Source of the DNA: Brevinematales bacterium | Lineage (GTDB): Bacteria; Spirochaetota; Brevinematia; Brevinematales; GWF1-51-8 | Direction of reading: 5' to 3' | Length of the DNA stretch: 64,000 bases | NCBI GenBank assembly: GCA_013177895.1 | Contig: JABLXV010000003.1 | Span: forward strand, 1 to 64,000 | Part shown: piece after piece, positions 1 to 64,000 of the stretch | Layout: each line of letters begins with the position of its first letter | How positions within the stretch are numbered: the stretch's first letter is position 1 | Position numbers and translations under genes: made by a program | Notes under the pieces: generated by a model | Told to the model about the DNA's origin: nothing | Seen by the model: the letters and a program-made list of their open reading frames with translations, nothing else | Database searches by the model: none

Positions 1-52
1 GAAGCCCCGCTCTTCCCTGATTTTATGGAATAGGATATTAAAAGGAGATCGT

Positions 53-271
53 ATGAATATTATTTATCATGTCAATCAAAAAAGGAATAGGTACAGGGAT
101 ATTGTGTTTATTTCATCTTTCACAGTATGTGATTCTATCTCCGGTATCGGTTACGGAACTAACCGTTATCATACCATTGATTTACCGGAAGAATACGAGA
201 ACTATAAAGAAGCGCATATGCTATGCGAAGAAGGAAGCGGAGAGGATTACCGGTACGGAAGAGTTTCTTAA
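53..271 (+). CDS. Small hypothetical protein (72 aa)
   Basis: I do not recognise this protein. The ATG is preceded by a good Shine-Dalgarno (AAAGGAG, about 6 bases upstream), which is why this frame is chosen over an overlapping frame (69-287) with no ribosome-binding site. It is a soluble-looking, tyrosine-rich protein with no membrane segment and an acidic C-terminal half (PEEYENY, CEEGSGEDY). It is the first of the small-gene array that fills the left 3 kb. Its own promoter, if it has one, lies at or beyond the left edge. No terminator is visible between its stop and the next unit's motif at 295. Confidence 0.55.
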   Translation: MNIIYHVNQKRNRYRDIVFISSFTVCDSISGIGYGTNRYHTIDLPEEYENYKEAHMLCEEGSGEDYRYGRVS

Positions 272-294
272 AATAATCGGAAAATGATATTCAT

Positions 295-310
295 ATCTCG
301 CGGACTGTTA
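295..310 (+). promoter_or_regulatory. Shared ATCTC-N6-TGTTA motif, unit 1
   Basis: ATCTC at 295-299, six bases, TGTTA at 306-310, followed by AT-rich CATTTATAATA. The same spaced pair occurs before at least ten transcription units in the window. TGTTAT could be an extended -10 (TGnTATnnT). The gene it serves starts 30 bases further on. Confidence 0.6.
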
Positions 311-339
311 TCATTTATAATACTTACAGGAGCGAGGGT

Positions 340-663
340 ATGACGAAAGATTTTAGAACGTCCGTAAACGAAGCTGTGAAGGCTTCCAGAGTATCAGGGA
401 AGAAGGATAAGCCCGTCATTACGATGAGCGTGGCGAAGTTTCTCCACTGTGTATACCGGCAAGGTTTTGTTTCAGGTAAAAACACCATGCTCGATAAGGG
501 CGTATGGGTTAAGGATGGATGGAAATACAATTTCCGACCATACCTCAAGAAGTTCATTATGAAGCAAACCGGATTATGGGATGAGCTCTTCGCCCCGTCG
601 AAAGCATATCTCTACCGCGCGATCGCCGGGCACATCGAAGCCGCGCTCGAAGTCGGAGCGTAA
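340..663 (+). CDS. Hypothetical protein (107 aa)
   Basis: Not recognised. The start follows an AGGAGCGAGGG ribosome-binding site. The protein is basic, with a lysine/arginine-rich N-terminal third (KASRVSGKKDK) and aromatic residues in the middle (WVKDGWKYNF, then LWDELF). It has no membrane segment or cysteine motif. It may bind nucleic acid, but only composition supports that. It is a single-gene unit: the shared motif lies at 295-310 and a hairpin plus T-run terminator follows at 683-717. Confidence 0.6.
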   Translation: MTKDFRTSVNEAVKASRVSGKKDKPVITMSVAKFLHCVYRQGFVSGKNTMLDKGVWVKDGWKYNFRPYLKKFIMKQTGLWDELFAPSKAYLYRAIAGHIEAALEVGA

Positions 664-682
664 AAGAAAAGGATTTTAAGAC

Positions 683-717
683 AAGAGGCAGGTTCAATAC
701 TGCCTCTTTTTATTTTC
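683..717 (+). terminator. Rho-independent terminator, unit 1
   Basis: The AAGAGGCAG / CTGCCTCTT stem is followed by TTTTATTTT. The next unit's ATCTC motif begins three bases after the T-tract. Confidence 0.8.
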
Positions 718-719
718 AA

Positions 720-735
720 ATCTCCCCGCCTGTTA
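720..735 (+). promoter_or_regulatory. Shared ATCTC-N6-TGTTA motif, unit 2
   Basis: ATCTC at 720-724, CCCGCC, TGTTA at 731-735. It is nearly identical to the copies at 2174 and 30818 (core CCCGCCTGTTA). The start codon of the next gene is 28 bases downstream. Confidence 0.6.
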
Positions 736-762
736 CCCTGTAAAAGGATAAGGGAGGATTTT

Positions 763-957
763 ATGTTTCTCATGGGAGATGAAGCAAGAATATTCTACGC
801 GATGGCATTGATGGGTAAAACAGAAACGGAAGAACGGGTAAGGGGATTTTACTTCCTTCCGTCCGGCGATGTTGTCGCTTTCGATTTCAACGCCGGTAAA
901 CTCTACACCGACAGTTTCCAAAGAAAAGTCAAAGCCCTCGAATGGTTAAACGTATAA
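763..957 (+). CDS. Small hypothetical protein (64 aa)
   Basis: Not recognised. The start is supported by GGGAGG 7 bases upstream. The sequence has an amphipathic N-terminal helix (EARIFYAMALMG) followed by a beta-like stretch (GFYFLPSGDVVAFDF). It looks like a compact single domain with no cysteines or membrane segment. It is the first gene of a two-gene unit driven from the motif at 720; the next gene begins 26 bases after its stop. Confidence 0.6.
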   Translation: MFLMGDEARIFYAMALMGKTETEERVRGFYFLPSGDVVAFDFNAGKLYTDSFQRKVKALEWLNV

Positions 958-983
958 AAATATTCCATAAAGGAGAGCAAGGT

Positions 984-1229
984 ATGATTGAGAGAACGTT
1001 TATCGTGAGGAAAAGATTTTGTCAGGACGGATCATCCGATCTCGTGAAGACTTTCAAGTCGTTCGATGAAATGAAAAATTTCCTCATCGAACATAATATC
1101 AAAAAGTGGCGCGTCAATATCTTCATGCTCGCTGAGCGTGTCCGTAAGGGAATAGTCGTGGACTTCGATTATTTCCAGCTTAAAAACGTGTCCTGGAACC
1201 GCCAGTCCTGCCCCGCCAGAACCGCATAA
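984..1229 (+). CDS. Small hypothetical protein (81 aa)
   Basis: Not recognised. An in-frame ATG exists at 942 inside the preceding gene, but AAGGAGAGCAAGG sits just before the ATG at 984, so the shorter form is chosen. The protein is basic, begins MIERTFIVRKRF, and is probably a small alpha/beta fold (SFDEMKNFLIEHNIKKW). It is the second gene of the unit that starts at 763. After its stop come a stray ribosome-binding site with a four-codon reading frame (1264-1278) and then a terminator. Confidence 0.55.
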   Translation: MIERTFIVRKRFCQDGSSDLVKTFKSFDEMKNFLIEHNIKKWRVNIFMLAERVRKGIVVDFDYFQLKNVSWNRQSCPARTA

Positions 1230-1263
1230 AAGGTTTTTAAAGGAATATCAATAAGGAGTCCGT

Positions 1264-1278
1264 ATGCGGAACGGTTAA
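1264..1278 (+). other. Four-codon reading frame (MRNG) with its own ribosome-binding site
   Basis: AATAAGGAG precedes an ATG that is followed by only CGG AAC GGT TAA. It lies directly upstream of a terminator. It could be the scar of a deleted gene or a tiny leader peptide; nothing favours either clearly. Confidence 0.3.
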
Positions 1279-1282
1279 GTTT

Positions 1283-1309
1283 AACCCCGGAGATCGTCCG
1301 GGGTTTTTC
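1283..1309 (+). terminator. Rho-independent terminator, unit 2
   Basis: The AACCCCGG / CCGGGGTT stem is followed by TTT. The next ATCTC motif starts at 1312. Confidence 0.8.
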
Positions 1310-1311
1310 TT

Positions 1312-1327
1312 ATCTCTTGCCATGTTA
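1312..1327 (+). promoter_or_regulatory. Shared ATCTC-N6-TGTTA motif, unit 3
   Basis: ATCTC at 1312-1316, TTGCCA, TGTTA at 1323-1327, immediately after the preceding terminator and 27 bases before the next start codon. Confidence 0.6.
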
Positions 1328-1353
1328 TTGATAAAATGAATAAAGGAGCTGGT

Positions 1354-1575
1354 ATGGATATTAATATGAATAACCAGATGTTCGAGTTTCAATTATCCCG
1401 GATCACCGGATTGAAGGGAGTACAGCTTCAGGTTATGATCAGCCAAGTCCTCGCGGCGTTCGCCTATTCTTTCGGAATGAACGACGAAGCCCTGACACTT
1501 GAAAAACAGTCCGCTCAAGTGAAAACTATCGACTTCTTTAGGAAAAACAATTACAGAGCGTTTAGTAACAACTGA
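1354..1575 (+). CDS. Small hypothetical protein (73 aa)
   Basis: Not recognised. An ATG at 1336 is in frame, but AAAGGAGCTGGT lies directly before the ATG at 1354, which is taken as the start. The protein is mostly helical and hydrophobic in the middle (GVQLQVMISQVLAAFAYSFG) without reaching a clear membrane segment, then polar (LEKQSAQVK). It is alone in its unit, with the shared motif at 1312 and a terminator at 1584. Confidence 0.55.
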   Translation: MDINMNNQMFEFQLSRITGLKGVQLQVMISQVLAAFAYSFGMNDEALTLEKQSAQVKTIDFFRKNNYRAFSNN

Positions 1576-1583
1576 CAAAGACT

Positions 1584-1612
1584 TCCCCGGAGAAATCCGG
1601 GGATATCTTTTA
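1584..1612 (+). terminator. Rho-independent terminator, unit 3
   Basis: CCCCGG (1585-1590) pairs with CCGGGG (1597-1602), followed by ATATCTTTTAT. The next ATCTC motif follows two bases later. Confidence 0.7.
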
Positions 1613-1613
1613 T

Positions 1614-1629
1614 ATCTCCGCGACTGTTA
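1614..1629 (+). promoter_or_regulatory. Shared ATCTC-N6-TGTTA motif, unit 4
   Basis: ATCTC at 1614-1618, CGCGAC, TGTTA at 1625-1629. The start codon of the next gene lies 31 bases downstream. Confidence 0.6.
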
Positions 1630-1659
1630 GTATACAAATACAGTACAGAGGGGTTTTCC

Positions 1660-1899
1660 ATGAATAAGACTCAATACGCGGTATGGGTAGAAAATTCGCA
1701 TAAGGCGAGCGAAAAACAAGTCTTTAATCGTTTCGTGTTTATCCTTTCAAGCGATACCGAAGCCGAGGAAGTATGCAGTTATCTCAACCGCATGAGAATT
1801 GAAGAAAACGGTTATACCCACCATTATTATTTTGAACCCGCAGAGCTCACCGAACCTAAAATTTATGTACCGGAGTATTATCACCGAGTCCGCCCGTAA
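1660..1899 (+). CDS. Small hypothetical protein (79 aa)
   Basis: Not recognised. AGAGGGG precedes the ATG. The pattern is beta strand (TQYAVWVEN), helix (KASEKQVFNRF), strand (VFILSS), helix (EAEEVCSYLNRM), resembling a small ferredoxin-like alpha/beta fold. That is inferred from secondary-structure pattern only. It is rich in histidine and tyrosine near the end (THHYYFEP). It is followed 34 bases later by a second gene in the same unit. Confidence 0.6.
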   Translation: MNKTQYAVWVENSHKASEKQVFNRFVFILSSDTEAEEVCSYLNRMRIEENGYTHHYYFEPAELTEPKIYVPEYYHRVRP

Positions 1900-1932
1900 T
1901 GCTGTCATTATCTTTTTGAAAGAGGAGGATAT

Positions 1933-2133
1933 ATGATTTACTGTCAAGAGGAGAGGATTATTCACACAAGACGCCGTACTCATGCCGAAGTCGTCCGCTG
2001 GATTAACGAACACAAATATGACCGCGCTGTCTATTGTGTCGAAAGTGAGTATTCCAAAAGAGGAACCCTGGAGCACCTCGCGGTCGAATACCGGAAAATT
2101 CCGGTTATGAATTCTCCCGTGTTCGCTTTCTGA
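1933..2133 (+). CDS. Small hypothetical protein (66 aa)
   Basis: Not recognised. It has a strong AGAGGAGG ribosome-binding site. It has a basic N-terminal part (RIIHTRRRTHAEVVRWINEHK) and two cysteines (C4, C36). It is the second gene of its unit and ends just before a terminator. A small regulatory protein is possible but nothing specific supports it. Confidence 0.6.
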   Translation: MIYCQEERIIHTRRRTHAEVVRWINEHKYDRAVYCVESEYSKRGTLEHLAVEYRKIPVMNSPVFAF

Positions 2134-2139
2134 TATCTT

Positions 2140-2170
2140 ACCCCGGATGATCTCCGGGGTTTTTTATTTT
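2140..2170 (+). terminator. Rho-independent terminator, unit 4
   Basis: CCCCGG / CCGGGG stem with a seven-base loop, followed by TTTTTTATTTTT. The next ATCTC motif starts at 2174. Confidence 0.85.
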
Positions 2171-2173
2171 TAA

Positions 2174-2189
2174 ATCTCCCCGCCTGTTA
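2174..2189 (+). promoter_or_regulatory. Shared ATCTC-N6-TGTTA motif, unit 5 (RNA unit)
   Basis: ATCTC at 2174-2178, CCCGCC, TGTTA at 2185-2189, then TATGTATGAA. Here the motif is followed not by a protein gene but by about 540 bases of non-coding DNA with two tRNA genes. That argues that the motif is a promoter rather than a translational signal. Confidence 0.6.
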
Positions 2190-2464
2190 TATGTATGAAA
2201 GCGGAAATATTAACTTACAGACCGCAGGAGTAAATCTTAAATAGGTTCTCCAACCTGACGTAAGAAATAACCCCGCTTCCAGATTACGGCAGTCCGGTCC
2301 CTCGGCTTCGGCTCGGGATCGACGCCGGGAGAGTTTTTCCGGTTTCTCTCTTTCAAGGTGAAAAAATCGGTTTATTATAATCATTACGTTATCCGCCTTT
2401 TAGGTATGGAGCGTTTTTGATCGGCGAAGTTTTGAAAGCCGGAGTCCGTTAATCTCCGGTATCC
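2190..2464 (+). ncRNA. 5' part of a tRNA-containing transcript, function unknown
   Basis: No open frame in this stretch has a ribosome-binding site. It lies between the motif at 2174 and the first tRNA, so it is probably transcribed with the tRNAs. Visible structures are an AGGT/ACCT hairpin near 2241, a C-TTCG-G tetraloop hairpin near 2305, and a CCGGAG/CTCCGG hairpin just before the tRNA (about 2439-2460). I could not fold any part into a convincing third tRNA. It may simply be a long leader. Confidence 0.35.
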
Positions 2465-2466
2465 TT

Positions 2467-2540
2467 TTCACCGTAGTCTAATTTGGCAGGACACGGGAGT
2501 TTGAATCCCGAATGTGAAGGTTCGAGTCCTTCCGGTGAAT
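2467..2540 (+). tRNA. tRNA-Gln (anticodon TTG)
   Basis: A full cloverleaf can be drawn: acceptor TTCACCG/CGGTGAA, D-stem GTCT/GGAC, anticodon stem CGGGA/TCCCG around loop GTTTGAA, T-stem GAAGG/CCTTC around TTCGAGT, and discriminator T. The loop places TTG at 34-36, which reads CAA (Gln). No CCA is encoded. The acceptor sequence is not that of a typical bacterial tRNA-Gln, so its charging identity is less certain than its fold. It lies four bases from a second tRNA gene. Confidence 0.85.
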
Positions 2541-2544
2541 ATTT

Positions 2545-2617
2545 GCGACGGTAGCCAAGAGGTTAAGGCAACAGACTGCAAATCTGTTATTCATGGGTTC
2601 AATCCCCATTCGTCGCT
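2545..2617 (+). tRNA. tRNA-Cys (anticodon GCA)
   Basis: The cloverleaf has acceptor GCGACGG/TCGTCGC (one G-T pair), D-stem GCC/GGC, anticodon stem ACAGA/TCTGT around CTGCAAA, T-stem ATGGG/CCCAT around TTCAATC, and discriminator T. The anticodon GCA and discriminator U both fit tRNA-Cys. CCA is not encoded. It is co-transcribed with the upstream tRNA-Gln. Confidence 0.88.
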
Positions 2618-2731
2618 AAGGAAATCCGACCGTGTTCATGCTAAACGGCAACGGCTATCGGGGCGCAGGGGATCGCGCCAGTTCCCACCGGTAGAAAAAC
2701 GGAGAATGTACATTCTCCGGAGAAACATGAG
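2618..2731 (+). ncRNA. Structured RNA segment downstream of the tRNAs
   Basis: This stretch lies between tRNA-Cys and the terminator. It contains a composite hairpin: CTATCGG (2655-2661) pairs with CCGGTAG (2688-2694), enclosing GGCGC/GCGCC (2662-2666 with 2675-2679). A perfect palindrome, GGAGAATGTACATTCTCC, lies at 2701-2718. It does not fold as a tRNA. It could be a separate small RNA or a processing/termination region. No known family is recognised. Confidence 0.4.
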
Positions 2732-2783
2732 ATAGCGGGTAACAGGTGTGATTAGGCTCTACCTGTCCCGCTATTTTTATTTT
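2732..2783 (+). terminator. Rho-independent terminator of the tRNA unit
   Basis: A long stem, ATAGCGGG..ACAGGT with ACCTGTCCCGCTAT, is followed by TTTTATTTT. It is clear and strong. Confidence 0.85.
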
Positions 2784-2826
2784 ATCAGGAAAGGGTATTA
2801 AAAAGGGAATCTTACCGGAAATCTCA

Positions 2827-2842
2827 ATCTCATGCCTTGTTA
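2827..2842 (+). promoter_or_regulatory. Shared ATCTC-N6-TGTTA motif, unit 6
   Basis: ATCTC at 2827-2831, ATGCCT, TGTTA at 2838-2842. Only 22 bases separate it from the start codon, so the leader must be very short. Confidence 0.6.
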
Positions 2843-2864
2843 TCTATTATGCAAGGAGGATACA

Positions 2865-3086
2865 ATGAAGAATATCCACGGAGAAACGGTATGGAACATT
2901 GCCGTAAGAGTAGAGGGTAACGACCTTCTTGAGGTCCGTGTCATTAACGATGTTACCGAAGTCAAAAGGACGGACTCTTTCCTTCTCGCGTGGCCGGTCA
3001 ATCCTGATAATAACAGTAAGACCGGTATCGCTGAGATGATCTGCGGTAAGCGCGGCTGGAATAACAAGGTCGCAATGGCAGCGTAA
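2865..3086 (+). CDS. Small hypothetical protein (73 aa)
   Basis: Not recognised. An in-frame ATG at 2832 lies inside the shared promoter motif, while AAGGAGG stands before the ATG at 2865, so the latter is taken. The protein begins with a beta-like segment (ETVWNIAVRVEGNDLLEVRVINDVTEV) and ends with a basic helix (GKRGWNNK). No membrane segment or metal site. It is alone in its unit, followed by a terminator. Confidence 0.6.
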   Translation: MKNIHGETVWNIAVRVEGNDLLEVRVINDVTEVKRTDSFLLAWPVNPDNNSKTGIAEMICGKRGWNNKVAMAA

Positions 3087-3118
3087 ATATAAAACCCCCT
3101 CTCCTCTTTCTTTCAGTA

Positions 3119-3147
3119 TAACCCCGCAAGGAAAGCGGGGTTTTTTA
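3119..3147 (+). terminator. Rho-independent terminator, unit 6
   Basis: The AACCCCGC / GCGGGGTT stem is followed by TTTTATTTA. It closes the small-gene array. Confidence 0.8.
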
Positions 3148-3621
3148 TTTATCTTTTTAATAATCGTCAATCGTCGCGTGCCGGGAGATATAATACCCCT
3201 ATCCATAGAAACTTTCACTCATATATCCATAATTTTACCCTTTTTTACACATCTTTTAGATCATTCACTATCACACCACAAGACCATATTTCACACTTTA
3301 CTCTATCAAATAATACATATTCCCATAGATAATTTTACTACTCAATATGAATACTAAACCCAATACACGCAATTCCAGCATAGTACCTTAACCCATGCAA
3401 ATTATTCAGTACACAGGTTAAAGGTACTTTGCTACAAATGCTATAGATGGCATTAATGCCATAGGTAACGCTCTGCACAGTTCCCGTACATCGATATGGG
3501 TAAAAAAGCATTACATTTCTCATAATTCATTGTTATATTATACTGTTAGAACGCACATTATTTTACCCATCCCGATATTTTCATCTTTAAGAATATTTCT
3601 CTTTATTTTATGCACAACCTA

Positions 3622-3650
3622 TTGACATTATTATATTTATGCGGTAAAAT
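3622..3650 (+). promoter_or_regulatory. Sigma-70 promoter upstream of the RHH-like gene
   Basis: TTGACA (3622-3627), a 17-base spacer and TAAAAT (3645-3650): a near-consensus housekeeping promoter, unlike the motif used by the neighbouring small genes. Confidence 0.75.
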
Positions 3651-3665
3651 CTATCTTAACCAGAA

Positions 3666-3696
3666 TATGGTAAAGCATGATTTCTTGCTTACCATA
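3666..3696. promoter_or_regulatory. Operator-like inverted repeat
   Basis: TATGGTAAAGCA (3666-3677) faces TGCTTACCATA (3686-3696), with one bulged base. It lies just downstream of the promoter -10, where a repressor would act. A further half site, ATATGGTA, lies near 3753. Autoregulation by the DNA-binding protein encoded next is the simplest reading. Confidence 0.5.
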
Positions 3697-3777
3697 ATAC
3701 TTTTTATGTGATTTATAACTCTTTATATAGCTATAACTTATAAATATAAGAAATATGGTATTTCAGGAGTAATATTT

Positions 3778-4116
3778 ATGCCTAATAATGACGCGGGAGA
3801 TTTAAAAAGAAAAGTGTCTCATCATGTTCTTTTTACCAAAGAAGAAGACCTGAATCTAAAAATGGTCAGGGTTAATTTGGCAAAAAAGAACTATGTTTTT
3901 AGTTCAATGAGTAATATGCTTCGTTTTTTAATTCTTCGCGGTATCGATTTTATGGATAAAGATATGGATATCCAGAAGGAAGAAGATAAAAGATTGGTAG
4001 ATTATAAAACACTTCTTATGAGTGTCGAAAGCATGAAAGACAGTATTATTGATCTTACGGAAAAATTTAAAAAATTGAATATCGGCGTCCAGGACGTATT
4101 GAGTACGCGCAAATGA
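3778..4116 (+). CDS. Probable relaxosome accessory DNA-binding protein (112 aa)
   Basis: It begins with a short basic arm (DLKRKVSHHVLF) followed by an RHH-like pattern in which a strand leads into two helices (EEDLNLKMVRVNLAKK, then MSNMLRFLILRG). The C-terminal half is a likely coiled coil (residues about 65-105). Size, fold pattern and position directly before a MobF relaxase suggest a TraY/TrwA-like protein that binds oriT and controls its own promoter. The family match is not certain because no invariant residue can be checked by eye. CAGGAGT provides the ribosome-binding site. The repeat-rich spacers on either side of the relaxase gene could be its binding sites. Confidence 0.55.
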   Translation: MPNNDAGDLKRKVSHHVLFTKEEDLNLKMVRVNLAKKNYVFSSMSNMLRFLILRGIDFMDKDMDIQKEEDKRLVDYKTLLMSVESMKDSIIDLTEKFKKLNIGVQDVLSTRK

Positions 4117-4318
4117 TTTCAATACTTTTTCAATGAATACAAGATCGGTATTTGTTATTATTAATAACTACAGTTCTGTTAATATTAACAGAACCCAATA
4201 GTATCATTGATATTTCAATGATTACGTTACTATTGATATCGTGTTATTATTAAATTTTGTATCTATTGAATTATGTATTCATTGATTTTGTGATTATTGA
4301 TACTATTCGGAGAAGATG
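4117..4318. repeat. Repeat-rich spacer with 22-bp palindrome; candidate oriT
   Basis: It contains a perfect palindrome, GTTCTGTTAAT/ATTAACAGAAC, at 4173-4194. This is followed by at least six ATTGA/ATTGAT elements roughly 10-20 bases apart up to the relaxase start, including ATTACG..ACTATTGATAT and GTATTCATTGAT. The same words recur in the spacer after the relaxase (7415-7638). Such arrays near a relaxase gene are typical binding sites for relaxosome proteins or relaxase operators. The nick position was not found. Confidence 0.45.
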
Positions 4319-7300
4319 ATGGTTAAGGTTAATAATGGCTACAAAGACCTGAAGGAATACATTGATCTCGCTTCTGATGTAGAAACCAAAGATATTGTTG
4401 AAACCATTCGTGAGCGTAAGAATGAGATTATGAAAACCGCAAAGACGGAAGGGCGTAAAGTGAAGAACGGATATTTTGAAATATCCTTTGCTCCGGATAA
4501 AACCGTATCGATCGCGGCATTGGCCGCTGATGAAATTTTCATAAACGAGAAGATAGTCAAGGCTCATCATAACGCGGTCAGCGTTGTCTATGACTATCTT
4601 AGTAAAAATCTTTCTTATTGCAAAGATGGCGGAAGTTATATAAAAGCGGAGAGTATTGAAGCATACCGGATCGAACACTTCCGAAGCCGGGAGAACGATC
4701 CCCATATTCACACTCATTATGTCATTATGAATGAAGTCAATAATTCCGGAGTAAAACGCGCCGTGTCCAGGGGGTTCTATGATGAACTCTCTCTTGACCG
4801 GATGTATAATCATCAGTTGAATTACGAACTTCATAAAGCCGGTATAAATTCCTACATGGATAACGGGATTACTAAAATCAAAGGAATATCCGATAATGCG
4901 CAAATATACTTCTCAAAGTCAAAATTAAAAATGGATCTTCTCGGCCTTGAGTACGCGGAGAATAATATCGGGGACGAACTTACCGAGGGCGCTGCGGGGC
5001 GCATAAACGCACTGAGTTATGTGATGAATAAATCGGATAAATCCCTTACTCATTTATCGGATTTAAAGGAAGTATGGAATAAGGAGTACGCTGACCTTGC
5101 CGCGCAGGGTGAAGTGAAAAACGCTTATCTTTTAAAGCCCCAATCAAAACGATCTACTGACGAGATAAAACATCCTTTTTCCGGTGGACGGGAACTTGAA
5201 GATATTAATAATGTGGTCAGTCTTGCGATTAAAAATGTAGTGGACCGGCATAGTGTTTTTACTTTGGATAACGTTTTAGAAAGCGTCCGCAAAATATCTG
5301 AAGATGTGACAAAAACACCTTACGATATGAAACTGGTCGAGGAGGTGTTGAGTCGTAAGGGTCTTCGCATTGTGGATTATGCGACAAAGAATATCCGGGA
5401 TTCTTTAATCACTTATCCGTTGTATACCACGTTCGAGGAATGTAAAAAAGAGAAGGATATCATAAACTCGATCAATCTTTTTAAGAAGGGTGAAAGTAAA
5501 ATATTCATTGAGGAAGATGGGAAAGGGATTCCTGCTAAACTAAAATCATTCATTGATGAGTACAATAAATACTTTTACGATACATTCGGGAAAAGGGAAT
5601 ACCTGAACAAAGGGCAGAGGATGGCGCTAAAAGGCATTCTTTCTAAAGAGAAGTTTTGCGTAATGATCGGGGACGCTGGAACCGGTAAGACTAAACTGAT
5701 GAACGCGCTTAAATATATATCAGAGAAAAACGGATGGGTGATCGACGGCCTTGCGCATACCGGAGAAGCCTCGAAAGAATTAAGGTATCAGGGTATTGCG
5801 GCTCAAACAGTAGATTCTTTCCTTCATCAATATAAACACGCCGATGCAGATGTTTTATCGAAAGTATTGAATAACGAAAAACGAATACTGATAATTGATG
5901 AAGCGAGCTTTATTCCGAATAACACGTTTCTTACTTTGATGGAAAAAGCGCAGGCGATGGGTTACGAAAAAATCGTGGTCGTGGGAGATTATAAACAGTT
6001 GACGGCCATAAAATCCGGGAATCCTTTCCTTGTTTCAATATACAATACTGGTACAGATAAACTTCTTCGTCTTTCCCAGATCATGCGCCAGGAACAAAAC
6101 TCGATGTACGCCGAGATGACAAAATACATGGCGGATATCAATAATCTCAACATTCAGGATTTTATTAAAAAGATTGAAAAAATGGGTATTTATTACAAAA
6201 CGGAAGGCAGTACCGAAGATGGCGAACGTAATTTGAAAGACGCTTGGTCGGTCGTCGATAAGTTCAACGAAATACGGAATAAAAAAGGACAGATTGACAC
6301 TGTGCTTATTACCAAGACTCACAAAGATAAAGACCTTCTAAATGCTTTTGTGAGACAGACGCTTAAAGAGACGGATGAACTTCTTGAAAGCGGTCTTTCT
6401 GCTACGGTATACCGTCCGGTCGATATGACTATTGTTGATGTTTGCAGCATGAAAAGTTATTCTAACGGAATGAAACTCATTTTTCAGAATAACACTTTAG
6501 GTATTGAGCGCGGATCGATCGGTATTGTAAAACGTGTTGACGATGAGTTAGGGATTATGGATATCGAGTTTTATAAAGACGGCGTTTACAGCCAGCGTCG
6601 CTTAAATCGTAAAGACTTACTTCATATTGAGGACGTTCAGGTTTATGAAAATCGGCAGCTCGCACTCGGGTTGGGTGACATAATCATGTTTCTTAAAAAT
6701 GAAAAAAAACTCGGTCTTGTCAATGGAGATACTGGCGTGATAGAAGCGGTCGAGAAAGATGAAAAGAACGGCTTTTATATCTCGGTCCATGTTCCTGGAA
6801 AGAAGAATACTGTAAAGATTAATCTGGATAGCCTGTATAACTATAATTTTTTCGATTACGGATATGCCAGTACGATTATGAAAACCCAGGGTAAAAGTAT
6901 CAATAAGGTTATTCTGTATCTTCCCAGCGACGGGTATTATAACTACAATGATCTTTATGTCGCGTTCAGCCGCGGCCGGGAAGAGATACATATATTTACC
7001 GACGATATCGATAAACTCATGTACAACCTTCAGAAAGTCTACCTCAAGGAGAGTATTTTACTGACACGTTTATCCGGGAAAAAATCAGAGTATCTCCAAA
7101 AAGAAGCAGATCGCTTGTGCGGTCTATATGAAGTTCAGGCGGAGGAAGGTAAACTTAAATACAAAGACCTTGTTCCTTTAATTGAAAAAGAGATTTTCAA
7201 AAAGATTAAAGACGGTGATATATCCCACAGTTTTCGCCGGAATTTTGAAGATCGTGAAATGATACTGGATAGATTATTCAAAGAACGGGTGCAAGAAGTC

Positions 7301-7414
7301 GCAAAGCCGGAAGTGCCTCAACCGAAACAGGGTATGCAAGAAAAGAAAAGGGATGTTTCGGAACAGGCTACTATTGATAAAAAGATAAACTTGAAACCTA
7401 ATTTTATTTCTTAA
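4319..7414 (+). CDS. MobF-type conjugative relaxase-helicase (TrwC/TraI-like, 1031 aa)
   Basis: It nicks and unwinds the transferred strand at oriT. The three-histidine metal site is visible (DPHIHTHY, residues about 126-133), preceded by the family's FEISFAPDKTVSI segment near residue 54. A RecD-like helicase follows: Walker A GDAGTGKT near 450, Walker B ILIIDEA near 525, VVGDYKQL, LSQIMRQ, and C-terminal motifs YASTIMKTQGKS and VAFSRGR near 860-885. The N-terminus is shorter than usual: the tyrosines normally found near 18-26 can only be Y8/Y14 here. The second of two adjacent ATGs is chosen because GGAG is only three bases from the first. The C-terminal tail is charged. The coupling protein follows after a repeat-rich spacer. 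Confidence 0.93.
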   Translation: MVKVNNGYKDLKEYIDLASDVETKDIVETIRERKNEIMKTAKTEGRKVKNGYFEISFAPDKTVSIAALAADEIFINEKIVKAHHNAVSVVYDYLSKNLSYCKDGGSYIKAESIEAYRIEHFRSRENDPHIHTHYVIMNEVNNSGVKRAVSRGFYDELSLDRMYNHQLNYELHKAGINSYMDNGITKIKGISDNAQIYFSKSKLKMDLLGLEYAENNIGDELTEGAAGRINALSYVMNKSDKSLTHLSDLKEVWNKEYADLAAQGEVKNAYLLKPQSKRSTDEIKHPFSGGRELEDINNVVSLAIKNVVDRHSVFTLDNVLESVRKISEDVTKTPYDMKLVEEVLSRKGLRIVDYATKNIRDSLITYPLYTTFEECKKEKDIINSINLFKKGESKIFIEEDGKGIPAKLKSFIDEYNKYFYDTFGKREYLNKGQRMALKGILSKEKFCVMIGDAGTGKTKLMNALKYISEKNGWVIDGLAHTGEASKELRYQGIAAQTVDSFLHQYKHADADVLSKVLNNEKRILIIDEASFIPNNTFLTLMEKAQAMGYEKIVVVGDYKQLTAIKSGNPFLVSIYNTGTDKLLRLSQIMRQEQNSMYAEMTKYMADINNLNIQDFIKKIEKMGIYYKTEGSTEDGERNLKDAWSVVDKFNEIRNKKGQIDTVLITKTHKDKDLLNAFVRQTLKETDELLESGLSATVYRPVDMTIVDVCSMKSYSNGMKLIFQNNTLGIERGSIGIVKRVDDELGIMDIEFYKDGVYSQRRLNRKDLLHIEDVQVYENRQLALGLGDIIMFLKNEKKLGLVNGDTGVIEAVEKDEKNGFYISVHVPGKKNTVKINLDSLYNYNFFDYGYASTIMKTQGKSINKVILYLPSDGYYNYNDLYVAFSRGREEIHIFTDDIDKLMYNLQKVYLKESILLTRLSGKKSEYLQKEADRLCGLYEVQAEEGKLKYKDLVPLIEKEIFKKIKDGDISHSFRRNFEDREMILDRLFKERVQEVAKPEVPQPKQGMQEKKRDVSEQATIDKKINLKPNFIS

Positions 7415-7638
7415 TGAATATCAATAGTTACAGATTCTATTGAATAATGACGGTATTATTAATAATAACAGTTTTAATGATTACGCCGTAACTATTGATA
7501 TGTATTCATTGATATCTGTAGTTATTGAAATTATACTTATTGATTGTATTCATTGATTTCTGTTACTATTGAATACTGTTATCATTGATTAGGAATGTTT
7601 TTTACGCTTCTGTTATTATTGAATACAAGGAGTCGGAT
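7415..7638. repeat. Repeat-rich spacer between relaxase and coupling-protein genes
   Basis: About ten ATTGA-type elements occur here (for example TATTGAATAATG, AACTATTGATAT, GTATTCATTGAT twice, TACTATTGAATAC), plus TATTATTAATAATAAC. It echoes the spacer before the relaxase: AATGATTACG, a few bases, then ACTATTGATAT appears in both. It probably holds protein-binding sites for the relaxosome protein or relaxase and the promoter of the coupling-protein operon. Confidence 0.5.
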
Positions 7639-9903
7639 ATGGATGATAAATCTCTTTTAGTTCATTATGAACAGATCAACCAGTTACTGAAGACTGGTTT
7701 GGAATTTTCGCGGATAAGCGAGAAATACCTGAAAAGATCGAGAGCGTTAAACGACATCTCTTTTTATTATGAAATACTACGCGGACATAAAGACATTGAA
7801 AAACTGATCCCTAAAACCTTATTCTTACACGGCTATGACCCTCGGGATTGGAACGAGTTAAAAAAGGAAACTCTTCATTACATCATCGATCACTTAGAGG
7901 ATTATGATTTTGTTTATGATCCTGATTTAGCTAATCCGGACCCAGATAAAACGCCCGCGGCGATTTTTATGAAAATAATCCAGAACGCGGTAATGAACGC
8001 ATATATCCGTCTTATGATCGATATGGGAGATACCGCTATCAATCTCGTTCGCGTCGGAACTGTATTTATGAACGCCGATGATGTAACAAAGCATTGTTTT
8101 ATCTGCGGTGCCCCGGGAACGGGGAAAACCCTTTTACTCCGAGATATTATATTTCAGTATAAAGGTCATCATAATATGATTATTTACGATTTTAAAGGTG
8201 ACTTTACAAATATATTTTATGAAGACGGCCTTGACTATATATTCAATCCTCTTGATGACAGGTGTTTGAACTGGAATATATTTGACGAAATTGCGAAACA
8301 AACCGGCATTGAAAGAGAAACGTTAATCGATTCAATTACACATTCTTTGATCCCGGATATCAACGATAAGCGTGATGCGTTCTGGCGCGAAGGCGCAAGG
8401 GTTATCCTTCGCGGTATCATCAATTTCATCGATCAATACCTCCCGGATTTCTTGAAGAATAACGGGACGGTATACTATTATCTTACTAAAAACTATGTCG
8501 AATTATCCGTTATTATTCGGGAAGTTGAACCTTTATCGAGGCAGTTTCTTTCAAAAGATATGCCCGAAACCACCCAGGGGATAATGGCTGTTTTGACGCA
8601 GTACGCCACTCCGTTTCGGATATTCGCAAAGATTGGTTTCGGGTGTTTAGAGGAAGCATACACCGGCGCGCTTGATAAACTGCTCTTTGAGCGGTACACG
8701 GACTGGTTCTCTTTAAAATCCAGAAACGATATAAAGGAATTGGAAACAGAGTTCTATAACGATATTCACAACATTATCTACCATGACGACGGTTCGGAAA
8801 ATAAAAAGAATAGTTCCGAAAAAGCACATACCGATAAGTTAAAGTACAATAAGATACTCGACAGTTATATCCGCGGAAAGGAAAGATTCACTATTTACGA
8901 TTGGGTACATGGTTGCGATAATCCTGGGAAAAAATCGACGATATTCATCACTTCCATTTCTACACAGGAAGCGTCGCTTAAACCTCTTTTATCGTTGTTT
9001 ATCGAATTACTGGTAAAGGAAACCCTTGCTCTCGAAGAAAATCTTTCCCGGAGAATGTTTTTTATTCTCGATGAACTCGGAACTTTACAAAAACTCGATA
9101 AATTGATATCCGCATTGAATCAGGGTAGATCGAAAGGTATGTCGGTTTATATCGCAATACAGGATTTTGGACAGCTTGACGATATCTACGGCGAACATCA
9201 TACAAAGTCTATTATTAATAACTGTAACACAAAATGCGTATTTGCAGTTACGGAGCCGCGTACTTCTCGTTTCTTTGAAGAGATGTTCGGACGTAGTGAA
9301 ATCATGCAGAGACGTTCGACGGTAAGTTTCAGCGGATCGGTAGGCCAATGGCAGGTGGGTACGAGTATTGATATAAAAGAAAAACAGGCGGTTCCCGCTG
9401 ATAAGATATCTTCGCAGGAAACATATTTCTTCTATTTTACCAGCAGTATTACTAAAGATGTCGTGGTACATGCGAATATCGTCGTGGATGCGGAGCATCA
9501 TAAACTTGCTCAATTACGGAAAAAAGAAAAAGAAAAGTATCCTGTTTATGTTGCATTTAATTATCAGGAAAAAGAAGATATCAACAGCCTTAATAACTAC
9601 CTGAATGATCTTAGTTTTTCGATCATCGGAGAAAAGATTGCTGGCGAACAGGAACTAAAAGATAAAAAGGCGGAAAAGAAGCATTATGAAGAAGAGCTTA
9701 ATTCTTTGAATTCGGATATCGATGAATATACAACCCGTATTGACAGCGCAAAGGGTTTATTGGCGGATCTTAAAAAGGAAAAAGACGATAAAATGAAAGA
9801 ACATGACGAATTGGAGAAATATATCGAGTCGATCGAACGGGTGAACGCGAAAATGAAAGCAGAGGTGAATAATATGCAAAAGGGCGGTCCGAAAAAAGAG
9901 TAA
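7639..9903 (+). CDS. Type IV coupling protein (VirD4/TraD-like ATPase, 754 aa)
   Basis: This ATPase links the relaxosome to the transfer channel. Walker A GAPGTGKT is at about residue 157, followed by the family's IIYDFKGDF strand; Walker B FILDELGTLQ is at about 474, then NQGRSKGMSVYIAIQDF. The intervening helical part (about 220-330) is partly duplicated in the gene at 11029. The C-terminal 90 residues are a highly charged coiled coil. Unusually for the family, the N-terminus shows no clear pair of membrane helices; membrane anchoring may come from partners at 12075 and 14247. ACAAGGAG precedes the ATG at 7639; an upstream in-frame TTG at 7585 lacks a ribosome-binding site. It heads a long + strand operon. 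Confidence 0.93.
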   Translation: MDDKSLLVHYEQINQLLKTGLEFSRISEKYLKRSRALNDISFYYEILRGHKDIEKLIPKTLFLHGYDPRDWNELKKETLHYIIDHLEDYDFVYDPDLANPDPDKTPAAIFMKIIQNAVMNAYIRLMIDMGDTAINLVRVGTVFMNADDVTKHCFICGAPGTGKTLLLRDIIFQYKGHHNMIIYDFKGDFTNIFYEDGLDYIFNPLDDRCLNWNIFDEIAKQTGIERETLIDSITHSLIPDINDKRDAFWREGARVILRGIINFIDQYLPDFLKNNGTVYYYLTKNYVELSVIIREVEPLSRQFLSKDMPETTQGIMAVLTQYATPFRIFAKIGFGCLEEAYTGALDKLLFERYTDWFSLKSRNDIKELETEFYNDIHNIIYHDDGSENKKNSSEKAHTDKLKYNKILDSYIRGKERFTIYDWVHGCDNPGKKSTIFITSISTQEASLKPLLSLFIELLVKETLALEENLSRRMFFILDELGTLQKLDKLISALNQGRSKGMSVYIAIQDFGQLDDIYGEHHTKSIINNCNTKCVFAVTEPRTSRFFEEMFGRSEIMQRRSTVSFSGSVGQWQVGTSIDIKEKQAVPADKISSQETYFFYFTSSITKDVVVHANIVVDAEHHKLAQLRKKEKEKYPVYVAFNYQEKEDINSLNNYLNDLSFSIIGEKIAGEQELKDKKAEKKHYEEELNSLNSDIDEYTTRIDSAKGLLADLKKEKDDKMKEHDELEKYIESIERVNAKMKAEVNNMQKGGPKKE

Positions 9904-9996
9904 AGAAAGCCTTGTTTGTATTTTAACGTTTCATTTTATGGATAAAAAAAATTAGAATCTATATAATTGTTATTACTCATAGGAGGAAATAAATCA

Positions 9997-11019
9997 ATGG
10001 ACAGAAAATTCTTTTTTGATGCAGGACGCGACGATCTTCTCAAGCAGAAATCTTACATTGAAGCACTTGGATTGCGTAAGTATGTCGAAAAAAGACTTTT
10101 GCCTGAAGTTATGGGGTATAATACCCAGAAAGGCAAGGAGTATGTCAACCGCTGGGTTGCTCTATACCTGATGAAAAAGTTTGAGGAAAAGCACGATCTT
10201 CTTATGCCGTTCGTATCGCTTCCGATTATTTCGTACCAGTTGTTTCCGGAATACATATTCGGGGAAGCTGAAGCAAAGATGCTGAAACATATCACTTTGT
10301 CGAAGTATTCGGATAAATTGTGCCCGATATGCGGCGCGCCGATCGATGAAGATTCTGAACTTCTTCCCGCTTTTCATTTTGATCTTGTCGATAAGGGTCT
10401 TGAATTGAATAGTATCAAGGATGATGAAGTCGTAGAGTATTACTACGATATCAGAATGGACAATCTTGCTCTTGTTTGTTCTAACTGTATGTACACCATT
10501 TTTACCGAAATGGGGGATGACAGGATTGCACAGGGTAAACTTACTGAAGAAAAGATGAAGGATCATTTCTTACGGATGAACCCCGGCGTTAAAATCACGG
10601 ATGATGATTACTCCGGTTATCGCCAGCTTGCTTCGATACTGTCATACCTCGGCCATCAGACTATTCCTTTTATAGACTTTGGGCGGTATGAAAAGTTTGT
10701 TAATTACAAGATGTTTGACTTCATCCGTTCTTCATATTATACCGATCTGGAAGAAGTAGTCGGTAAAGATTTATCGGACGTCTCTTCTTCTACAAATACC
10801 GCTGAACTTCAGGAAGCTGAAAAGGATTTCGAGTTTATGATTAACGGACTGATCGATACACTTGATAAAGATGAAAACGGAAAGTATGTTTTTACTGAAG
10901 AAGAAGAACATCTTCTCCGTAATGGTATCGGGGATTTGTTCGAGAAACATACTGATAAATTCATCGAAGTTTTCCGTAATAAAACAGCGGAACAAGATGA
11001 AAATATCTCGGAAGAATAA
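9997..11019 (+). CDS. Zinc-ribbon-like protein of unknown function (340 aa)
   Basis: Not recognised. Two cysteine pairs, CPIC (about residues 105-108) and CSNC (about 155-158), could form one zinc site, about 45 residues apart as in zinc ribbons or HNH-type folds. No HNH histidines are apparent. The N-terminal 95 residues are helical and basic; the C-terminal 80 are acidic and helical (EEEEHLL). AGGAGG precedes the ATG at 9997; a TTG at 9967 in frame is not favoured. It sits in the operon between the coupling protein and a fragment related to it, so a role in DNA transfer or processing is plausible. The gap of 9904-9996 holds only the leader. Confidence 0.65.
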   Translation: MDRKFFFDAGRDDLLKQKSYIEALGLRKYVEKRLLPEVMGYNTQKGKEYVNRWVALYLMKKFEEKHDLLMPFVSLPIISYQLFPEYIFGEAEAKMLKHITLSKYSDKLCPICGAPIDEDSELLPAFHFDLVDKGLELNSIKDDEVVEYYYDIRMDNLALVCSNCMYTIFTEMGDDRIAQGKLTEEKMKDHFLRMNPGVKITDDDYSGYRQLASILSYLGHQTIPFIDFGRYEKFVNYKMFDFIRSSYYTDLEEVVGKDLSDVSSSTNTAELQEAEKDFEFMINGLIDTLDKDENGKYVFTEEEEHLLRNGIGDLFEKHTDKFIEVFRNKTAEQDENISEE

Positions 11020-11028
11020 GGAGGATAT

Positions 11029-11451
11029 ATGTCCAGAATGATAAATATATCGGGTAGAGTTGAGAAAAAGTCGCCGGAAAATGTCTTTGACGGCTTGGAT
11101 GAATGTCCTATTTCCGAACGGGAACATTTTATTAATCGAGTTGTCTTTTCCTTGATTCCTGATAACGATGAAAGAAATAAAGTGTTTTACGAAATGGCAC
11201 GGCAGACATTTGAAGGAGTTCTCAAGCATATTTTTACTTCTATGCCGGGATATCTTTGGAATAACGGTACGGTGTATTTCCTACTCAACAAGACTCCGAA
11301 TGAACTTGGAAAACTGATAAAAAACACCGCACCTTTAGCGGCTGATTATCTTTCTCGTGATAATATTACTCTGCAAAGCGTGTTGGCGATATTGAGCTCG
11401 GTTAAATCTGAATTTGAATATGATCCGGTTAATCCGGCACTCTATCAATGA
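11029..11451 (+). CDS. Free-standing coupling-protein domain (140 aa)
   Basis: Residues about 25-125 are clearly related to residues about 220-330 of the coupling protein encoded at 7639. Shared features in order are a SLIPD turn, an aromatic/AR helix, NNGTVY, a leucine-lysine segment with EL, a PL.. helix and LS-D followed by a QS/QG..AVL helix. It has neither Walker A nor Walker B, so it cannot be an ATPase. It has a good start (AAGGAGGATAT) and lies 9 bases after the zinc-ribbon gene, so it looks maintained rather than decayed. It may bind the coupling protein or its substrates as a regulator, or be a remnant of a second copy. Confidence 0.75.
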   Translation: MSRMINISGRVEKKSPENVFDGLDECPISEREHFINRVVFSLIPDNDERNKVFYEMARQTFEGVLKHIFTSMPGYLWNNGTVYFLLNKTPNELGKLIKNTAPLAADYLSRDNITLQSVLAILSSVKSEFEYDPVNPALYQ

Positions 11452-11461
11452 GGTATTTTGA

Positions 11462-12004
11462 ATGGATAACAACGTAAAAAGGTTTATGAACAATGACCCG
11501 CTTCATTTTTTCGAGAAGTTTCGTTTCCCCGAGACGAAAATTAAATACCGCCAGGGTTCGACTTATGGGTCAAAAGATGTTCTTTGTTATGCTTACATTG
11601 AAAGCGATACCTATGTTTCTACGCTGAACGAAATATTGGGTCCGCAGAATTGGAGTATCGTAAATCAAGAAGTTTATCCTTCCCCTTTAAATGGTACTAT
11701 TCTTTATTCCGTCAGTATTACCGCTGAATTTAATATTGACGGGAATATTGTAAGACGCGGTAACGTCGGGGATAATGCGGGTTCCGTTAAGACTGCTTTC
11801 ACCAGCGCGTTTAAGCGTACCTGCGAGATGCTCGGACTCGGGCAGTATCTCAACGATATGACTTTGGCTTTTCCGGGTGAACTGTCTATGGCTCCCGGCG
11901 ACAACAAAAAAAGAATGTATCCGGTTATCGATGGGTATGTGGTATACCCCGGCGACCTGAATACCGCGATCCACGATTTCTTAATCCGCTCCAAAGCGGC
12001 GTAA
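11462..12004 (+). CDS. Rad52/Rad22-like single-strand annealing protein (180 aa)
   Basis: It anneals complementary single strands, probably to recombine or circularise incoming plasmid DNA. The family signature is clear: an N-terminal KYRQG segment, AYIESDTYVSTLNEILGPQNW (residues about 42-62), a beta-sheet stretch, then GDNAGSVKTAF followed by SAFKRTCEMLGLGQYL (about 100-128), matching the SDAFKRA..FG.GRYLY block of Rad52. The length suits the phage/plasmid members of the family. It sits in the mobilisation operon, 10 bases after the coupling-domain gene. The element has a second, unrelated annealing protein at 30866. Confidence 0.85.
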   Translation: MDNNVKRFMNNDPLHFFEKFRFPETKIKYRQGSTYGSKDVLCYAYIESDTYVSTLNEILGPQNWSIVNQEVYPSPLNGTILYSVSITAEFNIDGNIVRRGNVGDNAGSVKTAFTSAFKRTCEMLGLGQYLNDMTLAFPGELSMAPGDNKKRMYPVIDGYVVYPGDLNTAIHDFLIRSKAA

Positions 12005-12074
12005 GGTGTAGTAATGTTTTACCTGAAAAATGATAATACAACAGAAGAAAAGAGGATAATATAAAGGCGGAAAT

Positions 12075-13421
12075 ATGTTTGATATGAAATTTAGTGGTAA
12101 TTTTAAGAATAAGTTTGCGCTCCGGATTATTGAAGTATTGACTTTCAGTATCAGCGCTTACCTTACAATATCTCTATTCATTTTTCTTCTGGGCGAGACC
12201 ACCAGCTTATTTGTTCCTATTGTCTGCGCGGTAGTCGTGGATACTGTAAAGGGTTTTACATTTTACAGCTTGCTCCGGATGAAAAAAATCGGGTATAAAA
12301 CACTTTCAGTTGGTTTTATATTCGTTTCCATACTTTTTGTGGGCGCAATGTTTTTTTCACTCATCGCTTCCGCCGGTTATATCCTTCAAAATATATCCGC
12401 CGACGATTATATGGCGGCGAATAAATCCGGCCTGATCGTCTCGTATGAGGATGAAATCAAGATTAAGCAGGATAAAATCAATAACCTTAAAGCTAATACC
12501 ATGATGTACAAAGAAGATTATAAGAATGGTAAAATAGAGCAAAAAGATTATCTCTTGCAGGAAAAATTAAACCTCAATAATATCGAGAAAATCAATAAGG
12601 AAATATCCGAGTTAAAAAATAAGAAAGATGTTTATATGACGACACTTGAAACTAACAGTCAGCTTGATATTAAAAAGGGCAATAACGTGTTCGTCAAACT
12701 CTCGGAAGGTTTTAATTCTCTGGGTTTGAACACATCTTCAGAGGGGATACGCATATTCTTGCTCGCGCTATTTTCTTTTATCATCGAATGCGGTTTCTTG
12801 TTCACAATGTACATTGATATCATCGGAAAGAAGAAACTATTCGGTGAAAAAGAACCTGATAGTACGATGAATGAAAATAATCCTTTATTATCCAAACTTC
12901 CGGCGGAAAACATCAAACCGAGGATAATTCAGGAAAGTCGCAGAAAAGAATCTACCGTCCGGGTAAGTCAGATTACGGATAAGGAACTGTTCTTAAAATT
13001 TGTCATCGACCTGTATAACGGCGAGGATAAACCGGCAAAACTTCAATCCGATAACGATATGAGGGATAAAGGATTCCCTGCGCGTATGGTACGAGAGTAT
13101 AAAATGCTCATGAAAGATATCGTGATCAAAGACCCGATCACCGGTATCAAGAAGAGTATTATTAAAGTAAATGCTGGCTGGATGGGTATCGAACCTCTTG
13201 TTTCACTTTCTGAATTGACCGATTTTATCAAAGACGACAGTTTCTCTTTAGATATCAAGGATGGGAAATTAATAGCTTATCCCACCTCGTCTTATCCCTT
13301 AAATGGAAATGATAGCCCGGTCAATAATTCGGAGAGTGATTATCTTCCTGATGGAACAAAAAATAATCCGGAGATAGCGCGTTATTTTCCGGGTATAAAA
13401 GATAGGGTACTGAAAAACTAA
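12075..13421 (+). CDS. Membrane protein with central coiled coil (448 aa)
   Basis: Family not recognised. Three membrane helices lie at residues about 18-40, 45-65 and 75-100. A strongly predicted coiled coil follows (about 120-195, rich in K/E/N), then one more membrane helix near 228-250 and a soluble C-terminal domain (about 300-420). This is a topology in which the coiled coil would lie between membrane segments. It lies between the annealing protein and three further operon genes. It might anchor the coupling protein, which itself lacks obvious membrane helices. AAAGGCGG serves as ribosome-binding site. Confidence 0.7.
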   Translation: MFDMKFSGNFKNKFALRIIEVLTFSISAYLTISLFIFLLGETTSLFVPIVCAVVVDTVKGFTFYSLLRMKKIGYKTLSVGFIFVSILFVGAMFFSLIASAGYILQNISADDYMAANKSGLIVSYEDEIKIKQDKINNLKANTMMYKEDYKNGKIEQKDYLLQEKLNLNNIEKINKEISELKNKKDVYMTTLETNSQLDIKKGNNVFVKLSEGFNSLGLNTSSEGIRIFLLALFSFIIECGFLFTMYIDIIGKKKLFGEKEPDSTMNENNPLLSKLPAENIKPRIIQESRRKESTVRVSQITDKELFLKFVIDLYNGEDKPAKLQSDNDMRDKGFPARMVREYKMLMKDIVIKDPITGIKKSIIKVNAGWMGIEPLVSLSELTDFIKDDSFSLDIKDGKLIAYPTSSYPLNGNDSPVNNSESDYLPDGTKNNPEIARYFPGIKDRVLKN

Positions 13422-13436
13422 TTTATGGAGGAATGA

Positions 13437-14027
13437 ATGAAAGACCGCGCGATTGCTGAAGAACTTCTTAATCTAATTAAAGAAAACATCAAAACGAAAT
13501 ACCTTGACAGCAATGACGTATACTATTTGACCGAGGAGTTGCGAAATAATAAGGATAACGACTTGTTGATCAAGTCTCTCTATACGCTTTATCCTTTCTT
13601 GGTCTATCAGGAAAACCTGAATAAGATAGAGAACGATACGGCGTTAAAAGAATATATTGAAAAGGAAGGTTGTGATACAACCGATCCTTTCAGCGTATTT
13701 TTACACGCTACGGTCTTTTATTTCGATAATAAAAAGAGTTTATACCGGCAAAGGATACACGATATCCTGAAAGACAGCCGGTTCATATCTGAGGAAAACC
13801 TTCCCCAGGTGATCGCGGCGTATATCGGGAAGAATTGCACTTTAGACGAATTACACTTTAACGACCTGGAGTCCTTGTGTAATTTCCTTGAAAAGACTGA
13901 TAAGTATATGATGAGCATGAGATTCAAGTCTAAAACTTTCGAGAAAGGGGTAAAAGACGCGCCGTTTATGGAAAAGTTGCTCATGCTGATGTCTACATTT
14001 TCTAAAGATACGAAAGATAAGGAGTAA
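13437..14027 (+). CDS. Hypothetical helical protein (196 aa)
   Basis: Not recognised. It is entirely helical in appearance with many lysine, glutamate and leucine residues, no cysteine motif and no membrane segment. ATGGAGGAATGA precedes the start, and it lies 15 bases after the membrane protein gene. A cytoplasmic partner of the neighbouring membrane proteins is a guess from context. Confidence 0.65.
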   Translation: MKDRAIAEELLNLIKENIKTKYLDSNDVYYLTEELRNNKDNDLLIKSLYTLYPFLVYQENLNKIENDTALKEYIEKEGCDTTDPFSVFLHATVFYFDNKKSLYRQRIHDILKDSRFISEENLPQVIAAYIGKNCTLDELHFNDLESLCNFLEKTDKYMMSMRFKSKTFEKGVKDAPFMEKLLMLMSTFSKDTKDKE

Positions 14028-14031
14028 AGGC

Positions 14032-14262
14032 ATGAAAAAGGGTACCACAACAAAAAAAGAGTATGACTATAAGCAATTTCTTCTTTATCTCCATAAGGAC
14101 AAAGAAGAAGATCAGAGAAGAATTAAATTTATCGAAGTCGATAACGCTAACTACAATTTTACTGCCACCATAAAACATGCTGTTGATGAAATATTCCACA
14201 AAAAGGAGGATATTTTGGGAATGATAAGCGGATTAGAGGAGGTGTTATGCCAAAAAAGGTAA
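14032..14262 (+). CDS. Small hypothetical protein (76 aa)
   Basis: Not recognised. It is lysine-rich at the N-terminus (MKKGTTTKKEYDYKQF) and helical afterwards. The start follows AAGGAGTAAAGGC, and its end overlaps the start of the next gene by 16 bases, so the two are probably translationally coupled. Confidence 0.6.
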   Translation: MKKGTTTKKEYDYKQFLLYLHKDKEEDQRRIKFIEVDNANYNFTATIKHAVDEIFHKKEDILGMISGLEEVLCQKR

Positions 14263-15659
14263 TGAGTGCGATAATTTGTTTGCTTCTTGGCGTCGTATCC
14301 TATAATATCGACACGATATTAAAAACCGGGTACGACGCTATTGTTAAAGGTGTTGATTCTATCGTGGACGGTCTACATGGTCTTACAAAATGGATTCCGG
14401 GCGATAATAAAACGGAAGGGAATATCGCAAAAGACACCGCTAATGTTGGAAAGTTTATCGAAAATATTATACAGGGTATAGGTCGTATCAAAAATAATCT
14501 CACGGTACTTTTTTTTGTTTTGTTTATTGTTCAGATTAATTTTATGCGCGATCAGTATTATCGCAAAATGCTATTAAACAGCTATGGTATCAAAGATATA
14601 ACGAAATTCCAGTATCTTTTCAATATGTTTGATAAACCTGAAGTAACAGGCGCCGATCCGAAAAAACCGGTTAAGCGTTGGGACAGCTATTCGATGGTAT
14701 TAGGCCTTATTTACACTGGATTGATAGTATACGGTTTTAACTTAGCCGAAGCTCCCTGGTGGCTTCTTATTATTCTCGTCGCCGTATTTTCCATTTTAAC
14801 ATTTTATCTTCTTCCTCATTTCCTGTTTTATGTCGCATACTGTAATATTGAGCAGACTTTACTTGATGAGCGGAAGAATTTGATGAATATAGATCAAAGT
14901 CTAATAAAGAAAATTAAGAAGATAAGTTTCATAATAATGATAACCTCGGTTGTAGGTATATGTATATTTTTCTTTTTGGACTTTATCCAAACCCTTCTCA
15001 ATACCGATAAAGTTCTTATTCTCTCCTTCTTTGATTTTATTGCAAAAAGTTTCTGGAATAATCTTTTTAACGTGTCGGCTTGGCATATTACTACCCCGTT
15101 CATATTCTGCTTTACAATATTCTTTGTAATCCGTACCTTATGGCAGGGCAGTAAAACATACTTTGCTGTTGTTGATATCCCGATGATCAAGTCGAACATT
15201 ATGACGCTTCTCATAAAGAAGAATAAAAACCTGAAGCCGGTAGTGCACCAGGGCGCAATGGATGATTCTGTTGTCGTCGATAAGACGATGATTAAAAAAT
15301 CCCGGAAACCGCATGAAGGTTTACAGGAACCGGATACCGAAGAAAAAGCCGGTAATGACGCAGGGACTCCTGTCGATACTCCTGCGAATTCCCCGGTTTT
15401 ACCTGGAACAGATCAGGATAGTACCGGTGTTTCTTCTCAAAAACCCGATATAAAACCCGAAACGCCGGTTATTTCTCCTTTACCTAAAAAGAAACTTAAC
15501 CCCGTGGCTGGCTTGGATGATGTTGCTACTGATGATTTATTTAGTAAAAAAGAAGAGCAGGAAAAGGCTGGTAACAGTAGCGATGCTTCATACATTGCCG
15601 ACGAAGAAGACTCGGACGATCTTCTCGACGATGACGACGATAATGCCGAGATTGTTTAA
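14247..15659 (+). CDS. Polytopic membrane protein with acidic tail (470 aa)
   Basis: Family not recognised. There are about six membrane helices (near residues 5-22, 85-105, 150-170, 172-195, 225-247, 275-300). A long proline/threonine-rich segment (about 360-420) leads to a strongly acidic end (DDLLDDDDD). It has a near-perfect AGAGGAGGTG ribosome-binding site. It is the last gene of the operon started by the coupling protein and ends at a strong terminator. It may form part of the inner-membrane platform for DNA transfer; this rests on context only. Confidence 0.7.
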   Translation: MPKKVMSAIICLLLGVVSYNIDTILKTGYDAIVKGVDSIVDGLHGLTKWIPGDNKTEGNIAKDTANVGKFIENIIQGIGRIKNNLTVLFFVLFIVQINFMRDQYYRKMLLNSYGIKDITKFQYLFNMFDKPEVTGADPKKPVKRWDSYSMVLGLIYTGLIVYGFNLAEAPWWLLIILVAVFSILTFYLLPHFLFYVAYCNIEQTLLDERKNLMNIDQSLIKKIKKISFIIMITSVVGICIFFFLDFIQTLLNTDKVLILSFFDFIAKSFWNNLFNVSAWHITTPFIFCFTIFFVIRTLWQGSKTYFAVVDIPMIKSNIMTLLIKKNKNLKPVVHQGAMDDSVVVDKTMIKKSRKPHEGLQEPDTEEKAGNDAGTPVDTPANSPVLPGTDQDSTGVSSQKPDIKPETPVISPLPKKKLNPVAGLDDVATDDLFSKKEEQEKAGNSSDASYIADEEDSDDLLDDDDDNAEIV

Positions 15660-15678
15660 TTACTACCTCAATAACAAT

Positions 15679-15710
15679 AAAGACCCGCTTTATACAGCGG
15701 GTCTTTTTAT
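15679..15710. terminator. Bidirectional terminator between convergent genes
   Basis: AAAGACCCGCT / AGCGGGTCTTT with T-runs on both strands. It closes the + strand mobilisation operon and the minus-strand gene at 15711. Confidence 0.85.
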
Positions 15711-16064
15711 TTATCTGATAATAAAAGGTCCATCTCTTTCTTTTATTTCCGGTACTGTTTTTTCCTCTATATGGATTTCTTTCTTTAGGCTTAGACCGAG
15801 TCTGTAAACTTCCTGTCTTAGCTCCATTTCTCTTTCATAGGGAATTATTCTCGAAAGATTGATTGTCAAAAGATGGATATTCAGGGTAAACTCATCGTCT
15901 TCCAGCTTATTTTCTTTTTTTAATTTGATGATATTATGCGCGAAAGCCTGTAAATAATACTCAACCGCGAGGTAGTTATCCGCCAAACCTTCGATTCTAT
16001 CCACATAATTCGAGATTATCCCTTCAATAACCTGTTTTGTGTCGTTTTTTTCTGCTTCCTGCAT
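15711..16064 (-). CDS. Hypothetical helical protein (117 aa)
   Basis: Not recognised. It is a soluble, highly charged, helix-rich protein with no metal or membrane motif. It is encoded alone between the mobilisation operon and the restriction enzyme gene. A promoter is readable on the minus strand at 16107-16135. The RBS (GGGTT..AATTATT) is weak, so expression may be low. Confidence 0.55.
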   Translation of the reverse strand: MQEAEKNDTKQVIEGIISNYVDRIEGLADNYLAVEYYLQAFAHNIIKLKKENKLEDDEFTLNIHLLTINLSRIIPYEREMELRQEVYRLGLSLKKEIHIEEKTVPEIKERDGPFIIR

Positions 16065-16106
16065 AATAATTTAACCCTTGATTAATATGCCCGCCCTTAT
16101 ATAATT

Positions 16107-16135
16107 ATTATATCATATTCATTGCGAAAAGACAA
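16107..16135 (-). promoter_or_regulatory. Sigma-70 promoter for the gene ending at 15711
   Basis: On the minus strand: TTGTCT, a 17-base spacer, TATAAT (16112-16107). Confidence 0.65.
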
Positions 16136-16173
16136 TACTATAAGATAAATATGCAGAAATAAGGGGTTTTATC

Positions 16174-19100
16174 ATGGATATCAAAGAATATGTATCTTTA
16201 GTTACAAGAAGGTTTTCAGGCGGGAATACCACAGAGCATAGTTTCCGTACTGATCTTCAGGGTTTACTATCTTCCTTGTTTCCTCATTTAACCAATACTA
16301 ACGAACCAAGAAGGCAAAGCTGCGGAGCTCCGGATATCATCATTCAGAATAAGGTTATTCCCGTCGGGTATATCGAAACAAAAAAAATCGGTCTGGATTT
16401 ATCGATCGAGGAAAAATCCGATCAGATGAAGCGGTATAAAAACAGTCTGGAAAATCTTATCCTCACGGATTATCTTGAGTTCAGATTTTACCGGTTCGGA
16501 AATCCGGTACATAAAGTATCGATTGGAAAGGTTCAAGGGGATAAAATCGTTCCGTTACCTGATAACTATGATGACCTTAAAAATCATCTCATAGATTATT
16601 CCATGTTTGCCGGTCAGACGATTAAGTCTTCGGAAAAACTCGCGCAGATCATGGCTAAAAAAGCGAGATTGATGGAAGATGTATTCAAAAAGGCTTTAGA
16701 GGATGATAAAACGGAAGAGAGCTCGCTGTTTTCTCAATATGAGGCGTTTAAGGACGTTCTCATCCATGACCTGAATATTGAAAAGTTCGCCGATATCTAC
16801 GCCCAGACGATCGCTTACGGGATGTTTACCGCCCGGCTTCACGACACGACACTCGACACTTTTTCCCGGCAGGAAGCCCGCGAACTTATCCCGCAGTCTA
16901 ACCCTTTTCTCCGCAGCCTTTTCGATTATGTATGCGGCGCCGAATTGGATAGCCGCGTGGCATGGATCGTGGATGACCTGGCCGACGTCTTCCGTGCTGT
17001 TGACCTTAAAGACCTTCTTTCCGGGTTTGGAAAGACTTCCGGAAGGGAAGACTCTTTTATTCATTTCTATGAAACTTTTTTGAAAGAATACGATCCGAAG
17101 TTAAGGGAAAAAAGAGGGGTATATTACACTCCGGAACCGGTCGTCAATTTTATTGTCCGGGCAGTCGATAGTATTTTGAAAAGTGATTTTCAGTTTTCTA
17201 AAGGACTTGCTGATATTTCAAAAGTAACCGTGAAAATGGATGTTCCAGGCTATGTTAATAAAAAAACTAAAAATCTTGCCGAAAGAGAGCTTCATAAAAT
17301 ACAGATTCTGGACCCGGCTGCCGGTACAGGAACATTCCTCGCGGAAATAGTGAAGCAAATCTATTCCGGATTTAAGGGGCAGGAAGGTTTGTGGCCGGAA
17401 TATGTCAATAAGGAATTAATCCCGAGATTGAACGGTTTTGAAATTCTAATGGCCCCGTACACGATTTCCCATCTCAAATTGAGCTCTTTATTCGCTGAAA
17501 CAGGGGCAAATCCAGATCAAAGACTCCGGGTATTTCTTACCAATTCCCTCGAAGAAGCACATGAACATACAGGCACTATATTTGCCCGTTTTCTTTCGAT
17601 GGAAGCCCAGGAAGCGAATAGTGTAAAAAATGAACGTCCTGTTATGGTAGTGATCGGAAATCCGCCGTATAGCGCTGTCTCGTCCAATATGGGAAAATGG
17701 ATATGCGGACTTATTGAGGATTATAAGTATGTAAATGGGGTACATTTTGGTGAAAAAAAACACTGGCTTCAGGACGATTATGTCAAATTTTTACGTTTCG
17801 GCGAGCATTTTATTGAAAAGAATGGTGAAGGTATTCTCGCATTCATTAATAATCACGGTTTTTTAGATAATCCTACATTTCGAGGAATGCGCTGGCATTT
17901 ACTTCAAACTTTCGATAAAATATTTATCCTTGATCTACATGGAAACTCCAATAAAAAGGAAAAAGCTCTGGATGGAGGAAAGGATGAAAACGTTTTTGAT
18001 ATTCAGCAGGGTGTAAGCATCAATATATTTATAAAAACCGGTAAAAAGAAAAAAAGTGAGTTAGGGAAGGTTTATCATTCTGACCTGTTTGGAGTAAGGA
18101 ATGATAAATATGCTTTTCTTTGGAATCATTCCTTAAACTCCATCCCATATAACGAAATGCAATATTCTGATCCTTATTATTTCTTTTCACCGAAAGATTT
18201 TGCTTTAAAGGATGTATACAATTTGGGTTTTATGATAAATGAATTATTCCCAATTTATGTAACCGGAATAGTTACTATGGGTGACGGGTTTATTATTGCG
18301 GATAGTAAAAAAGAACTTGAAAAACGGTTGAATGACTTTATAAATTCGCCGATTACCGATAAAGAAATGAATGATAAATACGACTTGGGTAAGAATTATT
18401 CTAAATGGATTATCGAAAACAAAAATAAGATTATTATTGATCCAGCAAAGATTGTGCAGATTGATTATCGTCCTTTTGATAAAAAATGGACTTATTATGA
18501 TAACAAACTTATTTGGAGATGGCGCAATGAAATTATGCAACACTTTCTTAATGGTGATAATTTTGGGTTAGTTATTCCTCGACAAGCTATAACTGACACA
18601 TGGTCTCATGTTCATATATCAAGAAATATTATAGATAATAGAATTCATTTTAGTAATAAAGGAATTCCTATTATTTATCCACTCTATCTCTACGCCGCGG
18701 AAGGGGCGCTACCCGGTCAAACCGAGAGGACGGCGAACCTCAATATGGAGACCGTCGCGAAGATTGAGGAGAAACTGATGATGAAATTCGAGCAAGAGAA
18801 AACAGATATTTCGGTCGCCTTTGCTCCTACCGATCTCCTGGACTACATCTACGCCGTCCTTCACTCACCGTCGTACCGTGAGAATTACAAGGAATTCCTG
18901 AAGATCGATTTCCCGCGGGTACCGTATCCCGACGATAAAGATAAATTTTGGAAACTGGTAAAGCTGGGTAAAGAACTCAGGGAGTTACACTTGATGGAAA
19001 GTCCCCGACTGGATGAATTGGTTACAAAATACCCGACTGTGGGTGACAATAGAGTTGAAAAGGTCGAGTTCAATAACGGAAAGGTATGGATCAATCCTGA

Positions 19101-19293
19101 ACAATATTTCGACGGGGTTTCGCTTGAAGCATGGGAGTTTTATATCGGTGGATATCAACCGGCGCAAAAGTGGTTGAAAGACCGGAAAGGAATGGTTTTA
19201 TCCGTGGAGGATATTCTTCATTGGCAAAAGATTGTCGTCGTTATGAATGAAACTATTAAAATTATGCGGGAAATCGATATTTTAATAATATAA
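16174..19293 (+). CDS. Fused restriction endonuclease-adenine methyltransferase (type IIG/ISP-like, 1039 aa)
   Basis: One polypeptide cuts and methylates DNA. A PD-(D/E)xK nuclease site is visible near the N-terminus (APDII at about 52, then YIETKK at about 66-71). The N6-adenine methylase follows: GVYYTPEPVV near 314, motif I DPAAGTGTFL near 380, catalytic motif IV GNPPY near 495. The C-terminal 400 residues resemble the target-recognition part of type ISP enzymes (YRPFDKKW, then PLYLYAAEG). There is no helicase domain, so it is closer to a type IIG arrangement. It is a single-gene unit with its own terminator and no separate methylase or specificity gene nearby. The recognition sequence cannot be read from this. 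Confidence 0.88.
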   Translation: MDIKEYVSLVTRRFSGGNTTEHSFRTDLQGLLSSLFPHLTNTNEPRRQSCGAPDIIIQNKVIPVGYIETKKIGLDLSIEEKSDQMKRYKNSLENLILTDYLEFRFYRFGNPVHKVSIGKVQGDKIVPLPDNYDDLKNHLIDYSMFAGQTIKSSEKLAQIMAKKARLMEDVFKKALEDDKTEESSLFSQYEAFKDVLIHDLNIEKFADIYAQTIAYGMFTARLHDTTLDTFSRQEARELIPQSNPFLRSLFDYVCGAELDSRVAWIVDDLADVFRAVDLKDLLSGFGKTSGREDSFIHFYETFLKEYDPKLREKRGVYYTPEPVVNFIVRAVDSILKSDFQFSKGLADISKVTVKMDVPGYVNKKTKNLAERELHKIQILDPAAGTGTFLAEIVKQIYSGFKGQEGLWPEYVNKELIPRLNGFEILMAPYTISHLKLSSLFAETGANPDQRLRVFLTNSLEEAHEHTGTIFARFLSMEAQEANSVKNERPVMVVIGNPPYSAVSSNMGKWICGLIEDYKYVNGVHFGEKKHWLQDDYVKFLRFGEHFIEKNGEGILAFINNHGFLDNPTFRGMRWHLLQTFDKIFILDLHGNSNKKEKALDGGKDENVFDIQQGVSINIFIKTGKKKKSELGKVYHSDLFGVRNDKYAFLWNHSLNSIPYNEMQYSDPYYFFSPKDFALKDVYNLGFMINELFPIYVTGIVTMGDGFIIADSKKELEKRLNDFINSPITDKEMNDKYDLGKNYSKWIIENKNKIIIDPAKIVQIDYRPFDKKWTYYDNKLIWRWRNEIMQHFLNGDNFGLVIPRQAITDTWSHVHISRNIIDNRIHFSNKGIPIIYPLYLYAAEGALPGQTERTANLNMETVAKIEEKLMMKFEQEKTDISVAFAPTDLLDYIYAVLHSPSYRENYKEFLKIDFPRVPYPDDKDKFWKLVKLGKELRELHLMESPRLDELVTKYPTVGDNRVEKVEFNNGKVWINPEQYFDGVSLEAWEFYIGGYQPAQKWLKDRKGMVLSVEDILHWQKIVVVMNETIKIMREIDILII

Positions 19294-19317
19294 AGACGGG
19301 AATTAACCCGTCTTTAT
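19291..19317 (+). terminator. Terminator after the restriction-modification gene
   Basis: AAAGACGGG / CCCGTCTTT stem followed by ATATTCC; weak T-run on the + strand, with an A-run allowing use from the minus strand too. Confidence 0.7.
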
Positions 19318-19333
19318 ATTCCCAGAATATTTA

Positions 19334-19903
19334 TTAATACTTCAAACCTTGATTATCAATGAGCGTTTCCAGCTTTATGTAGGCGTCATAAAACAGGCAT
19401 TGATAGGCAATCATAACAGAACTTGGAGAAAAAGATCCTTCCCGGAAATTACTGATAATATCATTTAGAAATGGAGTTCTTTCTATCTGACCGGACCTTT
19501 CTTTGTAAATATCGTTTATCTCATCAAGTTCTTTATGGTAATCTGGGTTATTCTTTTTTAATTGTTCGATTTCACCACCGATTACCATTGTACCTATCAC
19601 CCAGCCGAACATTTCATTGATATACGGATCAGACTCTATATGAACGTCGCCGGTATATAATCTTCCATTCAGGGGTTTGTATTTTCTGATAAAGAAACAA
19701 AGAGTACCGGCTTGTTTGAAGATATTGGGCTCATACATATTGAAATTGTTATTCAGGTAATTATTCGTTTCATCAACGGCATTCCGCAGAATAGGTATAT
19801 CGACATATACCTTTCTGCCATCAGCGCTTTCATAATCTTCAGCCAAACCATTGACAATCAATAATATTTTATCTTCTTTAATGAAAATTTTATTTGTACT
19901 CAT
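19334..19903 (-). CDS. Hypothetical protein (189 aa)
   Basis: Not recognised. The N-terminal half looks beta-rich (KIFIKEDKILLIVNG..KVYVDIPIL); the C-terminal half looks helical. There is no signal peptide. The start is supported by a weak AAGGAT. It is the last of three same-strand genes (20352 to 19334) that appear to share a promoter near 20444. The two upstream genes are small and basic. Confidence 0.6.
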   Translation of the reverse strand: MSTNKIFIKEDKILLIVNGLAEDYESADGRKVYVDIPILRNAVDETNNYLNNNFNMYEPNIFKQAGTLCFFIRKYKPLNGRLYTGDVHIESDPYINEMFGWVIGTMVIGGEIEQLKKNNPDYHKELDEINDIYKERSGQIERTPFLNDIISNFREGSFSPSSVMIAYQCLFYDAYIKLETLIDNQGLKY

Positions 19904-19918
19904 TCAGGGCGGATATCC

Positions 19919-20158
19919 TTACTTTGAAATACATTTTTTCATAGAGAATACTTTTCTAAAAGTCTCGTATGATTTCATTAAGCTGTCGTCATCCAGGATT
20001 ATGCCGCGATTTTTCCCGAAACGTTCGATAGTGTTTGTCGAAGCTTTTATTCCGGATATTTTACCGCTTTTAGTTGTGGTCTTATCTTCTCTTGCTTTAT
20101 CGAGGAATACTCTGTTTCTTTCCTCGATTTTGCATTTTACGCTTCCCTTCTTAGTCAT
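19919..20158 (-). CDS. Small basic hypothetical protein (79 aa)
   Basis: Not recognised. The N-terminal part is lysine/arginine-rich (MTKKGSVKCKIEERNR), consistent with nucleic-acid binding but not diagnostic. AGGAGG lies 6 bases before the ATG. It is the middle gene of a three-gene minus-strand operon. Confidence 0.55.
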   Translation of the reverse strand: MTKKGSVKCKIEERNRVFLDKAREDKTTTKSGKISGIKASTNTIERFGKNRGIILDDDSLMKSYETFRKVFSMKKCISK

Positions 20159-20181
20159 AGATGCCTCCTGTGGTTTTTCTT

Positions 20182-20352
20182 TTAATAGAAAACCTTATCT
20201 CTCATTGAGGCCGCACCCTTTTTCAGTCCCTCGATAGCCTTTCTGATGATACTTACCGATTCCGGTTTAGCCTGTCCGGATTCGGATTCCTTGACACTTT
20301 GAAATTCCGCCGTCTTGCCCGTTTTTCCGTTACTTTTCTTAATGTCCGCCAT
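20182..20352 (-). CDS. Very small hypothetical protein (56 aa)
   Basis: This frame reads MADIKKSNGK at the start and ends RDKVFY. It has a clear GGAGGG ribosome-binding site five bases before the ATG and lies 23 bases upstream of the next gene on the same strand. Its first 35 residues are polar and probably disordered; a short amphipathic helix (IIRKAIEGLKKGA) follows. Function unknown. It is the promoter-proximal gene of the operon. Confidence 0.55.
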   Translation of the reverse strand: MADIKKSNGKTGKTAEFQSVKESESGQAKPESVSIIRKAIEGLKKGAASMRDKVFY

Positions 20353-20443
20353 GACAACCCTCCGAAAATTTAATAAATACCCGCTTCAGGTAAATGCCGG
20401 TATTTTCTAAGCGGTAATAAGGATCCAATTAATAATATACCTT

Positions 20444-20471
20444 ATTTTATTGAATATATCCAGCAAGTCAA
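20444..20471 (-). promoter_or_regulatory. Sigma-70 promoter for the 20352-19334 operon
   Basis: On the minus strand: TTGACT, 16-base spacer, TAAAAT. It lies about 90 bases upstream of the first start codon. Confidence 0.6.
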
Positions 20472-20636
20472 TGGTTTTTTCGCTTTTTTGCGTAATATTT
20501 CATTTTATTTTCGTCTTTTTTCGCGATTTTTCTTAAATTCTCGTCATATTTTCGCTTAATTAGTGGCTTAAATTCCCTTATCCCGCTTGCTGTAAAGGGG
20601 TTTTTGAGCTATTATAAGGAATAGATACACTTTTAT

Positions 20637-20664
20637 ATAAAATAGCCCCTCATAGAGGCTGTTT
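20637..20664 (-). terminator. Probable terminator of the XRE-like gene
   Basis: Minus strand AGCCTC, three bases, GAGGGGCT, followed by ATTTTATAT. The stem is interrupted by two extra Gs. Confidence 0.45.
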
Positions 20665-20672
20665 TCGGGTTT

Positions 20673-20900
20673 TTAAGGTATAAACACTATCTCGTTGCCG
20701 ACGAAAACCGGACCGGCGCCGGTGATTAGGAATAGAGGCGATACGTTGATGTCCTCGACCAGTCTTTTAAGGACTATTGCCGGGATTATTCCCCTCGATT
20801 CGATTGCCTTCCAAGTGTTTTTCTTTACTTCGAGAATGTCATCCATTTCCGATCGCGTTTTTTGCAGTCGAAACCGTATGATCCGCAGCCGTCGCATCAT
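20673..20900 (-). CDS. XRE/CI-type helix-turn-helix regulator (75 aa)
   Basis: The helix-turn-helix and C-terminal turn typical of CI-like repressors can be read: helix EMDDILEV, recognition helix KNTWKAIESRG, then IIPAIVLKRLVEDINVSP and LFLITGAGPVF, matching the family's ..WLLTGEGP.. ending. It is only the DNA-binding domain, with no dimerisation or peptidase part. The start at 20900 is chosen for GAGAGG upstream; a longer version to 20939 is possible. It may regulate the neighbouring accessory genes. The next gene (127 aa, acidic) is upstream on the same strand. Confidence 0.65.
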   Translation of the reverse strand: MMRRLRIIRFRLQKTRSEMDDILEVKKNTWKAIESRGIIPAIVLKRLVEDINVSPLFLITGAGPVFVGNEIVFIP

Positions 20901-20981
20901 ATTCCTCTCCCATTGTGATATCCCATATATATACGCCAATCGAAGAGGGGATTTTATTTCGGTATTATTTACTAAGTTGTA

Positions 20982-21365
20982 TTAAAATTCATCTTTTGGT
21001 ATTCGATCTTCTTCTTCACCTTCATCTGCATTTAGAATAATATTTTTATTTTCATAATCTATTTTTAGTGATACATCCAACCCCTGATCATCGTTTTTAT
21101 TCATAGTATTACAACCGTAATATATAGTGTACGGAAAACTTAAAGCCACATAGCCTTCATTTTCATCGTTCATTTCTACATATTCTATATTCGGGTCATC
21201 GTAGAATTCCGCCATATCATCAGGTTTTACAACGCATACTGAAAATTCATAAAGTGAATGTGTATCCTGATCAAGTATTTCTTTTATAACTTTATTCAAT
21301 TCATTCAAACTGGAGACTTCTTGTATTTCATTCATCGTGTCTTTGATGGATATTTCTATTTCCAT
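20982..21365 (-). CDS. Acidic hypothetical protein (127 aa)
   Basis: Not recognised. It is strongly acidic, especially at the end (DEGEEEDRIPKDE), with beta-like stretches in the middle (VALSFPYTIYYG). AGAGAGGAAAAT precedes the ATG at 21365; an upstream in-frame start (21422) would add a hydrophobic leader but has no ribosome-binding site. Composition is reminiscent of immunity or anti-restriction proteins, which is only a suggestion. It is divergent from the nucleotidyltransferase at 21503. Confidence 0.55.
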   Translation of the reverse strand: MEIEISIKDTMNEIQEVSSLNELNKVIKEILDQDTHSLYEFSVCVVKPDDMAEFYDDPNIEYVEMNDENEGYVALSFPYTIYYGCNTMNKNDDQGLDVSLKIDYENKNIILNADEGEEEDRIPKDEF

Positions 21366-21444
21366 ATTTTCCTCTCTAATATATAATAGAAAAAATATAA
21401 TAAATACTCTTAAATTTAGCAAGTATTAAATATTATCTTGAGTT

Positions 21445-21473
21445 TTGACTTCTTAATCTTATTGTAGTATACT
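21445..21473 (+). promoter_or_regulatory. Sigma-70 promoter for the nucleotidyltransferase gene
   Basis: TTGACT, 17-base spacer, TATACT. Confidence 0.7.
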
Positions 21474-21502
21474 ACTACTGTAAATGAATAAAGGATCTTA
21501 TT

Positions 21503-22090
21503 ATGTATTACGAAGAAGTATTTGATGCCTTAAACAAGGCAAATATTGAGTATTTGATTGTCGGCGGAATGGCAGTGAATCTATATGGATACGCAAGGTT
21601 TACCGCTGATATTGACATTATTGTTAGCCTTGACAATAATAATTTTCGTAAACTACGAGATACCCTCGATAGCATTGGATATCGTTTTAAAGAGGCTATT
21701 GGTCCGGAACTCTATGATAAAACTGTTTTGAATAATCTCGATGAAATTAAAACTTTAACAGATATTAAATTTACATTAAAAGATAATATGGTAAAAAGTA
21801 TCGACATCTTGATTGATCATGGTCTTGATTTCCAGTTATCCTATTCGAAGCGTACTATAAAACGTGCGGGAAACCTCGATCTTCCAGTTGTTCCATATTC
21901 TGATTTAATAAAAATGAAAAAAGAATTAGGACGAAAAAAGGATATTATCGATATAGACGAATTAAAAAAGATACAACCGCAGGCTGAAGCTAAAAAAAAA
22001 TCCGGGGCGCGGATTTCATCTATAAAATACATAAAAGACGTTCTTGAATGGCTCGAAGAAGCTAATCAATTTGAAAACATTTTAGTTTAA
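21503..22090 (+). CDS. AbiEii/MNT-like nucleotidyltransferase (195 aa)
   Basis: The nucleotidyltransferase signature is present: GGMAVNLYG (residues about 21-29) and the metal-binding DIDIIV (about 36-41). A conserved downstream segment (PYSDLIKMKKELGRKKDIIDIDEL) is typical of the AbiEii/DUF6036-like group found in toxin-antitoxin and abortive-infection loci. Such enzymes transfer nucleotides to tRNA or to protein partners. No obvious antitoxin gene is adjacent on the same strand; the divergent acidic protein at 20982 is the only candidate partner. It has its own promoter. Confidence 0.75.
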   Translation: MYYEEVFDALNKANIEYLIVGGMAVNLYGYARFTADIDIIVSLDNNNFRKLRDTLDSIGYRFKEAIGPELYDKTVLNNLDEIKTLTDIKFTLKDNMVKSIDILIDHGLDFQLSYSKRTIKRAGNLDLPVVPYSDLIKMKKELGRKKDIIDIDELKKIQPQAEAKKKSGARISSIKYIKDVLEWLEEANQFENILV

Positions 22091-22127
22091 TATCACTTCA
22101 TTATTTTTTCCATCTCTGCTTTACAAA

Positions 22128-22143
22128 TCTCCTAAAGTGTTAT
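22128..22143 (+). promoter_or_regulatory. Shared ATCTC-N6-TGTTA motif before the protease lipoprotein
   Basis: ATCTC at 22128-22132, CTAAAG, TGTTA at 22139-22143, followed by TATATTATAAAC; 30 bases before the start codon. The spacing matches the copies in the 0-3 kb array. Confidence 0.55.
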
Positions 22144-22173
22144 ATATTATAAACATGGTTAGGAGGGCTTTCT

Positions 22174-23697
22174 ATGATAAACCGCTTATTTTTCGCTACT
22201 TTATTAGGTATATTCGTGTTTTCCATTGGTTCCTGCGGACAAGAGCCTGTTGCGGAAGTTTATACTGTTAAAGTTACCCCTTTGTCCGTTCAGGTTTCCA
22301 ATCCTAAACTCCTTATCGTTTTCTACGCATGGGGAAGGAATAACCTGATCTATAATCTGTTCAATGATATTGAAGAGATGGCGTCCAATACCGGACTCCT
22401 TCAGTCTTCGAATATCGATATTGTTCTTTGCATCTCAAGCTGGGATGATTATTACTATACCTACCTTTGGAAAAATCAAATCCAGCAAAAAGAAGATATA
22501 GCCCCCGCGAATTACTGGTATTCCGGAGTATATTATTACAATAACTCTTCCGGTAATTTTGAAAGGGTGTATTATAACGGAGACCGGTTCGATAACACCG
22601 CGACCGCGGCGGCCATGATGGATAACTTGAATTGGGTTAAATCTCATTTCGAGACCTCGAATGTATGGCTGAATCTCTGGGATCACGGCGCGAATGCCCT
22701 GGAAATGGGTACGAACGATACGGCAGTCGAGAAAACTAATACATGGAGCATAATTAATCCTCTTTACATCGGGTATGATGAACCGAATAGTAAATCTCTA
22801 TCCGATGATGAAATCGTTTATTCCATTCAGCAGACTTTAGGTCATGTAAAAGTCCTTTCTTTTGACGCTTGCGAAATGATGGTATTGGAAAGCATTTATA
22901 CCTATAAGGATATCGCGGACTGGTTTGTCGGAAGTATGGGAACACTTCCGGGCGAGGGATATAACTATTACGACCTTTACGCCCGAATTGCGGTCTCGAA
23001 CGATACGGCTTTCACTATCTCAAAGCAGATTGTTGATAGTTATTATGACTACATACATACAGAATTATCAAACTATTTTGATACCCTGGGGGGTACCTCT
23101 GAACATGATGTTCCATACATGACCGCTATTACAAAAGAAGCGATTATGCGGACTATACCATACATTGAACAGACCTATGACTATCTTGAGACCCTTACAA
23201 ATACGAATTTCAACTGGATGATCTCTTATGAGGATTATATAAGCGGAACTCAATATTACTATGCTTCGCTCGGTGTTTCCGTGTGGTATAATCGATATAA
23301 CGGTTCTGCTTCATATCACACATGGTTTTATCCTGTTTTTGGAGACGGTGGATTTTATACCAGTATTGCAGGTTCTATCTATACATTGATGACATCTTGG
23401 GAATCTCAATACCTTGCCAATACGAACAGAACTTTTTTATCAAATATTGCATATGCATATGAAAATGCAGTAGAAAATGATCCTGCTGTTATGTACTTCG
23501 GTCAGGGTAAGCCTCGTTATGGTTTTTGGAGTCATAAAAAATATTATGGTCAATATAGTTATGGCGGGCCCGTTTATCGCCCTCGGCCAAAATATTTCGA
23601 TCCTAACACCCTTCTTCTCTTTCGGGATTATCCTAAAGTATATGAACTTCTCGGTAGTGATAAATACAATATCAATGATCACCGCTTCGATTATTAA
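22174..23697 (+). CDS. Lipoprotein clostripain-family cysteine peptidase (C11, 507 aa)
   Basis: A signal peptide ends at a lipobox (FSIGSC, cysteine 21), so the protein is probably lipid-anchored in the envelope. The catalytic pair of family C11 is visible: His in DHGANA (about residue 170) and Cys in DACEMM (about 233), with preceding strands VWLNLW and VKVLSF. Clostripain-like enzymes cut after arginine or lysine. The C-terminal 270 residues are aromatic-rich and probably part of the enzyme's insertion or a surface domain. It is expressed from the shared motif at 22128 and faces a large lipoprotein gene across a bidirectional terminator. Substrate unknown; a surface-protein processing role is inference. 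Confidence 0.85.
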   Translation: MINRLFFATLLGIFVFSIGSCGQEPVAEVYTVKVTPLSVQVSNPKLLIVFYAWGRNNLIYNLFNDIEEMASNTGLLQSSNIDIVLCISSWDDYYYTYLWKNQIQQKEDIAPANYWYSGVYYYNNSSGNFERVYYNGDRFDNTATAAAMMDNLNWVKSHFETSNVWLNLWDHGANALEMGTNDTAVEKTNTWSIINPLYIGYDEPNSKSLSDDEIVYSIQQTLGHVKVLSFDACEMMVLESIYTYKDIADWFVGSMGTLPGEGYNYYDLYARIAVSNDTAFTISKQIVDSYYDYIHTELSNYFDTLGGTSEHDVPYMTAITKEAIMRTIPYIEQTYDYLETLTNTNFNWMISYEDYISGTQYYYASLGVSVWYNRYNGSASYHTWFYPVFGDGGFYTSIAGSIYTLMTSWESQYLANTNRTFLSNIAYAYENAVENDPAVMYFGQGKPRYGFWSHKKYYGQYSYGGPVYRPRPKYFDPNTLLLFRDYPKVYELLGSDKYNINDHRFDY

Positions 23698-23701
23698 AAC
23701 A

Positions 23702-23733
23702 AAACCCCGGAAGCCTTAACTTCCGGGGTTTCT
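23702..23733. terminator. Bidirectional terminator between two lipoprotein genes
   Basis: AACCCCGGAAG / CTTCCGGGGTT with T-runs on both strands. Confidence 0.85.
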
Positions 23734-23735
23734 TT

Positions 23736-26147
23736 TTACTGTTGGTAATTTTCTTGTACTATCCCATGTCCTGCATTGGGTCCTATATTGGCGGCTGGAG
23801 CCTGTTCAAACCTCACCTTGACGTACCATGAAATATTCCCATACATATAACCCGGATCGTAAAGCCGAATTTTGAATTTGATTTCCCGGATAGTGATTTC
23901 TCCGAACCATCCGCCATATGATATATTATCCGATACTACGGTAACGTTAGGATTGACTAAAGCCTGCGCGAGAGGTGTTACCGAGAAATGCTCGCCTTTA
24001 AATGCCTGTGTTATCAAATCCAGCCGGATAGGAATACTTTCAAGATACATGTTCGCGCCATACCCGCCGAATACATATCCCGCATAAGTTACCGGTACAG
24101 GAGTGTAATCATCCGCCCATTGCGAATACTTATCGAGGCTTACGACCGTGTAGGGTACTGTCGCCTCAATGGTTGCGCCTTTTTTTACTTGAAGATTAAA
24201 AGTTACTTCTTTATCTCCCAAAGATGTTACCGAAAACACGCTTCCGCTTTTAGAACCTAAATCAGAGCCAGATTTACTGTCGATCTTTTGAGCTAAAGCC
24301 GGATACTTCTTAGTGTCACTTACCACTGCCTTAAATGAAAGTATTTGCCCCTTTGTTACGATTGCTTTATTGGCGGAGTAATATTTTCCGTTGACCGTAT
24401 CGACAAGCTGTACGCCAACACAATTATCAGGCCGGTCGAGTTTTCGCACGATAGAGTATTTGTTAATTATAGACAAATAAGTTTCTTTTTCGATTTTTCC
24501 GGTGTTTTTTACATAGTTCAATTTATACTTGAGATCAGTACCTTCGATAGGAAGATTTTTATAGGAAAAATTATAGGTTGTCATCAATCCCTGTGTCAAT
24601 TCGTCAATTTGCCCCACAAGGTATTTGACTTTCTGAACAACCGTGCCGTCCGGATTATATTTCGTTTCAAGCACTTTGTATGAATTGTTGGTAAATATAC
24701 TATAAACCACATCATTAATAGACGGAGTTACAATGCTTACATAAAGTCCGCGTCCATAGTTAGTAATATATACTTCCTCGGAAAAGAGATCGGTCGCGCT
24801 TGCACTAACGGCGTTTGATAATATGAGACTTTTATTCCCAGCATCCGTTTTTTCACTCATTGCCTGATAGGTGTAACCTGCTACATCGAGCAATGTCCCG
24901 TTCCCAGCAGTATAAGGTTTTGCATGGACCGTGACGGTACTTTGACCATCCTTCACATAAAGACTTTTATCCAAAGATACGTTAAATTGAGGAAGAAGTT
25001 TATTTTTAGCCTGCAAAGTAAAGGAATATTTCATAGGATTTGAAGAATAATTAGTATTCGGAGTATAGAACTCGACTTTATTGGTGTAAGTTTTCATGGA
25101 GTCGTAACCCGGGAGATTATAAAGCGCGACAGAAGCATTCGTAACACCGGCGACAAGTATATTAATCTCATCGGCGTATTTCGATACGATCTGGAGCCGG
25201 TATTTTTTAAAATAGAAACCCGATATAGCGTCCGGAGAAATACCGACTAATTTATCATTTCCTGCGACATCTTTTACAATACCGTAAAGTTCAAAACTTA
25301 CTTCGGGTTTATAGGTGTATACCGGCAAGGTTATATCAGAAATCGGCAGGGTTACAGTTCCGCCGTTTGCGTATATCTTCCAGCCCTTCAAGGTCACAAA
25401 TTTTACAACCTTCCCGGAAGTCGCAACCATAGTGATTTTGTGATAATCCTTATTCAAGTTCCCCGAAACGTATTGTTTAGTGCCGTCGGTATATTCGAGA
25501 ATATTCGTTCCGTTCGCGGCCATGTCGATAGAAGAATTATAGCTTACAGTTACCTGGTTAATAGAACTTTCATTGTTATACTGCGCCGCAGAGAAGTAAG
25601 TGATGGGGTAGGTTACAGAATTGATACTGCTTTCGTCGATTGTTACCGGCTGGAAATACAGGTTCGCACCATCCTTGAAATCAGCAAACTCTATATTTTT
25701 TATTCCAAGTCCAATAACGGAAAAGTCTTTTATCCGAATACGAAAACCTTTTTCGCTTCCGGTGACTATCCAGCTTGTTTCGTAATTGATACCTTCGTCG
25801 GATGGAGATGATTTTAATGCGCCGCCCATTGAAATAACAACTCTTATGGTATCGCCGACCGAGCCTTTTACTTCACTTGCGTTATCGAGAGTGACAATGA
25901 TCGTGCCGGTTTCAGGATTGACGTTACCATCGAAATAGATATCGACTAACTGGTCTCCGTTGTCCGATTTTGACACGACTTGCGGAATAAGGGTAAGTTC
26001 GGTGTAAGACACATTTTGATTAGTATTTCCCTTCGGGATCAAACTGCCTTCGGCAGTATTGTCCATGTCGATAGAAGATAATGTACAGGAAGTGAATAAA
26101 ACAATGATGCTCACAATTTTTAAAATGGAACCGGTCAGGTTTTTCAT
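23736..26147 (-). CDS. Large beta-rich lipoprotein (803 aa)
   Basis: Signal peptide and lipobox (LFTSC, cysteine 21) are clear. The mature protein is almost all beta, with phrases typical of bacterial Ig-like domains (for example YFDGNVNPETGTIIVTLD near residue 68), and many Asn/Thr/Tyr/Gly residues. It probably sits on the cell surface. A stretch (NIEFADFKDG..LYFQPV) is reminiscent of the lipoprotein at 33278 (MKIYNFKTTDGLYFPP), suggesting related domains. It has its own promoter (26212-26240) and AAGGAGGAAGG ribosome-binding site. Adhesion or mating-partner contact is possible but unproven. Confidence 0.75.
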   Translation of the reverse strand: MKNLTGSILKIVSIIVLFTSCTLSSIDMDNTAEGSLIPKGNTNQNVSYTELTLIPQVVSKSDNGDQLVDIYFDGNVNPETGTIIVTLDNASEVKGSVGDTIRVVISMGGALKSSPSDEGINYETSWIVTGSEKGFRIRIKDFSVIGLGIKNIEFADFKDGANLYFQPVTIDESSINSVTYPITYFSAAQYNNESSINQVTVSYNSSIDMAANGTNILEYTDGTKQYVSGNLNKDYHKITMVATSGKVVKFVTLKGWKIYANGGTVTLPISDITLPVYTYKPEVSFELYGIVKDVAGNDKLVGISPDAISGFYFKKYRLQIVSKYADEINILVAGVTNASVALYNLPGYDSMKTYTNKVEFYTPNTNYSSNPMKYSFTLQAKNKLLPQFNVSLDKSLYVKDGQSTVTVHAKPYTAGNGTLLDVAGYTYQAMSEKTDAGNKSLILSNAVSASATDLFSEEVYITNYGRGLYVSIVTPSINDVVYSIFTNNSYKVLETKYNPDGTVVQKVKYLVGQIDELTQGLMTTYNFSYKNLPIEGTDLKYKLNYVKNTGKIEKETYLSIINKYSIVRKLDRPDNCVGVQLVDTVNGKYYSANKAIVTKGQILSFKAVVSDTKKYPALAQKIDSKSGSDLGSKSGSVFSVTSLGDKEVTFNLQVKKGATIEATVPYTVVSLDKYSQWADDYTPVPVTYAGYVFGGYGANMYLESIPIRLDLITQAFKGEHFSVTPLAQALVNPNVTVVSDNISYGGWFGEITIREIKFKIRLYDPGYMYGNISWYVKVRFEQAPAANIGPNAGHGIVQENYQQ

Positions 26148-26211
26148 AACCTTCCTCCTTGAATAATTTGCATTTTTATATTACAATGCACGATATTTGA
26201 TGATTTTATTA

Positions 26212-26240
26212 AGTGTATCATTTTATTATCGTATTGTCAA
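26212..26240 (-). promoter_or_regulatory. Sigma-70 promoter for the 803-aa lipoprotein
   Basis: On the minus strand: TTGACA, 17-base spacer, TACACT. Confidence 0.6.
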
Positions 26241-26281
26241 GCATATATCTGGATTTATTTGTTATAATATAAACATTGTAA

Positions 26282-26297
26282 ATCTTTATTCTTGTTA
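26282..26297 (+). promoter_or_regulatory. Variant shared motif (ATCTT-N6-TGTTA) before the HNH gene
   Basis: ATCTT at 26282-26286, TATTCT, TGTTA at 26293-26297; one mismatch to the ATCTC box, same spacing, 19 bases before the start codon. A separate extended -10 (TGTTATAAT, 26260-26268) lies just upstream. Confidence 0.4.
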
Positions 26298-26316
26298 TAG
26301 TTATAAGGAGGGTTAA

Positions 26317-26808
26317 ATGATTCTTAAATTAACCATCGATCTTGTCCCTGAAACCGCGCATTTCAAGTCTTTATACAGATACTACCAGAATAAAAGCGAA
26401 TTAGTGAAATGGAAACATCTAAAAGAACGTCTTTTTCGTGAAGAAGGACATAAATGCTGGATATGCGGTAAAGGCGGGGAAGGTGTGAAAATCCCGCCGA
26501 AACTCGACGCCCATGAGTTTTGGAATTACCGCCCGGACGGAGTCCAGGAGCTCGTCGCGGTACACCATATCTGCGATCTCTGTCACCGGATCAAGCATAT
26601 CGGGTTGTGGACTCGTATCGACTACGGGATCGAGGAAATGGAGAAAATAGGACTTACAAAGAATAGATTGATAGAGCATTTCTGTAAAGTCAACGGGTGT
26701 ACCGCCGAGGATTTCAACCGGCATGAGGAAGAAAGTTTCGAGCTTTATGAAAAGCGGAGTGAAATTGAATGGGTGCAAGATTTTAGTAGATTTTTGAATA
26801 TTGATTGA
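26317..26808 (+). CDS. HNH-like nuclease (163 aa)
   Basis: The middle of the protein carries a zinc-bound HNH pattern: CWICG (about residues 47-51), LDAHEFWNY (about 68), then VAVHHICDLCHRIKHIG (about 83-99), where CDLC completes the zinc site and the histidines supply the nuclease. Such free-standing HNH proteins cut or nick DNA and are common on phages and plasmids. AAGGAGGG precedes the start. Its stop codon overlaps the -35 of the next promoter. The N-terminal 40 residues and the C-terminal helical part are not diagnostic. Confidence 0.75.
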   Translation: MILKLTIDLVPETAHFKSLYRYYQNKSELVKWKHLKERLFREEGHKCWICGKGGEGVKIPPKLDAHEFWNYRPDGVQELVAVHHICDLCHRIKHIGLWTRIDYGIEEMEKIGLTKNRLIEHFCKVNGCTAEDFNRHEEESFELYEKRSEIEWVQDFSRFLNID

Positions 26809-26833
26809 CAACTCTTTCAGTTCATGTTAAATT
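26805..26833 (+). promoter_or_regulatory. Sigma-70 promoter for the toxin-antitoxin pair
   Basis: TTGACA (26805-26810), 17-base spacer, TAAATT; its -35 overlaps the stop codon of the HNH gene. Confidence 0.65.
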
Positions 26834-26849
26834 ATAGCTGGAGGTAATC

Positions 26850-27311
26850 ATGGAGCCTGTTAGCGTTCCTGTTAGCGTTTTCGACGTCGCGCAGTATATT
26901 CTGTCGAAAACCGGTACAATCACAACATGGAAACTTCAGAAACTTCTCTATTACGCTCAGGCGTATTCCCTCGTATGGGATGAACAACCTATATTTAACG
27001 AGGAAATTCAAGCGTGGGCAAACGGGCCCGTAGTCAAAGAATTATTCAATGAACACGTCGGAAAACTCAATATTGACTCAACCCTTCTGAAAAGAGGGGA
27101 TTTACATAACCTTTCAAATGAACAGATTGCTACGATCGATGCCGTTCTTGAAACATATAACCAGTATTCCGGGCAGGAATTGTCATTTATGACCCATCGC
27201 GAGGATCCGTGGATTAACGCCAGAAAAGGCCTCGGTCCCCACGAAAAATGCGATCGCGTTATTAGTCTTGGAGATATGGCGGATTATTATTCCAGTTTTG
27301 TATCTTTCTAA
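26850..27311 (+). CDS. Panacea-domain antitoxin (SocA/GepA-like, DUF4065, 153 aa)
   Basis: The family signature is plain: DVAQYILSK, TTWKLQKLLYYAQAYSL (residues about 27-44), EIQAWANGPVVKELF (about 54-69) and the end DPWINAR.G (about 113). Panacea proteins neutralise very different toxins encoded next to them. Here the partner starts immediately after the stop codon (no gap). TGGAGGTAATC precedes the ATG. It likely stabilises the plasmid or guards against phage. Confidence 0.85.
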   Translation: MEPVSVPVSVFDVAQYILSKTGTITTWKLQKLLYYAQAYSLVWDEQPIFNEEIQAWANGPVVKELFNEHVGKLNIDSTLLKRGDLHNLSNEQIATIDAVLETYNQYSGQELSFMTHREDPWINARKGLGPHEKCDRVISLGDMADYYSSFVSF

Positions 27312-27776
27312 ATGCCTAACCATAATAAAAAAAAGAAGATTATATCTCCTGCGCACCCCTCGCTTAATAAGCAGATCCAACAGCCTAAAACTGGCGTAAA
27401 TGACCTAATACCCGTATGGTCATATAAATATTTTGATACAAAATTCTATCAAGAAAGACCTCTCACACCTGAAGAGTCTATGGAATACTTCCATGTGATG
27501 AAACGATTGGAAAATAAAACATGGGGAGAGATTAGACAGGAATGTTATGGTTACGAACATAAAACTTGCCATCACTCAATCGATTTTAAGGAATTTAAAG
27601 AAAATGCAGGATTTATTTCTCGATATTTTGATACCAATATTCCGAACGATCTTCATAACGGAGAAGTCTTTAGTTTAAGAATTACCCCGGAGTTTCGCGT
27701 TTACGGTATTCTTTCCGATCCGTTTTATATAATATGGATTGATCCGAATCATCGATTATACCCAGTATCTCGATAA
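27312..27776 (+). CDS. Probable PanT-type toxin partner (154 aa)
   Basis: It begins directly at the stop of the Panacea antitoxin gene, so the two are translationally coupled. The C-terminal half has FSLRITPEFRVYGIL then FYIIWIDPNHRLYP, a pattern seen in toxin-antitoxin-type proteins in which a small beta barrel ends with a 'DPNH' turn. The N-terminal 30 residues are basic and probably disordered. The exact toxin activity cannot be named. Toxin identity rests on the genetic arrangement plus that motif. Confidence 0.65.
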   Translation: MPNHNKKKKIISPAHPSLNKQIQQPKTGVNDLIPVWSYKYFDTKFYQERPLTPEESMEYFHVMKRLENKTWGEIRQECYGYEHKTCHHSIDFKEFKENAGFISRYFDTNIPNDLHNGEVFSLRITPEFRVYGILSDPFYIIWIDPNHRLYPVSR

Positions 27777-27801
27777 TTGATATCGTAAAAAATAGAAATG
27801 A

Positions 27802-27828
27802 AATTGTGTCACCAGTGATGACACAATT
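27802..27828. terminator. Hairpin between convergent operons
   Basis: Perfect 10-bp stem AATTGTGTCA / TGACACAATT. T-runs are weak on both sides, so termination is likely but not certain. Confidence 0.5.
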
Positions 27829-27840
27829 CCAATGCGTTAT

Positions 27841-28308
27841 TTATTTTCTGAGATAGTCCGGGTCTTTCGTGAGTATGTACGGAAGGATTTTTTCCCGGAT
27901 ATGTAAACGATCTTCCGGACTTATATACCCGAATTTTTCTATTAAGAACCGGTCAATCGAATCTTGAACAACTTCTTCGCTTTCAGGTTTCTCCTTTACC
28001 AATACCCTTATCCTTGCTTCCAGTTTTTTTATTTTAATATCCAAAACTTCTTTTTCTATTATCTGAACTTCGGTCCTTCTTTTTGATAATGCGTTTTTAG
28101 TAATCTCCATTTTCTGATAAACAGCCTTCGATGAGATGATCTTTTGGATATACCCGTCCACGTCTTTGATTCTTCCGAGTTTACGGCCTACATACTCTAA
28201 AAGACGTGCGGCGCCTTCTTCTCCGTAAACATTCTTATAGTCCTGGATTATATTCTTAGTTTCATCAGAGATGAGACTATAGACCCGGTCGCTATGCTTC
28301 TTCTGCAT
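27841..28308 (-). CDS. Hypothetical helical protein (155 aa), operon gene 4
   Basis: Not recognised. It is long-helical throughout, with a probable coiled coil near residues 70-110 (KRRTEVQIIEKEVLDIKIKK). Its ATG overlaps the stop of the preceding gene (TAATG), so it is translationally coupled. It is the last gene of a four-gene minus-strand operon that begins at 30655. No signal peptide. Confidence 0.65.
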   Translation of the reverse strand: MQKKHSDRVYSLISDETKNIIQDYKNVYGEEGAARLLEYVGRKLGRIKDVDGYIQKIISSKAVYQKMEITKNALSKRRTEVQIIEKEVLDIKIKKLEARIRVLVKEKPESEEVVQDSIDRFLIEKFGYISPEDRLHIREKILPYILTKDPDYLRK

Positions 28309-29150
28309 TACAACGCCATTCCTTTACTTTTCGTTACCGCCGTTCTTTGTACTTCATTGAACATTATGCCGGTAATCGCTTTTTTAAGAGCGATAGTCTG
28401 GCCTGTTACGGCTCCTTTTATCTGATCGCTTTTTACTTTTCCTTTAATGACCGTTAATAGTTCCGAGTATTTCTGATACATCTCCCGGTATTCTTTTTTA
28501 CCAACCGCCTTGATCAACTGCCCGAAATGCTTCAGGTAATCTTCTGCTTTTAAAATATTTTCAAACTTAACCGCTTTTACTATTTCATCCGGATTATTAA
28601 GAAATATCTCTTCAGTTTTCTTGGTAATCTCCCTAAGAAAATGTTTTATCAGCTCGTCCAGATCATCGAAAGAAACGTCAAGAAGACCGGCTTTTTCCAG
28701 TTCGCGCTTTATGGCTAAAGAGAAATTGTTCTTAAAAAGAATTGCGATAATCACCGCGGAATACTTCGTGCCTATTTTCAGAGTATCCACTTTTGAACCG
28801 ATATTAATAACTTCTTTCTCCTGGAGCTCCAGCACTCTTTCGATCAAATCGATAATTTCATGGTTATCCTTTTTGATAGAGTGATCGATCTTATCTAATT
28901 CCCTTTTGTGAATCAGGTTTTTAATGACGTTATCCACAAGGGGTTTAGTGTTCCCTTCTTTTAGAAACTGGATAAATTTCCTTTCATCCATTTTTATGAG
29001 ATTTATAATGCCGTCGGTAACGGCGTTCAGGGAGGAGTAGGTACGAAGACACTCATTGACTACGTTTTCCAGTCTTACCCAGAGTATTTCCTTATCGAAG
29101 TTTTCGATTACGGATTGATAACGCTCAAAAAAGGTTTCTTTATCTATCAA
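28308..29150 (-). CDS. Hypothetical protein (280 aa), paralog of operon gene 1
   Basis: Family unknown. It is related to the 292-residue protein at 29777: both contain TKY(S/A)AVI followed by a LF..(N/E)F helix, then NP(D/E)E, a K.EN..A..YL segment, KAVG, and EMY.K....L. The likely start is TTG at 29150 with AGGTGA seven bases upstream, since no ATG is placed well. It ends with TKSKGMAL. It is all-helical, cytoplasmic and lysine-rich. Tandem divergence inside one operon suggests two subunits of one complex. Confidence 0.7.
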   Translation of the reverse strand: MIDKETFFERYQSVIENFDKEILWVRLENVVNECLRTYSSLNAVTDGIINLIKMDERKFIQFLKEGNTKPLVDNVIKNLIHKRELDKIDHSIKKDNHEIIDLIERVLELQEKEVINIGSKVDTLKIGTKYSAVIIAILFKNNFSLAIKRELEKAGLLDVSFDDLDELIKHFLREITKKTEEIFLNNPDEIVKAVKFENILKAEDYLKHFGQLIKAVGKKEYREMYQKYSELLTVIKGKVKSDQIKGAVTGQTIALKKAITGIMFNEVQRTAVTKSKGMAL

Positions 29151-29161
29151 TTTTACGTCAC

Positions 29162-29764
29162 CTATAATTTCATCTGCTGATTCCGTTTCATGCCCATGCT
29201 TTGTTTTTCCTGCTCCATCGCAGATAGAACGGCGCCGACGACGGAACTTCCGCCGCCGATTTTCGCTTTCGAGAAAGGATCATACGACATTTTTTTCATC
29301 AAGTTTTGTACATCAGATAAGTCGGCGGATTTTGATAAGCTCTTTTCAAGAGACTCATAAATTCCTTTATTGATATTGTTTATCACACCGGCATTACTGA
29401 TCCCTTTTTTTATATCCTGTCCCAAGACAACGGGCCCTTCATCTTTTGAAAGAGAAACTTCCGAAACGATAATATCGGTAGTTTTTCTGAATAGATCTTT
29501 CAGTAAATCGTCGCGCGATACGATTTTCACATCGTATTTTTCAATAAGATATTCCGCCGATTTATCCATTTCCCGGATGTATGTTCTTTGAAAACCGTCG
29601 GATAACGTATTATTACGTTCCGTTTCTTGCAGAGTTACCGCTCGATCGACAATCCCGACGCTGCCTTTATACAGTTTTACGGATAAGTCATAGGCTGTCT
29701 GGAAAATATCGCTTGAGACATGGAGAGGACTATCCTTTCTGAAAGTATCGCCTTCAATTTTCAT
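29162..29764 (-). CDS. Hypothetical protein (200 aa), operon gene 2
   Basis: Not recognised. It is helical and charged with a flexible, glycine/methionine-rich C-terminus (KIGGGSSVVGAV, then SMGMKRNQQMKL). The short methionine/lysine/leucine tail resembles the tails of its two larger neighbours (MKMAGL and KGMAL). No signal peptide or metal site. It sits between the two paralogous genes. Confidence 0.65.
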   Translation of the reverse strand: MKIEGDTFRKDSPLHVSSDIFQTAYDLSVKLYKGSVGIVDRAVTLQETERNNTLSDGFQRTYIREMDKSAEYLIEKYDVKIVSRDDLLKDLFRKTTDIIVSEVSLSKDEGPVVLGQDIKKGISNAGVINNINKGIYESLEKSLSKSADLSDVQNLMKKMSYDPFSKAKIGGGSSVVGAVLSAMEQEKQSMGMKRNQQMKL

Positions 29765-29776
29765 TTATCTGATCCT

Positions 29777-30655
29777 TCATAATCCGGCCATTTTCATACT
29801 GCCAATGCCGTGAGTTATTTCTTTATTCTGTACCGGTGATTTCATTCCCGCGGTGATCTGCGCCTGTTTAACGCTATGTTTATCTGCGAAAGGTTTTAAA
29901 GGATCGCCGATTGCTTCTGTATCTTTAACGGCTTCGCGGACTTTAAAAAGAATATCCCTGCACTTCATATACATTTCCTTCCCCGCGTCCGTACCGACTG
30001 CCTTCACATAGTTTTTCATGTTTCTCAGGTAATTATCAGCCGTGTCCAGGTTTTCAGGTTTTGCATATTTAGTGATAGCTTCTTCCGGGTTTCTCTCTAT
30101 CTTTGCTTCCGCCGTGTCGACAGCGACATGGATTGAGTTGACAAGCGTATTGTTCAAATTTTCAACCTTTACGCTTTTCCCGGTTATACCCAGAACCTCA
30201 AGCTGGCTGGAAATATCTTTTATGAACTCGTCCCGAAATAGGGTTTTTACAATGACCGCGGCGTATTTTGTTTCTATCTGAAGCGGGTCGCCAGCCGCGC
30301 CGACTTTAACCTGGTCGATTGAATTGATTTTTAATTCATCAATGAAATTGATGATTTTCTCGTGATCTTTCGTGCGTTCCATGCTTTTTAATTCACGGCA
30401 TTTTGCGATAAAATAATCCTGAATTTCTTTTTTTAACGCTTCCTTATATTCCGGACCCGCGCTGCTCAAGTTTTCCATCTTAGCAAGGAATCTTTTCGCG
30501 TCTTTGGCATAGAGTTCGCCGATTTTTTCCATGATCACATTCAGGTCGGAATATTGACGGTTCCCGATATTAATAGTTTCGATTAACGCACCGGCGATTG
30601 CTGACTTCTTTTCCTCGGGTACGCCGGATATGATTACATCGAGAGCATTTCCCAT
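29777..30655 (-). CDS. Hypothetical protein (292 aa), operon gene 1
   Basis: Family unknown. It is all-helical, with a conserved block shared with the 28308 gene (TKYAAVIVKTLFRDEF near residue 130, then NPEEAITKYAKPEN..A.NYL, KAVG and KEMYMKC near 205-245). The tail is GSMKMAGL. It has AAAGGAG before the ATG and a consensus promoter 30 bases further upstream. It leads a four-gene operon divergent from the Bet-like annealing protein; no enzyme motif is seen in any of the four. Confidence 0.7.
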   Translation of the reverse strand: MGNALDVIISGVPEEKKSAIAGALIETINIGNRQYSDLNVIMEKIGELYAKDAKRFLAKMENLSSAGPEYKEALKKEIQDYFIAKCRELKSMERTKDHEKIINFIDELKINSIDQVKVGAAGDPLQIETKYAAVIVKTLFRDEFIKDISSQLEVLGITGKSVKVENLNNTLVNSIHVAVDTAEAKIERNPEEAITKYAKPENLDTADNYLRNMKNYVKAVGTDAGKEMYMKCRDILFKVREAVKDTEAIGDPLKPFADKHSVKQAQITAGMKSPVQNKEITHGIGSMKMAGL

Positions 30656-30684
30656 ATCAACGCTCCTTTATTAATCTTTTTATA

Positions 30685-30713
30685 AGTATACCACTTTTAC
30701 CCCATGCTGTCAA
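30685..30713 (-). promoter_or_regulatory. Sigma-70 promoter for the four-gene unknown operon
   Basis: On the minus strand: TTGACA, 17-base spacer, TATACT (30690-30685). Confidence 0.75.
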
Positions 30714-30817
30714 TTCTTTTATGAATAATATCGCGTTATCTCCATGAATCAATATAATACTCGATTATTGAAAGGGATTATAGTATAAAGGGAATATCAC
30801 TTCGTTTCCATATTAAA

Positions 30818-30833
30818 ATCTGCCCGCCTGTTA
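30818..30833 (+). promoter_or_regulatory. Shared motif (ATCTG-N6-TGTTA) before the Bet-like gene
   Basis: ATCTG at 30818-30822, CCCGCC, TGTTA at 30829-30833, followed by TATCTTAGAA. Its core is identical to the copies at 720 and 2174. Confidence 0.6.
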
Positions 30834-30865
30834 TATCTTAGAACAGAATAAACAGGAGGATATCC

Positions 30866-31765
30866 ATGAGTACGGTTAAAAGCAAAACAGTAGCGAGTTA
30901 TTCATACCTCGCCGGGGTTTTCGGGAAGATCAAGGAATGGTTCAAGAAAACATTCGAGGTAAAGATCAAACCGAATACCAAAAAGAACACCGCTATCCCG
31001 GAGAACGAGCAAGCCTCTTCCTATACGGAATATTTCCGGGAAAACTACAAAGGCATAACCAAAGAAAAAGCCGCCGAGTTTTCAGTGGCTTGTATCGCAA
31101 ACGGTCTTAATCCGTTCAAGCGCGACGTGTTTGTGATGCTCAAAAACGAAGAGTACCTTCTTGGTTGCCACTACAATGTATATCTCAAGAAAGCAGTCGA
31201 GACCGGGAAACTGGATTATTACCGGATCGAGAAAGAGAGTAACGACGTCTATATCGTTATTATCAAACGTGCCGATCAATCTCAGCCGTTTCAGATGTAC
31301 TTCAATATGAAGGATTTTTTTATCAATACAAACGGCTGGAAACAGAGACCGGTATTTATGCTCCAGAAAACCGCGTTTTCTATCGGTTTCAGGATCGCGT
31401 TCCCGGTCGAAATGAGCGGGCTTCCGTATACCTATGAGGAAATATGCTCTATACCCGATAAGGCAAAGGATAACGGAAATGGAAAAGACCCCCAGGGAAC
31501 CGCTCCCGCGCCGGTACAGCTTCCTTCAAACGCAAATGCGATTATAGCGCAGGTAAAGGATATTCTCAAAAACTATCCCGGCGGGGTATTCGATTACACC
31601 GTTACCGGTGATAATGTAACTATCCGTGTCTGCGGGAATAACTCTATCTTCCGCGACATCAGTTCAAAAAGAAATGATATTGCCGAAATGCTCAAAGAAC
31701 GCGGATTGAACGCGACGGTATCGGTTACTCTTTCGAGTTCGAGCGCGCAGAGAAAAGCGGGGTAG
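30866..31765 (+). CDS. RecT/Bet-like single-strand annealing protein (299 aa)
   Basis: It is likely to anneal complementary strands during recombination. Recognisable blocks are FSVACIANGLNPFKRDVFVM (residues about 72-92), a central beta region (EYLLGCHYNVYLKKA) and WKQRPVFMLQKTAFSIGFRIAFP (about 155-177) followed by GLPYTYEEI, which matches the W..P..M..K.A...R.aFP....G..Y..eE end of phage Bet proteins. The C-terminal 90 residues, after a proline/asparagine linker, form an extra small domain (about 225-290) of unknown role. No exonuclease partner is adjacent. A shared motif (30818) and ACAGGAGG lie upstream. It is unrelated in sequence to the Rad52-like protein at 11462. Confidence 0.8.
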   Translation: MSTVKSKTVASYSYLAGVFGKIKEWFKKTFEVKIKPNTKKNTAIPENEQASSYTEYFRENYKGITKEKAAEFSVACIANGLNPFKRDVFVMLKNEEYLLGCHYNVYLKKAVETGKLDYYRIEKESNDVYIVIIKRADQSQPFQMYFNMKDFFINTNGWKQRPVFMLQKTAFSIGFRIAFPVEMSGLPYTYEEICSIPDKAKDNGNGKDPQGTAPAPVQLPSNANAIIAQVKDILKNYPGGVFDYTVTGDNVTIRVCGNNSIFRDISSKRNDIAEMLKERGLNATVSVTLSSSSAQRKAG

Positions 31766-31774
31766 GGTTTCGGC

Positions 31775-33175
31775 TTACATTTTCAAGGTATTTTTCTTCT
31801 GGGGAATATCCGCCGGTTTTTCGGCGGATATTCCTTTTATAACCTTTTCATTCAATGAGGTGAGAATATCGGATATCTCTTTGTCCTTTGAATAGTCAAT
31901 ACCGAGAGACATTCCGTATTCTTCCAGTTTATTAAGGGAATTGATATTGACGCTTTTATCCATCTTTGTCGAGATCAATATCCGTTTATCATAGATATAG
32001 TTTTTCACTTCCGAAAAACTTTTACCCTTAAATACATCGTTGATATCTTTTCCTTTTTCCATCGGTACCACAAAGAAAAGATTGCCTTTCCCGACATTTT
32101 CCTCGATCGCTTTAACGCTTCCGAGGAAGCCTGCCCTGTCTCCGTCGTAAATAAAATGGATCTTCTGAATATCCTTAATTTTCTCGAACTGCTCCTGGGT
32201 TAATAACGCCCCCAGGGTCGTCGTGGCGTTTTTCATTCCTGAAGCGTGAAGCGTCAGCATATCGAACAAACCTTCGGTCAAGAGAACGCTGCAATTCGTG
32301 TTTATGTAATTCCTGATCGTTCCGTTCATGTAAAGGTAGTTTTTCTTCTCAAACCCTTTATTGTAAAGGTATCTGATTTCATTCTTCGGGTCGAGAGCTC
32401 GACCGGCGATCCCTTTCACATGATTATCCTCGACCAGAGGGAATATAATACGGCCTGAAAAATTATTCTGATGCTTTTCGCTAATCAGTCCGCTTTTCAC
32501 CAGCTCGTCGGGGTGAACGTCCTTATCCACAATCTTAATCATTTTCAACATATCGCCCTTCGGTAAAAACCCGACGCTGAAATTCTCGACCAGTTTATCG
32601 ATACCCCGGCTGATTAAATACTTCTTCGCCGTATCCGATTCAGGAATACTTTTTGAGCCTATGAACTTTTTAGCGACTTCCATGATCTCGCGGTAGATTT
32701 CTTCCCGCCGGTTTACATCGATCGGTTCGACCGGTGCGTTAATCGAAACGGGTTTTTTTCTAACCGCCCCGACTACCTTTTTATAATCGTTCGGGTTAAT
32801 GAGACTGTTTTTATCCTTGATATGAGAGACGATTTGCCGGTATATTCCTTCGTCGTACATTTTGGAAAGTATCTGAACAGCTTTGAGATAGTTTTTTTCA
32901 CCGATATGATGATAGACAAGCGTGATTGCGTTCCCGGAAGCATGACAACCGAAACAATGGTAATACCCAAGCGTATCGTTAATCCGGAGAGAGGCTTTAG
33001 TTTCCTCGTGAAATACGCAGGGTAGGGCGTACTGTTCAGCCCCGATGATAATAGGCTGAACGCCGTATAACTGCTCGAATACGGACGATAATCTGATTTT
33101 ACCTAATAGTTCCTCAATTAAATGATTAGGAATACCGGTTATTGTCCTATTGTTTCCTAAAGGTACTTTTGACAT
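31775..33175 (-). CDS. DnaG-type DNA primase (466 aa)
   Basis: It makes RNA primers. The N-terminal zinc finger is complete (PCVFHEE near residue 52, then YHCFGCHASGN near 72), the RNA-polymerase core follows (FSGRIIFPLVED near 240), then TOPRIM motifs TEGLFDML (about 301) and YDGDRAG (about 345). At 466 residues it lacks most of the C-terminal helicase-binding domain of chromosomal DnaG (about 580-600), as in many plasmid and phage primases. A separate consensus promoter lies at 33207. It may prime lagging-strand synthesis of the transferred strand in the recipient. Its 3' end contains the convergent terminator. Confidence 0.92.
   Translation of the reverse strand: MSKVPLGNNRTITGIPNHLIEELLGKIRLSSVFEQLYGVQPIIIGAEQYALPCVFHEETKASLRINDTLGYYHCFGCHASGNAITLVYHHIGEKNYLKAVQILSKMYDEGIYRQIVSHIKDKNSLINPNDYKKVVGAVRKKPVSINAPVEPIDVNRREEIYREIMEVAKKFIGSKSIPESDTAKKYLISRGIDKLVENFSVGFLPKGDMLKMIKIVDKDVHPDELVKSGLISEKHQNNFSGRIIFPLVEDNHVKGIAGRALDPKNEIRYLYNKGFEKKNYLYMNGTIRNYINTNCSVLLTEGLFDMLTLHASGMKNATTTLGALLTQEQFEKIKDIQKIHFIYDGDRAGFLGSVKAIEENVGKGNLFFVVPMEKGKDINDVFKGKSFSEVKNYIYDKRILISTKMDKSVNINSLNKLEEYGMSLGIDYSKDKEISDILTSLNEKVIKGISAEKPADIPQKKNTLKM
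31803..31837 (+). terminator. Terminator of the Bet-like gene, inside the primase 3' end
   Basis: Perfect 13-bp stem GGAATATCCGCCG / CGGCGGATATTCC with a six-base loop, followed by TTTTAT on the + strand. It lies within the last codons of the convergent primase gene. Confidence 0.7.
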
Positions 33176-33206
33176 AGGTACGCTCCGAAACTATCTTATA
33201 ATATTC

Positions 33207-33235
33207 ATTTTAACACCTTTCATTATGTAAGTCAA
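33207..33235 (-). promoter_or_regulatory. Sigma-70 promoter for the primase gene
   Basis: On the minus strand: TTGACT, 17-base spacer, TAAAAT. Confidence 0.7.
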
Positions 33236-33277
33236 TAGAATGTTGCTTTTATTATGAATATTATTGATATTCTGGTT

Positions 33278-34609
33278 TTATCTTATAAGAAGCGTTCCTA
33301 TATTGACATCGTTGGAAACAATGAAAACCCATTGATCGTTATACTCGAAATAGATATTCTTCGGGAGCGCTCCCGCGGTCGCGGAGTTTGTCAGCACATA
33401 GAAATAGGTCGTCATTTTAGAGTATGAACTTAATCCCAAATTTGACACCAAAAGATTATTCTTCAGGTTTTTCTTACTCGTGATATCGTTTTCAAAACCG
33501 TAGACTTCCGGGTATTTCCCGTAGATATATCCCGTAATTTTATTTGTTGTTTTTGAAGTAAGGAAGAAATAATCGTACCGGTAGTCCCCGGAGAAATTCG
33601 TGTTATAAATATTTGTTACGAGAATATTGTGAGATTTTAGGGTTATGAGATAGGTATGCGGTTCCGCGAATTTCGCGCAGAAAGTGTCTGTAATCGACGA
33701 TCCGGTATTCGTGTAGGTCTTTACATAGTTATTGTCAATAAACAGGTCTATAAAGAGCGTATTGACGGGCATGAAGATAATCCGGATATCGCGGGATTTA
33801 GACGCTGTGTTGTCAAGGAAATTAGTGTCTGCAAGCTGGACCGGAGAATAGATAACGGAATTCGTCCAGTATTCCATTACCTTTAAATCGACCTTGAAAT
33901 TATTGATTTTACTGACCGTGCTTAGATTGTAGATCACAGAAAGCGGTTTATTCTCGAACTTCGCGTTGTTCAGGGAATAAAAATTAACCAGATAAATAGG
34001 ATAGGCGTAGGAACTCATATTGAAAGATGTTTTTTTCCATACATGGTTATTGACCATTGTAAGGTCGTATGAATAGATAGTCCCTCCGGATTGCGCCCGG
34101 ACGTTCAGGGTTCCGGGATTAATGACCGGCATTGAGAAATTGACATATAAATCACCGCTATTCGTGTACATAAAGATGATCGGATTGGTAACGGTCGTTT
34201 CCGCCGTATTTTCGTAAGGCGGGAAATACAGGCCGTCGGTTGTTTTGAAATTGTAGATTTTCATATAGGTAATGCTTTCGAGGAAGTCCTTATTCTTGAA
34301 ATGCAGCTTCCAGTATTTCAGATCGTTCAGGTATTCGATAGATTCTATTTCAGATGATATAGCAACCCCTATTTGAAACAACTTAACATAACGCGTCTTA
34401 TCGGAATATACAAATATATCCCCGGAAAGGACTTGCGGACGTTCCGAAAAGTTTAAAGTCATTTCCAGATTGTCGGGATTGACGCTCGCGGTCATGTATT
34501 TTTCGTAGTTTACATCCGGCAGCGTCAGATTGAGTTCGCCGTATGGATTCGCTTCGTAGATCGAACATCCCGCGAGAATGATGATGATTACAAGTATTGA
34601 TTTTTTCAT
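33278..34609 (-). CDS. Beta-rich lipoprotein (443 aa)
   Basis: The start is placed at 34609 (AGGAAGGAATTT upstream), giving a signal peptide and lipobox (IILAGC, cysteine 13). The mature part is beta-rich with an Ig-like opening (NPDNLEMTLNFSE), and many asparagine and tyrosine residues. A stretch (YMKIYNF..GLYFPP) resembles part of the 803-residue lipoprotein at 23736. It is the last gene of the long minus-strand run that contains the transfer genes, 10 bases after the beta-helix lipoprotein gene. Probable cell-surface or outer-membrane location. Confidence 0.7.
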   Translation of the reverse strand: MKKSILVIIIILAGCSIYEANPYGELNLTLPDVNYEKYMTASVNPDNLEMTLNFSERPQVLSGDIFVYSDKTRYVKLFQIGVAISSEIESIEYLNDLKYWKLHFKNKDFLESITYMKIYNFKTTDGLYFPPYENTAETTVTNPIIFMYTNSGDLYVNFSMPVINPGTLNVRAQSGGTIYSYDLTMVNNHVWKKTSFNMSSYAYPIYLVNFYSLNNAKFENKPLSVIYNLSTVSKINNFKVDLKVMEYWTNSVIYSPVQLADTNFLDNTASKSRDIRIIFMPVNTLFIDLFIDNNYVKTYTNTGSSITDTFCAKFAEPHTYLITLKSHNILVTNIYNTNFSGDYRYDYFFLTSKTTNKITGYIYGKYPEVYGFENDITSKKNLKNNLLVSNLGLSSYSKMTTYFYVLTNSATAGALPKNIYFEYNDQWVFIVSNDVNIGTLLIR

Positions 34610-34619
34610 AAATTCCTTC

Positions 34620-35822
34620 CTAATAGATCGTATTCCCGTATGCTTCATTCAGATCGTCCAGATTGGCCGTATAATTACTGAAATGGATCACGCTATATTC
34701 CTTGCGGTACGGCGTTACCATGTAGAACATATTACTGATGATATAGAAGTTCGTGACTCGGTTAAAATCAATGAATTTTGTATAATTCACGATCGCGTAA
34801 TTGATATTGCTAAGACAGATAAAACTGTTCTTTTTAACCGTGACCTTGCTGTTGTCGTCGGATACAACCAACGTGTAATACTGGTATGTCCGGGATAAGT
34901 TACTGGAGACCGTATTGTAGTTTATATTCCCGAAAGAATTGGAAAGCATTATCAATGCATCCATGTAATTATTAATGATTTTGTTGCTATTGAAAGTAAA
35001 ACCGAAAACATTGTCGAATACGACGAGATTATTGAGGTTTTTATTCTCAACGTTATTGTTGTCAATATTGATAGTATCGCAAGTATGCATTACGATCGAG
35101 GTTTCATTATAAATATAGCAGTTTTTAATGATAACCGATGAAAAGAGACTGATATTCATTCCGGACAGGCTGTTTTTGATAATCTTGACTTCCCTACTCC
35201 CGGTCCCTGTCATGCTGATCAATGAATTGGTAATGACCGCGTTACTGCAATATGATAGATCGATAATTGCTTCAGAATTATCTATCAATATATTGCTTCC
35301 GTGGCCTACGAAGCCGTTAAAGACCACGTTTTTCATAGATAAGCTGTTAAAATACCCGATATTGCCTTCTATGATGACGTTTTTTATCTTGAGGTTATTG
35401 AAGGATGAAAAAGATGTTTTCAGGGTCGTTATAGAATAGTTCGTAAAGGTGGGGTCGTACCCGCCGGTCAATGTCGCGCTGGTTTCCGGGGTAGCAACGA
35501 TGATTTCTTCGTATTCCGAAGAGGAGTCCACGTAGATATTCGTCCTCGCGCCGCCGACGAGCTCGAAGGCATGGGAAATGGTTTTTACCGGGTAGAGGAT
35601 ATCCCCTTCATAACTATCGTTTCCGCGGGCGTAGGATACATAGATTCCGTTCAGATCGGCCTGGTCTATTATTCCGCCGGTGATCTCGTTATATTTTTCC
35701 TTGTTCTCGTTTTTTATATATGTGATAATTTTACTGTCCATATCGTTGATATCGAAGATAGTACAATTTGATAAACTGGATAGTAACAAGGTAAAGGTAA
35801 ATATTGATATCTTTATTCTCAT
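34620..35822 (-). CDS. Parallel beta-helix lipoprotein (400 aa)
   Basis: Signal peptide and lipobox (LSSLSNC, cysteine 20). After a short linker comes the opening typical of DUF1565-like right-handed beta-helix proteins: IYVSYARGNDS, YPVKTISHAF, TNIYVDSS, TLTGGYDPTF (residues about 60-125). Many short asparagine-rich rungs follow (for example NIDNNNVENK, TFNSNKIINN). Such proteins are usually surface-exposed and bind or cleave polysaccharide; no catalytic residues can be assigned. GAGGAGT precedes the start. Confidence 0.78.
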   Translation of the reverse strand: MRIKISIFTFTLLLSSLSNCTIFDINDMDSKIITYIKNENKEKYNEITGGIIDQADLNGIYVSYARGNDSYEGDILYPVKTISHAFELVGGARTNIYVDSSSEYEEIIVATPETSATLTGGYDPTFTNYSITTLKTSFSSFNNLKIKNVIIEGNIGYFNSLSMKNVVFNGFVGHGSNILIDNSEAIIDLSYCSNAVITNSLISMTGTGSREVKIIKNSLSGMNISLFSSVIIKNCYIYNETSIVMHTCDTINIDNNNVENKNLNNLVVFDNVFGFTFNSNKIINNYMDALIMLSNSFGNINYNTVSSNLSRTYQYYTLVVSDDNSKVTVKKNSFICLSNINYAIVNYTKFIDFNRVTNFYIISNMFYMVTPYRKEYSVIHFSNYTANLDDLNEAYGNTIY

Positions 35823-35824
35823 TT

Positions 35825-36253
35825 TTATTTTACTCCTCTCAAATGATAAGACTTTATATGTTCATACCAATGCAATGGTATTAATACTATCCCAAAAATA
35901 ATATCAAATATATAAATAATATTTATCATTTTACTCCAGTTCTCCCCTGGTAACAGATTACCCATCCATCTTGTTAATAAGACAAAGATAAAATATATGA
36001 ATACTTTGAAATATATATTATCGACGTTTAGTTGGTCACCATCCATCAATTTATAGGATTGGTTTATCTCTTCTTTATACTGTTTGTCGAAAAGCACTTT
36101 TTTTATATTAACAGCTATAATAGATATTATATAACTTACGGCCATTGAAATGATAATATCGATTTTTAAACCAAGATACATAATAAGAAATACCGGCATA
36201 TATATAGCAGTAGAAATAACGAGATCAATGATGAATATTTGGATAAGTTTCAT
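35825..36253 (-). CDS. Small inner-membrane protein (142 aa)
   Basis: Family not recognised. Four likely membrane helices (near residues 5-25, 28-50, 83-100, 110-130) with a charged loop between the second and third (KKVLFDKQYKEEINQSYKLMDGD). It lies 2 bases upstream of the beta-helix gene. A surface-exclusion or entry-exclusion role is possible from its place downstream of traG, but only by analogy with other conjugative elements. Confidence 0.6.
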   Translation of the reverse strand: MKLIQIFIIDLVISTAIYMPVFLIMYLGLKIDIIISMAVSYIISIIAVNIKKVLFDKQYKEEINQSYKLMDGDQLNVDNIYFKVFIYFIFVLLTRWMGNLLPGENWSKMINIIYIFDIIFGIVLIPLHWYEHIKSYHLRGVK

Positions 36254-36261
36254 ACTATCCT

Positions 36262-36555
36262 CTATTTACTATTAACTTCTTCATTCAATCTTTTAGCTTC
36301 TTTTATTCCGTCAGAAGTAAGATGATAGAAGTGATCGCTGCTTCCTTGTGTGACATATCCTTTATTTTCTAATATGTTTAGAGCCTCTTTGTATATTTCT
36401 AAATATTCTTTTCTACTTACATCAAATCCCTCACCTTTCCCATTACTTATCTCAAATTTGTGGGTCAATCCATTAATATTAATTTCAATTTGATATACAG
36501 GGCTTGAATAGCCTAATAATAATAACTCATTAGATATTTCTTCCAGTGATTTCAT
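36262..36555 (-). CDS. Possible winged-helix protein (97 aa)
   Basis: The C-terminal half reads helix (YKEALNILENKGYV), beta wing (DHFYHLTSDG) and helix (IKEAKRLNEE), as in small winged-helix domains; the N-terminal half has a beta hairpin (VYQIEININGLTHKFEI). AAGGAGG before the ATG at 36555 decides the start over a longer frame. It is a cytoplasmic-looking protein among envelope genes, perhaps a regulator of this cargo. Confidence 0.5.
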   Translation of the reverse strand: MKSLEEISNELLLLGYSSPVYQIEININGLTHKFEISNGKGEGFDVSRKEYLEIYKEALNILENKGYVTQGSSDHFYHLTSDGIKEAKRLNEEVNSK

Positions 36556-36568
36556 ATAATCCTCCTTT

Positions 36569-37168
36569 TTAAAAAGCATAATTGAAGTTTAAGAAATATG
36601 ATATTTTATCAATGTTCTTTACTATATCGAACCTCGAAGCAGTGTATTCTAATTCAAGACCGATCTTGAGTTCCGGGATTACGAACACTCCAAAACTGAC
36701 GCCGCCCCCATACTGATACCCTACTTCGGTGTAAGAAAATTCTGTCGTATCACGCTGGAGTAATGCCCCGCCGAATATTCCATAAATCTGAAGGTCAACG
36801 GTCCCAAAGAATTGAGTTATAAACTCCCCTTCACCTAATTCGTATGATAGATATGGATAGATAAACATAGAACTGATGCCGATGGTGGTACACACGCTTA
36901 CCAGCAACATATTACCTTTGTATGTGGCGATCATGGATTTTGAAAGGTCAATGTAAGAAAATTCGCCTCGAAGACCGATAGGCGTATAGTGCCAGAAACT
37001 ATTTTGTTCCTCTGTCAATCTGAATAAGTACCCTATTTTTCCTTCAGGAGCGATTACATCGGTAAATGTCGATAACCCGGCGCCGACCTGAAACTCATTC
37101 ATAAAGAAAGCATAATGGACATTGTTGAAAACACTAATCAGCAATGATACAATCATTAATTTTTTCAT
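36569..37168 (-). CDS. Probable outer-membrane beta-barrel protein (199 aa)
   Basis: A signal peptide (MKKLMIVSLLISVFNN..) is followed by alternating hydrophobic/aromatic strands with short turns (for example GYLFRLTEE, GLRGEFSYIDL, VGYQYGGGVSFGVFVIP), ending in a terminal phenylalanine (LNFNYAF), the usual barrel-assembly signal. The size suits an 8-stranded barrel. It is one of two adjacent predicted barrels downstream of the transfer genes. Confidence 0.65.
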   Translation of the reverse strand: MKKLMIVSLLISVFNNVHYAFFMNEFQVGAGLSTFTDVIAPEGKIGYLFRLTEEQNSFWHYTPIGLRGEFSYIDLSKSMIATYKGNMLLVSVCTTIGISSMFIYPYLSYELGEGEFITQFFGTVDLQIYGIFGGALLQRDTTEFSYTEVGYQYGGGVSFGVFVIPELKIGLELEYTASRFDIVKNIDKISYFLNFNYAF

Positions 37169-37180
37169 AGTATTATCCTT

Positions 37181-37654
37181 TTAGAAATAAAAGCCGGTAG
37201 TAAATCCCGCGCTATGTAAATTGAATGGCGTACTATTTAGAGAACCAGTCTCGAAGGCATATTCAAGGCCGAAAAATGCGTTTTCAAAGAAGTATACGAG
37301 CATTCCGGAAGCCCCAAGAACAGTATCTTTCATTTCTTTTCCAGGGTTCCAGCATATCCCTATCCCGAGCCTTACATCTAATTTTAATCTGAATGACGGG
37401 GGAAATATACGAAGACCTGTTTCCAGCATGAGACTTTCATAATTAGCCATATAACTGAACTTTGCACCGAGCAATATAGGATAAGTCAATCGTGTTGTTA
37501 CTCTAAATTGAAATTTTGGGACAAAACTAATCACATTATTATCGCTCGGCTGAAAAGAGAGAAGTCCGCCAAAACCGATTTCCCATTTTGCATACATAGA
37601 TATTGTCGAGGCGAATAAAAACAGAGATGTTAAGACAATTCTTTTCATTATCAT
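37181..37654 (-). CDS. Probable outer-membrane beta-barrel protein (157 aa)
   Basis: A signal peptide ending near MYA is followed by amphipathic strands (WEIGFGGLLSF, PKFQFRVTTRLTYPI, LKLDVRLGIGI, FFGLEYAFETG) and a terminal aromatic pair (TTGFYF). It is not obviously a copy of the neighbouring barrel. GAGGAG precedes the start, and the stop of the upstream gene (37655) abuts it, so the two are coupled. Confidence 0.65.
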   Translation of the reverse strand: MIMKRIVLTSLFLFASTISMYAKWEIGFGGLLSFQPSDNNVISFVPKFQFRVTTRLTYPILLGAKFSYMANYESLMLETGLRIFPPSFRLKLDVRLGIGICWNPGKEMKDTVLGASGMLVYFFENAFFGLEYAFETGSLNSTPFNLHSAGFTTGFYF

Positions 37655-37990
37655 TTATTTCTCCTCTTTCGGAAAATGTTTTTCTTTTATGCCTTTCACT
37701 CTTGCGTCAGTAAACACACATAATAAACTATCTTCTTCAATCACTACCGGATAGTTAAAATCCGCGAACATAAAAGCGGCCCACATCACCTGATAAGAGG
37801 AGCCTTTGGCGGAATTAAATAATACTATGGTTCCGTTTTTACATTTACTGATACTTTCCCAATCCCAATCTTCCAGAAACAGAAATTCATCCTGCTTCAA
37901 GGTGTTTATCTTGTTTTCTATTTGTTTTGAGTAACCGGGGGATAAGATACAAACCACGAATATTGTAAACACCGCAATTCTTTTAAGCAT
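37655..37990 (-). CDS. Small secreted protein (111 aa)
   Basis: The N-terminal signal peptide is clear (MLKRIAVFTIFVVCILSPGYS). The mature 90 residues are alpha/beta with an acidic N-terminal part (EFLFLEDWDWES) and one internal cysteine pair (C50, C91). Function unknown. It abuts the barrel protein gene downstream and lies 21 bases after the lipoprotein gene at 38012. Confidence 0.6.
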   Translation of the reverse strand: MLKRIAVFTIFVVCILSPGYSKQIENKINTLKQDEFLFLEDWDWESISKCKNGTIVLFNSAKGSSYQVMWAAFMFADFNYPVVIEEDSLLCVFTDARVKGIKEKHFPKEEK

Positions 37991-38011
37991 TGTTTTACTC
38001 CTTTTTGTTAT

Positions 38012-38623
38012 TTACTGTAAATAGTATTTAAAAAACTTCGTCTTGTTTTTGTTCGCGTAGATATATAACTGTATCCTGTCATACTGATTGAGGTTTTGGA
38101 ACTGGATCACATTGCTCACTATTTCTACCTTTTTCAGATCAACTCCTTCATATTTCTCCAGTAAAAAACTACAAGTCAAATCGTTTATAATGAGATAAAC
38201 GTCTCCGCCGATCGTGTAATCAGACAGAAAATTATCTTTATTGTAAAGGGTAATATCATGTTCTGCCGTGAAGTTTACACCGGGGATTATATAATTCGAG
38301 AAATAGACTCCAATGAATTCCGGCATATCCTTGATACCGTCATACTCGCCTGTAAATGTGATAATCGGGACATCGAAAGATGGTGTCTTGAACTTCATAT
38401 AAATAACCCCGTTTACCGGTTGAGTGATAAAATTAGAGTGATAGTTGCTGCAAACGATATCTACAATAATATCGAGATTGTTGGTATAATCAGTAATTTC
38501 GGAAGTGTCAAGATTAAAAGTCATTGTATATGTGGCATAGTTATCAAATAACGGCGCTGAAGGTATAATTCTGCATGAGGTTATTGCAACCAATACTAAT
38601 AGTAAACTTATCGTGTATTTCAT
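38012..38623 (-). CDS. Lipoprotein of unknown function (203 aa)
   Basis: Signal peptide with lipobox (VAITSC, cysteine 17). The mature protein is beta-rich, aromatic and acidic, with no recognised motif. It begins 11 bases after the traG-like gene on the same strand, which makes it the first gene of the nine-gene envelope group that follows the transfer genes. Confidence 0.65.
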   Translation of the reverse strand: MKYTISLLLVLVAITSCRIIPSAPLFDNYATYTMTFNLDTSEITDYTNNLDIIVDIVCSNYHSNFITQPVNGVIYMKFKTPSFDVPIITFTGEYDGIKDMPEFIGVYFSNYIIPGVNFTAEHDITLYNKDNFLSDYTIGGDVYLIINDLTCSFLLEKYEGVDLKKVEIVSNVIQFQNLNQYDRIQLYIYANKNKTKFFKYYLQ

Positions 38624-38634
38624 CTTGATTCTCC

Positions 38635-41436
38635 TTACTGTTTAGGACCAAACTTTTCATCGACCATTTTTTGACTAACTTGAAAACCATGTGCTGGGTG
38701 AAACGCTTCTTCTTTTACCTTCGCGCTATCATCGATTTTCTTTTCCAATGTTACATCATTGTTTATTACGGGAAGACCGTTATCATCTTTTTCAGATGTT
38801 TTAAAATTATCAGCGATTCCTTTAAATCTTGTATACTGATCTATAAATCCTTCGCTGATATCATTCAATGAACCTTTTTCATTTACTATGGTATTTTTAT
38901 CATTATACTCATAATACCCCACAGTATCCTGACCCCATTTATTGATAGTCTTTCCTTCATGTGAAGCTAAATCTTTATTGAAATCATCGAATACTTTCAT
39001 GGCGCCTTGATCTAAATTATCAACCAAAGTTTTATCAGCAAACTGTAAAGTGTCCGCAAAATCGGAAACTATCTTTGATTGGAACTTATTATATTCGTCA
39101 TTGCTCATCAAGGTGTTAAAACTGATATCTGACAAGCCGCAGCTTTTTAATTGCTGTAATTCTTTATCACTAAAACCATCTAAGGCCATCCCTTTAATAT
39201 CTCCGCCTTTTTCTGCGTATGCTACTAATGAGGCATTGAGGTCTTTGGAGATAATATCATTCATCTGACCGTAACTTAGTTGAGAGCTTTGCTGTGTACC
39301 CATGCTCGAACCGTACACATTGTTATATCCATCGCTCATAACCTTATTTCCGGATACGGAGTAACCTTCGCTAACACTTCTTGAAGAACCGTATCCATCA
39401 GATATTTGATCCCCAGCGTTAATTTTTAAAAATCCTACTTGTGCTTCAACGTTCGGGCTTAAATTCATATTGTTTTGAGAAGAATGCGAACCTGAAGCTT
39501 GCACTCCTTTATTCCAGGAAGCACTACTGTCAAAACGGGTTCCGCTTTGCAGATCGCTGCTTTTATGCATACCTTGTGAAACATTGACCGTTTTTGGAGC
39601 GAGATATGAAGCTCCGCCAGCTTGTGCGTCTATTAGAGGTTTTAACCCGCCATATTGAACGTTTCCGCTTGCTATCGAATTATACAATCCGGCTTTCCCT
39701 TGAATGTTTTTACTATCTATCAAACCTCTTTTTTCACCAGGAGTAATATTAGCGTATCCCTGCCCGGTGATTGCACCATACTTCTGCCACGTCATATCTG
39801 CCCCAAATTCAGACGCTCCGCCAATATTCGAGGTGAGCAGATTTTTCGTTCCTATCCCGACCTGATCGAATGCAAGATTTCCTTTAATAACCGAACCGGC
39901 TGTTTGTGAAAATCCGCCGGTAAATTGTCCCGCCACTTGCTGTATAAGCATATCGCCACCCCAATTAAGCACTCTGGTTATTAAAAAAGACAGACCGGGG
40001 ACAAGAATGGAAATAACCATTAATAATAAATTTGCTGGCGTCATTATTCCGGAGGAAGCTGTTTTTGATACCCCTATTACGTTTAACGGTGTCATAAACC
40101 ATTCGGCATTTCTAAGAGTACCATAGTATATATTTTCCGCGAATGCGGCTAATAATCCCCACAACGGAACGACCGCAAAATATCCGTAGATTGTCATTCC
40201 TACTTGCTGTTTCTTTTCTCCCATGAATATCAATACAGTAGCCAAAGGTGCTACAAAAGCAAAGAATACCATAATGAAATTCTTTGTTTCGAATACTACA
40301 AGATTCATAATTGAGGCCATTGCCTTTTGAGAATTAATTTTGTCGATCATATTTTCCGTGGCGATAAAGGAATCTTTCCCGCTCGTTATATCCGCATACT
40401 TCATATTTAAAGCAGCGGCTGTCATAAATTCATTGATCTTCAGGTTCCCGTATGCGTATGCAATATTATCGTTATACAAGTATCCTAATTCTTCCGAATT
40501 GAGATTGAGGTCCGCGGCAACTGTTGCTACTTTTGGGTGCATATACTGGTTTAGCCGAATTTTAAGATAACCGTATAAAGATTTTTTACTTACATAATCT
40601 GTTTCTTCTTCCCCTATCAAAGGTGCGGTTTCTTTGGATAGTATTGCTTTCTTTTCCGCTGGGGTGAAATAATAATACACATTCGTTATTAAAACTTCTT
40701 GATCGCCCTCTTTCATTTTTCCCGCTTCAAAACGAAGGATGTGAACCAAAGCATTAGGACTTGCCTTATTGAAATCTATATTCGACCATGAACCCGCGTC
40801 CGATAAGTACATAGCGTCCATCATAGACTCAATGTTTACATTCGCCATCGTGTCTGCCAGCGTTTTTTCTTCACCTTTATAATTCATTTTTAAATCTTCA
40901 TAGGTCATTTTAACAAAACTATAAGCGAATTTTGAAAGATAGTCATCTTCAATGAAGGTTACAAGCATTTCCTGCATCGCGGTATAGTCTTTTAAGAAAT
41001 TATATTTTTTGAAATTCTCATTATCAGATTTTTTAAAAGAAAAATCAATTGCTTTCTGGACATCTACAACCACCTCGGTTGCAAACGACATGAGCCAGCC
41101 CGTTATTAATGGAAATCCTTTTACTTGTTCAATAAAAACAGTGTCCAACTGATCAACTTTTTTTATATCGCGGTTTATTGGGTATTTAATAATATTGAGA
41201 TCGCAATATCCGCCGAATAAGGAATATATAAATCCCACGACAATATAGGGAGTGGGTTTAATACGTTGAAAATCAAAACCTACGGATATAAGGTTTATCC
41301 CAAACACAAGCGTTGTAAATATAATAAGCACATACCCTACCGTATTATTCATTATCATTTGGGAAAAATACGCCACAGATTGCAGCATCTGTCTATACAT
41401 ATCAATATTTGAATCGAAGTATACTGTAAATTCCAT
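38635..41436 (-). CDS. traG: TraG-like mating-pair stabilisation protein (933 aa)
   Basis: An inner-membrane protein needed for pilus assembly and for stabilising mating pairs. The N-terminal ~500 residues carry several membrane helices (near 35-55, 60-80, then 385-405, 415-435, 470-490), as in TraG_N. The central segment is low-complexity, rich in Gly/Ser/Asn/Gln (about 520-720, with GGASYLAP and SVSEGYSVSGN), and the C-terminus is soluble. This layout and the position after traF, at the end of the transfer genes, match F TraG. The assignment rests on architecture and order, not on invariant residues. Confidence 0.8.
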   Translation of the reverse strand: MEFTVYFDSNIDMYRQMLQSVAYFSQMIMNNTVGYVLIIFTTLVFGINLISVGFDFQRIKPTPYIVVGFIYSLFGGYCDLNIIKYPINRDIKKVDQLDTVFIEQVKGFPLITGWLMSFATEVVVDVQKAIDFSFKKSDNENFKKYNFLKDYTAMQEMLVTFIEDDYLSKFAYSFVKMTYEDLKMNYKGEEKTLADTMANVNIESMMDAMYLSDAGSWSNIDFNKASPNALVHILRFEAGKMKEGDQEVLITNVYYYFTPAEKKAILSKETAPLIGEEETDYVSKKSLYGYLKIRLNQYMHPKVATVAADLNLNSEELGYLYNDNIAYAYGNLKINEFMTAAALNMKYADITSGKDSFIATENMIDKINSQKAMASIMNLVVFETKNFIMVFFAFVAPLATVLIFMGEKKQQVGMTIYGYFAVVPLWGLLAAFAENIYYGTLRNAEWFMTPLNVIGVSKTASSGIMTPANLLLMVISILVPGLSFLITRVLNWGGDMLIQQVAGQFTGGFSQTAGSVIKGNLAFDQVGIGTKNLLTSNIGGASEFGADMTWQKYGAITGQGYANITPGEKRGLIDSKNIQGKAGLYNSIASGNVQYGGLKPLIDAQAGGASYLAPKTVNVSQGMHKSSDLQSGTRFDSSASWNKGVQASGSHSSQNNMNLSPNVEAQVGFLKINAGDQISDGYGSSRSVSEGYSVSGNKVMSDGYNNVYGSSMGTQQSSQLSYGQMNDIISKDLNASLVAYAEKGGDIKGMALDGFSDKELQQLKSCGLSDISFNTLMSNDEYNKFQSKIVSDFADTLQFADKTLVDNLDQGAMKVFDDFNKDLASHEGKTINKWGQDTVGYYEYNDKNTIVNEKGSLNDISEGFIDQYTRFKGIADNFKTSEKDDNGLPVINNDVTLEKKIDDSAKVKEEAFHPAHGFQVSQKMVDEKFGPKQ

Positions 41437-42258
41437 CTATTTCTCCTGGGAGAGATCGTTATTCCTGTACATATTGACGAATTTTATAATTTCCGAAAAC
41501 AGATCGGCAGAATTAAATATCATTTTATCCAGCGTTACATACGATTTACTTTTCAATTCGTAAAACATCACCGCATTGTCTGTCTTAATTCCAAACTTTG
41601 CGTATACATCGTCTTCATTATCCATGAAAATCGAACCTAAGCCGTTCTTGATATCCTCGGGTATCGCTTCGACTTGTGAGGCGAATTTTACAACGGCAAA
41701 CACACGGAATTTATTGTACATAAGGTTTCTTATAAAAGCCCAAGTTTTTTCTTTAGTTTCCGGGGCCATATTATCTAAGTCTAAAAAGTAACCTACAATA
41801 CAGTTTTTCATAAAGAAATCGATTTTATCGGTATTTGAATAGGTCTTATAGTATTCATCTTCAGCCACAACTTCGACGGCAGCCTTTTTTAAGATTGTAT
41901 TTAGTTTATTATACTCCTTGATATAGTCGACAATATTTTTCGCGCAAATTTTCCCGGTTTCTTTATTCGGGTTTTCTAAGAAAACGGTATAACTATCCGA
42001 TATTTTACTTTTTAGGTCCTGGAAGTATTCTTTGGATGTCCCGCCGGATCCCATACTTGGTTTATCTTGTACCACCGGTTTTATTTCTTCAGGTTGTTTT
42101 GTGTTTTGTTCGGACTTTTTTTCACTTTTCCCGCCGAAGAAAAATCCTTTAGGCGTAGATGAGAAATAAAACCCTTTCGGGTTGCTGTCGGCGCCATATA
42201 ATATATTCCCTAAAAACAGTTCAATAACGACTATTGGAAAAATGTATTTTACCCTCAT
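41437..42258 (-). CDS. traF: TraF-like periplasmic protein (273 aa)
   Basis: A signal peptide is followed by the short GFYF/GFFFGG aromatic-glycine motif seen at the start of TraF proteins. The C-terminal 120 residues follow the thioredoxin pattern (GYFLDLDNMAPETK, FRVFAVVKFA, GIKTDNAVMFYELKS) but lack a CxxC, as F TraF does. TraF is needed for pilus assembly in the periplasm. It abuts the traG-like gene (one base apart). Confidence 0.75.
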   Translation of the reverse strand: MRVKYIFPIVVIELFLGNILYGADSNPKGFYFSSTPKGFFFGGKSEKKSEQNTKQPEEIKPVVQDKPSMGSGGTSKEYFQDLKSKISDSYTVFLENPNKETGKICAKNIVDYIKEYNKLNTILKKAAVEVVAEDEYYKTYSNTDKIDFFMKNCIVGYFLDLDNMAPETKEKTWAFIRNLMYNKFRVFAVVKFASQVEAIPEDIKNGLGSIFMDNEDDVYAKFGIKTDNAVMFYELKSKSYVTLDKMIFNSADLFSEIIKFVNMYRNNDLSQEK

Positions 42259-42270
42259 ATTTTGCCCCTT

Positions 42271-43701
42271 TTATTGATTCTGATAATCTTCATCATAGAA
42301 CTGTCCTGTACCCACTTTATCCAGTTCATAGGTATAGTTCTTATAATACTGTAGAACTTCGTCAATCTTTTTACTAAAAGCCTGTGCCTTCATTTTTACC
42401 GCATAAAGCATAGATATTTCACCCGGATTGATATCCAATATGACATTAGCTACATCATCGAGTTTCTTTTTGAGGTTCCCGAGAGATTCTTCGTTTTGTT
42501 GTACTATTAACGATTTGAAATATTTTTCAGCTTCGGCAGGATACTTTTTTGCCTTTTCAGCTTCTTTTATCTCTCTGATGGCCTGGTATAATTGCTTTTT
42601 ATACTTGTCTAAAATGAAGCCGAATTTCTTTTTTATGTTATCGTTAATATATTTATCCATCTCCACCGTCGATTTGATGTTTTCATACTTGAAATTATCC
42701 ATCACCGCTTTTACCATATCCCCGGATGTTTTTGATATATAACCGTAATCTCCCTCTACTCCGCCAAGTCCGCTATAATGTGATGCTTGAGAGTCGATTG
42801 ATCCGCTATAATAGAAAAATTTACTCACAATGTTTTTGGTAAATTCGGTGGCGTAAATTATTTTAATTTTTGAAATTACATCTTTTTGAATTTCATAAAC
42901 ATCCTTATTGATTACTTTGTGTTTGTAATCAAAATCGATAGCTTGTACCATTACATCGTAGGTTTTATCATTAAACAATTCGGCCAGAAATTGCCCCATA
43001 TCATAAAGCATGATAACACCGGCGGACTTTTTACTGATCTTCGCGCTGATATCAAACAAGTATCCTTGTTCCGCAAGATTGTTTAGGAAATCGGCTGAAC
43101 TGTCGTAGAATTGATTCATTCCTGCTAATAACTCGTCTTCTCTCCCCGTCAAACGTTCTTCGTGATCTTTAAATACGGATATTGTTCCCATCATTATGCC
43201 GTTTTCAACGCCAATAAGAGAATTATATGCCATCTGAAATTTTTGAGTATTTTTATCCAACTCTCCTTTAATGTCTATGCCGGTAACTGCCTCCAACCCT
43301 TCATTGAGAAAATACCCCAAAGCGTCCCCGGCAAGAATTGATACGAATTCCGGGCTTAGTACGGTTTCCATCTGGTTAGAAAGCATTCTCCAGAGTTTAT
43401 CTACATTTTTTGAGGCGTACTTTTTAAATCCGTCGGCAGTCCAGAAGTCCTGGACTTTCAAACTGCCTTGATCTATGAGAAGGGGAATATAATCGCTAAG
43501 TGAAGGAACCGGAGTAGGATTTACTACCTGGCCTTCACCACTTACAAAATCATAAGAGTATTCGCCGGTATTTTCATCATACTGCATACCTTGTTTTAAT
43601 CCGTTTACATAGGTATCCCATTTATCATCAAATTGAAATCCCCATCCTGGAATAAACATCAAGGACATCAGTAATACTATCAGGATATTCATTTTTCCCA
43701 T
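42271..43701 (-). CDS. Secreted conjugation-locus protein (476 aa), position of TraH
   Basis: A signal peptide (MGKMNILIVLLMSLMF..) precedes a long helical protein without cysteines. It lies between the traC-like and traF-like genes, close to where F has TraU/TraN/TraH. I see no convincing sequence match to TraH, TraU or TraN; TraH is only the best guess by size and the helical C-terminus. AAGGAG lies 7 bases before the start. Probably periplasmic or outer-membrane associated. Confidence 0.5.
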   Translation of the reverse strand: MGKMNILIVLLMSLMFIPGWGFQFDDKWDTYVNGLKQGMQYDENTGEYSYDFVSGEGQVVNPTPVPSLSDYIPLLIDQGSLKVQDFWTADGFKKYASKNVDKLWRMLSNQMETVLSPEFVSILAGDALGYFLNEGLEAVTGIDIKGELDKNTQKFQMAYNSLIGVENGIMMGTISVFKDHEERLTGREDELLAGMNQFYDSSADFLNNLAEQGYLFDISAKISKKSAGVIMLYDMGQFLAELFNDKTYDVMVQAIDFDYKHKVINKDVYEIQKDVISKIKIIYATEFTKNIVSKFFYYSGSIDSQASHYSGLGGVEGDYGYISKTSGDMVKAVMDNFKYENIKSTVEMDKYINDNIKKKFGFILDKYKKQLYQAIREIKEAEKAKKYPAEAEKYFKSLIVQQNEESLGNLKKKLDDVANVILDINPGEISMLYAVKMKAQAFSKKIDEVLQYYKNYTYELDKVGTGQFYDEDYQNQ

Positions 43702-43714
43702 TTTCTACTCCTTA

Positions 43715-46228
43715 TTAGGCATATTGGTACTTTTCTTTTGTTGCCATTTCGATCGCTTCGATATCGCTATGTCCTTTATTTTTGTACTTTTTAATTATAT
43801 TCAAATCCACAGGATCGGTCGTAAATAACATTCGCTGGAAATAAGGCAATACAAGGCGTATTACGGTAACGCCCCCATCTTCGGATATTAAAAGGGATTC
43901 GGAGAACTTGCCTTTCACGGTATGCACTGTTTCAGCGATCGTGAATATACCTTCATTGAAAAACGTTTTCTGTTGACCTTGGAGACGCTGCAATTCCTCT
44001 TTTGACGGATTGAGCACAAACTTATAAGCCATCATTGAATCGAGTTTTACCGTAATGCCGGGAGCGTTGGAATACATATCTTCGAAGGCTTGGGTAATAA
44101 GAAATAACGCACCGTATTTTTTTCTAATCTGGCGGATCATTCTTTCGATGAGGGGTATCAAGTAAGGATTATCCTTATAGTTTCGCCATTCGTCCAGAAA
44201 TAACAGTTTCATTTCCGCCATGTTTGCAGGATCGTAGATATAGTTTGCTACCTGTCCGATGATGGATAACATGATCGCGGTCATCAATAATTCGCCGCCT
44301 TTTTCCATTGGAACTATTTCTATACCATTGAGCATATTGTCAAACTTGAAGGGATATTTCTCCGGACCGTTCTCGAAAAACGCACCGTAAGATTTCCCTT
44401 TTTTAAACTGGATCAGGCGGTTCGCTAAATCTGTATTATGTTCCTCATCAATGTTCTTGAATTCATTTTGAATATCCTCGATAGTGATGTAACTAATGTT
44501 ATTTACGTCTTTCTCTACCGCTTCCTCTACAACGGTATCAATCGCTTCTTCGACCAAACCGGACATACCAGGGTCCAGTAACTCATTCGGGGATACCAAA
44601 AATTTAAAGAAATTGAATATCTGGAACTTAGCGAAAGAAAGCCCTACTTCATCATCGAGACCGTTATATTCTTTCCAAGTGATGCCGCGGAACGGGTTAA
44701 GCGTAAGGTTTTTATCCGTCCCTATTTTGTAGTATTTCCCGCCCAATACTTCGACGGTTTTTTCGTAGGAGTCTCCCACGTCAACCGTCCACACCTTAGC
44801 GCCTACTGCCCTGTAATTGCTAATAAAATAGTTAGCCATTACCGATTTTCCGCTTCCCATCGGCGCAATAATGACTCCTGATGGGCTTGTGTTAGACTTG
44901 AATATATCAAAGCCGATTATTTGACCGGAGCGGCCATTGAATAATAACACAGGTTTATCGGTGTTTCCATTCCAATCGCCGTAATACGGGGATATTGCGG
45001 AAATAACCGTATTGAATAAATCTCTTGACCTCTTAAAATACACCCATGTCTTATCAACGTAAGGTAATGATAACGGGAATGAAAAATAAAACAGGTCGAA
45101 CGTCAGCATTTTTTCTTTTTGAAGACTATATCCATACGATGAAAACCTGCTTTCGACCGTTGCCCCAACCTGGGATGATTTTTCAACCTTGTCGTTTGAG
45201 TATACGATCACAGTAACAATCGTATCGTGTTTCGATACGTTTTGTGTTCTCATCGTTTCGTATTGATCTTCAAGAATGGATATTTTTTCGCCCACCCCTT
45301 TCAATCCCTTTGTTCTATCTTTTTTAAATAAATCCTTCTCAATCTGGGCGAGTTTTTCTTGCCGGTTACTCATTAACGTTGTAGCAACGATCATGTATTT
45401 CTGCGGGAGCTGCGGGATAGCTTCGTTTCCGGATTGCAGGTCGCGCATGATAAGCGGGATATCGTCTATGGATACCTCGTCGGGAATGGTTTTCACAGTA
45501 AATACCTGCGCGACATTGTTCGCGGGCATTTCAATCGTGTTGTCGTCGATCGCGCTGTATAACCAATATTCTCCGTCCAGCATTTCTTCTGCTAAATCCC
45601 CGCGTATCGCCCCCTCGCTGTCAATATTGACCTTTCTAAATTCCGTACCTCCTAAGTATTCCCTTACGATCATCGAGAGCATAAATTCATCCACGTTGTA
45701 AGTAAAAATACCAGCGTTCTTATAAATTTCAGAGATACGTTCCCTAATTTCTATAATGCGGTCGTAAGCGGTCAGATCATTGTTTGCTTCATTGATAAGG
45801 GATTCGGAGCCGGTTTTATAACAGACCAATGCCCTGTAAGCCCGGGCTTTATTGTCCTTGTTCTTATCAAACCCTTCCCGAGCAGCGTCTTGAAAGAAGG
45901 TTACGGTGTCTATGGTAATTTTTTGCAGTACTGGATCATCGGTAGTTTTCATATCGATATACCGTTCCAGATACGGATCGATAAAACCGCTGGAAAGCCC
46001 AATAGCCTGCATGACATCGTTCTTCTTCACGATATCGATATTGTAAACGTCGGCAAGTAGTTTTACTTTTGTCGGTGATAAATAAACCACAGGTAGGTAT
46101 CCAAGAACAAACCCTAAACTACCGTCCTTGAGGATATATAACTCTTCTTGATGATCGTAGCCTTGATAGTTTAGAAAATCACTGATACGGACTCGACCTT
46201 CTCCGCCGACATTCATTCCCTTTATCAT
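43715..46228 (-). CDS. traC: TraC/VirB4-like conjugation ATPase (837 aa)
   Basis: The ATPase that powers pilus assembly and the channel. Walker A is APMGSGKS (about residues 455-462) followed by the family's KVWTVDVGDSYEKTVEVLGG; Walker B is LLFLDEWRN (about 672-680), then KYGALFLITQAFEDM. The N-terminal half follows TraC rather than other VirB4s. AAGGAG precedes the ATG. It lies 5 bases after a lipoprotein gene on the same strand. Confidence 0.92.
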   Translation of the reverse strand: MIKGMNVGGEGRVRISDFLNYQGYDHQEELYILKDGSLGFVLGYLPVVYLSPTKVKLLADVYNIDIVKKNDVMQAIGLSSGFIDPYLERYIDMKTTDDPVLQKITIDTVTFFQDAAREGFDKNKDNKARAYRALVCYKTGSESLINEANNDLTAYDRIIEIRERISEIYKNAGIFTYNVDEFMLSMIVREYLGGTEFRKVNIDSEGAIRGDLAEEMLDGEYWLYSAIDDNTIEMPANNVAQVFTVKTIPDEVSIDDIPLIMRDLQSGNEAIPQLPQKYMIVATTLMSNRQEKLAQIEKDLFKKDRTKGLKGVGEKISILEDQYETMRTQNVSKHDTIVTVIVYSNDKVEKSSQVGATVESRFSSYGYSLQKEKMLTFDLFYFSFPLSLPYVDKTWVYFKRSRDLFNTVISAISPYYGDWNGNTDKPVLLFNGRSGQIIGFDIFKSNTSPSGVIIAPMGSGKSVMANYFISNYRAVGAKVWTVDVGDSYEKTVEVLGGKYYKIGTDKNLTLNPFRGITWKEYNGLDDEVGLSFAKFQIFNFFKFLVSPNELLDPGMSGLVEEAIDTVVEEAVEKDVNNISYITIEDIQNEFKNIDEEHNTDLANRLIQFKKGKSYGAFFENGPEKYPFKFDNMLNGIEIVPMEKGGELLMTAIMLSIIGQVANYIYDPANMAEMKLLFLDEWRNYKDNPYLIPLIERMIRQIRKKYGALFLITQAFEDMYSNAPGITVKLDSMMAYKFVLNPSKEELQRLQGQQKTFFNEGIFTIAETVHTVKGKFSESLLISEDGGVTVIRLVLPYFQRMLFTTDPVDLNIIKKYKNKGHSDIEAIEMATKEKYQYA

Positions 46229-46233
46229 GCAGT

Positions 46234-46863
46234 TTACTCCTTAATTTTCGAATAATCCCCGGTGTAGGAATTGATTTTAGAAAATCTGGTTGTTTTTACT
46301 TTTAAATACTCGATCTTAGGACCTTCAACAACATCCGGGAATACTTTTTTAGGTATAAACACTTCGAGGAGCATAGTATTGTCCAAAAGCGGATACGCGA
46401 TATCGGGTACACTTTCAGACATGACGAATCCACCTTTCTGATTATCTTTTTTCTTTTTGCTCGGATCATCGACGAATATTTTATTAGTCTGCACGGATAT
46501 CTTGATATCTTCGCTGATTTTACCACCCTTATTCGTTGTCACGGTCTTATTCGTTACAAAGATAATGATATTGGTAATTTTCATTGTGATATCATCATCA
46601 AAGCCGGAATACATCATCTTTTTCGCGTTGTATTCCTCGATATCGATATCATATTTAACGTTTTTATCCGTATCGGCGGTTTTCTTCTGGTATGCCTGAT
46701 ATTCATAGTACATGCCTGTCCATGGGTCTCCCTGTTTGGTATAGTTACCCATTTTTAGGTCGTTCGGTTTGTAATTCGGCTTCACTTCTTCGCCGGTCGA
46801 GCAGGCCACAAGTGGGAATAATGCAATGACCGCAAGAACGACTTTAGTAAATTTAGATTTCAT
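46234..46863 (-). CDS. Lipoprotein in the TraV position (209 aa)
   Basis: Signal peptide with lipobox (FPLVACS, cysteine 21). Its N-terminal mature part contains QGDPWTGMYYEY, which matches YDPWIGYYFE in the smaller lipoprotein at 47466. TraV of F is a lipoprotein of the outer-membrane core complex encoded between traB and traC, so one or both of these lipoproteins probably do TraV's job. The rest of the protein is beta-rich and lysine-rich. It overlaps the preceding gene by 11 bases. Confidence 0.65.
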   Translation of the reverse strand: MKSKFTKVVLAVIALFPLVACSTGEEVKPNYKPNDLKMGNYTKQGDPWTGMYYEYQAYQKKTADTDKNVKYDIDIEEYNAKKMMYSGFDDDITMKITNIIIFVTNKTVTTNKGGKISEDIKISVQTNKIFVDDPSKKKKDNQKGGFVMSESVPDIAYPLLDNTMLLEVFIPKKVFPDVVEGPKIEYLKVKTTRFSKINSYTGDYSKIKE

Positions 46864-47479
46864 TTTTATCCTCCGTATCTATTTCCAAATACATATTTTT
46901 AGATTTAACATCCGGTACTATCAGTAAAGGTATCGTCTCGTTTGAGTTCAATTCCACTATCATGTGTATTGGTGAGGAAGTATTAACTGATATTGTATAC
47001 TTCATATTAGTTATTTGTGTTTCTTCATAATCAGAATCCGTAAACAAATGTGTTATGGTTTTATAATCAAAGTGCAAAAACACATTTTTATTAGCCGCGA
47101 TTTTTACTGAAATTGCCTCTTTTTCCGTAACATGATAATCCTTATCAATTTCATAAAAGATGTTTTTAGAATTTTTATCAGGAGTGACGAGTAAAGGAAT
47201 CGTGTCAACGGAATTTACTTCCACAACAAAATATAACGGTTCTATTACTGTTAATAAAATACTTCTTTCCAATCTCGTTAATTGAAATTTCGAAGATTTT
47301 GTATAACAATCTGTAATCATCATATCTTTAAAATTCAGAAGAACAATTTGATTATAAGCTACCGTAATCTTAATCGGTTCCTTTTCTGTAATTTTTTCCC
47401 CGAACATTGTGTCGGGAAAACTGGACGATACAAAAAAGGATATTACAAGCATAAACACTATATTTCTAATACCCTTCAT
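46853..47479 (-). CDS. Protein with two tandem TraK-like domains (208 aa)
   Basis: A signal peptide is followed by two copies of a domain of about 85 residues. Each begins (I/V)TEKE, then an (A)YNQI/ANKN turn before a strand, and ends V(E)(V/L)NS..TIPLL, followed by PD..SKN. The pattern also matches the N-terminal beta domain of the TraK-like protein at 48926 (TVPYNKLITISFGDKKI). It therefore looks like a TraK/VirB9-N-type protein that kept and duplicated only that domain. AGGAGG precedes the start. It is probably periplasmic and part of the core complex. Confidence 0.7.
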   Translation of the reverse strand: MKGIRNIVFMLVISFFVSSSFPDTMFGEKITEKEPIKITVAYNQIVLLNFKDMMITDCYTKSSKFQLTRLERSILLTVIEPLYFVVEVNSVDTIPLLVTPDKNSKNIFYEIDKDYHVTEKEAISVKIAANKNVFLHFDYKTITHLFTDSDYEETQITNMKYTISVNTSSPIHMIVELNSNETIPLLIVPDVKSKNMYLEIDTEDKNEI

Positions 47480-47756
47480 TTTTCAATTCCTCCTGATAGA
47501 TTGTTTTATAAACATCAAACATAATCAAGTCTTCGTTCTCGGATATGTCACCTATAAAGTCATTTTCTTCGGCTGCGGTAAAGCACAAATACTGATATAA
47601 AGGCAACTCAAAATAATATCCGATCCAGGGATCATAGTCAACATGATAGAGTGTGGGTTTTACCACGTTTTCAGGCTTCGCATTGTAAGTGTTCATATTC
47701 ACGCAAGCAGGTATCACTACCATAAAAAGTAAAAATACCAACTGCATTTTCTTCAT
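47466..47756 (-). CDS. Small TraV-like lipoprotein (96 aa)
   Basis: Signal peptide with lipobox (MVVIPAC, cysteine 18). The mature 78 residues contain YDPWIGYYFELPLYQY, related to DPWTGMYYEYQAYQ in the lipoprotein at 46234. It directly follows the second TraB gene, where F has traP/traV. It overlaps the next gene by 14 bases. It may be the TraV equivalent, or half of a divided TraV. Confidence 0.6.
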   Translation of the reverse strand: MKKMQLVFLLFMVVIPACVNMNTYNAKPENVVKPTLYHVDYDPWIGYYFELPLYQYLCFTAAEENDFIGDISENEDLIMFDVYKTIYQEELKNEGY

Positions 47757-47758
47757 TT

Positions 47759-48442
47759 TTACTCCGTATAATCATCGCTTACATATTTAAACTGTGATTG
47801 GAAGAATACCAATACTTTGATACCGTTATTAATCTGAACTTCAGGACTTAGTTTTTTCGTTAAATTCATAAAGTATTCCGACATTTCGGAAAGAGATGTT
47901 TTAGCTGCTTGATTAATAATAAAAGTTCCGGAAAGGTTTTGATTTTCATCTTTTGCCAAATTGAGATCTTTCGATATAGATAATTGTAAAATCTGAGCCG
48001 CCGTATCCAATATTGAATAAAATGTCGAATTGAGTAACATTTCGCGTTGCTTAGATATTAGAGTTCCTTTGACTCCGTATGCCCCAAATTCATCGGTTAC
48101 AAACCCGGATATATCTTCTACGTGACTATCACCTTTAAAATCGACGTAGGAGATATTTATTAGTTTTATTTGTACGAATTCAGAATTCCATACACCTTCG
48201 GTGTACCCGAGAAGCATGGCGCCTTTCATATTAACGGTTCGCCATTTTTCCCCAGGGAGATAACAATTACCCGTAAGTAAAATTAAAATCGGCCTATTCT
48301 CACCTTCTACCGGCGCGTTGACGCTTGTAAATAAAACCGCATCCGCGTAGCTGTTTGGAATAATCGTAACCTCACCGGTTTTCGGATAGGTATTAATTGT
48401 TAAAGCTATGATAAATATAAATATTGATAATATTTTTCGCAT
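47759..48442 (-). CDS. TraB C-terminal (VirB10-like) domain as a separate gene (227 aa)
   Basis: This is the core-complex barrel domain of TraB, with blocks such as ADAVLFTSVNAPVEGENRPILILL near residue 33, then GAMLLGY, VQIKLINISYVDFKG and GFVTDEFGAYGVKGTL. It has its own signal peptide (MRKILSIFIFIIALTINTYP) and its own AAGGAG ribosome-binding site, so it is made as a free periplasmic protein rather than tethered to the inner membrane as in F. The N-terminal half of TraB is encoded by the gene before it, in a different frame. Confidence 0.78.
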   Translation of the reverse strand: MRKILSIFIFIIALTINTYPKTGEVTIIPNSYADAVLFTSVNAPVEGENRPILILLTGNCYLPGEKWRTVNMKGAMLLGYTEGVWNSEFVQIKLINISYVDFKGDSHVEDISGFVTDEFGAYGVKGTLISKQREMLLNSTFYSILDTAAQILQLSISKDLNLAKDENQNLSGTFIINQAAKTSLSEMSEYFMNLTKKLSPEVQINNGIKVLVFFQSQFKYVSDDYTE

Positions 48443-48452
48443 TCTTTGCTCC

Positions 48453-48929
48453 TTACATGGTTTTTATAGGATCAGGCTTTACATTATCAGGTTTTTTCCC
48501 ACCGCCGGATGGTTTCTTCTGAAGCTGTTTTTGTTTCTGCTCCTCAAGGTACTTCTTTGCTTGTTCCAGTTCAGCCGCGGTTTTCTCAAGGTTTTCTTTC
48601 GTTTCCTCAACGTCCTCGGTAAGAGATTTCATTTGTTCATCGCCTTGCATTTCATAAAGACGCTGTTCTTCGACAAGCTGGTTTTTAGTAAAACTGATCG
48701 CCGCTTTCGGGTTATATTTATCGGTCATTAGGTAACTTTCGATCAGACCGTTCTTTTTTGTATTCGTTGTCCCGAGAAACAGGTAGGCGAAAATCCCGAT
48801 AATAACAAACGCGGAGATTACGGTAATCATTACCCGTTTATTTCCGACTTCAAAAGCGTTTCTATCGGAGTATAACCCAATATCTTCTTTCCTTTTAAGA
48901 GCAAATAGCTCTTTTAATCTTTTTATCAT
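48453..48929 (-). CDS. TraB N-terminal half as a separate gene (158 aa)
   Basis: It has a cytoplasmic basic N-terminus, one membrane helix (residues about 33-52), a coiled coil (about 95-140, rich in E/K/Q) and a proline/lysine-rich end (KKPSGGGKKPDNVKPDP). That is exactly the layout of the N-terminal half of F TraB, but the gene stops there. The barrel domain follows 10 bases later as its own gene. Its start overlaps the end of traK by 4 bases. Confidence 0.75.
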   Translation of the reverse strand: MIKRLKELFALKRKEDIGLYSDRNAFEVGNKRVMITVISAFVIIGIFAYLFLGTTNTKKNGLIESYLMTDKYNPKAAISFTKNQLVEEQRLYEMQGDEQMKSLTEDVEETKENLEKTAAELEQAKKYLEEQKQKQLQKKPSGGGKKPDNVKPDPIKTM

Positions 48930-49756
48930 TTTTTACCTTCCTGTAGTATGACATCGATATTATCTGAACTCCTCGCGCCTGTCATTACGACATAGGCGTA
49001 AGTATAAGATTTACCTGGGAGTTCTTTTGATAAAAGGGATAAAGCTTCAATTTCCGTAAATCCCAATTCGTCCATTTCTTTATAGAAATATGGTAAAATG
49101 AAGGGATACTCCAATGTTAGATTTTCATTTCTATCATTGATAATAACGTATACATATCCGCTGCGGAGAAATCCTGTGAAACACTTGAGTTTCAGGATTT
49201 TAATGGAGTAGTTCTTAAATAATTTGTATTCTTTCGGAGATTCATTATACGACTGAACACTATAATCCAGCGGGTTAATTGTGGGAAAATTCACCATATA
49301 AAATATTAGAATTCGATAAGAGACATTATTGTACATTCCCTCTGTACTTTTCTGATCCATAATCCCCTGAAAAGACAATCCGGAATCGTCCTTAACCGGA
49401 GTATTGTAATCTGCCAATAAAAAATTAACGTCCGATATTCCTTCCTTCGGGATTAGGTTCAAGTAATACATTTCACCGGTTTTCATTCTAATGATAATAT
49501 TGACCGGTTTCAGTACGGTAATATAGATAGTAAAATCATCCCGGCTCATGGTAGCTTCTTCACTTTTAAAGTTATAGTTTACTTTTGAGATGATCTTTTT
49601 ATCACCGAAAGATATTGTAATGAGTTTATTGTAAGGAACTGTCAATGTGGTTGATCCGGACGATTCGATTTTCTGGATAACCTTGTTTTCGGAATATAAA
49701 TTGCCGATTATTAAAGTCAATAATCCGGCTAAAATCAATAACTTGTAACGAAACAT
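48926..49756 (-). CDS. traK: TraK-like core-complex protein (276 aa)
   Basis: A signal peptide (LLILAGLLTLIIGNLYS) precedes a beta domain (TLTVPYNKLITISFGDKKI, then TIYITVLKPVNIII) and a C-terminal beta domain (about 150-260), matching TraK/VirB9. In F, TraK forms the outer-membrane ring with TraV and TraB. Its order in the cluster is as in F (E-K-B). The tail overlaps the next gene by 4 bases. Confidence 0.8.
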   Translation of the reverse strand: MFRYKLLILAGLLTLIIGNLYSENKVIQKIESSGSTTLTVPYNKLITISFGDKKIISKVNYNFKSEEATMSRDDFTIYITVLKPVNIIIRMKTGEMYYLNLIPKEGISDVNFLLADYNTPVKDDSGLSFQGIMDQKSTEGMYNNVSYRILIFYMVNFPTINPLDYSVQSYNESPKEYKLFKNYSIKILKLKCFTGFLRSGYVYVIINDRNENLTLEYPFILPYFYKEMDELGFTEIEALSLLSKELPGKSYTYAYVVMTGARSSDNIDVILQEGKK

Positions 49757-49765
49757 AGTATCCTC

Positions 49766-50368
49766 CTATAAGTCTTTCTGAATCACATCAACATAGACTA
49801 TTTTATTACCCAACTGCACATAATATAGTTTTAATTCACGCTGGTAAGTTTGTACTTTGACCCCTTTTAGAAACACATCGACTTTACCTTTTATGATACA
49901 GACGGAGTTCTCTTCATCAACCATTGGTTCCAAAGGAATCCATAATTGTTCCTTATCCGTCTTTTTTATCTGATCAATCGTGTCTTTCGATAAAAGCTCC
50001 TCAGATAATTTTTTCTTCAATTTCGGGTGCATATATTTATTGACTACATAAGATATCCGGCCTTCATAACTGGAAGCATCCCATGTCTGGAGCCAATTAG
50101 CGACTTCAAGGGATAACGTCCATATAAAATCGATATTGATGGTATCCTCGTTTAAGGCAATGGGTTCGGTGATTTCCGGCGGGGTGAATATTACGCTTTT
50201 ATGAGTGGCAGCGTAAAATGACACGAAAGAATTGCATACTACTGCTACCACAAGAAGAACTATCAAGATAGCGACAATGTAAAGCATATTCACTAACTTC
50301 GATAATACATTGCCGTATTTATCAATACTGCTTTTCCCTTGATCTTTGGTTTGTTTCTCATATGCCAT
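49766..50368 (-). CDS. traE: TraE-like (VirB8-type) protein (200 aa)
   Basis: It has a short cytoplasmic N-terminus and one membrane helix (residues about 28-52), and a periplasmic domain with helix-then-sheet layout (EVANWLQTWDASSYEGR, YMHPKLKKKLSEEL, VDVFLKGVKVQTYQRELKLYY), as in TraE. It helps assemble the inner-membrane part of the channel. It lies 9 bases after traL. Confidence 0.85.
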   Translation of the reverse strand: MAYEKQTKDQGKSSIDKYGNVLSKLVNMLYIVAILIVLLVVAVVCNSFVSFYAATHKSVIFTPPEITEPIALNEDTINIDFIWTLSLEVANWLQTWDASSYEGRISYVVNKYMHPKLKKKLSEELLSKDTIDQIKKTDKEQLWIPLEPMVDEENSVCIIKGKVDVFLKGVKVQTYQRELKLYYVQLGNKIVYVDVIQKDL

Positions 50369-50376
50369 AGGTTCTC

Positions 50377-50682
50377 CTATTGATAATGAATATTGGTAAT
50401 TTTCTTTCCAGGCGGCAGGAAGTTATTTCGAATGTATCCCATATGTTTCATAAAATGATTGACAATACCTTCAGGATTGACATTCCTAAACCTGATATAG
50501 ATTATTCCCAAAGCAACTGTAAACGACGCCCCTAAAATCGCTAAAATGATGTAGTTCCTTAAAAACAAAAATACGAATATAGCCGCAGCCAGCCACACCA
50601 TGTCTAATAAACGTATTCCGGGCGCGATTTCCGTTTGTACAGTCAATGCACGATAAGTTTTTAGAGTTTTATCTTGCTCCAT
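50377..50682 (-). CDS. traL: TraL-like pilus assembly protein (101 aa)
   Basis: Small membrane protein with two hydrophobic segments (residues about 28-45 and 48-63), preceded by a polar N-terminus and followed by HFMKHMGYIRNNFLPPG, which resembles the end of F TraL. Size and the place between traA-like and traE-like genes support the call. Confidence 0.8.
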   Translation of the reverse strand: MEQDKTLKTYRALTVQTEIAPGIRLLDMVWLAAAIFVFLFLRNYIILAILGASFTVALGIIYIRFRNVNPEGIVNHFMKHMGYIRNNFLPPGKKITNIHYQ

Positions 50683-50699
50683 TCATACTCCCTTTAACT

Positions 50700-51014
50700 T
50701 TATTTTGGTACAACCGCTGTAATATAGGACGCAATTGAAATAAAGGCTAACCCTATGATGATTATTACAATACTCATAGGTATGTTTATTCTTGAATTAG
50801 CCCCTCCCGCTATTCTTGCGATATTGATACCGGCGCCGACTATGATACCGACACCGACCAGATACAAACCGCCTATCAACAGAGTGAGGCCGGTCGATAT
50901 CACTTCCGATCCTTTAGCTTTTATTTCTCCAAGCCCTGTTCCTACGATATCCTCCTGAGCGTACACCATACCTGTTGATAACAAACCAAGCAAAACTCCT
51001 AATACCTTTTTCAT
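50700..51014 (-). CDS. traA: TraA/VirB2-like pilin (104 aa)
   Basis: A signal peptide (cut near VYA/QE) precedes two hydrophobic helices (residues about 38-65 and 76-98) separated by a short turn with ANSRIN. This is the pilin layout. It lies first in the core transfer cluster, as traA does in F. GGAGGATATAAG precedes the start. Confidence 0.8.
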   Translation of the reverse strand: MKKVLGVLLGLLSTGMVYAQEDIVGTGLGEIKAKGSEVISTGLTLLIGGLYLVGVGIIVGAGINIARIAGGANSRINIPMSIVIIIIGLAFISIASYITAVVPK

Positions 51015-51036
51015 CTTATATCCTCCTGATAGTGTT

Positions 51037-51990
51037 TTATAACTGTTTTATTTCGTTAGGCTTTGTATTTTCATTACCCTGAACGCCTTCTTTTTCGGAT
51101 TCCTTTTGATAATCCGTCTTCTTTTCACTACCCTCTTTCTCATCCCCTGTCTTTTTATTCTCTTTCATGACATTGGTTTTTGAGGTTATGGAATTACCAT
51201 TTTTCTTCTCATAAATGAAATACTGATTATTATTCGTCGAAAGAGTAACATTCGTCATTTTGATTTTATCCGTAATCTTTACCTGACCTTTATATAAGTT
51301 TACGGTCATCGCATTTGAGACGAATTTGACCTCGAACTCCGTACCGACTACGGTAACATCACCCAACGAAGTTTCGACTTTGTACGTCGTGTCGTTATGC
51401 TGGACTTTAAAGATAAGGTCACCGGACTGGATTTTAACGGTCGTGTTCTTGCCGTCTTTTGTAACTGAATACTTGGAACTTTCTACCGCGACGATCGACG
51501 AATTTTCAACCGAAGCGCTGCCGCCCTTCGCCAGATCATACGACTGCTCTTTCGGTCCAAGATACATGGTTCCCAGCCATACCGCGCCGACAACCATCAT
51601 AATCCCGGCAACGGAAGAAAGGGCGGTACGGAACGTCTTAGCCCGCAGGTTCGCGTGATCCGTTTCCGCGAAGACGAATTCATAACGGCCTTTAAATTCA
51701 TCTTTTTTCATCGCATGAAGGCGTTTCGCGTTCTGTTTGAGTAACCCGACGCCCCATGAATAGAAATCAGCCCTATCGCTTAGATCGACGAAATGCGCAG
51801 GGATGTAGTTATAAAAAAATGACGTAACCAGTTCTTTCGTTTCTTTTTCAGGCAGTCCGAAATAATTAATCTCGCGCAAGAAATCCTTTCCGTAAATTCC
51901 CATCAGGCTTTCGATTGCGCCGGTCGCGTGTCCCTTTGTCCGCTTAATTTCGTAAATCAGGTCTTTAATCTCGCTTGTCATTTTTATCAT
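51037..51990 (-). CDS. FecR-domain protein with sigma-region-2-like N-terminus (317 aa)
   Basis: The C-terminal part holds a FecR-type domain (SGDLIFKVQHND, YKVETSLGDVTVVGTEFEV, VNLYKGQVKI, residues about 185-245) after one membrane helix (about 123-147), and ends in a lysine/glutamate-rich tail. The N-terminal 105 residues follow the pattern of ECF sigma factor region 2 (IYGKDFLREINYFGL, then SFFYNYIPAHF and DFYSWGVGLLKQNAKRLH), with no region 4. FecR proteins usually transmit a signal from the envelope to an ECF sigma factor. Here signal sensor and sigma-like part are one protein. It lies just before the pilin gene and overlaps a small RHH gene by 26 bases, so it may control the transfer genes. 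Confidence 0.7.
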   Translation of the reverse strand: MIKMTSEIKDLIYEIKRTKGHATGAIESLMGIYGKDFLREINYFGLPEKETKELVTSFFYNYIPAHFVDLSDRADFYSWGVGLLKQNAKRLHAMKKDEFKGRYEFVFAETDHANLRAKTFRTALSSVAGIMMVVGAVWLGTMYLGPKEQSYDLAKGGSASVENSSIVAVESSKYSVTKDGKNTTVKIQSGDLIFKVQHNDTTYKVETSLGDVTVVGTEFEVKFVSNAMTVNLYKGQVKITDKIKMTNVTLSTNNNQYFIYEKKNGNSITSKTNVMKENKKTGDEKEGSEKKTDYQKESEKEGVQGNENTKPNEIKQL

Positions 51991-52153
51991 CTTTCTTCTC
52001 CTTATAATGACTGTTTTTAGACAAGTATTCCTTGATGATCTTGTAATATAATTCTTTCATGCTTATCCCAAGATCGGTAGCTTCATGCTTCAAGCCTTTC
52101 AGCATATCTTCCGGGATCTCAAATGATGTTTTTTTCATTATTTCATTACTCAT
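51965..52153 (-). CDS. Ribbon-helix-helix protein (62 aa)
   Basis: Residues about 8-40 form a classic RHH: strand KTSFEIPE, helix DMLKGLKHEATDLG, helix SMKELYYKIIKEYL, followed by a lysine-rich tail. Such proteins are DNA-binding repressors. GAGGAG precedes the start. It overlaps the FecR-type gene by 26 bases, so the two are probably co-expressed and may regulate the transfer genes. Confidence 0.75.
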   Translation of the reverse strand: MSNEIMKKTSFEIPEDMLKGLKHEATDLGISMKELYYKIIKEYLSKNSHYKEKKDDKNDKRD

Positions 52154-52240
52154 ATTTCTGTCTACTCCTCATTCGTTATTAATTATTATACTGTTTTTCA
52201 TTAATTATTTCCATAAAATCATATTCCTGTATTTCCGTAT

Positions 52241-52729
52241 TTATTTATCACGGTAAACCCAGGGCGGTACTGCGTTCGGGTCTTCCCACAGCCCAAGCCC
52301 TGTTTTTTTTGCTTTTTCCTGCAATATTAACCAGTCTTTGTAAAAGCTGTCTTTGCAATAATAATCATATACCCACGCTGAACCCATCCGGATCATTTCT
52401 TCGCAGATATTTGTCCCGGAATATGTAAGAAGTACGATATTCCTATCGTACTTATCTTTTCCGTAATCTTTTATGATTTCTACTTGTTTTCCCGATATCA
52501 GATTGAAAAGTGCGGTCTTGGAAGACAGCCCATAATTCTGCTTTTTCTCCGGAGCGTCAATTCCGTACAGCCGGAACACAATGATATCCTTCTTCTCATA
52601 AAATCCGGTATTTGTTACTCCGGTGAAAGTATCCCCGTCAATGACATAGAGAACCCTCACTTCATAGGCTTCTAAACGCGAAAGACACAGCAAGGCGAAT
52701 AGAATAGAATAAAATGCCGTCCGTGACAT
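52241..52729 (-). CDS. Secreted thermonuclease (staphylococcal nuclease family, 162 aa)
   Basis: A signal peptide precedes the SNase fold: VIDGDTFTG (residues about 26-34), RLYGIDAPEK (about 53-62) and KYDRNIVLL (about 88), which supply the two arginines and the glutamate of the active site. It cuts DNA or RNA outside the cytoplasm. The start at 52729 (GGAGGAAAA upstream) is preferred to a longer frame. Such nucleases occur next to conjugation genes in many elements. It has a consensus promoter. Confidence 0.85.
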   Translation of the reverse strand: MSRTAFYSILFALLCLSRLEAYEVRVLYVIDGDTFTGVTNTGFYEKKDIIVFRLYGIDAPEKKQNYGLSSKTALFNLISGKQVEIIKDYGKDKYDRNIVLLTYSGTNICEEMIRMGSAWVYDYYCKDSFYKDWLILQEKAKKTGLGLWEDPNAVPPWVYRDK

Positions 52730-52758
52730 TTTTCCTCCATCATCCGTTTTCATGCCTC

Positions 52759-52787
52759 ATTATACAAGAAATAATATTTTATGTCAA
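52759..52787 (-). promoter_or_regulatory. Sigma-70 promoter for the nuclease gene
   Basis: On the minus strand: TTGACA, 17-base spacer, TATAAT: full consensus. It lies about 30 bases upstream of the nuclease start. Confidence 0.8.
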
Positions 52788-52843
52788 TACTCTTTTACTC
52801 TTTTATTACTATACTCTATTACTCTTATACTCTAATTTACTCG

Positions 52844-54283
52844 CTATATCGACAATTTCGGCTGGTATAGATTTACCTGCTCGTTTTCTTTTTTTTCCTT
52901 TTCCGTTTTTTTTATAACTTCTTTCATTTTTATCTGCTCCGTCAACTGATTGAGAAGGTTTTTCTTGATCTCACCGTGAGGAATCCCGCAGGCATGGAAG
53001 AATTCCTTTATCGTTTCTCTTGGTATGGCCGGGATAGAAGAAATTGGCATATCTTTGCCATTTTCATTTTTACACTTCATTTCGATGTAGTTTTCGATAT
53101 ACTTCACACCGGCTGCGTTGACCTTGTAATAGAACAGGCTCCGCTCGATTCTAAGGTTATTCAAAGCCTTATCAAATCCCGGCAGAAAATCGTCCTCGGT
53201 TCCGTTTTTTACTACCTTTTCTTTCGCTTTTAAATAATCGGTCAAAACCGCCCGGAAGAATTTTTCCTCATGCTTTTCCGCGATCTTTTCAATATTCGCG
53301 TTTATGTCCTCGTCCTGGCGAAACATGGATGTGTTTTTAATATTCTCCATTCTGATAATGACTTCCGATTCTGTGGATTTATCGATCAACTGGTCGATCA
53401 AATTCTTTTTTATATCGTCATGCGATATTTTACAGACCGAGAGGAATTCCCTGATAGTATCTTTCGTTACATCGGGGATATTATATAAGGATACTTCTTT
53501 CCCTTTTTCCTTTTGGGATTCGAGATAGTTTTCGATATACTTCACACCGGCGGTGTTGACCTTGTAATTCAGCAGGTTCCGGTCGACTTTCAGGTTATCG
53601 ATATCGCCCTCAAACCCCGGCAGAATACTATCATTATCCTGTTTTCTTTCTTGGGTTTTCGCCCTCATGTAGTCGGTCACCGCGGATCGGAAAAACATTT
53701 CCTCGAACTTACGGGCTACACGGTCGATACCTAAATTCATATTGTGATTTCCGTCTTTTAACAGGATTCCGGTGATACAATACCGCTCGTCTTCTTTCAG
53801 CGTATTGATAAATTCTTCCACGTCCTTGATGTTGTTCTTCCGGACCTTGTTGAATATCGGAACCATTCTTCGGTATAAATCGGGTTTCACTCTGGATTTC
53901 AGGTTAAGGATAAACTCCTTTATGGATTCCTCTTTTACCTGCCGGGTTTCATAATTATCCGTATGCCCCGGTTCGTGCCCGAGATCGTCGATAAAGCGTT
54001 CCTTTTTTACTTTTTCACGTTCATTGATATTGAGATTGATAACGGATTCGCAAAGTGATTTTATGCGGTGTTTGAGGGGTTTTGCGTCGAATTTTTCCTG
54101 GTACTTCATGTACCTCATCGTCGCCTTGTAATAGTATTCCTTATTAAAAATATCGGCGACGACGGCTAAAGTCTCGTTCTTGACTTTTTTCAAGAGTTTT
54201 TGATAATTCTCGTTCGTTTCCAATCCAGCAAAGTATTCATTCAGATCGACGCCGCGTTTTAATACCTGCTTGATGTTTTCCAT
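52844..54283 (-). CDS. Repeat-containing hypothetical protein (479 aa)
   Basis: Family unknown. The protein contains two tandem copies of about 125 residues (approximately 185-305 and 325-450). Each carries KF/KH-EE-FFR, T-DY-(M/L)-(R/K)-AK, LPGF, a Y/YKVN-AGVKYIENY block, (N/S)IP, TI(R/K)EF and IKKNL. It is all-helical, highly charged and cytoplasmic. Its N-terminal 180 residues differ from the repeats. It follows a small gene (54296) by 12 bases in the same operon. Confidence 0.7.
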   Translation of the reverse strand: MENIKQVLKRGVDLNEYFAGLETNENYQKLLKKVKNETLAVVADIFNKEYYYKATMRYMKYQEKFDAKPLKHRIKSLCESVINLNINEREKVKKERFIDDLGHEPGHTDNYETRQVKEESIKEFILNLKSRVKPDLYRRMVPIFNKVRKNNIKDVEEFINTLKEDERYCITGILLKDGNHNMNLGIDRVARKFEEMFFRSAVTDYMRAKTQERKQDNDSILPGFEGDIDNLKVDRNLLNYKVNTAGVKYIENYLESQKEKGKEVSLYNIPDVTKDTIREFLSVCKISHDDIKKNLIDQLIDKSTESEVIIRMENIKNTSMFRQDEDINANIEKIAEKHEEKFFRAVLTDYLKAKEKVVKNGTEDDFLPGFDKALNNLRIERSLFYYKVNAAGVKYIENYIEMKCKNENGKDMPISSIPAIPRETIKEFFHACGIPHGEIKKNLLNQLTEQIKMKEVIKKTEKEKKENEQVNLYQPKLSI

Positions 54284-54295
54284 AAACCTTTCCTG

Positions 54296-54562
54296 CTATA
54301 TGGATATTCTTTTCATAGATAAAGTATCTTGACTCAATATATCTTTCTGCTTTTCCATGAGAGGCGGTTTTCCCAGCATGACATCTTTCAGAACTCCGGT
54401 AAGAAGCCTTGCCTCACTTTGCGTCACTTTATCCTGCGCAACCTGTTTATCTATTCCTTTTGCAAACTTACAAAACACCTGATATTCTTTAGAAACCTTG
54501 TCATAGAAACCGCTTTTTGCTAAGGACGCTATCCTTGCATAATCCCGTTTCGGTATGCTCAT
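54296..54562 (-). CDS. Small hypothetical protein (88 aa)
   Basis: Not recognised. It is helical, basic, with a C-terminal tail SMKRISI. AAAGGAG precedes the start. It is the first gene of a minus-strand operon with the repeat-containing protein; a consensus promoter lies about 55 bases upstream. Confidence 0.6.
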   Translation of the reverse strand: MSIPKRDYARIASLAKSGFYDKVSKEYQVFCKFAKGIDKQVAQDKVTQSEARLLTGVLKDVMLGKPPLMEKQKDILSQDTLSMKRISI

Positions 54563-54616
54563 AGATTTCTCCTTTTTATTTTCGTAATATCTGCCATATT
54601 ATCTTTAATTAATTGA

Positions 54617-54645
54617 ATTATATCACTGTTAAATTATAAAGTCAA
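54617..54645 (-). promoter_or_regulatory. Sigma-70 promoter for the 54562-52844 operon
   Basis: On the minus strand: TTGACT, 17-base spacer, TATAAT. Confidence 0.75.
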
Positions 54646-54714
54646 TATTATGGATTAAATATATTAATGGGTTAATAAACCGTATTTATAATATAACTAT
54701 CATATTTTTCCGCA

Positions 54715-54730
54715 ATCTCATCCCCTGTTA
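54715..54730 (+). promoter_or_regulatory. Shared ATCTC-N6-TGTTA motif before the helicase operon
   Basis: ATCTC at 54715-54719, ATCCCC, TGTTA at 54726-54730, then TATGTATGAA, the same downstream bases as at 2190. Confidence 0.6.
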
Positions 54731-54763
54731 TATGTATGAATAACTGTAAGGAGAGAGAAATCC

Positions 54764-55204
54764 ATGATAGAAGTACGCTGTCTTGTCGAAAAAGTGGAAG
54801 AAACCGAAAACGGGTACGTCATTCACCTTTACTCGTCGGATATCCGGGAACTCGATCTATCGAAAGGAAAGACCGTGTTTCTTCAGATACCGGAACGTCT
54901 TGCCACAAACGACATGAAAGGGCTTTACAAGCAGTTTCTCCGGGATTATGCGATGCCTCATTATCAGGTCGAGTATCCCGAATGGACGGAAAAAGACATT
55001 GAAAATTACTGGAAAGCCTCTTTCGGAACGACTAAGTCCGTAAAAGATATGGAAATCCCGGAGTTTAGCCGGTATTTCGAGTTTTGTATCTCAAAATCTT
55101 GGGACGACGTAAGGGCGCCCATCGATCTTTTCGAGCAAAAACGTAAAGAAGCCTCGGATAGAAAAAAACAACTTCAGGAAGTAAATCATGCAAATCCTGT
55201 ATGA
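54764..55204 (+). CDS. Hypothetical protein (146 aa)
   Basis: Not recognised. The first 50 residues look like a beta-rich domain (IEVRCLVEKVEETENGYVIHLYS, then KTVFLQIPE); the rest is helical with several tryptophans (EWTEKDIENYWKAS). AAGGAGAG lies upstream. Its end overlaps the SNF2 helicase gene by 17 bases, so the two are translationally coupled and probably act together. Confidence 0.65.
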   Translation: MIEVRCLVEKVEETENGYVIHLYSSDIRELDLSKGKTVFLQIPERLATNDMKGLYKQFLRDYAMPHYQVEYPEWTEKDIENYWKASFGTTKSVKDMEIPEFSRYFEFCISKSWDDVRAPIDLFEQKRKEASDRKKQLQEVNHANPV

Positions 55205-56798
55205 CGGCGATATTTTCACGGCGCAGGCTACGATCAATGACGCGGAATACCTTACCGAAGCGGGATTTTTATGGAATTCCGCTAAACGGGTTTACTGGAC
55301 GGATAATAAGGATATCGCGTTTAAGCTCGCAGGGTACTTTCATCCTGATGTAGAGGATATGATAAAAAAGAAAGAAGAGAAATCAAAACTTCTCGTCCGG
55401 GAAAGCGCTGTGATCTATTCCGATTATGCGGTTCCTTCTCCGAACGGGAGAAACCTTCTCCCGTTCCAGCGCGCCGGTGTGGAATTCGCCATGAAACGCG
55501 AGAACACCCTGATCGCCGACGAAATGGGGCTTGGTAAAACCGTCGAAGCGATCGGGGTTATCAACTGTATAAAGCCTTCTACTGTCCTCATCCTTTGCCC
55601 GGCTATTGTGAAACTCAACTGGCAGAAGGAACTTCTCCGGTGGACTATTCCCCTCTTTAACTACCGGATTTCCGTTGTCTATGGGGAATCGAAAACACAT
55701 ATTGAAATCGGGAATAATTCCATTACCATTGTAAATTATGATATTCTCGCCTATCATGTGCCGGTCCTTCGTAAAACTACTTTCGGCCTGATTATTGTCG
55801 ATGAGAGCCATTATATCAAAAACAAGACCGCGCAGCGGACGCGAGCCGCGCTGAAGCTCAAGGCAAAGCGTAAAATATGCCTGACCGGTACGCCGGTTAT
55901 GAACCGCCCGCACGAGTTATGGGCGCAGCTTAAATTCCTCGAAGCCCCCAAACTTCCAGCGTATTACCCGTTTATCTATGAATATGCCGGTGCTTACCGC
56001 GATAATTACGGCATCAAATTCGACCCGAAAAATATTCCGTTTTATAAACTATCCGAGTATCTCCGTACTACGGTTATGATCCGGAGATTAAAAAAAGATG
56101 TTCTCAAGGAACTCCCGCCTAAACGAAGACAGGTGATAGAGATTGAAATTACGGATGTTGAAACGGTAAATTTAGTCGAAAAGGAATGGCAAGAGTTCGA
56201 GAAAATGTCGCGTATCCGGGATCTCCGTGAAAGATTGTCCAATACCCGAGACGAACACGCGGAAACGGAATTCCGTGAACAAATCAAGCAGCTCCAAGAG
56301 AATATGGAGTCTGTTCATAACATTTTCGTGAGCAATCATAATATTGGAATTTCAAAAATTCCTTTCGCGGTACACCTAATCCGTGATATGATGGAAAACG
56401 TCGAGAAAATAGTTATATTCGCCCATCATACTGATGTTATCCTGGCTTTAAAGGATAAACTGAAACCCTTCAATCCGCTCGTACTGATCGGTTCGATGAA
56501 TCAAGGTGAAAGGCAATACAATATCGACCTTTTCCAGAATACGGACCTTCACCGCGTCATTATCTGCTCTATCAAGGCAAGCGGCCTCGGGATCACTTTA
56601 ACCCGCGCTTCTACCGCTGTATTCGTCGAGGAATCCTGGTCTCCGGCAGAGCTCCAGCAGGCGGAAGACCGGCTTCACCGGATTACTCAACTGTCATCGG
56701 TGAATATTTATTACCTTCTCCTCAATAATTCTCTTGAAGCACATATCGCTAAATCGAATATCGAAAAGCTGGAAATGATCGAGGGTATTTTGGATTAA
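55188..56798 (+). CDS. SNF2-family DNA helicase/translocase (536 aa)
   Basis: An ATP-driven duplex DNA translocase. Motifs in order: Q-like LLPFQRAGVEFA, Walker A DEMGLGKT (about residues 111-118), DEXH box VDESHYIKN (about 204), LTGTPVMNRP (about 234), and C-terminal QAEDRLHRITQ (about 492-502). The N-terminal ~90 residues (FTAQATINDAEYLTEAGFLWN) resemble the small domain found before some SMARCAL1-like helicases. It lacks the extra domains of chromatin remodellers. Context suggests DNA repair or establishment of incoming DNA. Confidence 0.9.
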   Translation: MQILYDGDIFTAQATINDAEYLTEAGFLWNSAKRVYWTDNKDIAFKLAGYFHPDVEDMIKKKEEKSKLLVRESAVIYSDYAVPSPNGRNLLPFQRAGVEFAMKRENTLIADEMGLGKTVEAIGVINCIKPSTVLILCPAIVKLNWQKELLRWTIPLFNYRISVVYGESKTHIEIGNNSITIVNYDILAYHVPVLRKTTFGLIIVDESHYIKNKTAQRTRAALKLKAKRKICLTGTPVMNRPHELWAQLKFLEAPKLPAYYPFIYEYAGAYRDNYGIKFDPKNIPFYKLSEYLRTTVMIRRLKKDVLKELPPKRRQVIEIEITDVETVNLVEKEWQEFEKMSRIRDLRERLSNTRDEHAETEFREQIKQLQENMESVHNIFVSNHNIGISKIPFAVHLIRDMMENVEKIVIFAHHTDVILALKDKLKPFNPLVLIGSMNQGERQYNIDLFQNTDLHRVIICSIKASGLGITLTRASTAVFVEESWSPAELQQAEDRLHRITQLSSVNIYYLLLNNSLEAHIAKSNIEKLEMIEGILD

Positions 56799-56851
56799 AT
56801 TATATTAATAATATGCCGTAAAAAGAGTGTTATAATATAAATAACTAAATA

Positions 56852-56880
56852 TTGGACTATTTAATATATTGTGATATAAT
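56852..56880 (+). promoter_or_regulatory. Promoter for the DarB-like gene
   Basis: TTGGAC, 17-base spacer, TATAAT (56875-56880). A second -10-like TGTTATAAT lies at 56828-56836. Confidence 0.6.
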
Positions 56881-56913
56881 TTTAGTAAATACTTTTTTTA
56901 CGGAGCGGGGAAA

Positions 56914-59900
56914 ATGAGTAAGAAAAGCGATGATATGAATCTCTTCGGAGATTTTTTGTTCGTATTCGACGACGATACGGATGCGCAGGAAGCTAAAAAG
57001 AAGGTTAAAACAGTCGTCAAACGGGAAAAGAAGCAAGGTGCAGAGGAATTAGGTCTATTCCAAGAGGAGGATATACATGGAAGAAGAACTGAAACTTTCG
57101 ACGCCGCTCGAACTCCAGACCGAACGGCACTGGAAGAAATATCGTCCCAAAGCGTATCAGGAGCTCGTGAAGAACGGTACGCTGATCGTGACGATCAAGA
57201 AGGTATGTCAGGAAGCGATGGACGAAGTCCTGGAACTCGAAACGAAAACCGGGATGAACAGGATCGACGCCGAGGGCGAAGTGTATCCCAGAACGGTCTT
57301 TTTACCACCGGAGAAGCAGCCGAGATAAAGGAGTTTCTTGAGGACAAAATCCAGATCGTCCATGTTACCGGCGACACTTTCCGCTCCGGCGGAAATCTCC
57401 GGAACGGACATACCGACGATCGCGGGAATTACCGGATTACTTCCGATGATCAGATTGGTTTTGGCGGTAAGGTTACAAAATTTAATAATAACTTCGAGGC
57501 TATTTCTATCCTGAAAAAACTCGAAGAAGAAGGAAGAAAAGCTAACCCGGACGAACAGAGTAAACTCGTCCTTTACACCGGATGGGGCGGATTGGCCGAA
57601 GTGTTTCACTTAACCCCTACCCCGGAATGGAAAGAACGCCAGGATAAACTACGCGCCTTATTGACAAAAGAAGAATATTTATCCGCCGAACGTTCTACCA
57701 TTAACGCGCATTATACTTCCACGGAAGTCGTGAATAAGATATGGGATATCGTCCTCAAGCTCGGTTACAACGGCGGTCCGACACTCGAACCGGCCTGCGG
57801 AACCGGGCTTTTTTTCGGGTCCCGGCCTTCCGGCGTTCCCGTGGAAATGCACGGTATCGAACTGGATAGTCTTTCCGGAAGGATCGCACGCCAGCTCTAT
57901 CAGTCCGCAAGTATCCAGATCGCAGGGTATGAAACAATCAGAATGCCGGAAAATACCTATAACCTTATCATTTCTAATGTTCCTTTCGCTGATATCAAGC
58001 CGTATGAAGACCGGAACGTCCGTACCCCTGGTATCGAAACTAATAAATATTCACTGCATGACTTCTATTTCCTTAAATCCCTCTACGGACTTCGCGAGGG
58101 CGGCGTCATTGCTTTTGTGACTTCCCGGTATACGATGGATAAACAGGACGATGAAGTTCGACGAAAAATAGCGGAATCCGCCGACCTGATCGGCGCTTTC
58201 CGGCTCCCGGATATCGCGTTCAAGGGAATTGCCGGTACGGAAGTGATTACCGACATATTATTCCTTCAAAAAAGAAATCCTGAAAAGGAAATGTCGGAAT
58301 TGACTAAAAGTTTTCTCGATCTTTCGCCGGTCAATATTACTCATCCGGACGGCACACAGAAAGAAATTCTCATCAATAACTATTACACGCTCCATCCTGA
58401 AATGATACTCGGAGATAACGGCCTGACCGGTAAGATGTATACCAAGTATGATTACAACGTGACTTCGGATTCGGGCGTGTTTCAAGAAGCGTTAAAGAAA
58501 GTCGATCAGTTCTTCCCTTCCGGTATTATGAACGTCATTATCGACAAGCGTATAGAAGAAATGACCCGCTCCGTACCTATCAGTTTCGACCGGCTTGAGA
58601 AACTCACCGTGGGTATGCACGCGGTCGGCGACGACGGAAAAGTGTACTATAAAGATTCATACACCGGGCAGGTTAAACTTCACGAATTCTATGATAACCA
58701 AACGAAAAACAGTAAGAATATCGATAAACTGCTGCGGATGATCGATATTCGGGATACCACGTTAAAAGCGATTGACAGCTTCTATAACGATAACACAGTC
58801 GCGTCGAAAGAGAGTGTCAACCGGCTGAACCGGATTTATGACAGTTTCGTTATCAAATATGGATACCTGAATGATCTTGCGAATAAGAAATCGTTCTTTG
58901 AAGACCCTTACGCCTCCCTTCTTTTGTCCCTTGAAAAAACAGAGGAAGCGACGGGTAATATCCTGAAATCGGACATATTTAATGGTGTTGCTTTTCAGCG
59001 AAAGGATCATATCACGAAAGCGGACAGTTCGCGCGACTCCATGCTTCTCTCCCTTTCCCGGTATGGTAAACTGGATTTCGATTATATGTCTTCGCTTACC
59101 GGAGAACCGAAAGAGAATATTGTAAAGGAACTTAGAGATACAGGCTATATTTATCCTGACCCCGAAGAATATCTTGCTTCCGGCAGAGTGATCTATCGCC
59201 CTGCGGAAGAGTATCTTTCCGGGAACGTCCGGGAAAAGCTCCGTCTTTCGGAAAAGGCTTGTCTGAAGGATCGTGATGAATTCGGACCGAATGTGGACGC
59301 CTTGAAAAAGGTAGTACCCGCGGATATCGCTCCGGAAGATATTTTTATTAAACTCAGTTCCCCGATCGTCGGGGCTAATCATGTGGAACAGTTTATCCGG
59401 GATTTACTCACTCCTGATATGTATAACCCGGAAGGGCTCCGGGTAAATGTGGTACACTTAACCGAAATCGGGAAATGGGAAGTAAAAATATCCGGTGTAT
59501 CTCCAAGCGTACTGGAAGGAAAATACGGTACTACCAGAATGCCTTTTGATAAGGTTATCAACCATATCCTGAACGGCACACCCGTAAAAGTCCTCGATTG
59601 GGAAGGTTCAGGAAAAAACAGGACTTCCAAGCCTAACCCCGACGCTACCGCGGAAGCTGAATTGAAAGTGGAAGCGGTCAATACCAAGTTTATGGAATGG
59701 ATATGGCAAAGTCCCGAAAGAACCCAAGATATCGTAACCAGGTATAATGAAGTTTTCAATTCGTATGTCGAACGGAAATATATCCACCCCGAAAGAATCC
59801 TGAATCCGAAGGCTACGATCAATTTCCACGGCTGCGCTTTTCCTCACCCTCTCCGCTCAAACCAGTCCGACGCGGTGTGGCGTCAGCTTCAGGCGAAGAA

Positions 59901-62568
59901 CACTATGCTTGCACATTCGGTCGGGGCCGGCAAGACCCTGGAGATAATTATCGCCGTTATGGAACGAAGACGCCTCGGGTTATCCAATAAACCGATGATC
60001 GTCGTCCCTGATCATTTAATCGATCAGTGGGGTAAGGCGTTCAGGCAAGCCTACCCTTCCGCTAAAGTTCTCGTCGCCGACGATATGAACTGGAACGGAA
60101 ACAAGAGAAAAACTTTTATCAATAAGATCGTGACCGGGGATTGGGATTGTATCATCATCCGGCAGCATTCCTTTATTAAAATCCCTATGAGTGAAGCGTA
60201 CCAGAAAGAATTTTTCGAGAATAAGATCGGCGAGTACAGGAATATGCTGGAAAGCCTCGATAGACAGGATGGGAGTGACCGGACAAGAAAGAATATTGAA
60301 GATAAGATATTGAAATACGAGCAGAAAATCAAAAGCCTTGCCGATGTCAAGCGCGACACCGGAGTTCTTGAATTTGAGAAACTCGGTATCGACTACCTTG
60401 CGATCGACGAAGCCGATATTTTCAAGAACCTTGAGTTTACTACCCAGCTTGAAAACGTTCGCGGGCTTGGTACGAAGACGGGGAGTGAACGAGCTCTTGA
60501 TATGTACATGAAGGTAAAGTTTATCCAAAGTATTGACGGCGGTATCACTTTCGCAACCGGGACTCCCGTAAGTAATACGCTCGTCGAAGCCTACACCATG
60601 CAGCGTTTTCTTCAGCCCGAGGTTCTACGGGCCCGCGGTATCGAAGCGTTCGACGAGTGGCATAGAATGTTTGCGGAAACTACTCAACAACTGGAACTCA
60701 ATAATTCCGGTACGAATTACAAAGCGGTTACCCGTTTCAGCCGTATTGGAAACCTGCCGGAACTTCTGACTTCTTTACGCATGACATGGGATATCCGGAC
60801 CGCCCAGAACCTTGAAGATGAAGGTATCCTTGTTCAAGGCGTCAATCTTCCCGTCATGCACGTTAAGAATGTGGATGCGCCCTCTACCCCTATTTTAAAA
60901 TCCTACCTTCGTTTTCTTCAAAAAAGGGAAGAAGACCTTGAGAAATCGAAGAAGACGAATAAGAGTGTTCCTTTTAAAGCTAAACAGGATAATGTACTTT
61001 CCATCATAACCGATGGGAAGAAGGCTTCCGTCGATATGCGGCTTATCAATCCCGCTCTCCCGGATCATCCTCAAAGTAAACTCAATAAGGCGGTCGAGAT
61101 AATCTATACCGCTTACAAGGAACATGAAGATAAACGACTGACAACCGCGGTATTTTTCGAGAAACCCCGCGCTTTTGAGGAAGATGAAAACACCGGAAGT
61201 AAAACCCTTCTTTTCGACGGTGTAAAAGATATTATCAAAAAACTGATCGATAAAGGCGTAAAACCCGAGGAAATCGGCGATATCCGGGATTACGACACTT
61301 ATGAAGAAAAACAGGAACTTTTTGAAAAAGTAAACGAAGGAAAAGTCCGGGTTATCTTCGGTTCCGCTGAAAGCATGGGAGCCGGTACGAATATGCAGAG
61401 ACATCTAAAAACCCTTATTCATGTCGATGCGCCCTGGCGCCCGCGCGACGTTGAGCAGGAAAACGGTAGAGCTCTACGTCCGGGAAATACGAATAAGGAT
61501 ATCGAAGTATATAACCTTGTCACCAAAGGGTCTATCGATACGGGACTTTGGAATATCCTCGATGTAAAATCTAAAGCGATCTCGCAGATCATGTCCGGAG
61601 GGGATAACGCTTCGCGCGATATGGAAGAGGAGTACTACGGGAGCGTCAAAGAATTGAGTATCGAAAATCCTATTCTCAAAGAAGCGGTAGAGCTCGATAC
61701 GTCCCTGAAAAAACTCCGGCACCAGGAGAAGGGGTTTTTGTCCGAAAAAGGACACGCTATCAATAAGATCAATCAACTGATGAACGGATTTACCGGTATC
61801 AAGTACCGTGAAAAAATTATTAAGGCTATCGAATACGATATTGAAAATCGTCCTGAAAAAAAGAATGATAAAGGGGAAGATATCTATAGGATTGATATTA
61901 AAGGGACTGTTCATACCGAAAGGAAGAACGCCGGTACGCAGCTTATAATGATAGCGGACAGGCTTTTCCAGAAATCTAAACGTTCCGGGTCCACCGAAAG
62001 CGAAGTTATAGGCGAATACTTGGGTCATAGCCTTGAAATAACCGCAAACACATTCTTTAGTGAAGATATCCCGGATCATAAGGCCGATATCCTTGTTTAC
62101 AGTAAATCCGATCCTGAAATATTTTATAAAGTAGGAATTCACTCAAAGAGCGATATCGTGGGTATTACGACTTCGTTATCCAACTTGATTTATAACCGGC
62201 TTGAGACTGATCTTCAGAAACAAAAAACAGAGATTCAGAAAAATATGAACGAGATCGAAAACTACAAGAAATTATCCGAAAGTGAATTTCCAAAAGCTCA
62301 AGAATTGCAGACTAAACAGGAGCGGTATACCGAAGTTATGAGTTTACTCAATGCTGAAAAAAGTAAAAGGGGCCCTGAAAAGCTGTACGAGCATGATATT
62401 CCCTGGGAGATTCTTAATCAGCTTGATTCTGATAGTATCAAAGAGTGTGTTCATGAGTATTTGAATGAATTTTATGGATCTAAAACTCCAAGAATTGATT
62501 TAGGAGAATCAGAAAACAAGCAGAAAGATTTAGGATGCGATTCCCCTGGAATAAGTATAAATATGTAA
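56914..62568 (+). CDS. DarB-like methyltransferase-helicase (1884 aa)
   Basis: A giant 'polyvalent' protein of the type found in conjugative elements and phage P1 (DarB), thought to protect incoming DNA from restriction. N6-adenine methylase motifs: LEPACGTG (about residue 291) and NVPF (about 355), a variant of NPPF. SNF2-like helicase motifs: SVGAGKT (about 1003), DEADIFKN (about 1165), ATGTPVSNT (about 1215), AGTNMQR and QENGRALRPGN (about 1490-1520). A coiled coil follows near 1750-1815. Residues about 55-138 are a low-complexity R/D/E/S-rich stretch whose DNA also encodes a TnpV-like protein in another frame. GGAGCGGGG precedes the ATG. Confidence 0.88.
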   Translation: MSKKSDDMNLFGDFLFVFDDDTDAQEAKKKVKTVVKREKKQGAEELGLFQEEDIHGRRTETFDAARTPDRTALEEISSQSVSGAREERYADRDDQEGMSGSDGRSPGTRNENRDEQDRRRGRSVSQNGLFTTGEAAEIKEFLEDKIQIVHVTGDTFRSGGNLRNGHTDDRGNYRITSDDQIGFGGKVTKFNNNFEAISILKKLEEEGRKANPDEQSKLVLYTGWGGLAEVFHLTPTPEWKERQDKLRALLTKEEYLSAERSTINAHYTSTEVVNKIWDIVLKLGYNGGPTLEPACGTGLFFGSRPSGVPVEMHGIELDSLSGRIARQLYQSASIQIAGYETIRMPENTYNLIISNVPFADIKPYEDRNVRTPGIETNKYSLHDFYFLKSLYGLREGGVIAFVTSRYTMDKQDDEVRRKIAESADLIGAFRLPDIAFKGIAGTEVITDILFLQKRNPEKEMSELTKSFLDLSPVNITHPDGTQKEILINNYYTLHPEMILGDNGLTGKMYTKYDYNVTSDSGVFQEALKKVDQFFPSGIMNVIIDKRIEEMTRSVPISFDRLEKLTVGMHAVGDDGKVYYKDSYTGQVKLHEFYDNQTKNSKNIDKLLRMIDIRDTTLKAIDSFYNDNTVASKESVNRLNRIYDSFVIKYGYLNDLANKKSFFEDPYASLLLSLEKTEEATGNILKSDIFNGVAFQRKDHITKADSSRDSMLLSLSRYGKLDFDYMSSLTGEPKENIVKELRDTGYIYPDPEEYLASGRVIYRPAEEYLSGNVREKLRLSEKACLKDRDEFGPNVDALKKVVPADIAPEDIFIKLSSPIVGANHVEQFIRDLLTPDMYNPEGLRVNVVHLTEIGKWEVKISGVSPSVLEGKYGTTRMPFDKVINHILNGTPVKVLDWEGSGKNRTSKPNPDATAEAELKVEAVNTKFMEWIWQSPERTQDIVTRYNEVFNSYVERKYIHPERILNPKATINFHGCAFPHPLRSNQSDAVWRQLQAKNTMLAHSVGAGKTLEIIIAVMERRRLGLSNKPMIVVPDHLIDQWGKAFRQAYPSAKVLVADDMNWNGNKRKTFINKIVTGDWDCIIIRQHSFIKIPMSEAYQKEFFENKIGEYRNMLESLDRQDGSDRTRKNIEDKILKYEQKIKSLADVKRDTGVLEFEKLGIDYLAIDEADIFKNLEFTTQLENVRGLGTKTGSERALDMYMKVKFIQSIDGGITFATGTPVSNTLVEAYTMQRFLQPEVLRARGIEAFDEWHRMFAETTQQLELNNSGTNYKAVTRFSRIGNLPELLTSLRMTWDIRTAQNLEDEGILVQGVNLPVMHVKNVDAPSTPILKSYLRFLQKREEDLEKSKKTNKSVPFKAKQDNVLSIITDGKKASVDMRLINPALPDHPQSKLNKAVEIIYTAYKEHEDKRLTTAVFFEKPRAFEEDENTGSKTLLFDGVKDIIKKLIDKGVKPEEIGDIRDYDTYEEKQELFEKVNEGKVRVIFGSAESMGAGTNMQRHLKTLIHVDAPWRPRDVEQENGRALRPGNTNKDIEVYNLVTKGSIDTGLWNILDVKSKAISQIMSGGDNASRDMEEEYYGSVKELSIENPILKEAVELDTSLKKLRHQEKGFLSEKGHAINKINQLMNGFTGIKYREKIIKAIEYDIENRPEKKNDKGEDIYRIDIKGTVHTERKNAGTQLIMIADRLFQKSKRSGSTESEVIGEYLGHSLEITANTFFSEDIPDHKADILVYSKSDPEIFYKVGIHSKSDIVGITTSLSNLIYNRLETDLQKQKTEIQKNMNEIENYKKLSESEFPKAQELQTKQERYTEVMSLLNAEKSKRGPEKLYEHDIPWEILNQLDSDSIKECVHEYLNEFYGSKTPRIDLGESENKQKDLGCDSPGISINM
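57077..57328 (+). CDS. Nested TnpV-like small protein (83 aa)
   Basis: This frame lies wholly inside the DarB-like gene, in a different frame. It has a strong AGAGGAGG ribosome-binding site 7 bases before the ATG. TERHWKKYRPKAYQELVKNGTL and the following acidic helix resemble TnpV proteins of mobile elements (pattern: basic helix, then RP..Y..L...G.L, then a helix rich in A/E). In the long frame the same DNA gives an R/D/S-rich stretch without domain character, which suggests that the small frame is the one under selection here. Either both are made, or the long protein's N-terminal linker was created over this gene. Confidence 0.55.
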   Translation: MEEELKLSTPLELQTERHWKKYRPKAYQELVKNGTLIVTIKKVCQEAMDEVLELETKTGMNRIDAEGEVYPRTVFLPPEKQPR

Positions 62569-62780
62569 AATGAAGAGGGGATACCGTTTCTTAGTTTCTT
62601 ACTTTCTTATTTTCCCCTGCCTTATAGTAATACTGGAATAGGATTTAAGTGATTTTAATATGACTTTTATAATGCAGATTATGACTTTTATAATGCAGAT
62701 TATGACTCTTTTAATGCAGATTATGACTCTTTTAATGCAGAGGTAATAATTGATTTTTATAAGAATTATGACTCTTTTAA

Positions 62781-63106
62781 TGCGTGAAGAGAGGGAATTA
62801 TGACCTTTATAATGCGAATTGATACTTACTGGAATTATTGAAAAAATGACTTATTTAATGCGATTTTAAGGTAAAAATGAGGTGATTATCTATGAAATAG
62901 GATAAATATTAGTGCAGGACACCGCAAATTATGACTTATTTAATGCGTGAAGAGAGCAAATTATGACCTTTATAATGCGAATTGATACTTACTGGAATTA
63001 TTGAAAAAATGACTTATTTAATGCGATTTTAAGGCAAATATGAGGTGATTATCTATGAAATAGGATAAATATTAGTTCAGGGCACCGCGAATTATGACTT
63101 ATTTAA
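62781..63106 (+). repeat. Tandem 163-bp duplication containing iterons
   Basis: Two near-identical 163-base units: 62781-62943 and 62944-63106. Each starts TGCGTGAAGAGAG and contains three iteron-like elements (at +19, +65 and +150), plus GGTGATTATCTATGAAATAGG. Only a few base differences are visible between the copies. Confidence 0.85.
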
Positions 63107-63129
63107 TGCGTATATATTATGACTTAGTA

Positions 63130-63158
63130 TTGACATAGGTCATATTAAGTAATATAAT
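63130..63158 (+). promoter_or_regulatory. Consensus rep promoter overlapped by iteron half-sites
   Basis: TTGACA (63130-63135), 17-base spacer, TATAAT (63153-63158). An imperfect iteron (ATGACTTAGTATTGAC, from 63119) overlaps the -35, and an inverted half site GTCAT lies at 63139-63143, so a Rep dimer could repress its own promoter. Confidence 0.8.
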
Positions 63159-63182
63159 GATAGACATTCATTGAGGTGAATT

Positions 63183-64000
63183 ATGGCAAAAAAGGACCCG
63201 AAAAAATACCTAATCAGACAATCAAATCTATTATCATTTTCAAGACATGACCTTAATTCAGTAGAAAAAAGAATCTTATACTTGATTGTAGCTCGAATCA
63301 AACCTGATGATAAGGATTTCCATGATTATACGTTTACCATAAAAGAACTTGTCGAAGGTTTAGATATAGGGGCTGACAATCATACTTTTTTAATAGAGAC
63401 TACTGAAAAATTAATGAAAAAAGTCTATCAAATCCCGATGGAAGATTCGAAAGACTTGATCATCGCTCCAATATCAAGCGCGGTTCACGATAAATTATTA
63501 CACACATTGACCTTTCGCTTCGATCCTAATATGAAACCACACTACATGGAACTTAAAAAAAACTACACTCAATACCAATTAGAAATAGTAATTGGTTTAA
63601 AAAGTGTCTATTCACAAAAATTCTATGAGATGGCTAAAAGTATAGCGAATAAAGGTGATCCGACAGTTCGTTATAGTATTGCAGAGTGGCGTTACCTTCT
63701 TTTCATTGAACCGAACGAATACAAGCTTTATGCTGATATGAAGCGTAAAATATTCAATGTAGCACAGAAAGAATTGGATGAAAAGACTGATATTCACATT
63801 GAATTTAAAGAAGAAAAATCCGGACATAATGTGAATTGGGTATGGATGGAAGTTCACAAAATTGATAACGAAGAACAGCGTCAGGAATGGATAAGGCAGA
63901 CAAAATTCAATCAGCTTCCAAAAAAAGTCCGAGAACAGTTATTATTAAAATCCGGGGCTACCGTCAAAAAAAGTATAAATGATATAGCTTCTAATGTAGA
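63183..64000 (+). CDS. rep: Rep_3-family replication initiator, 3' end missing
   Basis: Translated by hand: at least 272 codons without a stop, running past the right edge. It begins MAKKDPKKYLIRQSN and continues LLSFSRHDLNSVEKRILYLI, typical of RepB/Rep_3 initiators (winged-helix pairs). The later block TQYQLEIVIGLKSVYSQKFYEMAKS matches the conserved Y..L......S.YS..FYE segment of the second winged helix. It binds the iterons upstream to open the origin. GAGGTG serves as ribosome-binding site. A longer C-terminal part presumably lies beyond the window. Confidence 0.9.
   Translation, partial: MAKKDPKKYLIRQSNLLSFSRHDLNSVEKRILYLIVARIKPDDKDFHDYTFTIKELVEGLDIGADNHTFLIETTEKLMKKVYQIPMEDSKDLIIAPISSAVHDKLLHTLTFRFDPNMKPHYMELKKNYTQYQLEIVIGLKSVYSQKFYEMAKSIANKGDPTVRYSIAEWRYLLFIEPNEYKLYADMKRKIFNVAQKELDEKTDIHIEFKEEKSGHNVNWVWMEVHKIDNEEQRQEWIRQTKFNQLPKKVREQLLLKSGATVKKSINDIASNV

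Follow-up and report, generated by a model that had tools for sequence, protein, structure and literature searches.

Organization of the repeated units at the start of contig C3

The window analyzed here is the first 64 kb (64,000 nucleotides) of contig C3 (103.6 kb; JABLXV010000003.1) from the assembly of a Brevinematales bacterium. The contig represents a MOB_F conjugative plasmid, as indicated by a TrwC relaxase and a Rep_3 replication initiator, together with a T4SS ATPase gene whose product was taken as VirB4-like by eye. The first 3.1 kb consist of six consecutive units, each composed of a short box with the motif ATCTC-N6-TGTTA, one or two small genes or a pair of tRNAs and, in most cases, a terminator immediately in front of the next box. 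The features are listed in Table 1.

Table 1 Features of the window and related positions on contig C3
Coordinates	Strand	Feature	Details
295..319	+	Box of unit 1	Exact match; PWM score 25.2
340..663	+	Unit 1 gene	107 aa, orphan
684..717	+	Unit 1 terminator	T-tract ends 3 nt before the next box
720..744	+	Box of unit 2	Exact match
763..957	+	Unit 2 gene a	64 aa; homologue on sister plasmid contig C50 behind the other box
984..1229	+	Unit 2 gene b	81 aa, orphan; no box in front of it
1312..1336	+	Box of unit 3	Exact match; preceding T-tract ends 3 nt upstream
1354..1575	+	Unit 3 gene	73 aa
1614..1638	+	Box of unit 4	Exact match; preceding T-tract ends 2 nt upstream
1660..1899	+	Unit 4 gene a	79 aa, orphan
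1933..2133	+	Unit 4 gene b	66 aa, orphan
2174..2198	+	Box of unit 5, which has no protein-coding gene	Exact match; preceding T-tract ends 2 nt upstream
2467..2617	+	Unit 5 tRNAs	tRNA-Gln(UUG) 2467-2540, tRNA-Cys(GCA) 2545-2617
2618..2790	+	Structured 3' part of unit 5	z = -3.5; ends in a strong hairpin (2731-2773) and T-tract
2827..2851	+	Box of unit 6	Exact match; no adjacent terminator
2865..3086	+	Unit 6 gene	73 aa; paralogue g132 at C3:99723-99947 also directly behind a box
3121..3151	+	Unit 6 terminator	
3440..3447	-	Candidate nic TCT/ATAGC	Identical to R388 nic core; T-strand would run leftwards into the array
3778..4116	+	Small gene between oriT candidate and relaxase	Position of TrwA; no family found
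4316..7414	+	TrwC/MOB_F relaxase-helicase	
9957..9981	+	Further box	Before gene 9997-11019
11462		Rad52-like	
22127..22151	+	Further box	Before clostripain-like gene 22174-23697
26282..26306	+	Further box	Before gene 26317-26808
30818..30842	+	Further box	Before RecT gene 30866-31765
43715..46228		VirB4-like protein (by eye)	837 aa; conserved on sister contig C41
51037..51990	-	Candidate factor g060	Sigma-region-2-like domain, membrane segment, FecR domain; near the head of the T4SS genes
51965..52153		CopG-like protein	
54715..54739	+	Further box	Before 54764-56798 (unknown gene, then SNF2 helicase)
63183..64000	+	Rep_3 initiator	Continues to C3:64088; a box follows at C3:64136

The first-pass annotation had described six units sharing the motif, with the T-tract of one terminator ending 1-3 bases before the next box in four cases, and this observation is confirmed. 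In addition to the six exact sites of the array, three more are present in the window, giving nine in total, and 17 sites with at most one mismatch were found against 5.8 expected. The box of unit 6 departs from the pattern, as the T-tract closing the tRNA unit stops about 43 nt upstream of it. The statement that the encoded proteins (64-107 aa) have no recognizable relatives holds in Pfam, PHROGs, NCBIfam and, for the proteins tried, plasmid and phage records, although two of these genes have a paralogue on the same contig or a homologue on the sister plasmid (Table 1). In the array, no Rfam family other than tRNA was detected, apart from a sub-threshold antisense hit over the tRNA. A 185-bp repeat was observed as well. 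The annotation understated the extent of the array, which runs over most of C3, and that of the conserved element, which continues through position +24.

Distribution of the element and its counterpart on a sister plasmid

The motif proved to be the core of a 25-bp element (WATCTY-N5-YTGTTAT-N3-TNAAA) with about 46 copies on C3, all on the + strand and at a near-constant distance from the SD and ATG; 36 of the 45 measurable copies lie 42-49 nt before a start codon. The element was found in front of 37 of 46 genes with a wide 5' gap but of 0 of 27 tightly packed genes, and it also precedes a tRNA unit, so it marks the starts of transcription units rather than of translation. At 23 sites a terminator T-tract ends 0-3 nt before it. 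The element is essentially absent from the other 3.5 Mb of the genome: 24 of 26 exact matches genome-wide lie on C3, and with the longer pattern, 33 of 37.

These data raise the question of whether the element exists outside this plasmid. Exact scans of viral contigs and GTDB genomes returned only single chance hits, and a pattern search in 100 relatives gave counts at chance level; three of these genomes (G050, G060 and G066) were checked individually and dropped. A Spirochaetes genome (G394) appeared to be enriched, but its hits are Sel1 repeats and other coding sequence. Searches with the relaxase, the VirB4-like protein, the Rep and the small proteins revealed no close plasmid outside this genus. 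A Pif1 helicase encoded on C3 has a 60% identical chromosomal-type copy in this genus and is uninformative about plasmid relatives.

A related plasmid was, however, identified in the same assembly (contigs C41 and C50), with a Rep 64% identical to that of C3 and the same T4SS; that the two plasmids share one cell is assumed from the assembly. This sister plasmid has the same layout, with terminators and ATG similarly placed, but a different box, GAAAT-N9-CGTCTATAT, and no C3-type site scoring 12 or more. The homologous cargo genes g003, g122, g124 and g129 occur in a changed order and carry the box of the plasmid they sit on. The comparison of whole units in a related plasmid, which had been proposed beforehand as a test of the array, revealed gain, loss and reordering of units. 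A third Rep relative in the genome (contig C48) and one in another genome (G003) show no box array, as far as their contigs go. CRISPR spacers on the sister plasmid do not match C3.

The array lies beside a candidate oriT. The nic match and the layout mirror R388, and the polarity of the match would place the array in the leading region, with gene orientation fitting a T-strand template; however, the 8-base match has a chance probability of about 0.02, and the contig ends have not been joined.

A predicted sigma-region-2-like protein as the candidate factor

Another important question is what could read such an element. Both plasmids encode a protein (g060 on C3) whose N-terminus of about 95 aa models as ECF sigma region 2, followed after about residue 100 by a hydrophobic membrane segment and a FecR domain (Pfam, 1.8e-8 and 6.2e-8); no region 4 was found. 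Among the top 19 Foldseek hits of the g060 N-terminus, 18 are described as sigma factors or sigma complexes, and the other is a chain of an RNA-guided transcription complex; the best is sigmaE region 2 on -10 DNA (TM 0.82 over the target, 1.9 A, prob 1.00). The homologue on the sister plasmid also hits mostly ECF sigmas, although more weakly. These are predicted models resting on two sequences, the Foldseek E-values are 0.12 or worse, and no sigma family was found by sequence. Full-length relatives were found only on these two plasmids among the 149 genomes searched. Nothing links g060 to the box except co-occurrence on two plasmids that also share a T4SS, and a sigma factor without region 4 would be unusual. 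The boxes themselves do not have the -35 and -10 with a 16-17 bp spacer of ECF target promoters: the spacers are 6 (C3) and 9 (sister), and nothing is conserved further upstream, although the sister box does contain CGTC.

Interpretation and comparison with known systems

We suggest, with moderate confidence, that the array is the start of a plasmid-wide establishment regulon. In this view, each unit opens with the same compact promoter, private to this plasmid, which comprises a -10-like block TGTTAT, an unusually close upstream block ATCTY, no conserved -35 at normal spacing and a predicted start near +23 to +27 of the element. It would drive one to four small genes or tRNAs, and each unit would close with its own terminator, so that units can be added, lost or reordered independently. 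A plasmid-encoded factor would be needed because the element is essentially absent from the chromosome; the best candidate is g060, and its homologue would read the different box of the sister plasmid. The units would lie on the leading side of the oriT candidate and be transcribed towards it, so they would be copied from the strand that enters a recipient first. The element, its placement, its restriction to the plasmid, the second plasmid with a second box and the same layout, the shared cargo with swapped boxes and the predicted sigma-2 fold are results of our analysis. The rest is inferred from sequence alone, in the absence of mapped transcript ends: promoter activity is very likely, the need for a plasmid factor is likely, the leading-region position is probable, and the role of g060 as the factor remains tentative. 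Expression after conjugation likewise belongs to the inferred part.

The interpretation in the first-pass annotation, a cassette array of separately expressed small cargo beside a candidate oriT and possibly in the leading region, is partly supported. Units bounded by a shared promoter-like box and a terminator, their position beside a candidate oriT and the gain, loss and reordering of whole units agree with it, whereas exchange by cassette-style site-specific recombination is not supported. Shared genes carry the box of the plasmid they sit on, so the box behaves as a functional promoter private to each plasmid rather than a moving cassette boundary.

Alternative explanations are less probable. 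The most plausible of them, although rather unlikely, is that the box is the operator-promoter of a plasmid repressor or activator, for example a ribbon-helix-helix protein, acting with the ordinary sigma factor of the host, as Reg of p576 does for its establishment genes. This logic is known for establishment operons (PMC8708921), C3 encodes a CopG-like protein, and ATCTY and TGTTAT are 11 bp apart, one helical turn. However, no sigma70-like -35 is conserved next to the box, even at the 14 sites without a terminator, and the element is neither palindromic nor a direct repeat, unlike the Reg dual heptamer. It is unlikely that the boxes are single-stranded-DNA promoters (Frpo/ssi-like) active on the incoming T-strand, although all 46 lie on the strand whose template would be the T-strand and 0 of 16 minus-strand genes with a 5' gap have one. 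The box and SD region are more complementary within a site than between sites (p about 0.004-0.009; controls 0.13-0.62), but this excess is small, no consensus -35/-10 in a long stem was found, hairpins vary in register and are absent at many sites, and the box also serves genes far from oriT.

The same p values, the complementarity of ATCTCC to GGAG and the near-fixed distance to the SD could also indicate an RNA-level leader that masks the ribosome-binding site. This is very unlikely, since the box precedes a tRNA unit, is missing before all 27 downstream genes in operons and follows the terminator by 0-3 nt, leaving no room for a promoter upstream. An integron-like array with the terminator-box junction as a recombination site is at least as doubtful. 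Units are reordered between the plasmids, some junctions share DNA (e.g. 100337/100661), and the spacer CCCGCC occurs at five sites, but only the promoter element is shared throughout: the terminators differ at every junction, the variable columns of the boxes are mostly independent, boxes also serve isolated genes, no attC-like site was seen, and no integrase was found among the proteins scanned, which did not include every C3 protein. Ordinary recombination (RecT, Rad52-like) would suffice.

A more far-reaching possibility, which we consider unlikely but not excluded, is that conjugative plasmids of this lineage each carry a private transcription language. A membrane-tethered sigma factor reduced to region 2 and fused to FecR would be released on a mating-related signal and recognize a -10 block plus a close upstream block repeated before dozens of leading-region units. 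Co-resident sister plasmids would have diverged to different languages and so would not cross-activate, and cargo genes would have to acquire the local promoter when they move.

How newly arrived plasmids switch on dozens of small establishment genes, and how sister plasmids keep their gene expression apart in one cell, are open questions. Here, the control element can be read from sequence alone in two plasmids with two different elements and overlapping cargo, which makes the identity of the factor, its specificity and its link to mating directly testable. If a sigma factor made only of region 2 reads these promoters, it would be a new minimal form of bacterial promoter recognition. The box also gives a simple way to find and group unknown establishment and anti-defence genes on such plasmids.

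Among known systems, the establishment regulons of the pLS20 family (EGeRS1, EGeRS2/Reg; PMC8708921) likewise have a repeated plasmid-specific sequence upstream of several operons of small establishment genes on a conjugative plasmid, and related plasmids use different sequences for the same kind of genes. There, however, 4-5 copies of 140-600 bp are present, with a dual-repeat operator beside a sigmaA promoter in EGeRS2, whereas C3 has about 46 copies of an asymmetric two-block element of 25 bp with no sigma70 consensus and no flanking -35, about half of them directly behind a terminator. Leading-region anti-defence islands with Frpo/ssi promoters (PMC11541004, PMC9849209) are comparable in their leading-region position, which is a candidate position here, and in gene orientation, and the sister array encodes an ArdC-like protein (recognized by eye); the Frpo-like stem with -35/-10 is lacking, and most C3 units are orphans rather than known anti-defence genes. 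The IutY sigma/anti-sigma fusion of Pseudomonas putida (PMC5411451) also combines a cytosolic ECF-sigma-like N-terminus, a membrane segment and a periplasmic FecR-type part in one polypeptide, but g060 has only the predicted region-2-like domain, no receptor gene was seen, and the gene sits near the head of a T4SS cluster on a plasmid. The start-associated sequences of cluster K mycobacteriophages (PMC3203893) are asymmetric, short, present in many copies, mostly in one orientation and just upstream of genes, many of unknown function; they are GGGATAGGAGCCC-like and sit at the start codon, whereas the C3 box has a different sequence, marks unit starts after terminators and also precedes tRNAs. 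Finally, the R388 oriT/TrwC system shares with C3 a TrwC-type relaxase, the nic core TCTATAGC, which is a candidate nic site on C3, and the placement of relaxase genes and leading region, a putative one on C3, on opposite sides of oriT, although the C3 relaxase is only about 24% identical to R388-type proteins and the putative leading side of C3 carries the array, not stbABC.

The box array of contig C3 and its surroundings

Contig C3 (103,604 bp), of which the window covers bases 1-64000, belongs to a 3.6-Mb assembly of 112 contigs and represents a conjugative plasmid with a TrwC relaxase, a Rep_3 initiator, ParA and a T4SS cluster, the genes of the last being recognized by manual inspection and by their conserved order on C41, a contig of the sister plasmid. 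The coordinates of these and other features are presented in the table below. The first-pass annotation described six consecutive small units at 295-3147, each opening with ATCTC-N6-TGTTA and closing with a terminator, and this observation was confirmed: all six units were found at their coordinates and with the terminator spacing given for them.

Another question is whether the motif is limited to these 3 kb. It is not, as exact ATCTC-N6-TGTTA occurs 24 times on C3 and twice in the other 3.5 Mb of the genome, and WATCTY-N6-TGTTAT occurs 33 times on C3 and four times elsewhere, while the reversed control patterns gave 1 and 3 matches in the whole genome. A weight matrix search revealed 46 usable sites, all on the + strand, which are densest at 76-103.6 kb and 0.3-2.9 kb; these would be one region if the contig ends join. 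The consensus is WATCTY-N5-YTGTTAT-N3-TNAAA, followed by AAGGAG, typically at +31 to +33, and by the start codon, which lies at +42 to +49 for 36 of 45 sites. No -35-like block is conserved upstream; the T-richness at -7 to -3 belongs largely to the terminators and shrinks at the 14 sites without one. In the accessory region, 37 of 46 genes with a 5' gap of 40 nt or more (or following a minus-strand gene) have a box, against 0 of 27 tightly packed genes, and the box at 2174 serves tRNA-Gln and tRNA-Cys. Thus, the box marks transcription-unit starts. At 23 sites the T-tract ends 0-3 nt before the box, and 32 of 46 boxes have a terminator within 70 nt, against 57 of 346 random positions. The RNA that follows tRNA-Cys is strongly folded (z = -3.5) and matched no Rfam family, and in addition to the two tRNA genes the plasmid carries a CCA-adding-type tRNA nucleotidyltransferase.

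The small proteins of the window are orphans. Paralogues in different units of C3 nevertheless exist (gene pairs g009/g132, g112/g138, g113/g140 and g091/g105). Genes g112 and g113 are neighbours without a box between them, whereas g138 and g140 each lie behind their own box, indicating that units gain and lose boundaries. The box columns outside the conserved ones are mostly independent, with limited copying (12 identical-spacer pairs against 0.9 expected, mostly from CCCGCC at five sites).

The 631-nt gap between the array and the gene preceding the relaxase contains TCTATAGC once, and this is the R388 nic core TCT/ATAGC (PMC4814116). In R388 the T-strand leaves the relaxase genes behind, and here that direction leads into the array. 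The probability of such a match by chance is about 0.02, so the evidence for a leading-region position is good but not conclusive. The units are transcribed towards the candidate oriT, as leading-region genes usually are (PMC11541004). The first-pass interpretation of a cassette array in a possible leading region was supported only in part, since integron-like cassettes are not supported.

Coordinates of features on C3 and on the sister plasmid (contigs C41 and C50); L027 and L028 denote stretches of C3, and L286, L287 and L309 stretches of the sister plasmid
Feature	Location	Strand	Remarks
tRNA-Gln and tRNA-Cys genes	window 2467-2617
Strongly folded RNA	window 2618-2790
Gap with candidate nic	window 3147-3777
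Candidate nic	window 3440-3447	-
TrwC relaxase	window 4316-7414
Restriction-modification enzyme	window 16174-19293		type ISP
T4SS cluster	C3, about 31-52 kb	-
g060, candidate factor	window 51037-51990	-
Direct repeat	window 62764-63111		185 bp at 95% identity, period 163, just upstream of rep; possible origin of replication
Rep_3 initiator	C3:63183-64088
tRNA nucleotidyltransferase	L027 5514-6920		CCA-adding type
52-aa protein	C3:75859-76017 (L027 11859-12017)		resembles, by inspection, the glycyl-radical C-terminus of anaerobic ribonucleotide reductase; a 75% identical stretch lies on C41
ParA	C3:97482-98249
Pif1-like helicase	L028 11000-12292		60% identical copy on contig C28 of the same genome and in sister species
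Putative type I-E CRISPR-Cas locus	L286 (C50) 1-9533
Leader-like element	L287 3598-3680, 4918-4980; L309 10810-10870, 13030-13105
ArdC-like anti-restriction protein	L287 5036-5944

A different box on the sister plasmid

Contigs C41 and C50 of the same assembly carry a related plasmid (Rep 64%, ParA 36%, VirB4-like protein 31%, same T4SS order). They show the same layout with another box, GAAAT-N9-CGTCTATATNTA, located about 30 nt before ATG where no longer leader intervenes. Of 28 exact genome-wide matches to AAWT-N9-CGTCTA, 13 fall on these 61 kb and the remaining 15 on 3.5 Mb, and 13 of 20 boxes follow a terminator. C3-type boxes are absent there (0 sites of 12 bits or more), and no sister-type box stands out on C3 (best score 14, true sites 16-35). 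Four C3 cargo families, g003, g122, g124 and g129, occur on C50 in units that begin with the C50 box; g124 and g129 share one unit on C50, while on C3 they lie 3.4 kb apart behind separate boxes. A third Rep relative in the genome (contig C48) and one in a congeneric genome show no array and no g060 homologue on the contigs examined.

A repeated leader-like element (GTCCCGCGA...GTCAATAA...GAGCGGGG) without a match in Rfam follows several boxes of the sister plasmid, and its array encodes an ArdC-like anti-restriction protein, recognized by inspection alone, behind its own box. C50 also carries what reads as a type I-E CRISPR-Cas locus (cas genes recognized by inspection) with 24 repeats, although its spacers do not match C3.

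A predicted sigma-like candidate for the factor

These data raise the question of which protein reads the box. The element is essentially absent from the chromosome, so a plasmid protein should read it. Both g060 and its C41 homologue (23% identical) have FecR domains. The AlphaFold model of g060 residues 1-126 (pLDDT 73-88 for residues 11-90 and below 50 after 98) matched sigma factors or sigma complexes in 18 of the top 19 Foldseek hits, the best being sigmaE region 2 bound to -10 DNA (TM 0.82 over the target, 1.9 A, probability 1.00, although with an E-value of 0.12). The C41 model is weaker but gives the same family. Among 149 genomes, full-length relatives occur only on C3 and C41, and the other listed hits cover the FecR part. 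A sigma factor without region 4 fits promoters without a normal -35, and CGTC is a familiar ECF -10 core. While the two elements, their placement and the exchanged cargo are observed directly in the sequences, the sigma-like fold is a prediction, and the link between g060 and the box, like the promoter activity of the box itself, is inferred.

ALTERNATIVES and comparison with known systems

The strongest rival possibility is a repressor or activator acting with the host sigma factor, in a p576-like manner. Single-stranded promoters and RNA leaders are weaker explanations, as the complementarity between the box and the SD is statistically detectable but small (own against swapped pairs, p 0.004-0.009).

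We found no paper describing the combination of features reported here, although the literature search covered an open-access library only. Repeated plasmid-specific sequences before establishment operons are known (PMC8708921), as are leading-region promoters and a sigma/anti-sigma fusion, IutY (PMC5411451). Compared with these, what is new here is the scale (about 46 copies), the compactness of the terminator-box junctions, the existence of two sister plasmids with two different elements and exchanged cargo, and a region-2-only sigma-like candidate.

Follow-up and report, generated by a model that had tools for sequence, protein, structure and literature searches.

Positions 57077 to 57328 of the window (the whole 64,000-nucleotide stretch analyzed here, from a Brevinematales bacterium) very probably code for two proteins at once, a reading to which we assign a probability of about 0.9: a small protein with four predicted helices and, in another frame, the linker of a giant DarB-like polyvalent protein. 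The small gene (57077–57328, 83 aa, ATG start), recognized from its open reading frame and translation, its homologues and structure prediction, lies in frame +1 relative to the giant gene (56914–62568, 1884 aa), which is identified by its open reading frame, PHROG 10089 and Pfam domains. It is a complete out-of-frame inclusion on the same, forward strand, to which all features below belong. The dual-coded stretch corresponds to residues 55–139 of the giant (57076–57330), a linker predicted to be disordered and examined with AlphaFold and stop counts.

Each of the two genes has its own translation signal. The nested gene carries the Shine-Dalgarno sequence AGGAGG (57065–57070) with a 6-nt spacer to the ATG at 57077, and the giant gene a GGAG core (56902–56905) 8 nt 5' of the ATG at 56914; both sites are predicted to be unpaired. 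The initial annotation, which had placed an 83-codon frame with a strong ribosome-binding site over residues ~55–138 of the long protein, was exact in its coordinates and in this signal. It also offered, as the alternative to overlapping coding, that the real N-terminus of the giant lies elsewhere, possibly downstream of 57328. In its own frame the giant could begin at ATG 56914, ATG 56935, TTG 56956 or ATG 57205, after which no start codon occurs before TTG 57592 and GTG 57601, both of them beyond the conserved TGWGG motif. With no further start codon from 57205 up to the conserved domain, a giant start 3' of 57328 is excluded, and any production of the conserved N-terminal domain therefore requires that ribosomes read across the small gene; the giant frame is moreover open in all relatives that bear the nested gene. 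ATG 57205 was considered as the giant start and rejected, since half of the small gene would still be overlapped and an AAGG lies just one base 5' of it. Upstream, a second, small SNF2-family helicase gene (55188–56798) directly precedes the giant, and the intergenic region between them holds a promoter-like site, TGGACT-16-TATAAT with an extended −10 TG (56853–56880), which is weak alone as one was found against 1.2 expected in shuffled sequences.

The giant consists of a short N-terminus, the disordered linker, LPD36, an adenine methyltransferase and a SNF2-type helicase. It matches PHROG 10089 (‘DarB-like antirestriction’) with 1364 bits over residues 13–1818. Its conserved N-terminal part (57427–58488), comprising LPD36 with TGWGG and the start of the methyltransferase with NVPF, served as the query for relatives, while the SNF2-related helicase domain (PF00176, residues 988–1175, 59875–60438) and Helicase_C (PF00271, residues 1426–1524, 61189–61485) both score above the Pfam cut-offs. 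The alignment of giants has invariant GWGG and NxPF columns, so that LPD36, a gamma-class methyltransferase and a SWI2/SNF2 helicase occur on one chain. This is the architecture of the DarB-like polyvalent proteins surveyed by Iyer et al. 2017 (PMC5512222), including the LPD36 position and GXGU motif given there. For the archetype, DarB of phage P1, protection of the element's DNA from type I restriction is established according to work cited in that survey (PMC5512222). Homology of the window giant to other giants starts at about residue 170, past the overlap. AlphaFold pLDDT is ~40–56 in the overlap segment against >90 from about residue 170, and disorder-promoting residues (G, P, S, E, D, Q, R, K, N, T) make up 80% of the overlap as opposed to 60% in the remainder of the protein.

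The surrounding element encodes a TrwC relaxase, F-type TraC and TraG and a Rep3 initiator, and is a conjugative plasmid. The same plasmid that carries this DarB-like counter-restriction gene also encodes a single-chain type ISP restriction-modification enzyme at 16174–19293 (Type_ISP_C, N6 methylase). A separate observation concerns the linkers of the giants. A sliding-clamp-binding-like motif (QLDLF, QLSLF or QVDLF, with some variants such as QIELL) occurs within the 350 aa before LPD36 in 11 of 110 giants, at ~18 times the rate found elsewhere in the protein; it was noted in the giant N-termini of loci L031–L035, L042, L043, L048 and L134, and the window giant has only the looser forms MNLFG and QNGLF.

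Relatives were collected by the conserved domain of the giant and not by the small open reading frame (L061 and L062 excepted), and profiles of the small protein were then run against six-frame translations of all loci (16,038 ORFs). All 55 matches of the window-type profile at E ≤ 1e-3 were nested in a giant in frame +1. A profile of canonical TnpV gave 29 nested matches, again in +1, and two standalone genes downstream of giants. After one profile iteration a nested gene was recognized in 87 of the 106 phage and plasmid DarB-like giants, placed as in the window just upstream of the LPD36-methyltransferase domain; the relative frame is +1 in every nested case, the sole match in another frame (+2) being a tandem gene of Acaryochloris. 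Addition of named phages, including Agrobacterium phage Atu_ph08, Vibrio phage VvAW1 and, weakly, Burkholderia phage BcepIL02, brought the count to 91/110, and protein searches added PEp14, Pavtok, SopranoGao, LASTA, POI1126, PBC5 and Microcystis phage Mwe-JY07. The nested pair is spread over Bacillota, Acidobacteriota, Pseudomonadota phages and a cyanophage, and nesting is a general property of the DarB-like family, far broader than the initial annotation could see.

A recognizable nested homologue is absent from 19 of the 106 giants (they include some Pseudomonadota and Enterococcus plasmids) and from P1 DarB, in which only ~70 residues precede the conserved part and leave no room for a nested gene. 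Not every DarB-like enzyme therefore requires the small protein. Close relatives of the window locus were not found among 100 relatives, 393 genomes of the phylum, a plasmid collection (searched as DNA) and genome contigs, and one distant relative within the phylum, L151, carries a nested ORF (E 1.4e-7). Sampling of Acidobacteria for further relatives gained little, and searches of viral contigs with a single protein or the Bacillota profile were unsuccessful.

Selection on the small frame was assessed by counting differences between close relatives by codon position of the giant, with 17 pairs alignable in the overlap. Downstream of the small gene the giant's codon positions 1, 2 and 3 differ at 14, 10 and 43%, position 3 having the peak in 18/18 pairs. 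Inside the overlap the values are 30, 19 and 16%, and position 1, which is the third position of the small gene, peaks in 16/17 pairs (binomial P ~3e-7 against 1/3, with independence only approximate as two groups give two pairs each). The switch in phase coincides with the boundaries of the small gene. In the Vibrio-phage group, column variability of ~0.9 upstream, where sequences are unalignable, drops to 0.37/0.17/0.07 exactly from the start of the small gene, and conservation runs from there on into the methyltransferase; the small gene and the methyltransferase-helicase are therefore passed down as a single block, with varied upstream sequences attached to it. These patterns show purifying selection on the nested protein, and the demonstration of dual selection comes from relatives, as the window's own copy has no close relative. 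The initial annotation had suggested codon-position rates as a check and held that relatives conserving the residues of the long frame but not the small frame would speak against its reading; the opposite was found.

Initiation at the nested ATG was examined with the start taken as the last ATG before the domain, chosen blind to any Shine-Dalgarno sequence. A Shine-Dalgarno core is present at 55 of 85 nested starts (65%) and at 745 of 7789 control ATGs (10%), the controls being further ATGs of that frame within these giants. This enrichment supports, though it does not prove, translation of the relatives' nested genes from their own starts.

The giant's frame is maintained as well. Synonymous codons of the small gene were resampled with the codon usage of the same giant, and over 65 dereplicated overlaps ~290 stops would be expected in the giant frame (mean 4.5 per locus, with 9–14 at some single loci) where none is observed. 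In the window 5.6 are expected and none is seen, the frame remaining open in 0.09% of resamplings (P 0.0009). By comparison, both standalone TnpV genes carry six stops apiece in the corresponding relative frame. The overlap segment of the giant is in addition more hydrophilic than the nested protein requires (disorder-promoting fraction 0.78 vs 0.70), and the absence of stops together with this excess argues for selection on the host frame, which otherwise bears no clear amino-acid constraint. That last property would suit the idea that the small gene alone is real, with the giant expressed as separate pieces and its open frame a composition accident. We regard this as very improbable given the missing stops and, in the window, the lack of any start codon from the end of the overlap to the conserved domain; furthermore, virion proteomics of the Bcep22-like phage JC1 recovered a 4515-aa DarB-like protein with 51 unique peptides (PMC9144972).

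The converse resampling, in which the amino acids of the giant are held, leaves the nested frame of the window open in 41% of trials and is uninformative there, and it is the relatives that carry the argument for the small ORF. Together with a direct Pfam TnpV score far below the cut-off, this figure is what could be said for the 83-codon ORF being open by chance across low-complexity coding sequence. Such an origin is nevertheless refuted by the relatives, through homology, position, frame, substitution phase, Shine-Dalgarno site and predicted folded structure, and we consider its likelihood negligible. Homologues, substitution phase and the open giant frame in relatives instead bear out true overlapping coding, one of the two readings first offered. 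Substitution phase and simulation likewise support the earlier view that the R/D/E/S-rich stretch of the giant arises because its frame runs across a gene under selection in another frame.

One locus is at odds with a continuous giant frame. In Sinorhizobium phage PBC5 as deposited (L148, AF448724.1, 1–6309 and 5733–12206) a frameshift upstream of the nested gene takes orf33 in frame into the small domain, where it stops, and the methyltransferase-helicase is a separate ORF. PHROG 938, labelled ‘endolysin’, ends with the small domain, which is probably due to this PBC5 frameshift. From these records it could be supposed that the small domain is the C-terminal end of the giant's upstream part, reached by programmed frameshifting, while ribosomes that stay in frame yield the full giant. 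We hold this improbable, because PBC5 is the only frameshift-like case among the examined loci, the frame being continuous elsewhere, and is explicable by a sequencing error or one real frameshift. The small ORF, moreover, has its own start, usually ATG, with the Shine-Dalgarno excess described above, and in the window just 54 residues precede the overlap.

The initial annotation called the small gene TnpV-like, a label that holds as remote profile-level kinship and fails as direct identity. Against PF14198 (TnpV) the window ORF scores 13.5 bits, below the 27-bit gathering cut-off, and it gave nothing above threshold in Pfam, PHROG or NCBIfam. The nested genes of gut and Bacillota elements, in contrast, are canonical TnpV with matches as strong as 2.2e-44, and overall 21 of 47 nested proteins match PF14198 at E ≤ 0.01. 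Phage members range from chance level to E 5e-5, several at 16–24 bits, and intermediate members bridge the window-type and canonical groups. HHalign of the window-type against the canonical nested profile gave E 1.2e-4 over 55 columns with a probability of 55%. The kinship thus appears real but remote. Unlike TnpV in its usual setting, the window ORF has no N-terminal extension, is nested in a DarB-like gene and has no serine recombinase seen beside it. AlphaFold predicts four helices with a mean pLDDT of 86 and a core >90. A fold search of the PDB gave no match, DNA-binding proteins included, and PDB sequence matches to designed helical proteins and SNF7 were set aside as composition-driven. 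The best viral structure match is Q8W6J4_2 (TM 0.81), probably orf33 of PBC5 judging by accession ranges.

Frame bias was considered as the main cause of the universal +1 relation and rejected, since the two alternate frames would incur similar numbers of stops (4.9 vs 4.6 expected). Distances between small proteins correlate with those between giant domains (r=0.67, reached in 0/1000 permutations). The universal +1 and the correlated distances favour one ancient nesting event, which we consider moderately likely; the best reading is an ancient overlapping pair, probably of single origin, that moves together with the methyltransferase-helicase. Originally, the small gene may have stood just upstream of a methyltransferase-helicase gene, comparable to Acaryochloris today. 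The giant's frame would later have been extended upstream through it and so joined to other domains, the alternate frame of the small gene becoming the disordered linker. At present the small protein would be started from its own ribosome-binding site and the giant read straight through from 56914. On Acaryochloris plasmid pREC3 (L041) the TnpV-like gene (5595–5960) stands in tandem just upstream of the giant (from 5953) with an 8-base overlap. It is a possible model of the un-nested state and not an ancestor, since its relative frame differs.

The conserved linkage to the methyltransferase-helicase suggests that the small protein might be a partner of this enzyme, as a stoichiometric subunit, a chaperone or a regulator of counter-restriction; we put this forward tentatively, at somewhat less than an even chance. 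A partner made from the same mRNA as the giant would arrive and evolve together with it. The main rival to a partner role is that the nested gene is genuine but unrelated to the giant, an Xis-like or accessory mobile-element factor hitch-hiking in a tolerant linker. An Xis-like role, the sole one proposed for TnpV, has been postulated for TnpV of Tn4451 (PMC3158075). Standalone TnpV relatives, which show that the family also exists outside DarB-like genes, are found on small transposons and integrative elements, some adjoining recombinases, and the mobilizable elements that insert specifically into snf2 genes of Streptococcus suis ICEs also carry their own TnpV (PMC9815147). Hitch-hiking is nonetheless somewhat less likely than a partner role in our estimation, given that the nested gene stays with the LPD36-methyltransferase-helicase block across several phyla while the upstream sequence is replaced, that nested-protein distances track those of the giant, and that the small protein has no fold match to a DNA-binding protein. 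As snf2 is the gene family that hosts nested TnpV here, a link between the two kinds of TnpV is possible.

The pair resembles Rz1 within Rz, a same-strand out-of-frame embedded gene with both products functional that also occurs in Bcep22-like phages bearing DarB-like giants (PMC9144972). It differs from Rz1/Rz in that the window pair are different proteins, one of them a multidomain giant, and in that the overlap occurs across several phyla, in both plasmids and phages. No mention of TnpV, overlap, linker or disorder was found in the main text of the DarB-like survey (PMC5512222). No published description of the nested pair was found in a literature search limited to open-access texts. PHROG 24764 matches 12/47 nested proteins and PHROG 938 matches 20/47, and some gene callers have therefore predicted the small protein. 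PHROG 24764 is without assigned function, the ‘endolysin’ label of PHROG 938 is misleading, and neither records the nesting.

Most records annotate the giant only. In plasmids of Burkholderia vietnamiensis and Pseudomonas siliginis, PGAP annotates a small nested ORF and truncates the giant past the start of its homology. In loci L046 (NZ_CP020393.1) and L047 (NZ_CP099597.1) PGAP places the nested ORF at 5684–5989 and starts the giant at 6082 and 6124, respectively, past the homology onset at locus position 6001; the late starts are an annotation artefact, as the overlap rule forces them. Both small ORFs are in frame +1, with an HHalign probability of 1.6% to the nested family. The record of Pseudomonas phage Itty13 (L147, 3987–16322) annotates large opposite-strand ORFs and not the DarB-like giant.

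In prokaryotes, long nested genes are regarded as rare and transient, and annotation programs leave them out. In the present case, roughly four in five members of a large phage and plasmid protein family retain one. Because of the nesting, many giants are mis-annotated, being truncated or missing the small gene. At close to even odds, if slightly below, one ancient read-through joined two genes, the pair spread across phyla, and the DarB-like counter-restriction machinery has in the four-helix protein an overlooked subunit, which annotation systematically drops or retains by truncating its host gene. The family offers a strong natural data set of two proteins sharing the same DNA, one folded and one disordered, and points to an unnoticed small component beside a widespread counter-restriction enzyme. 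It also suggests a route by which giant multidomain proteins may get stitched together.
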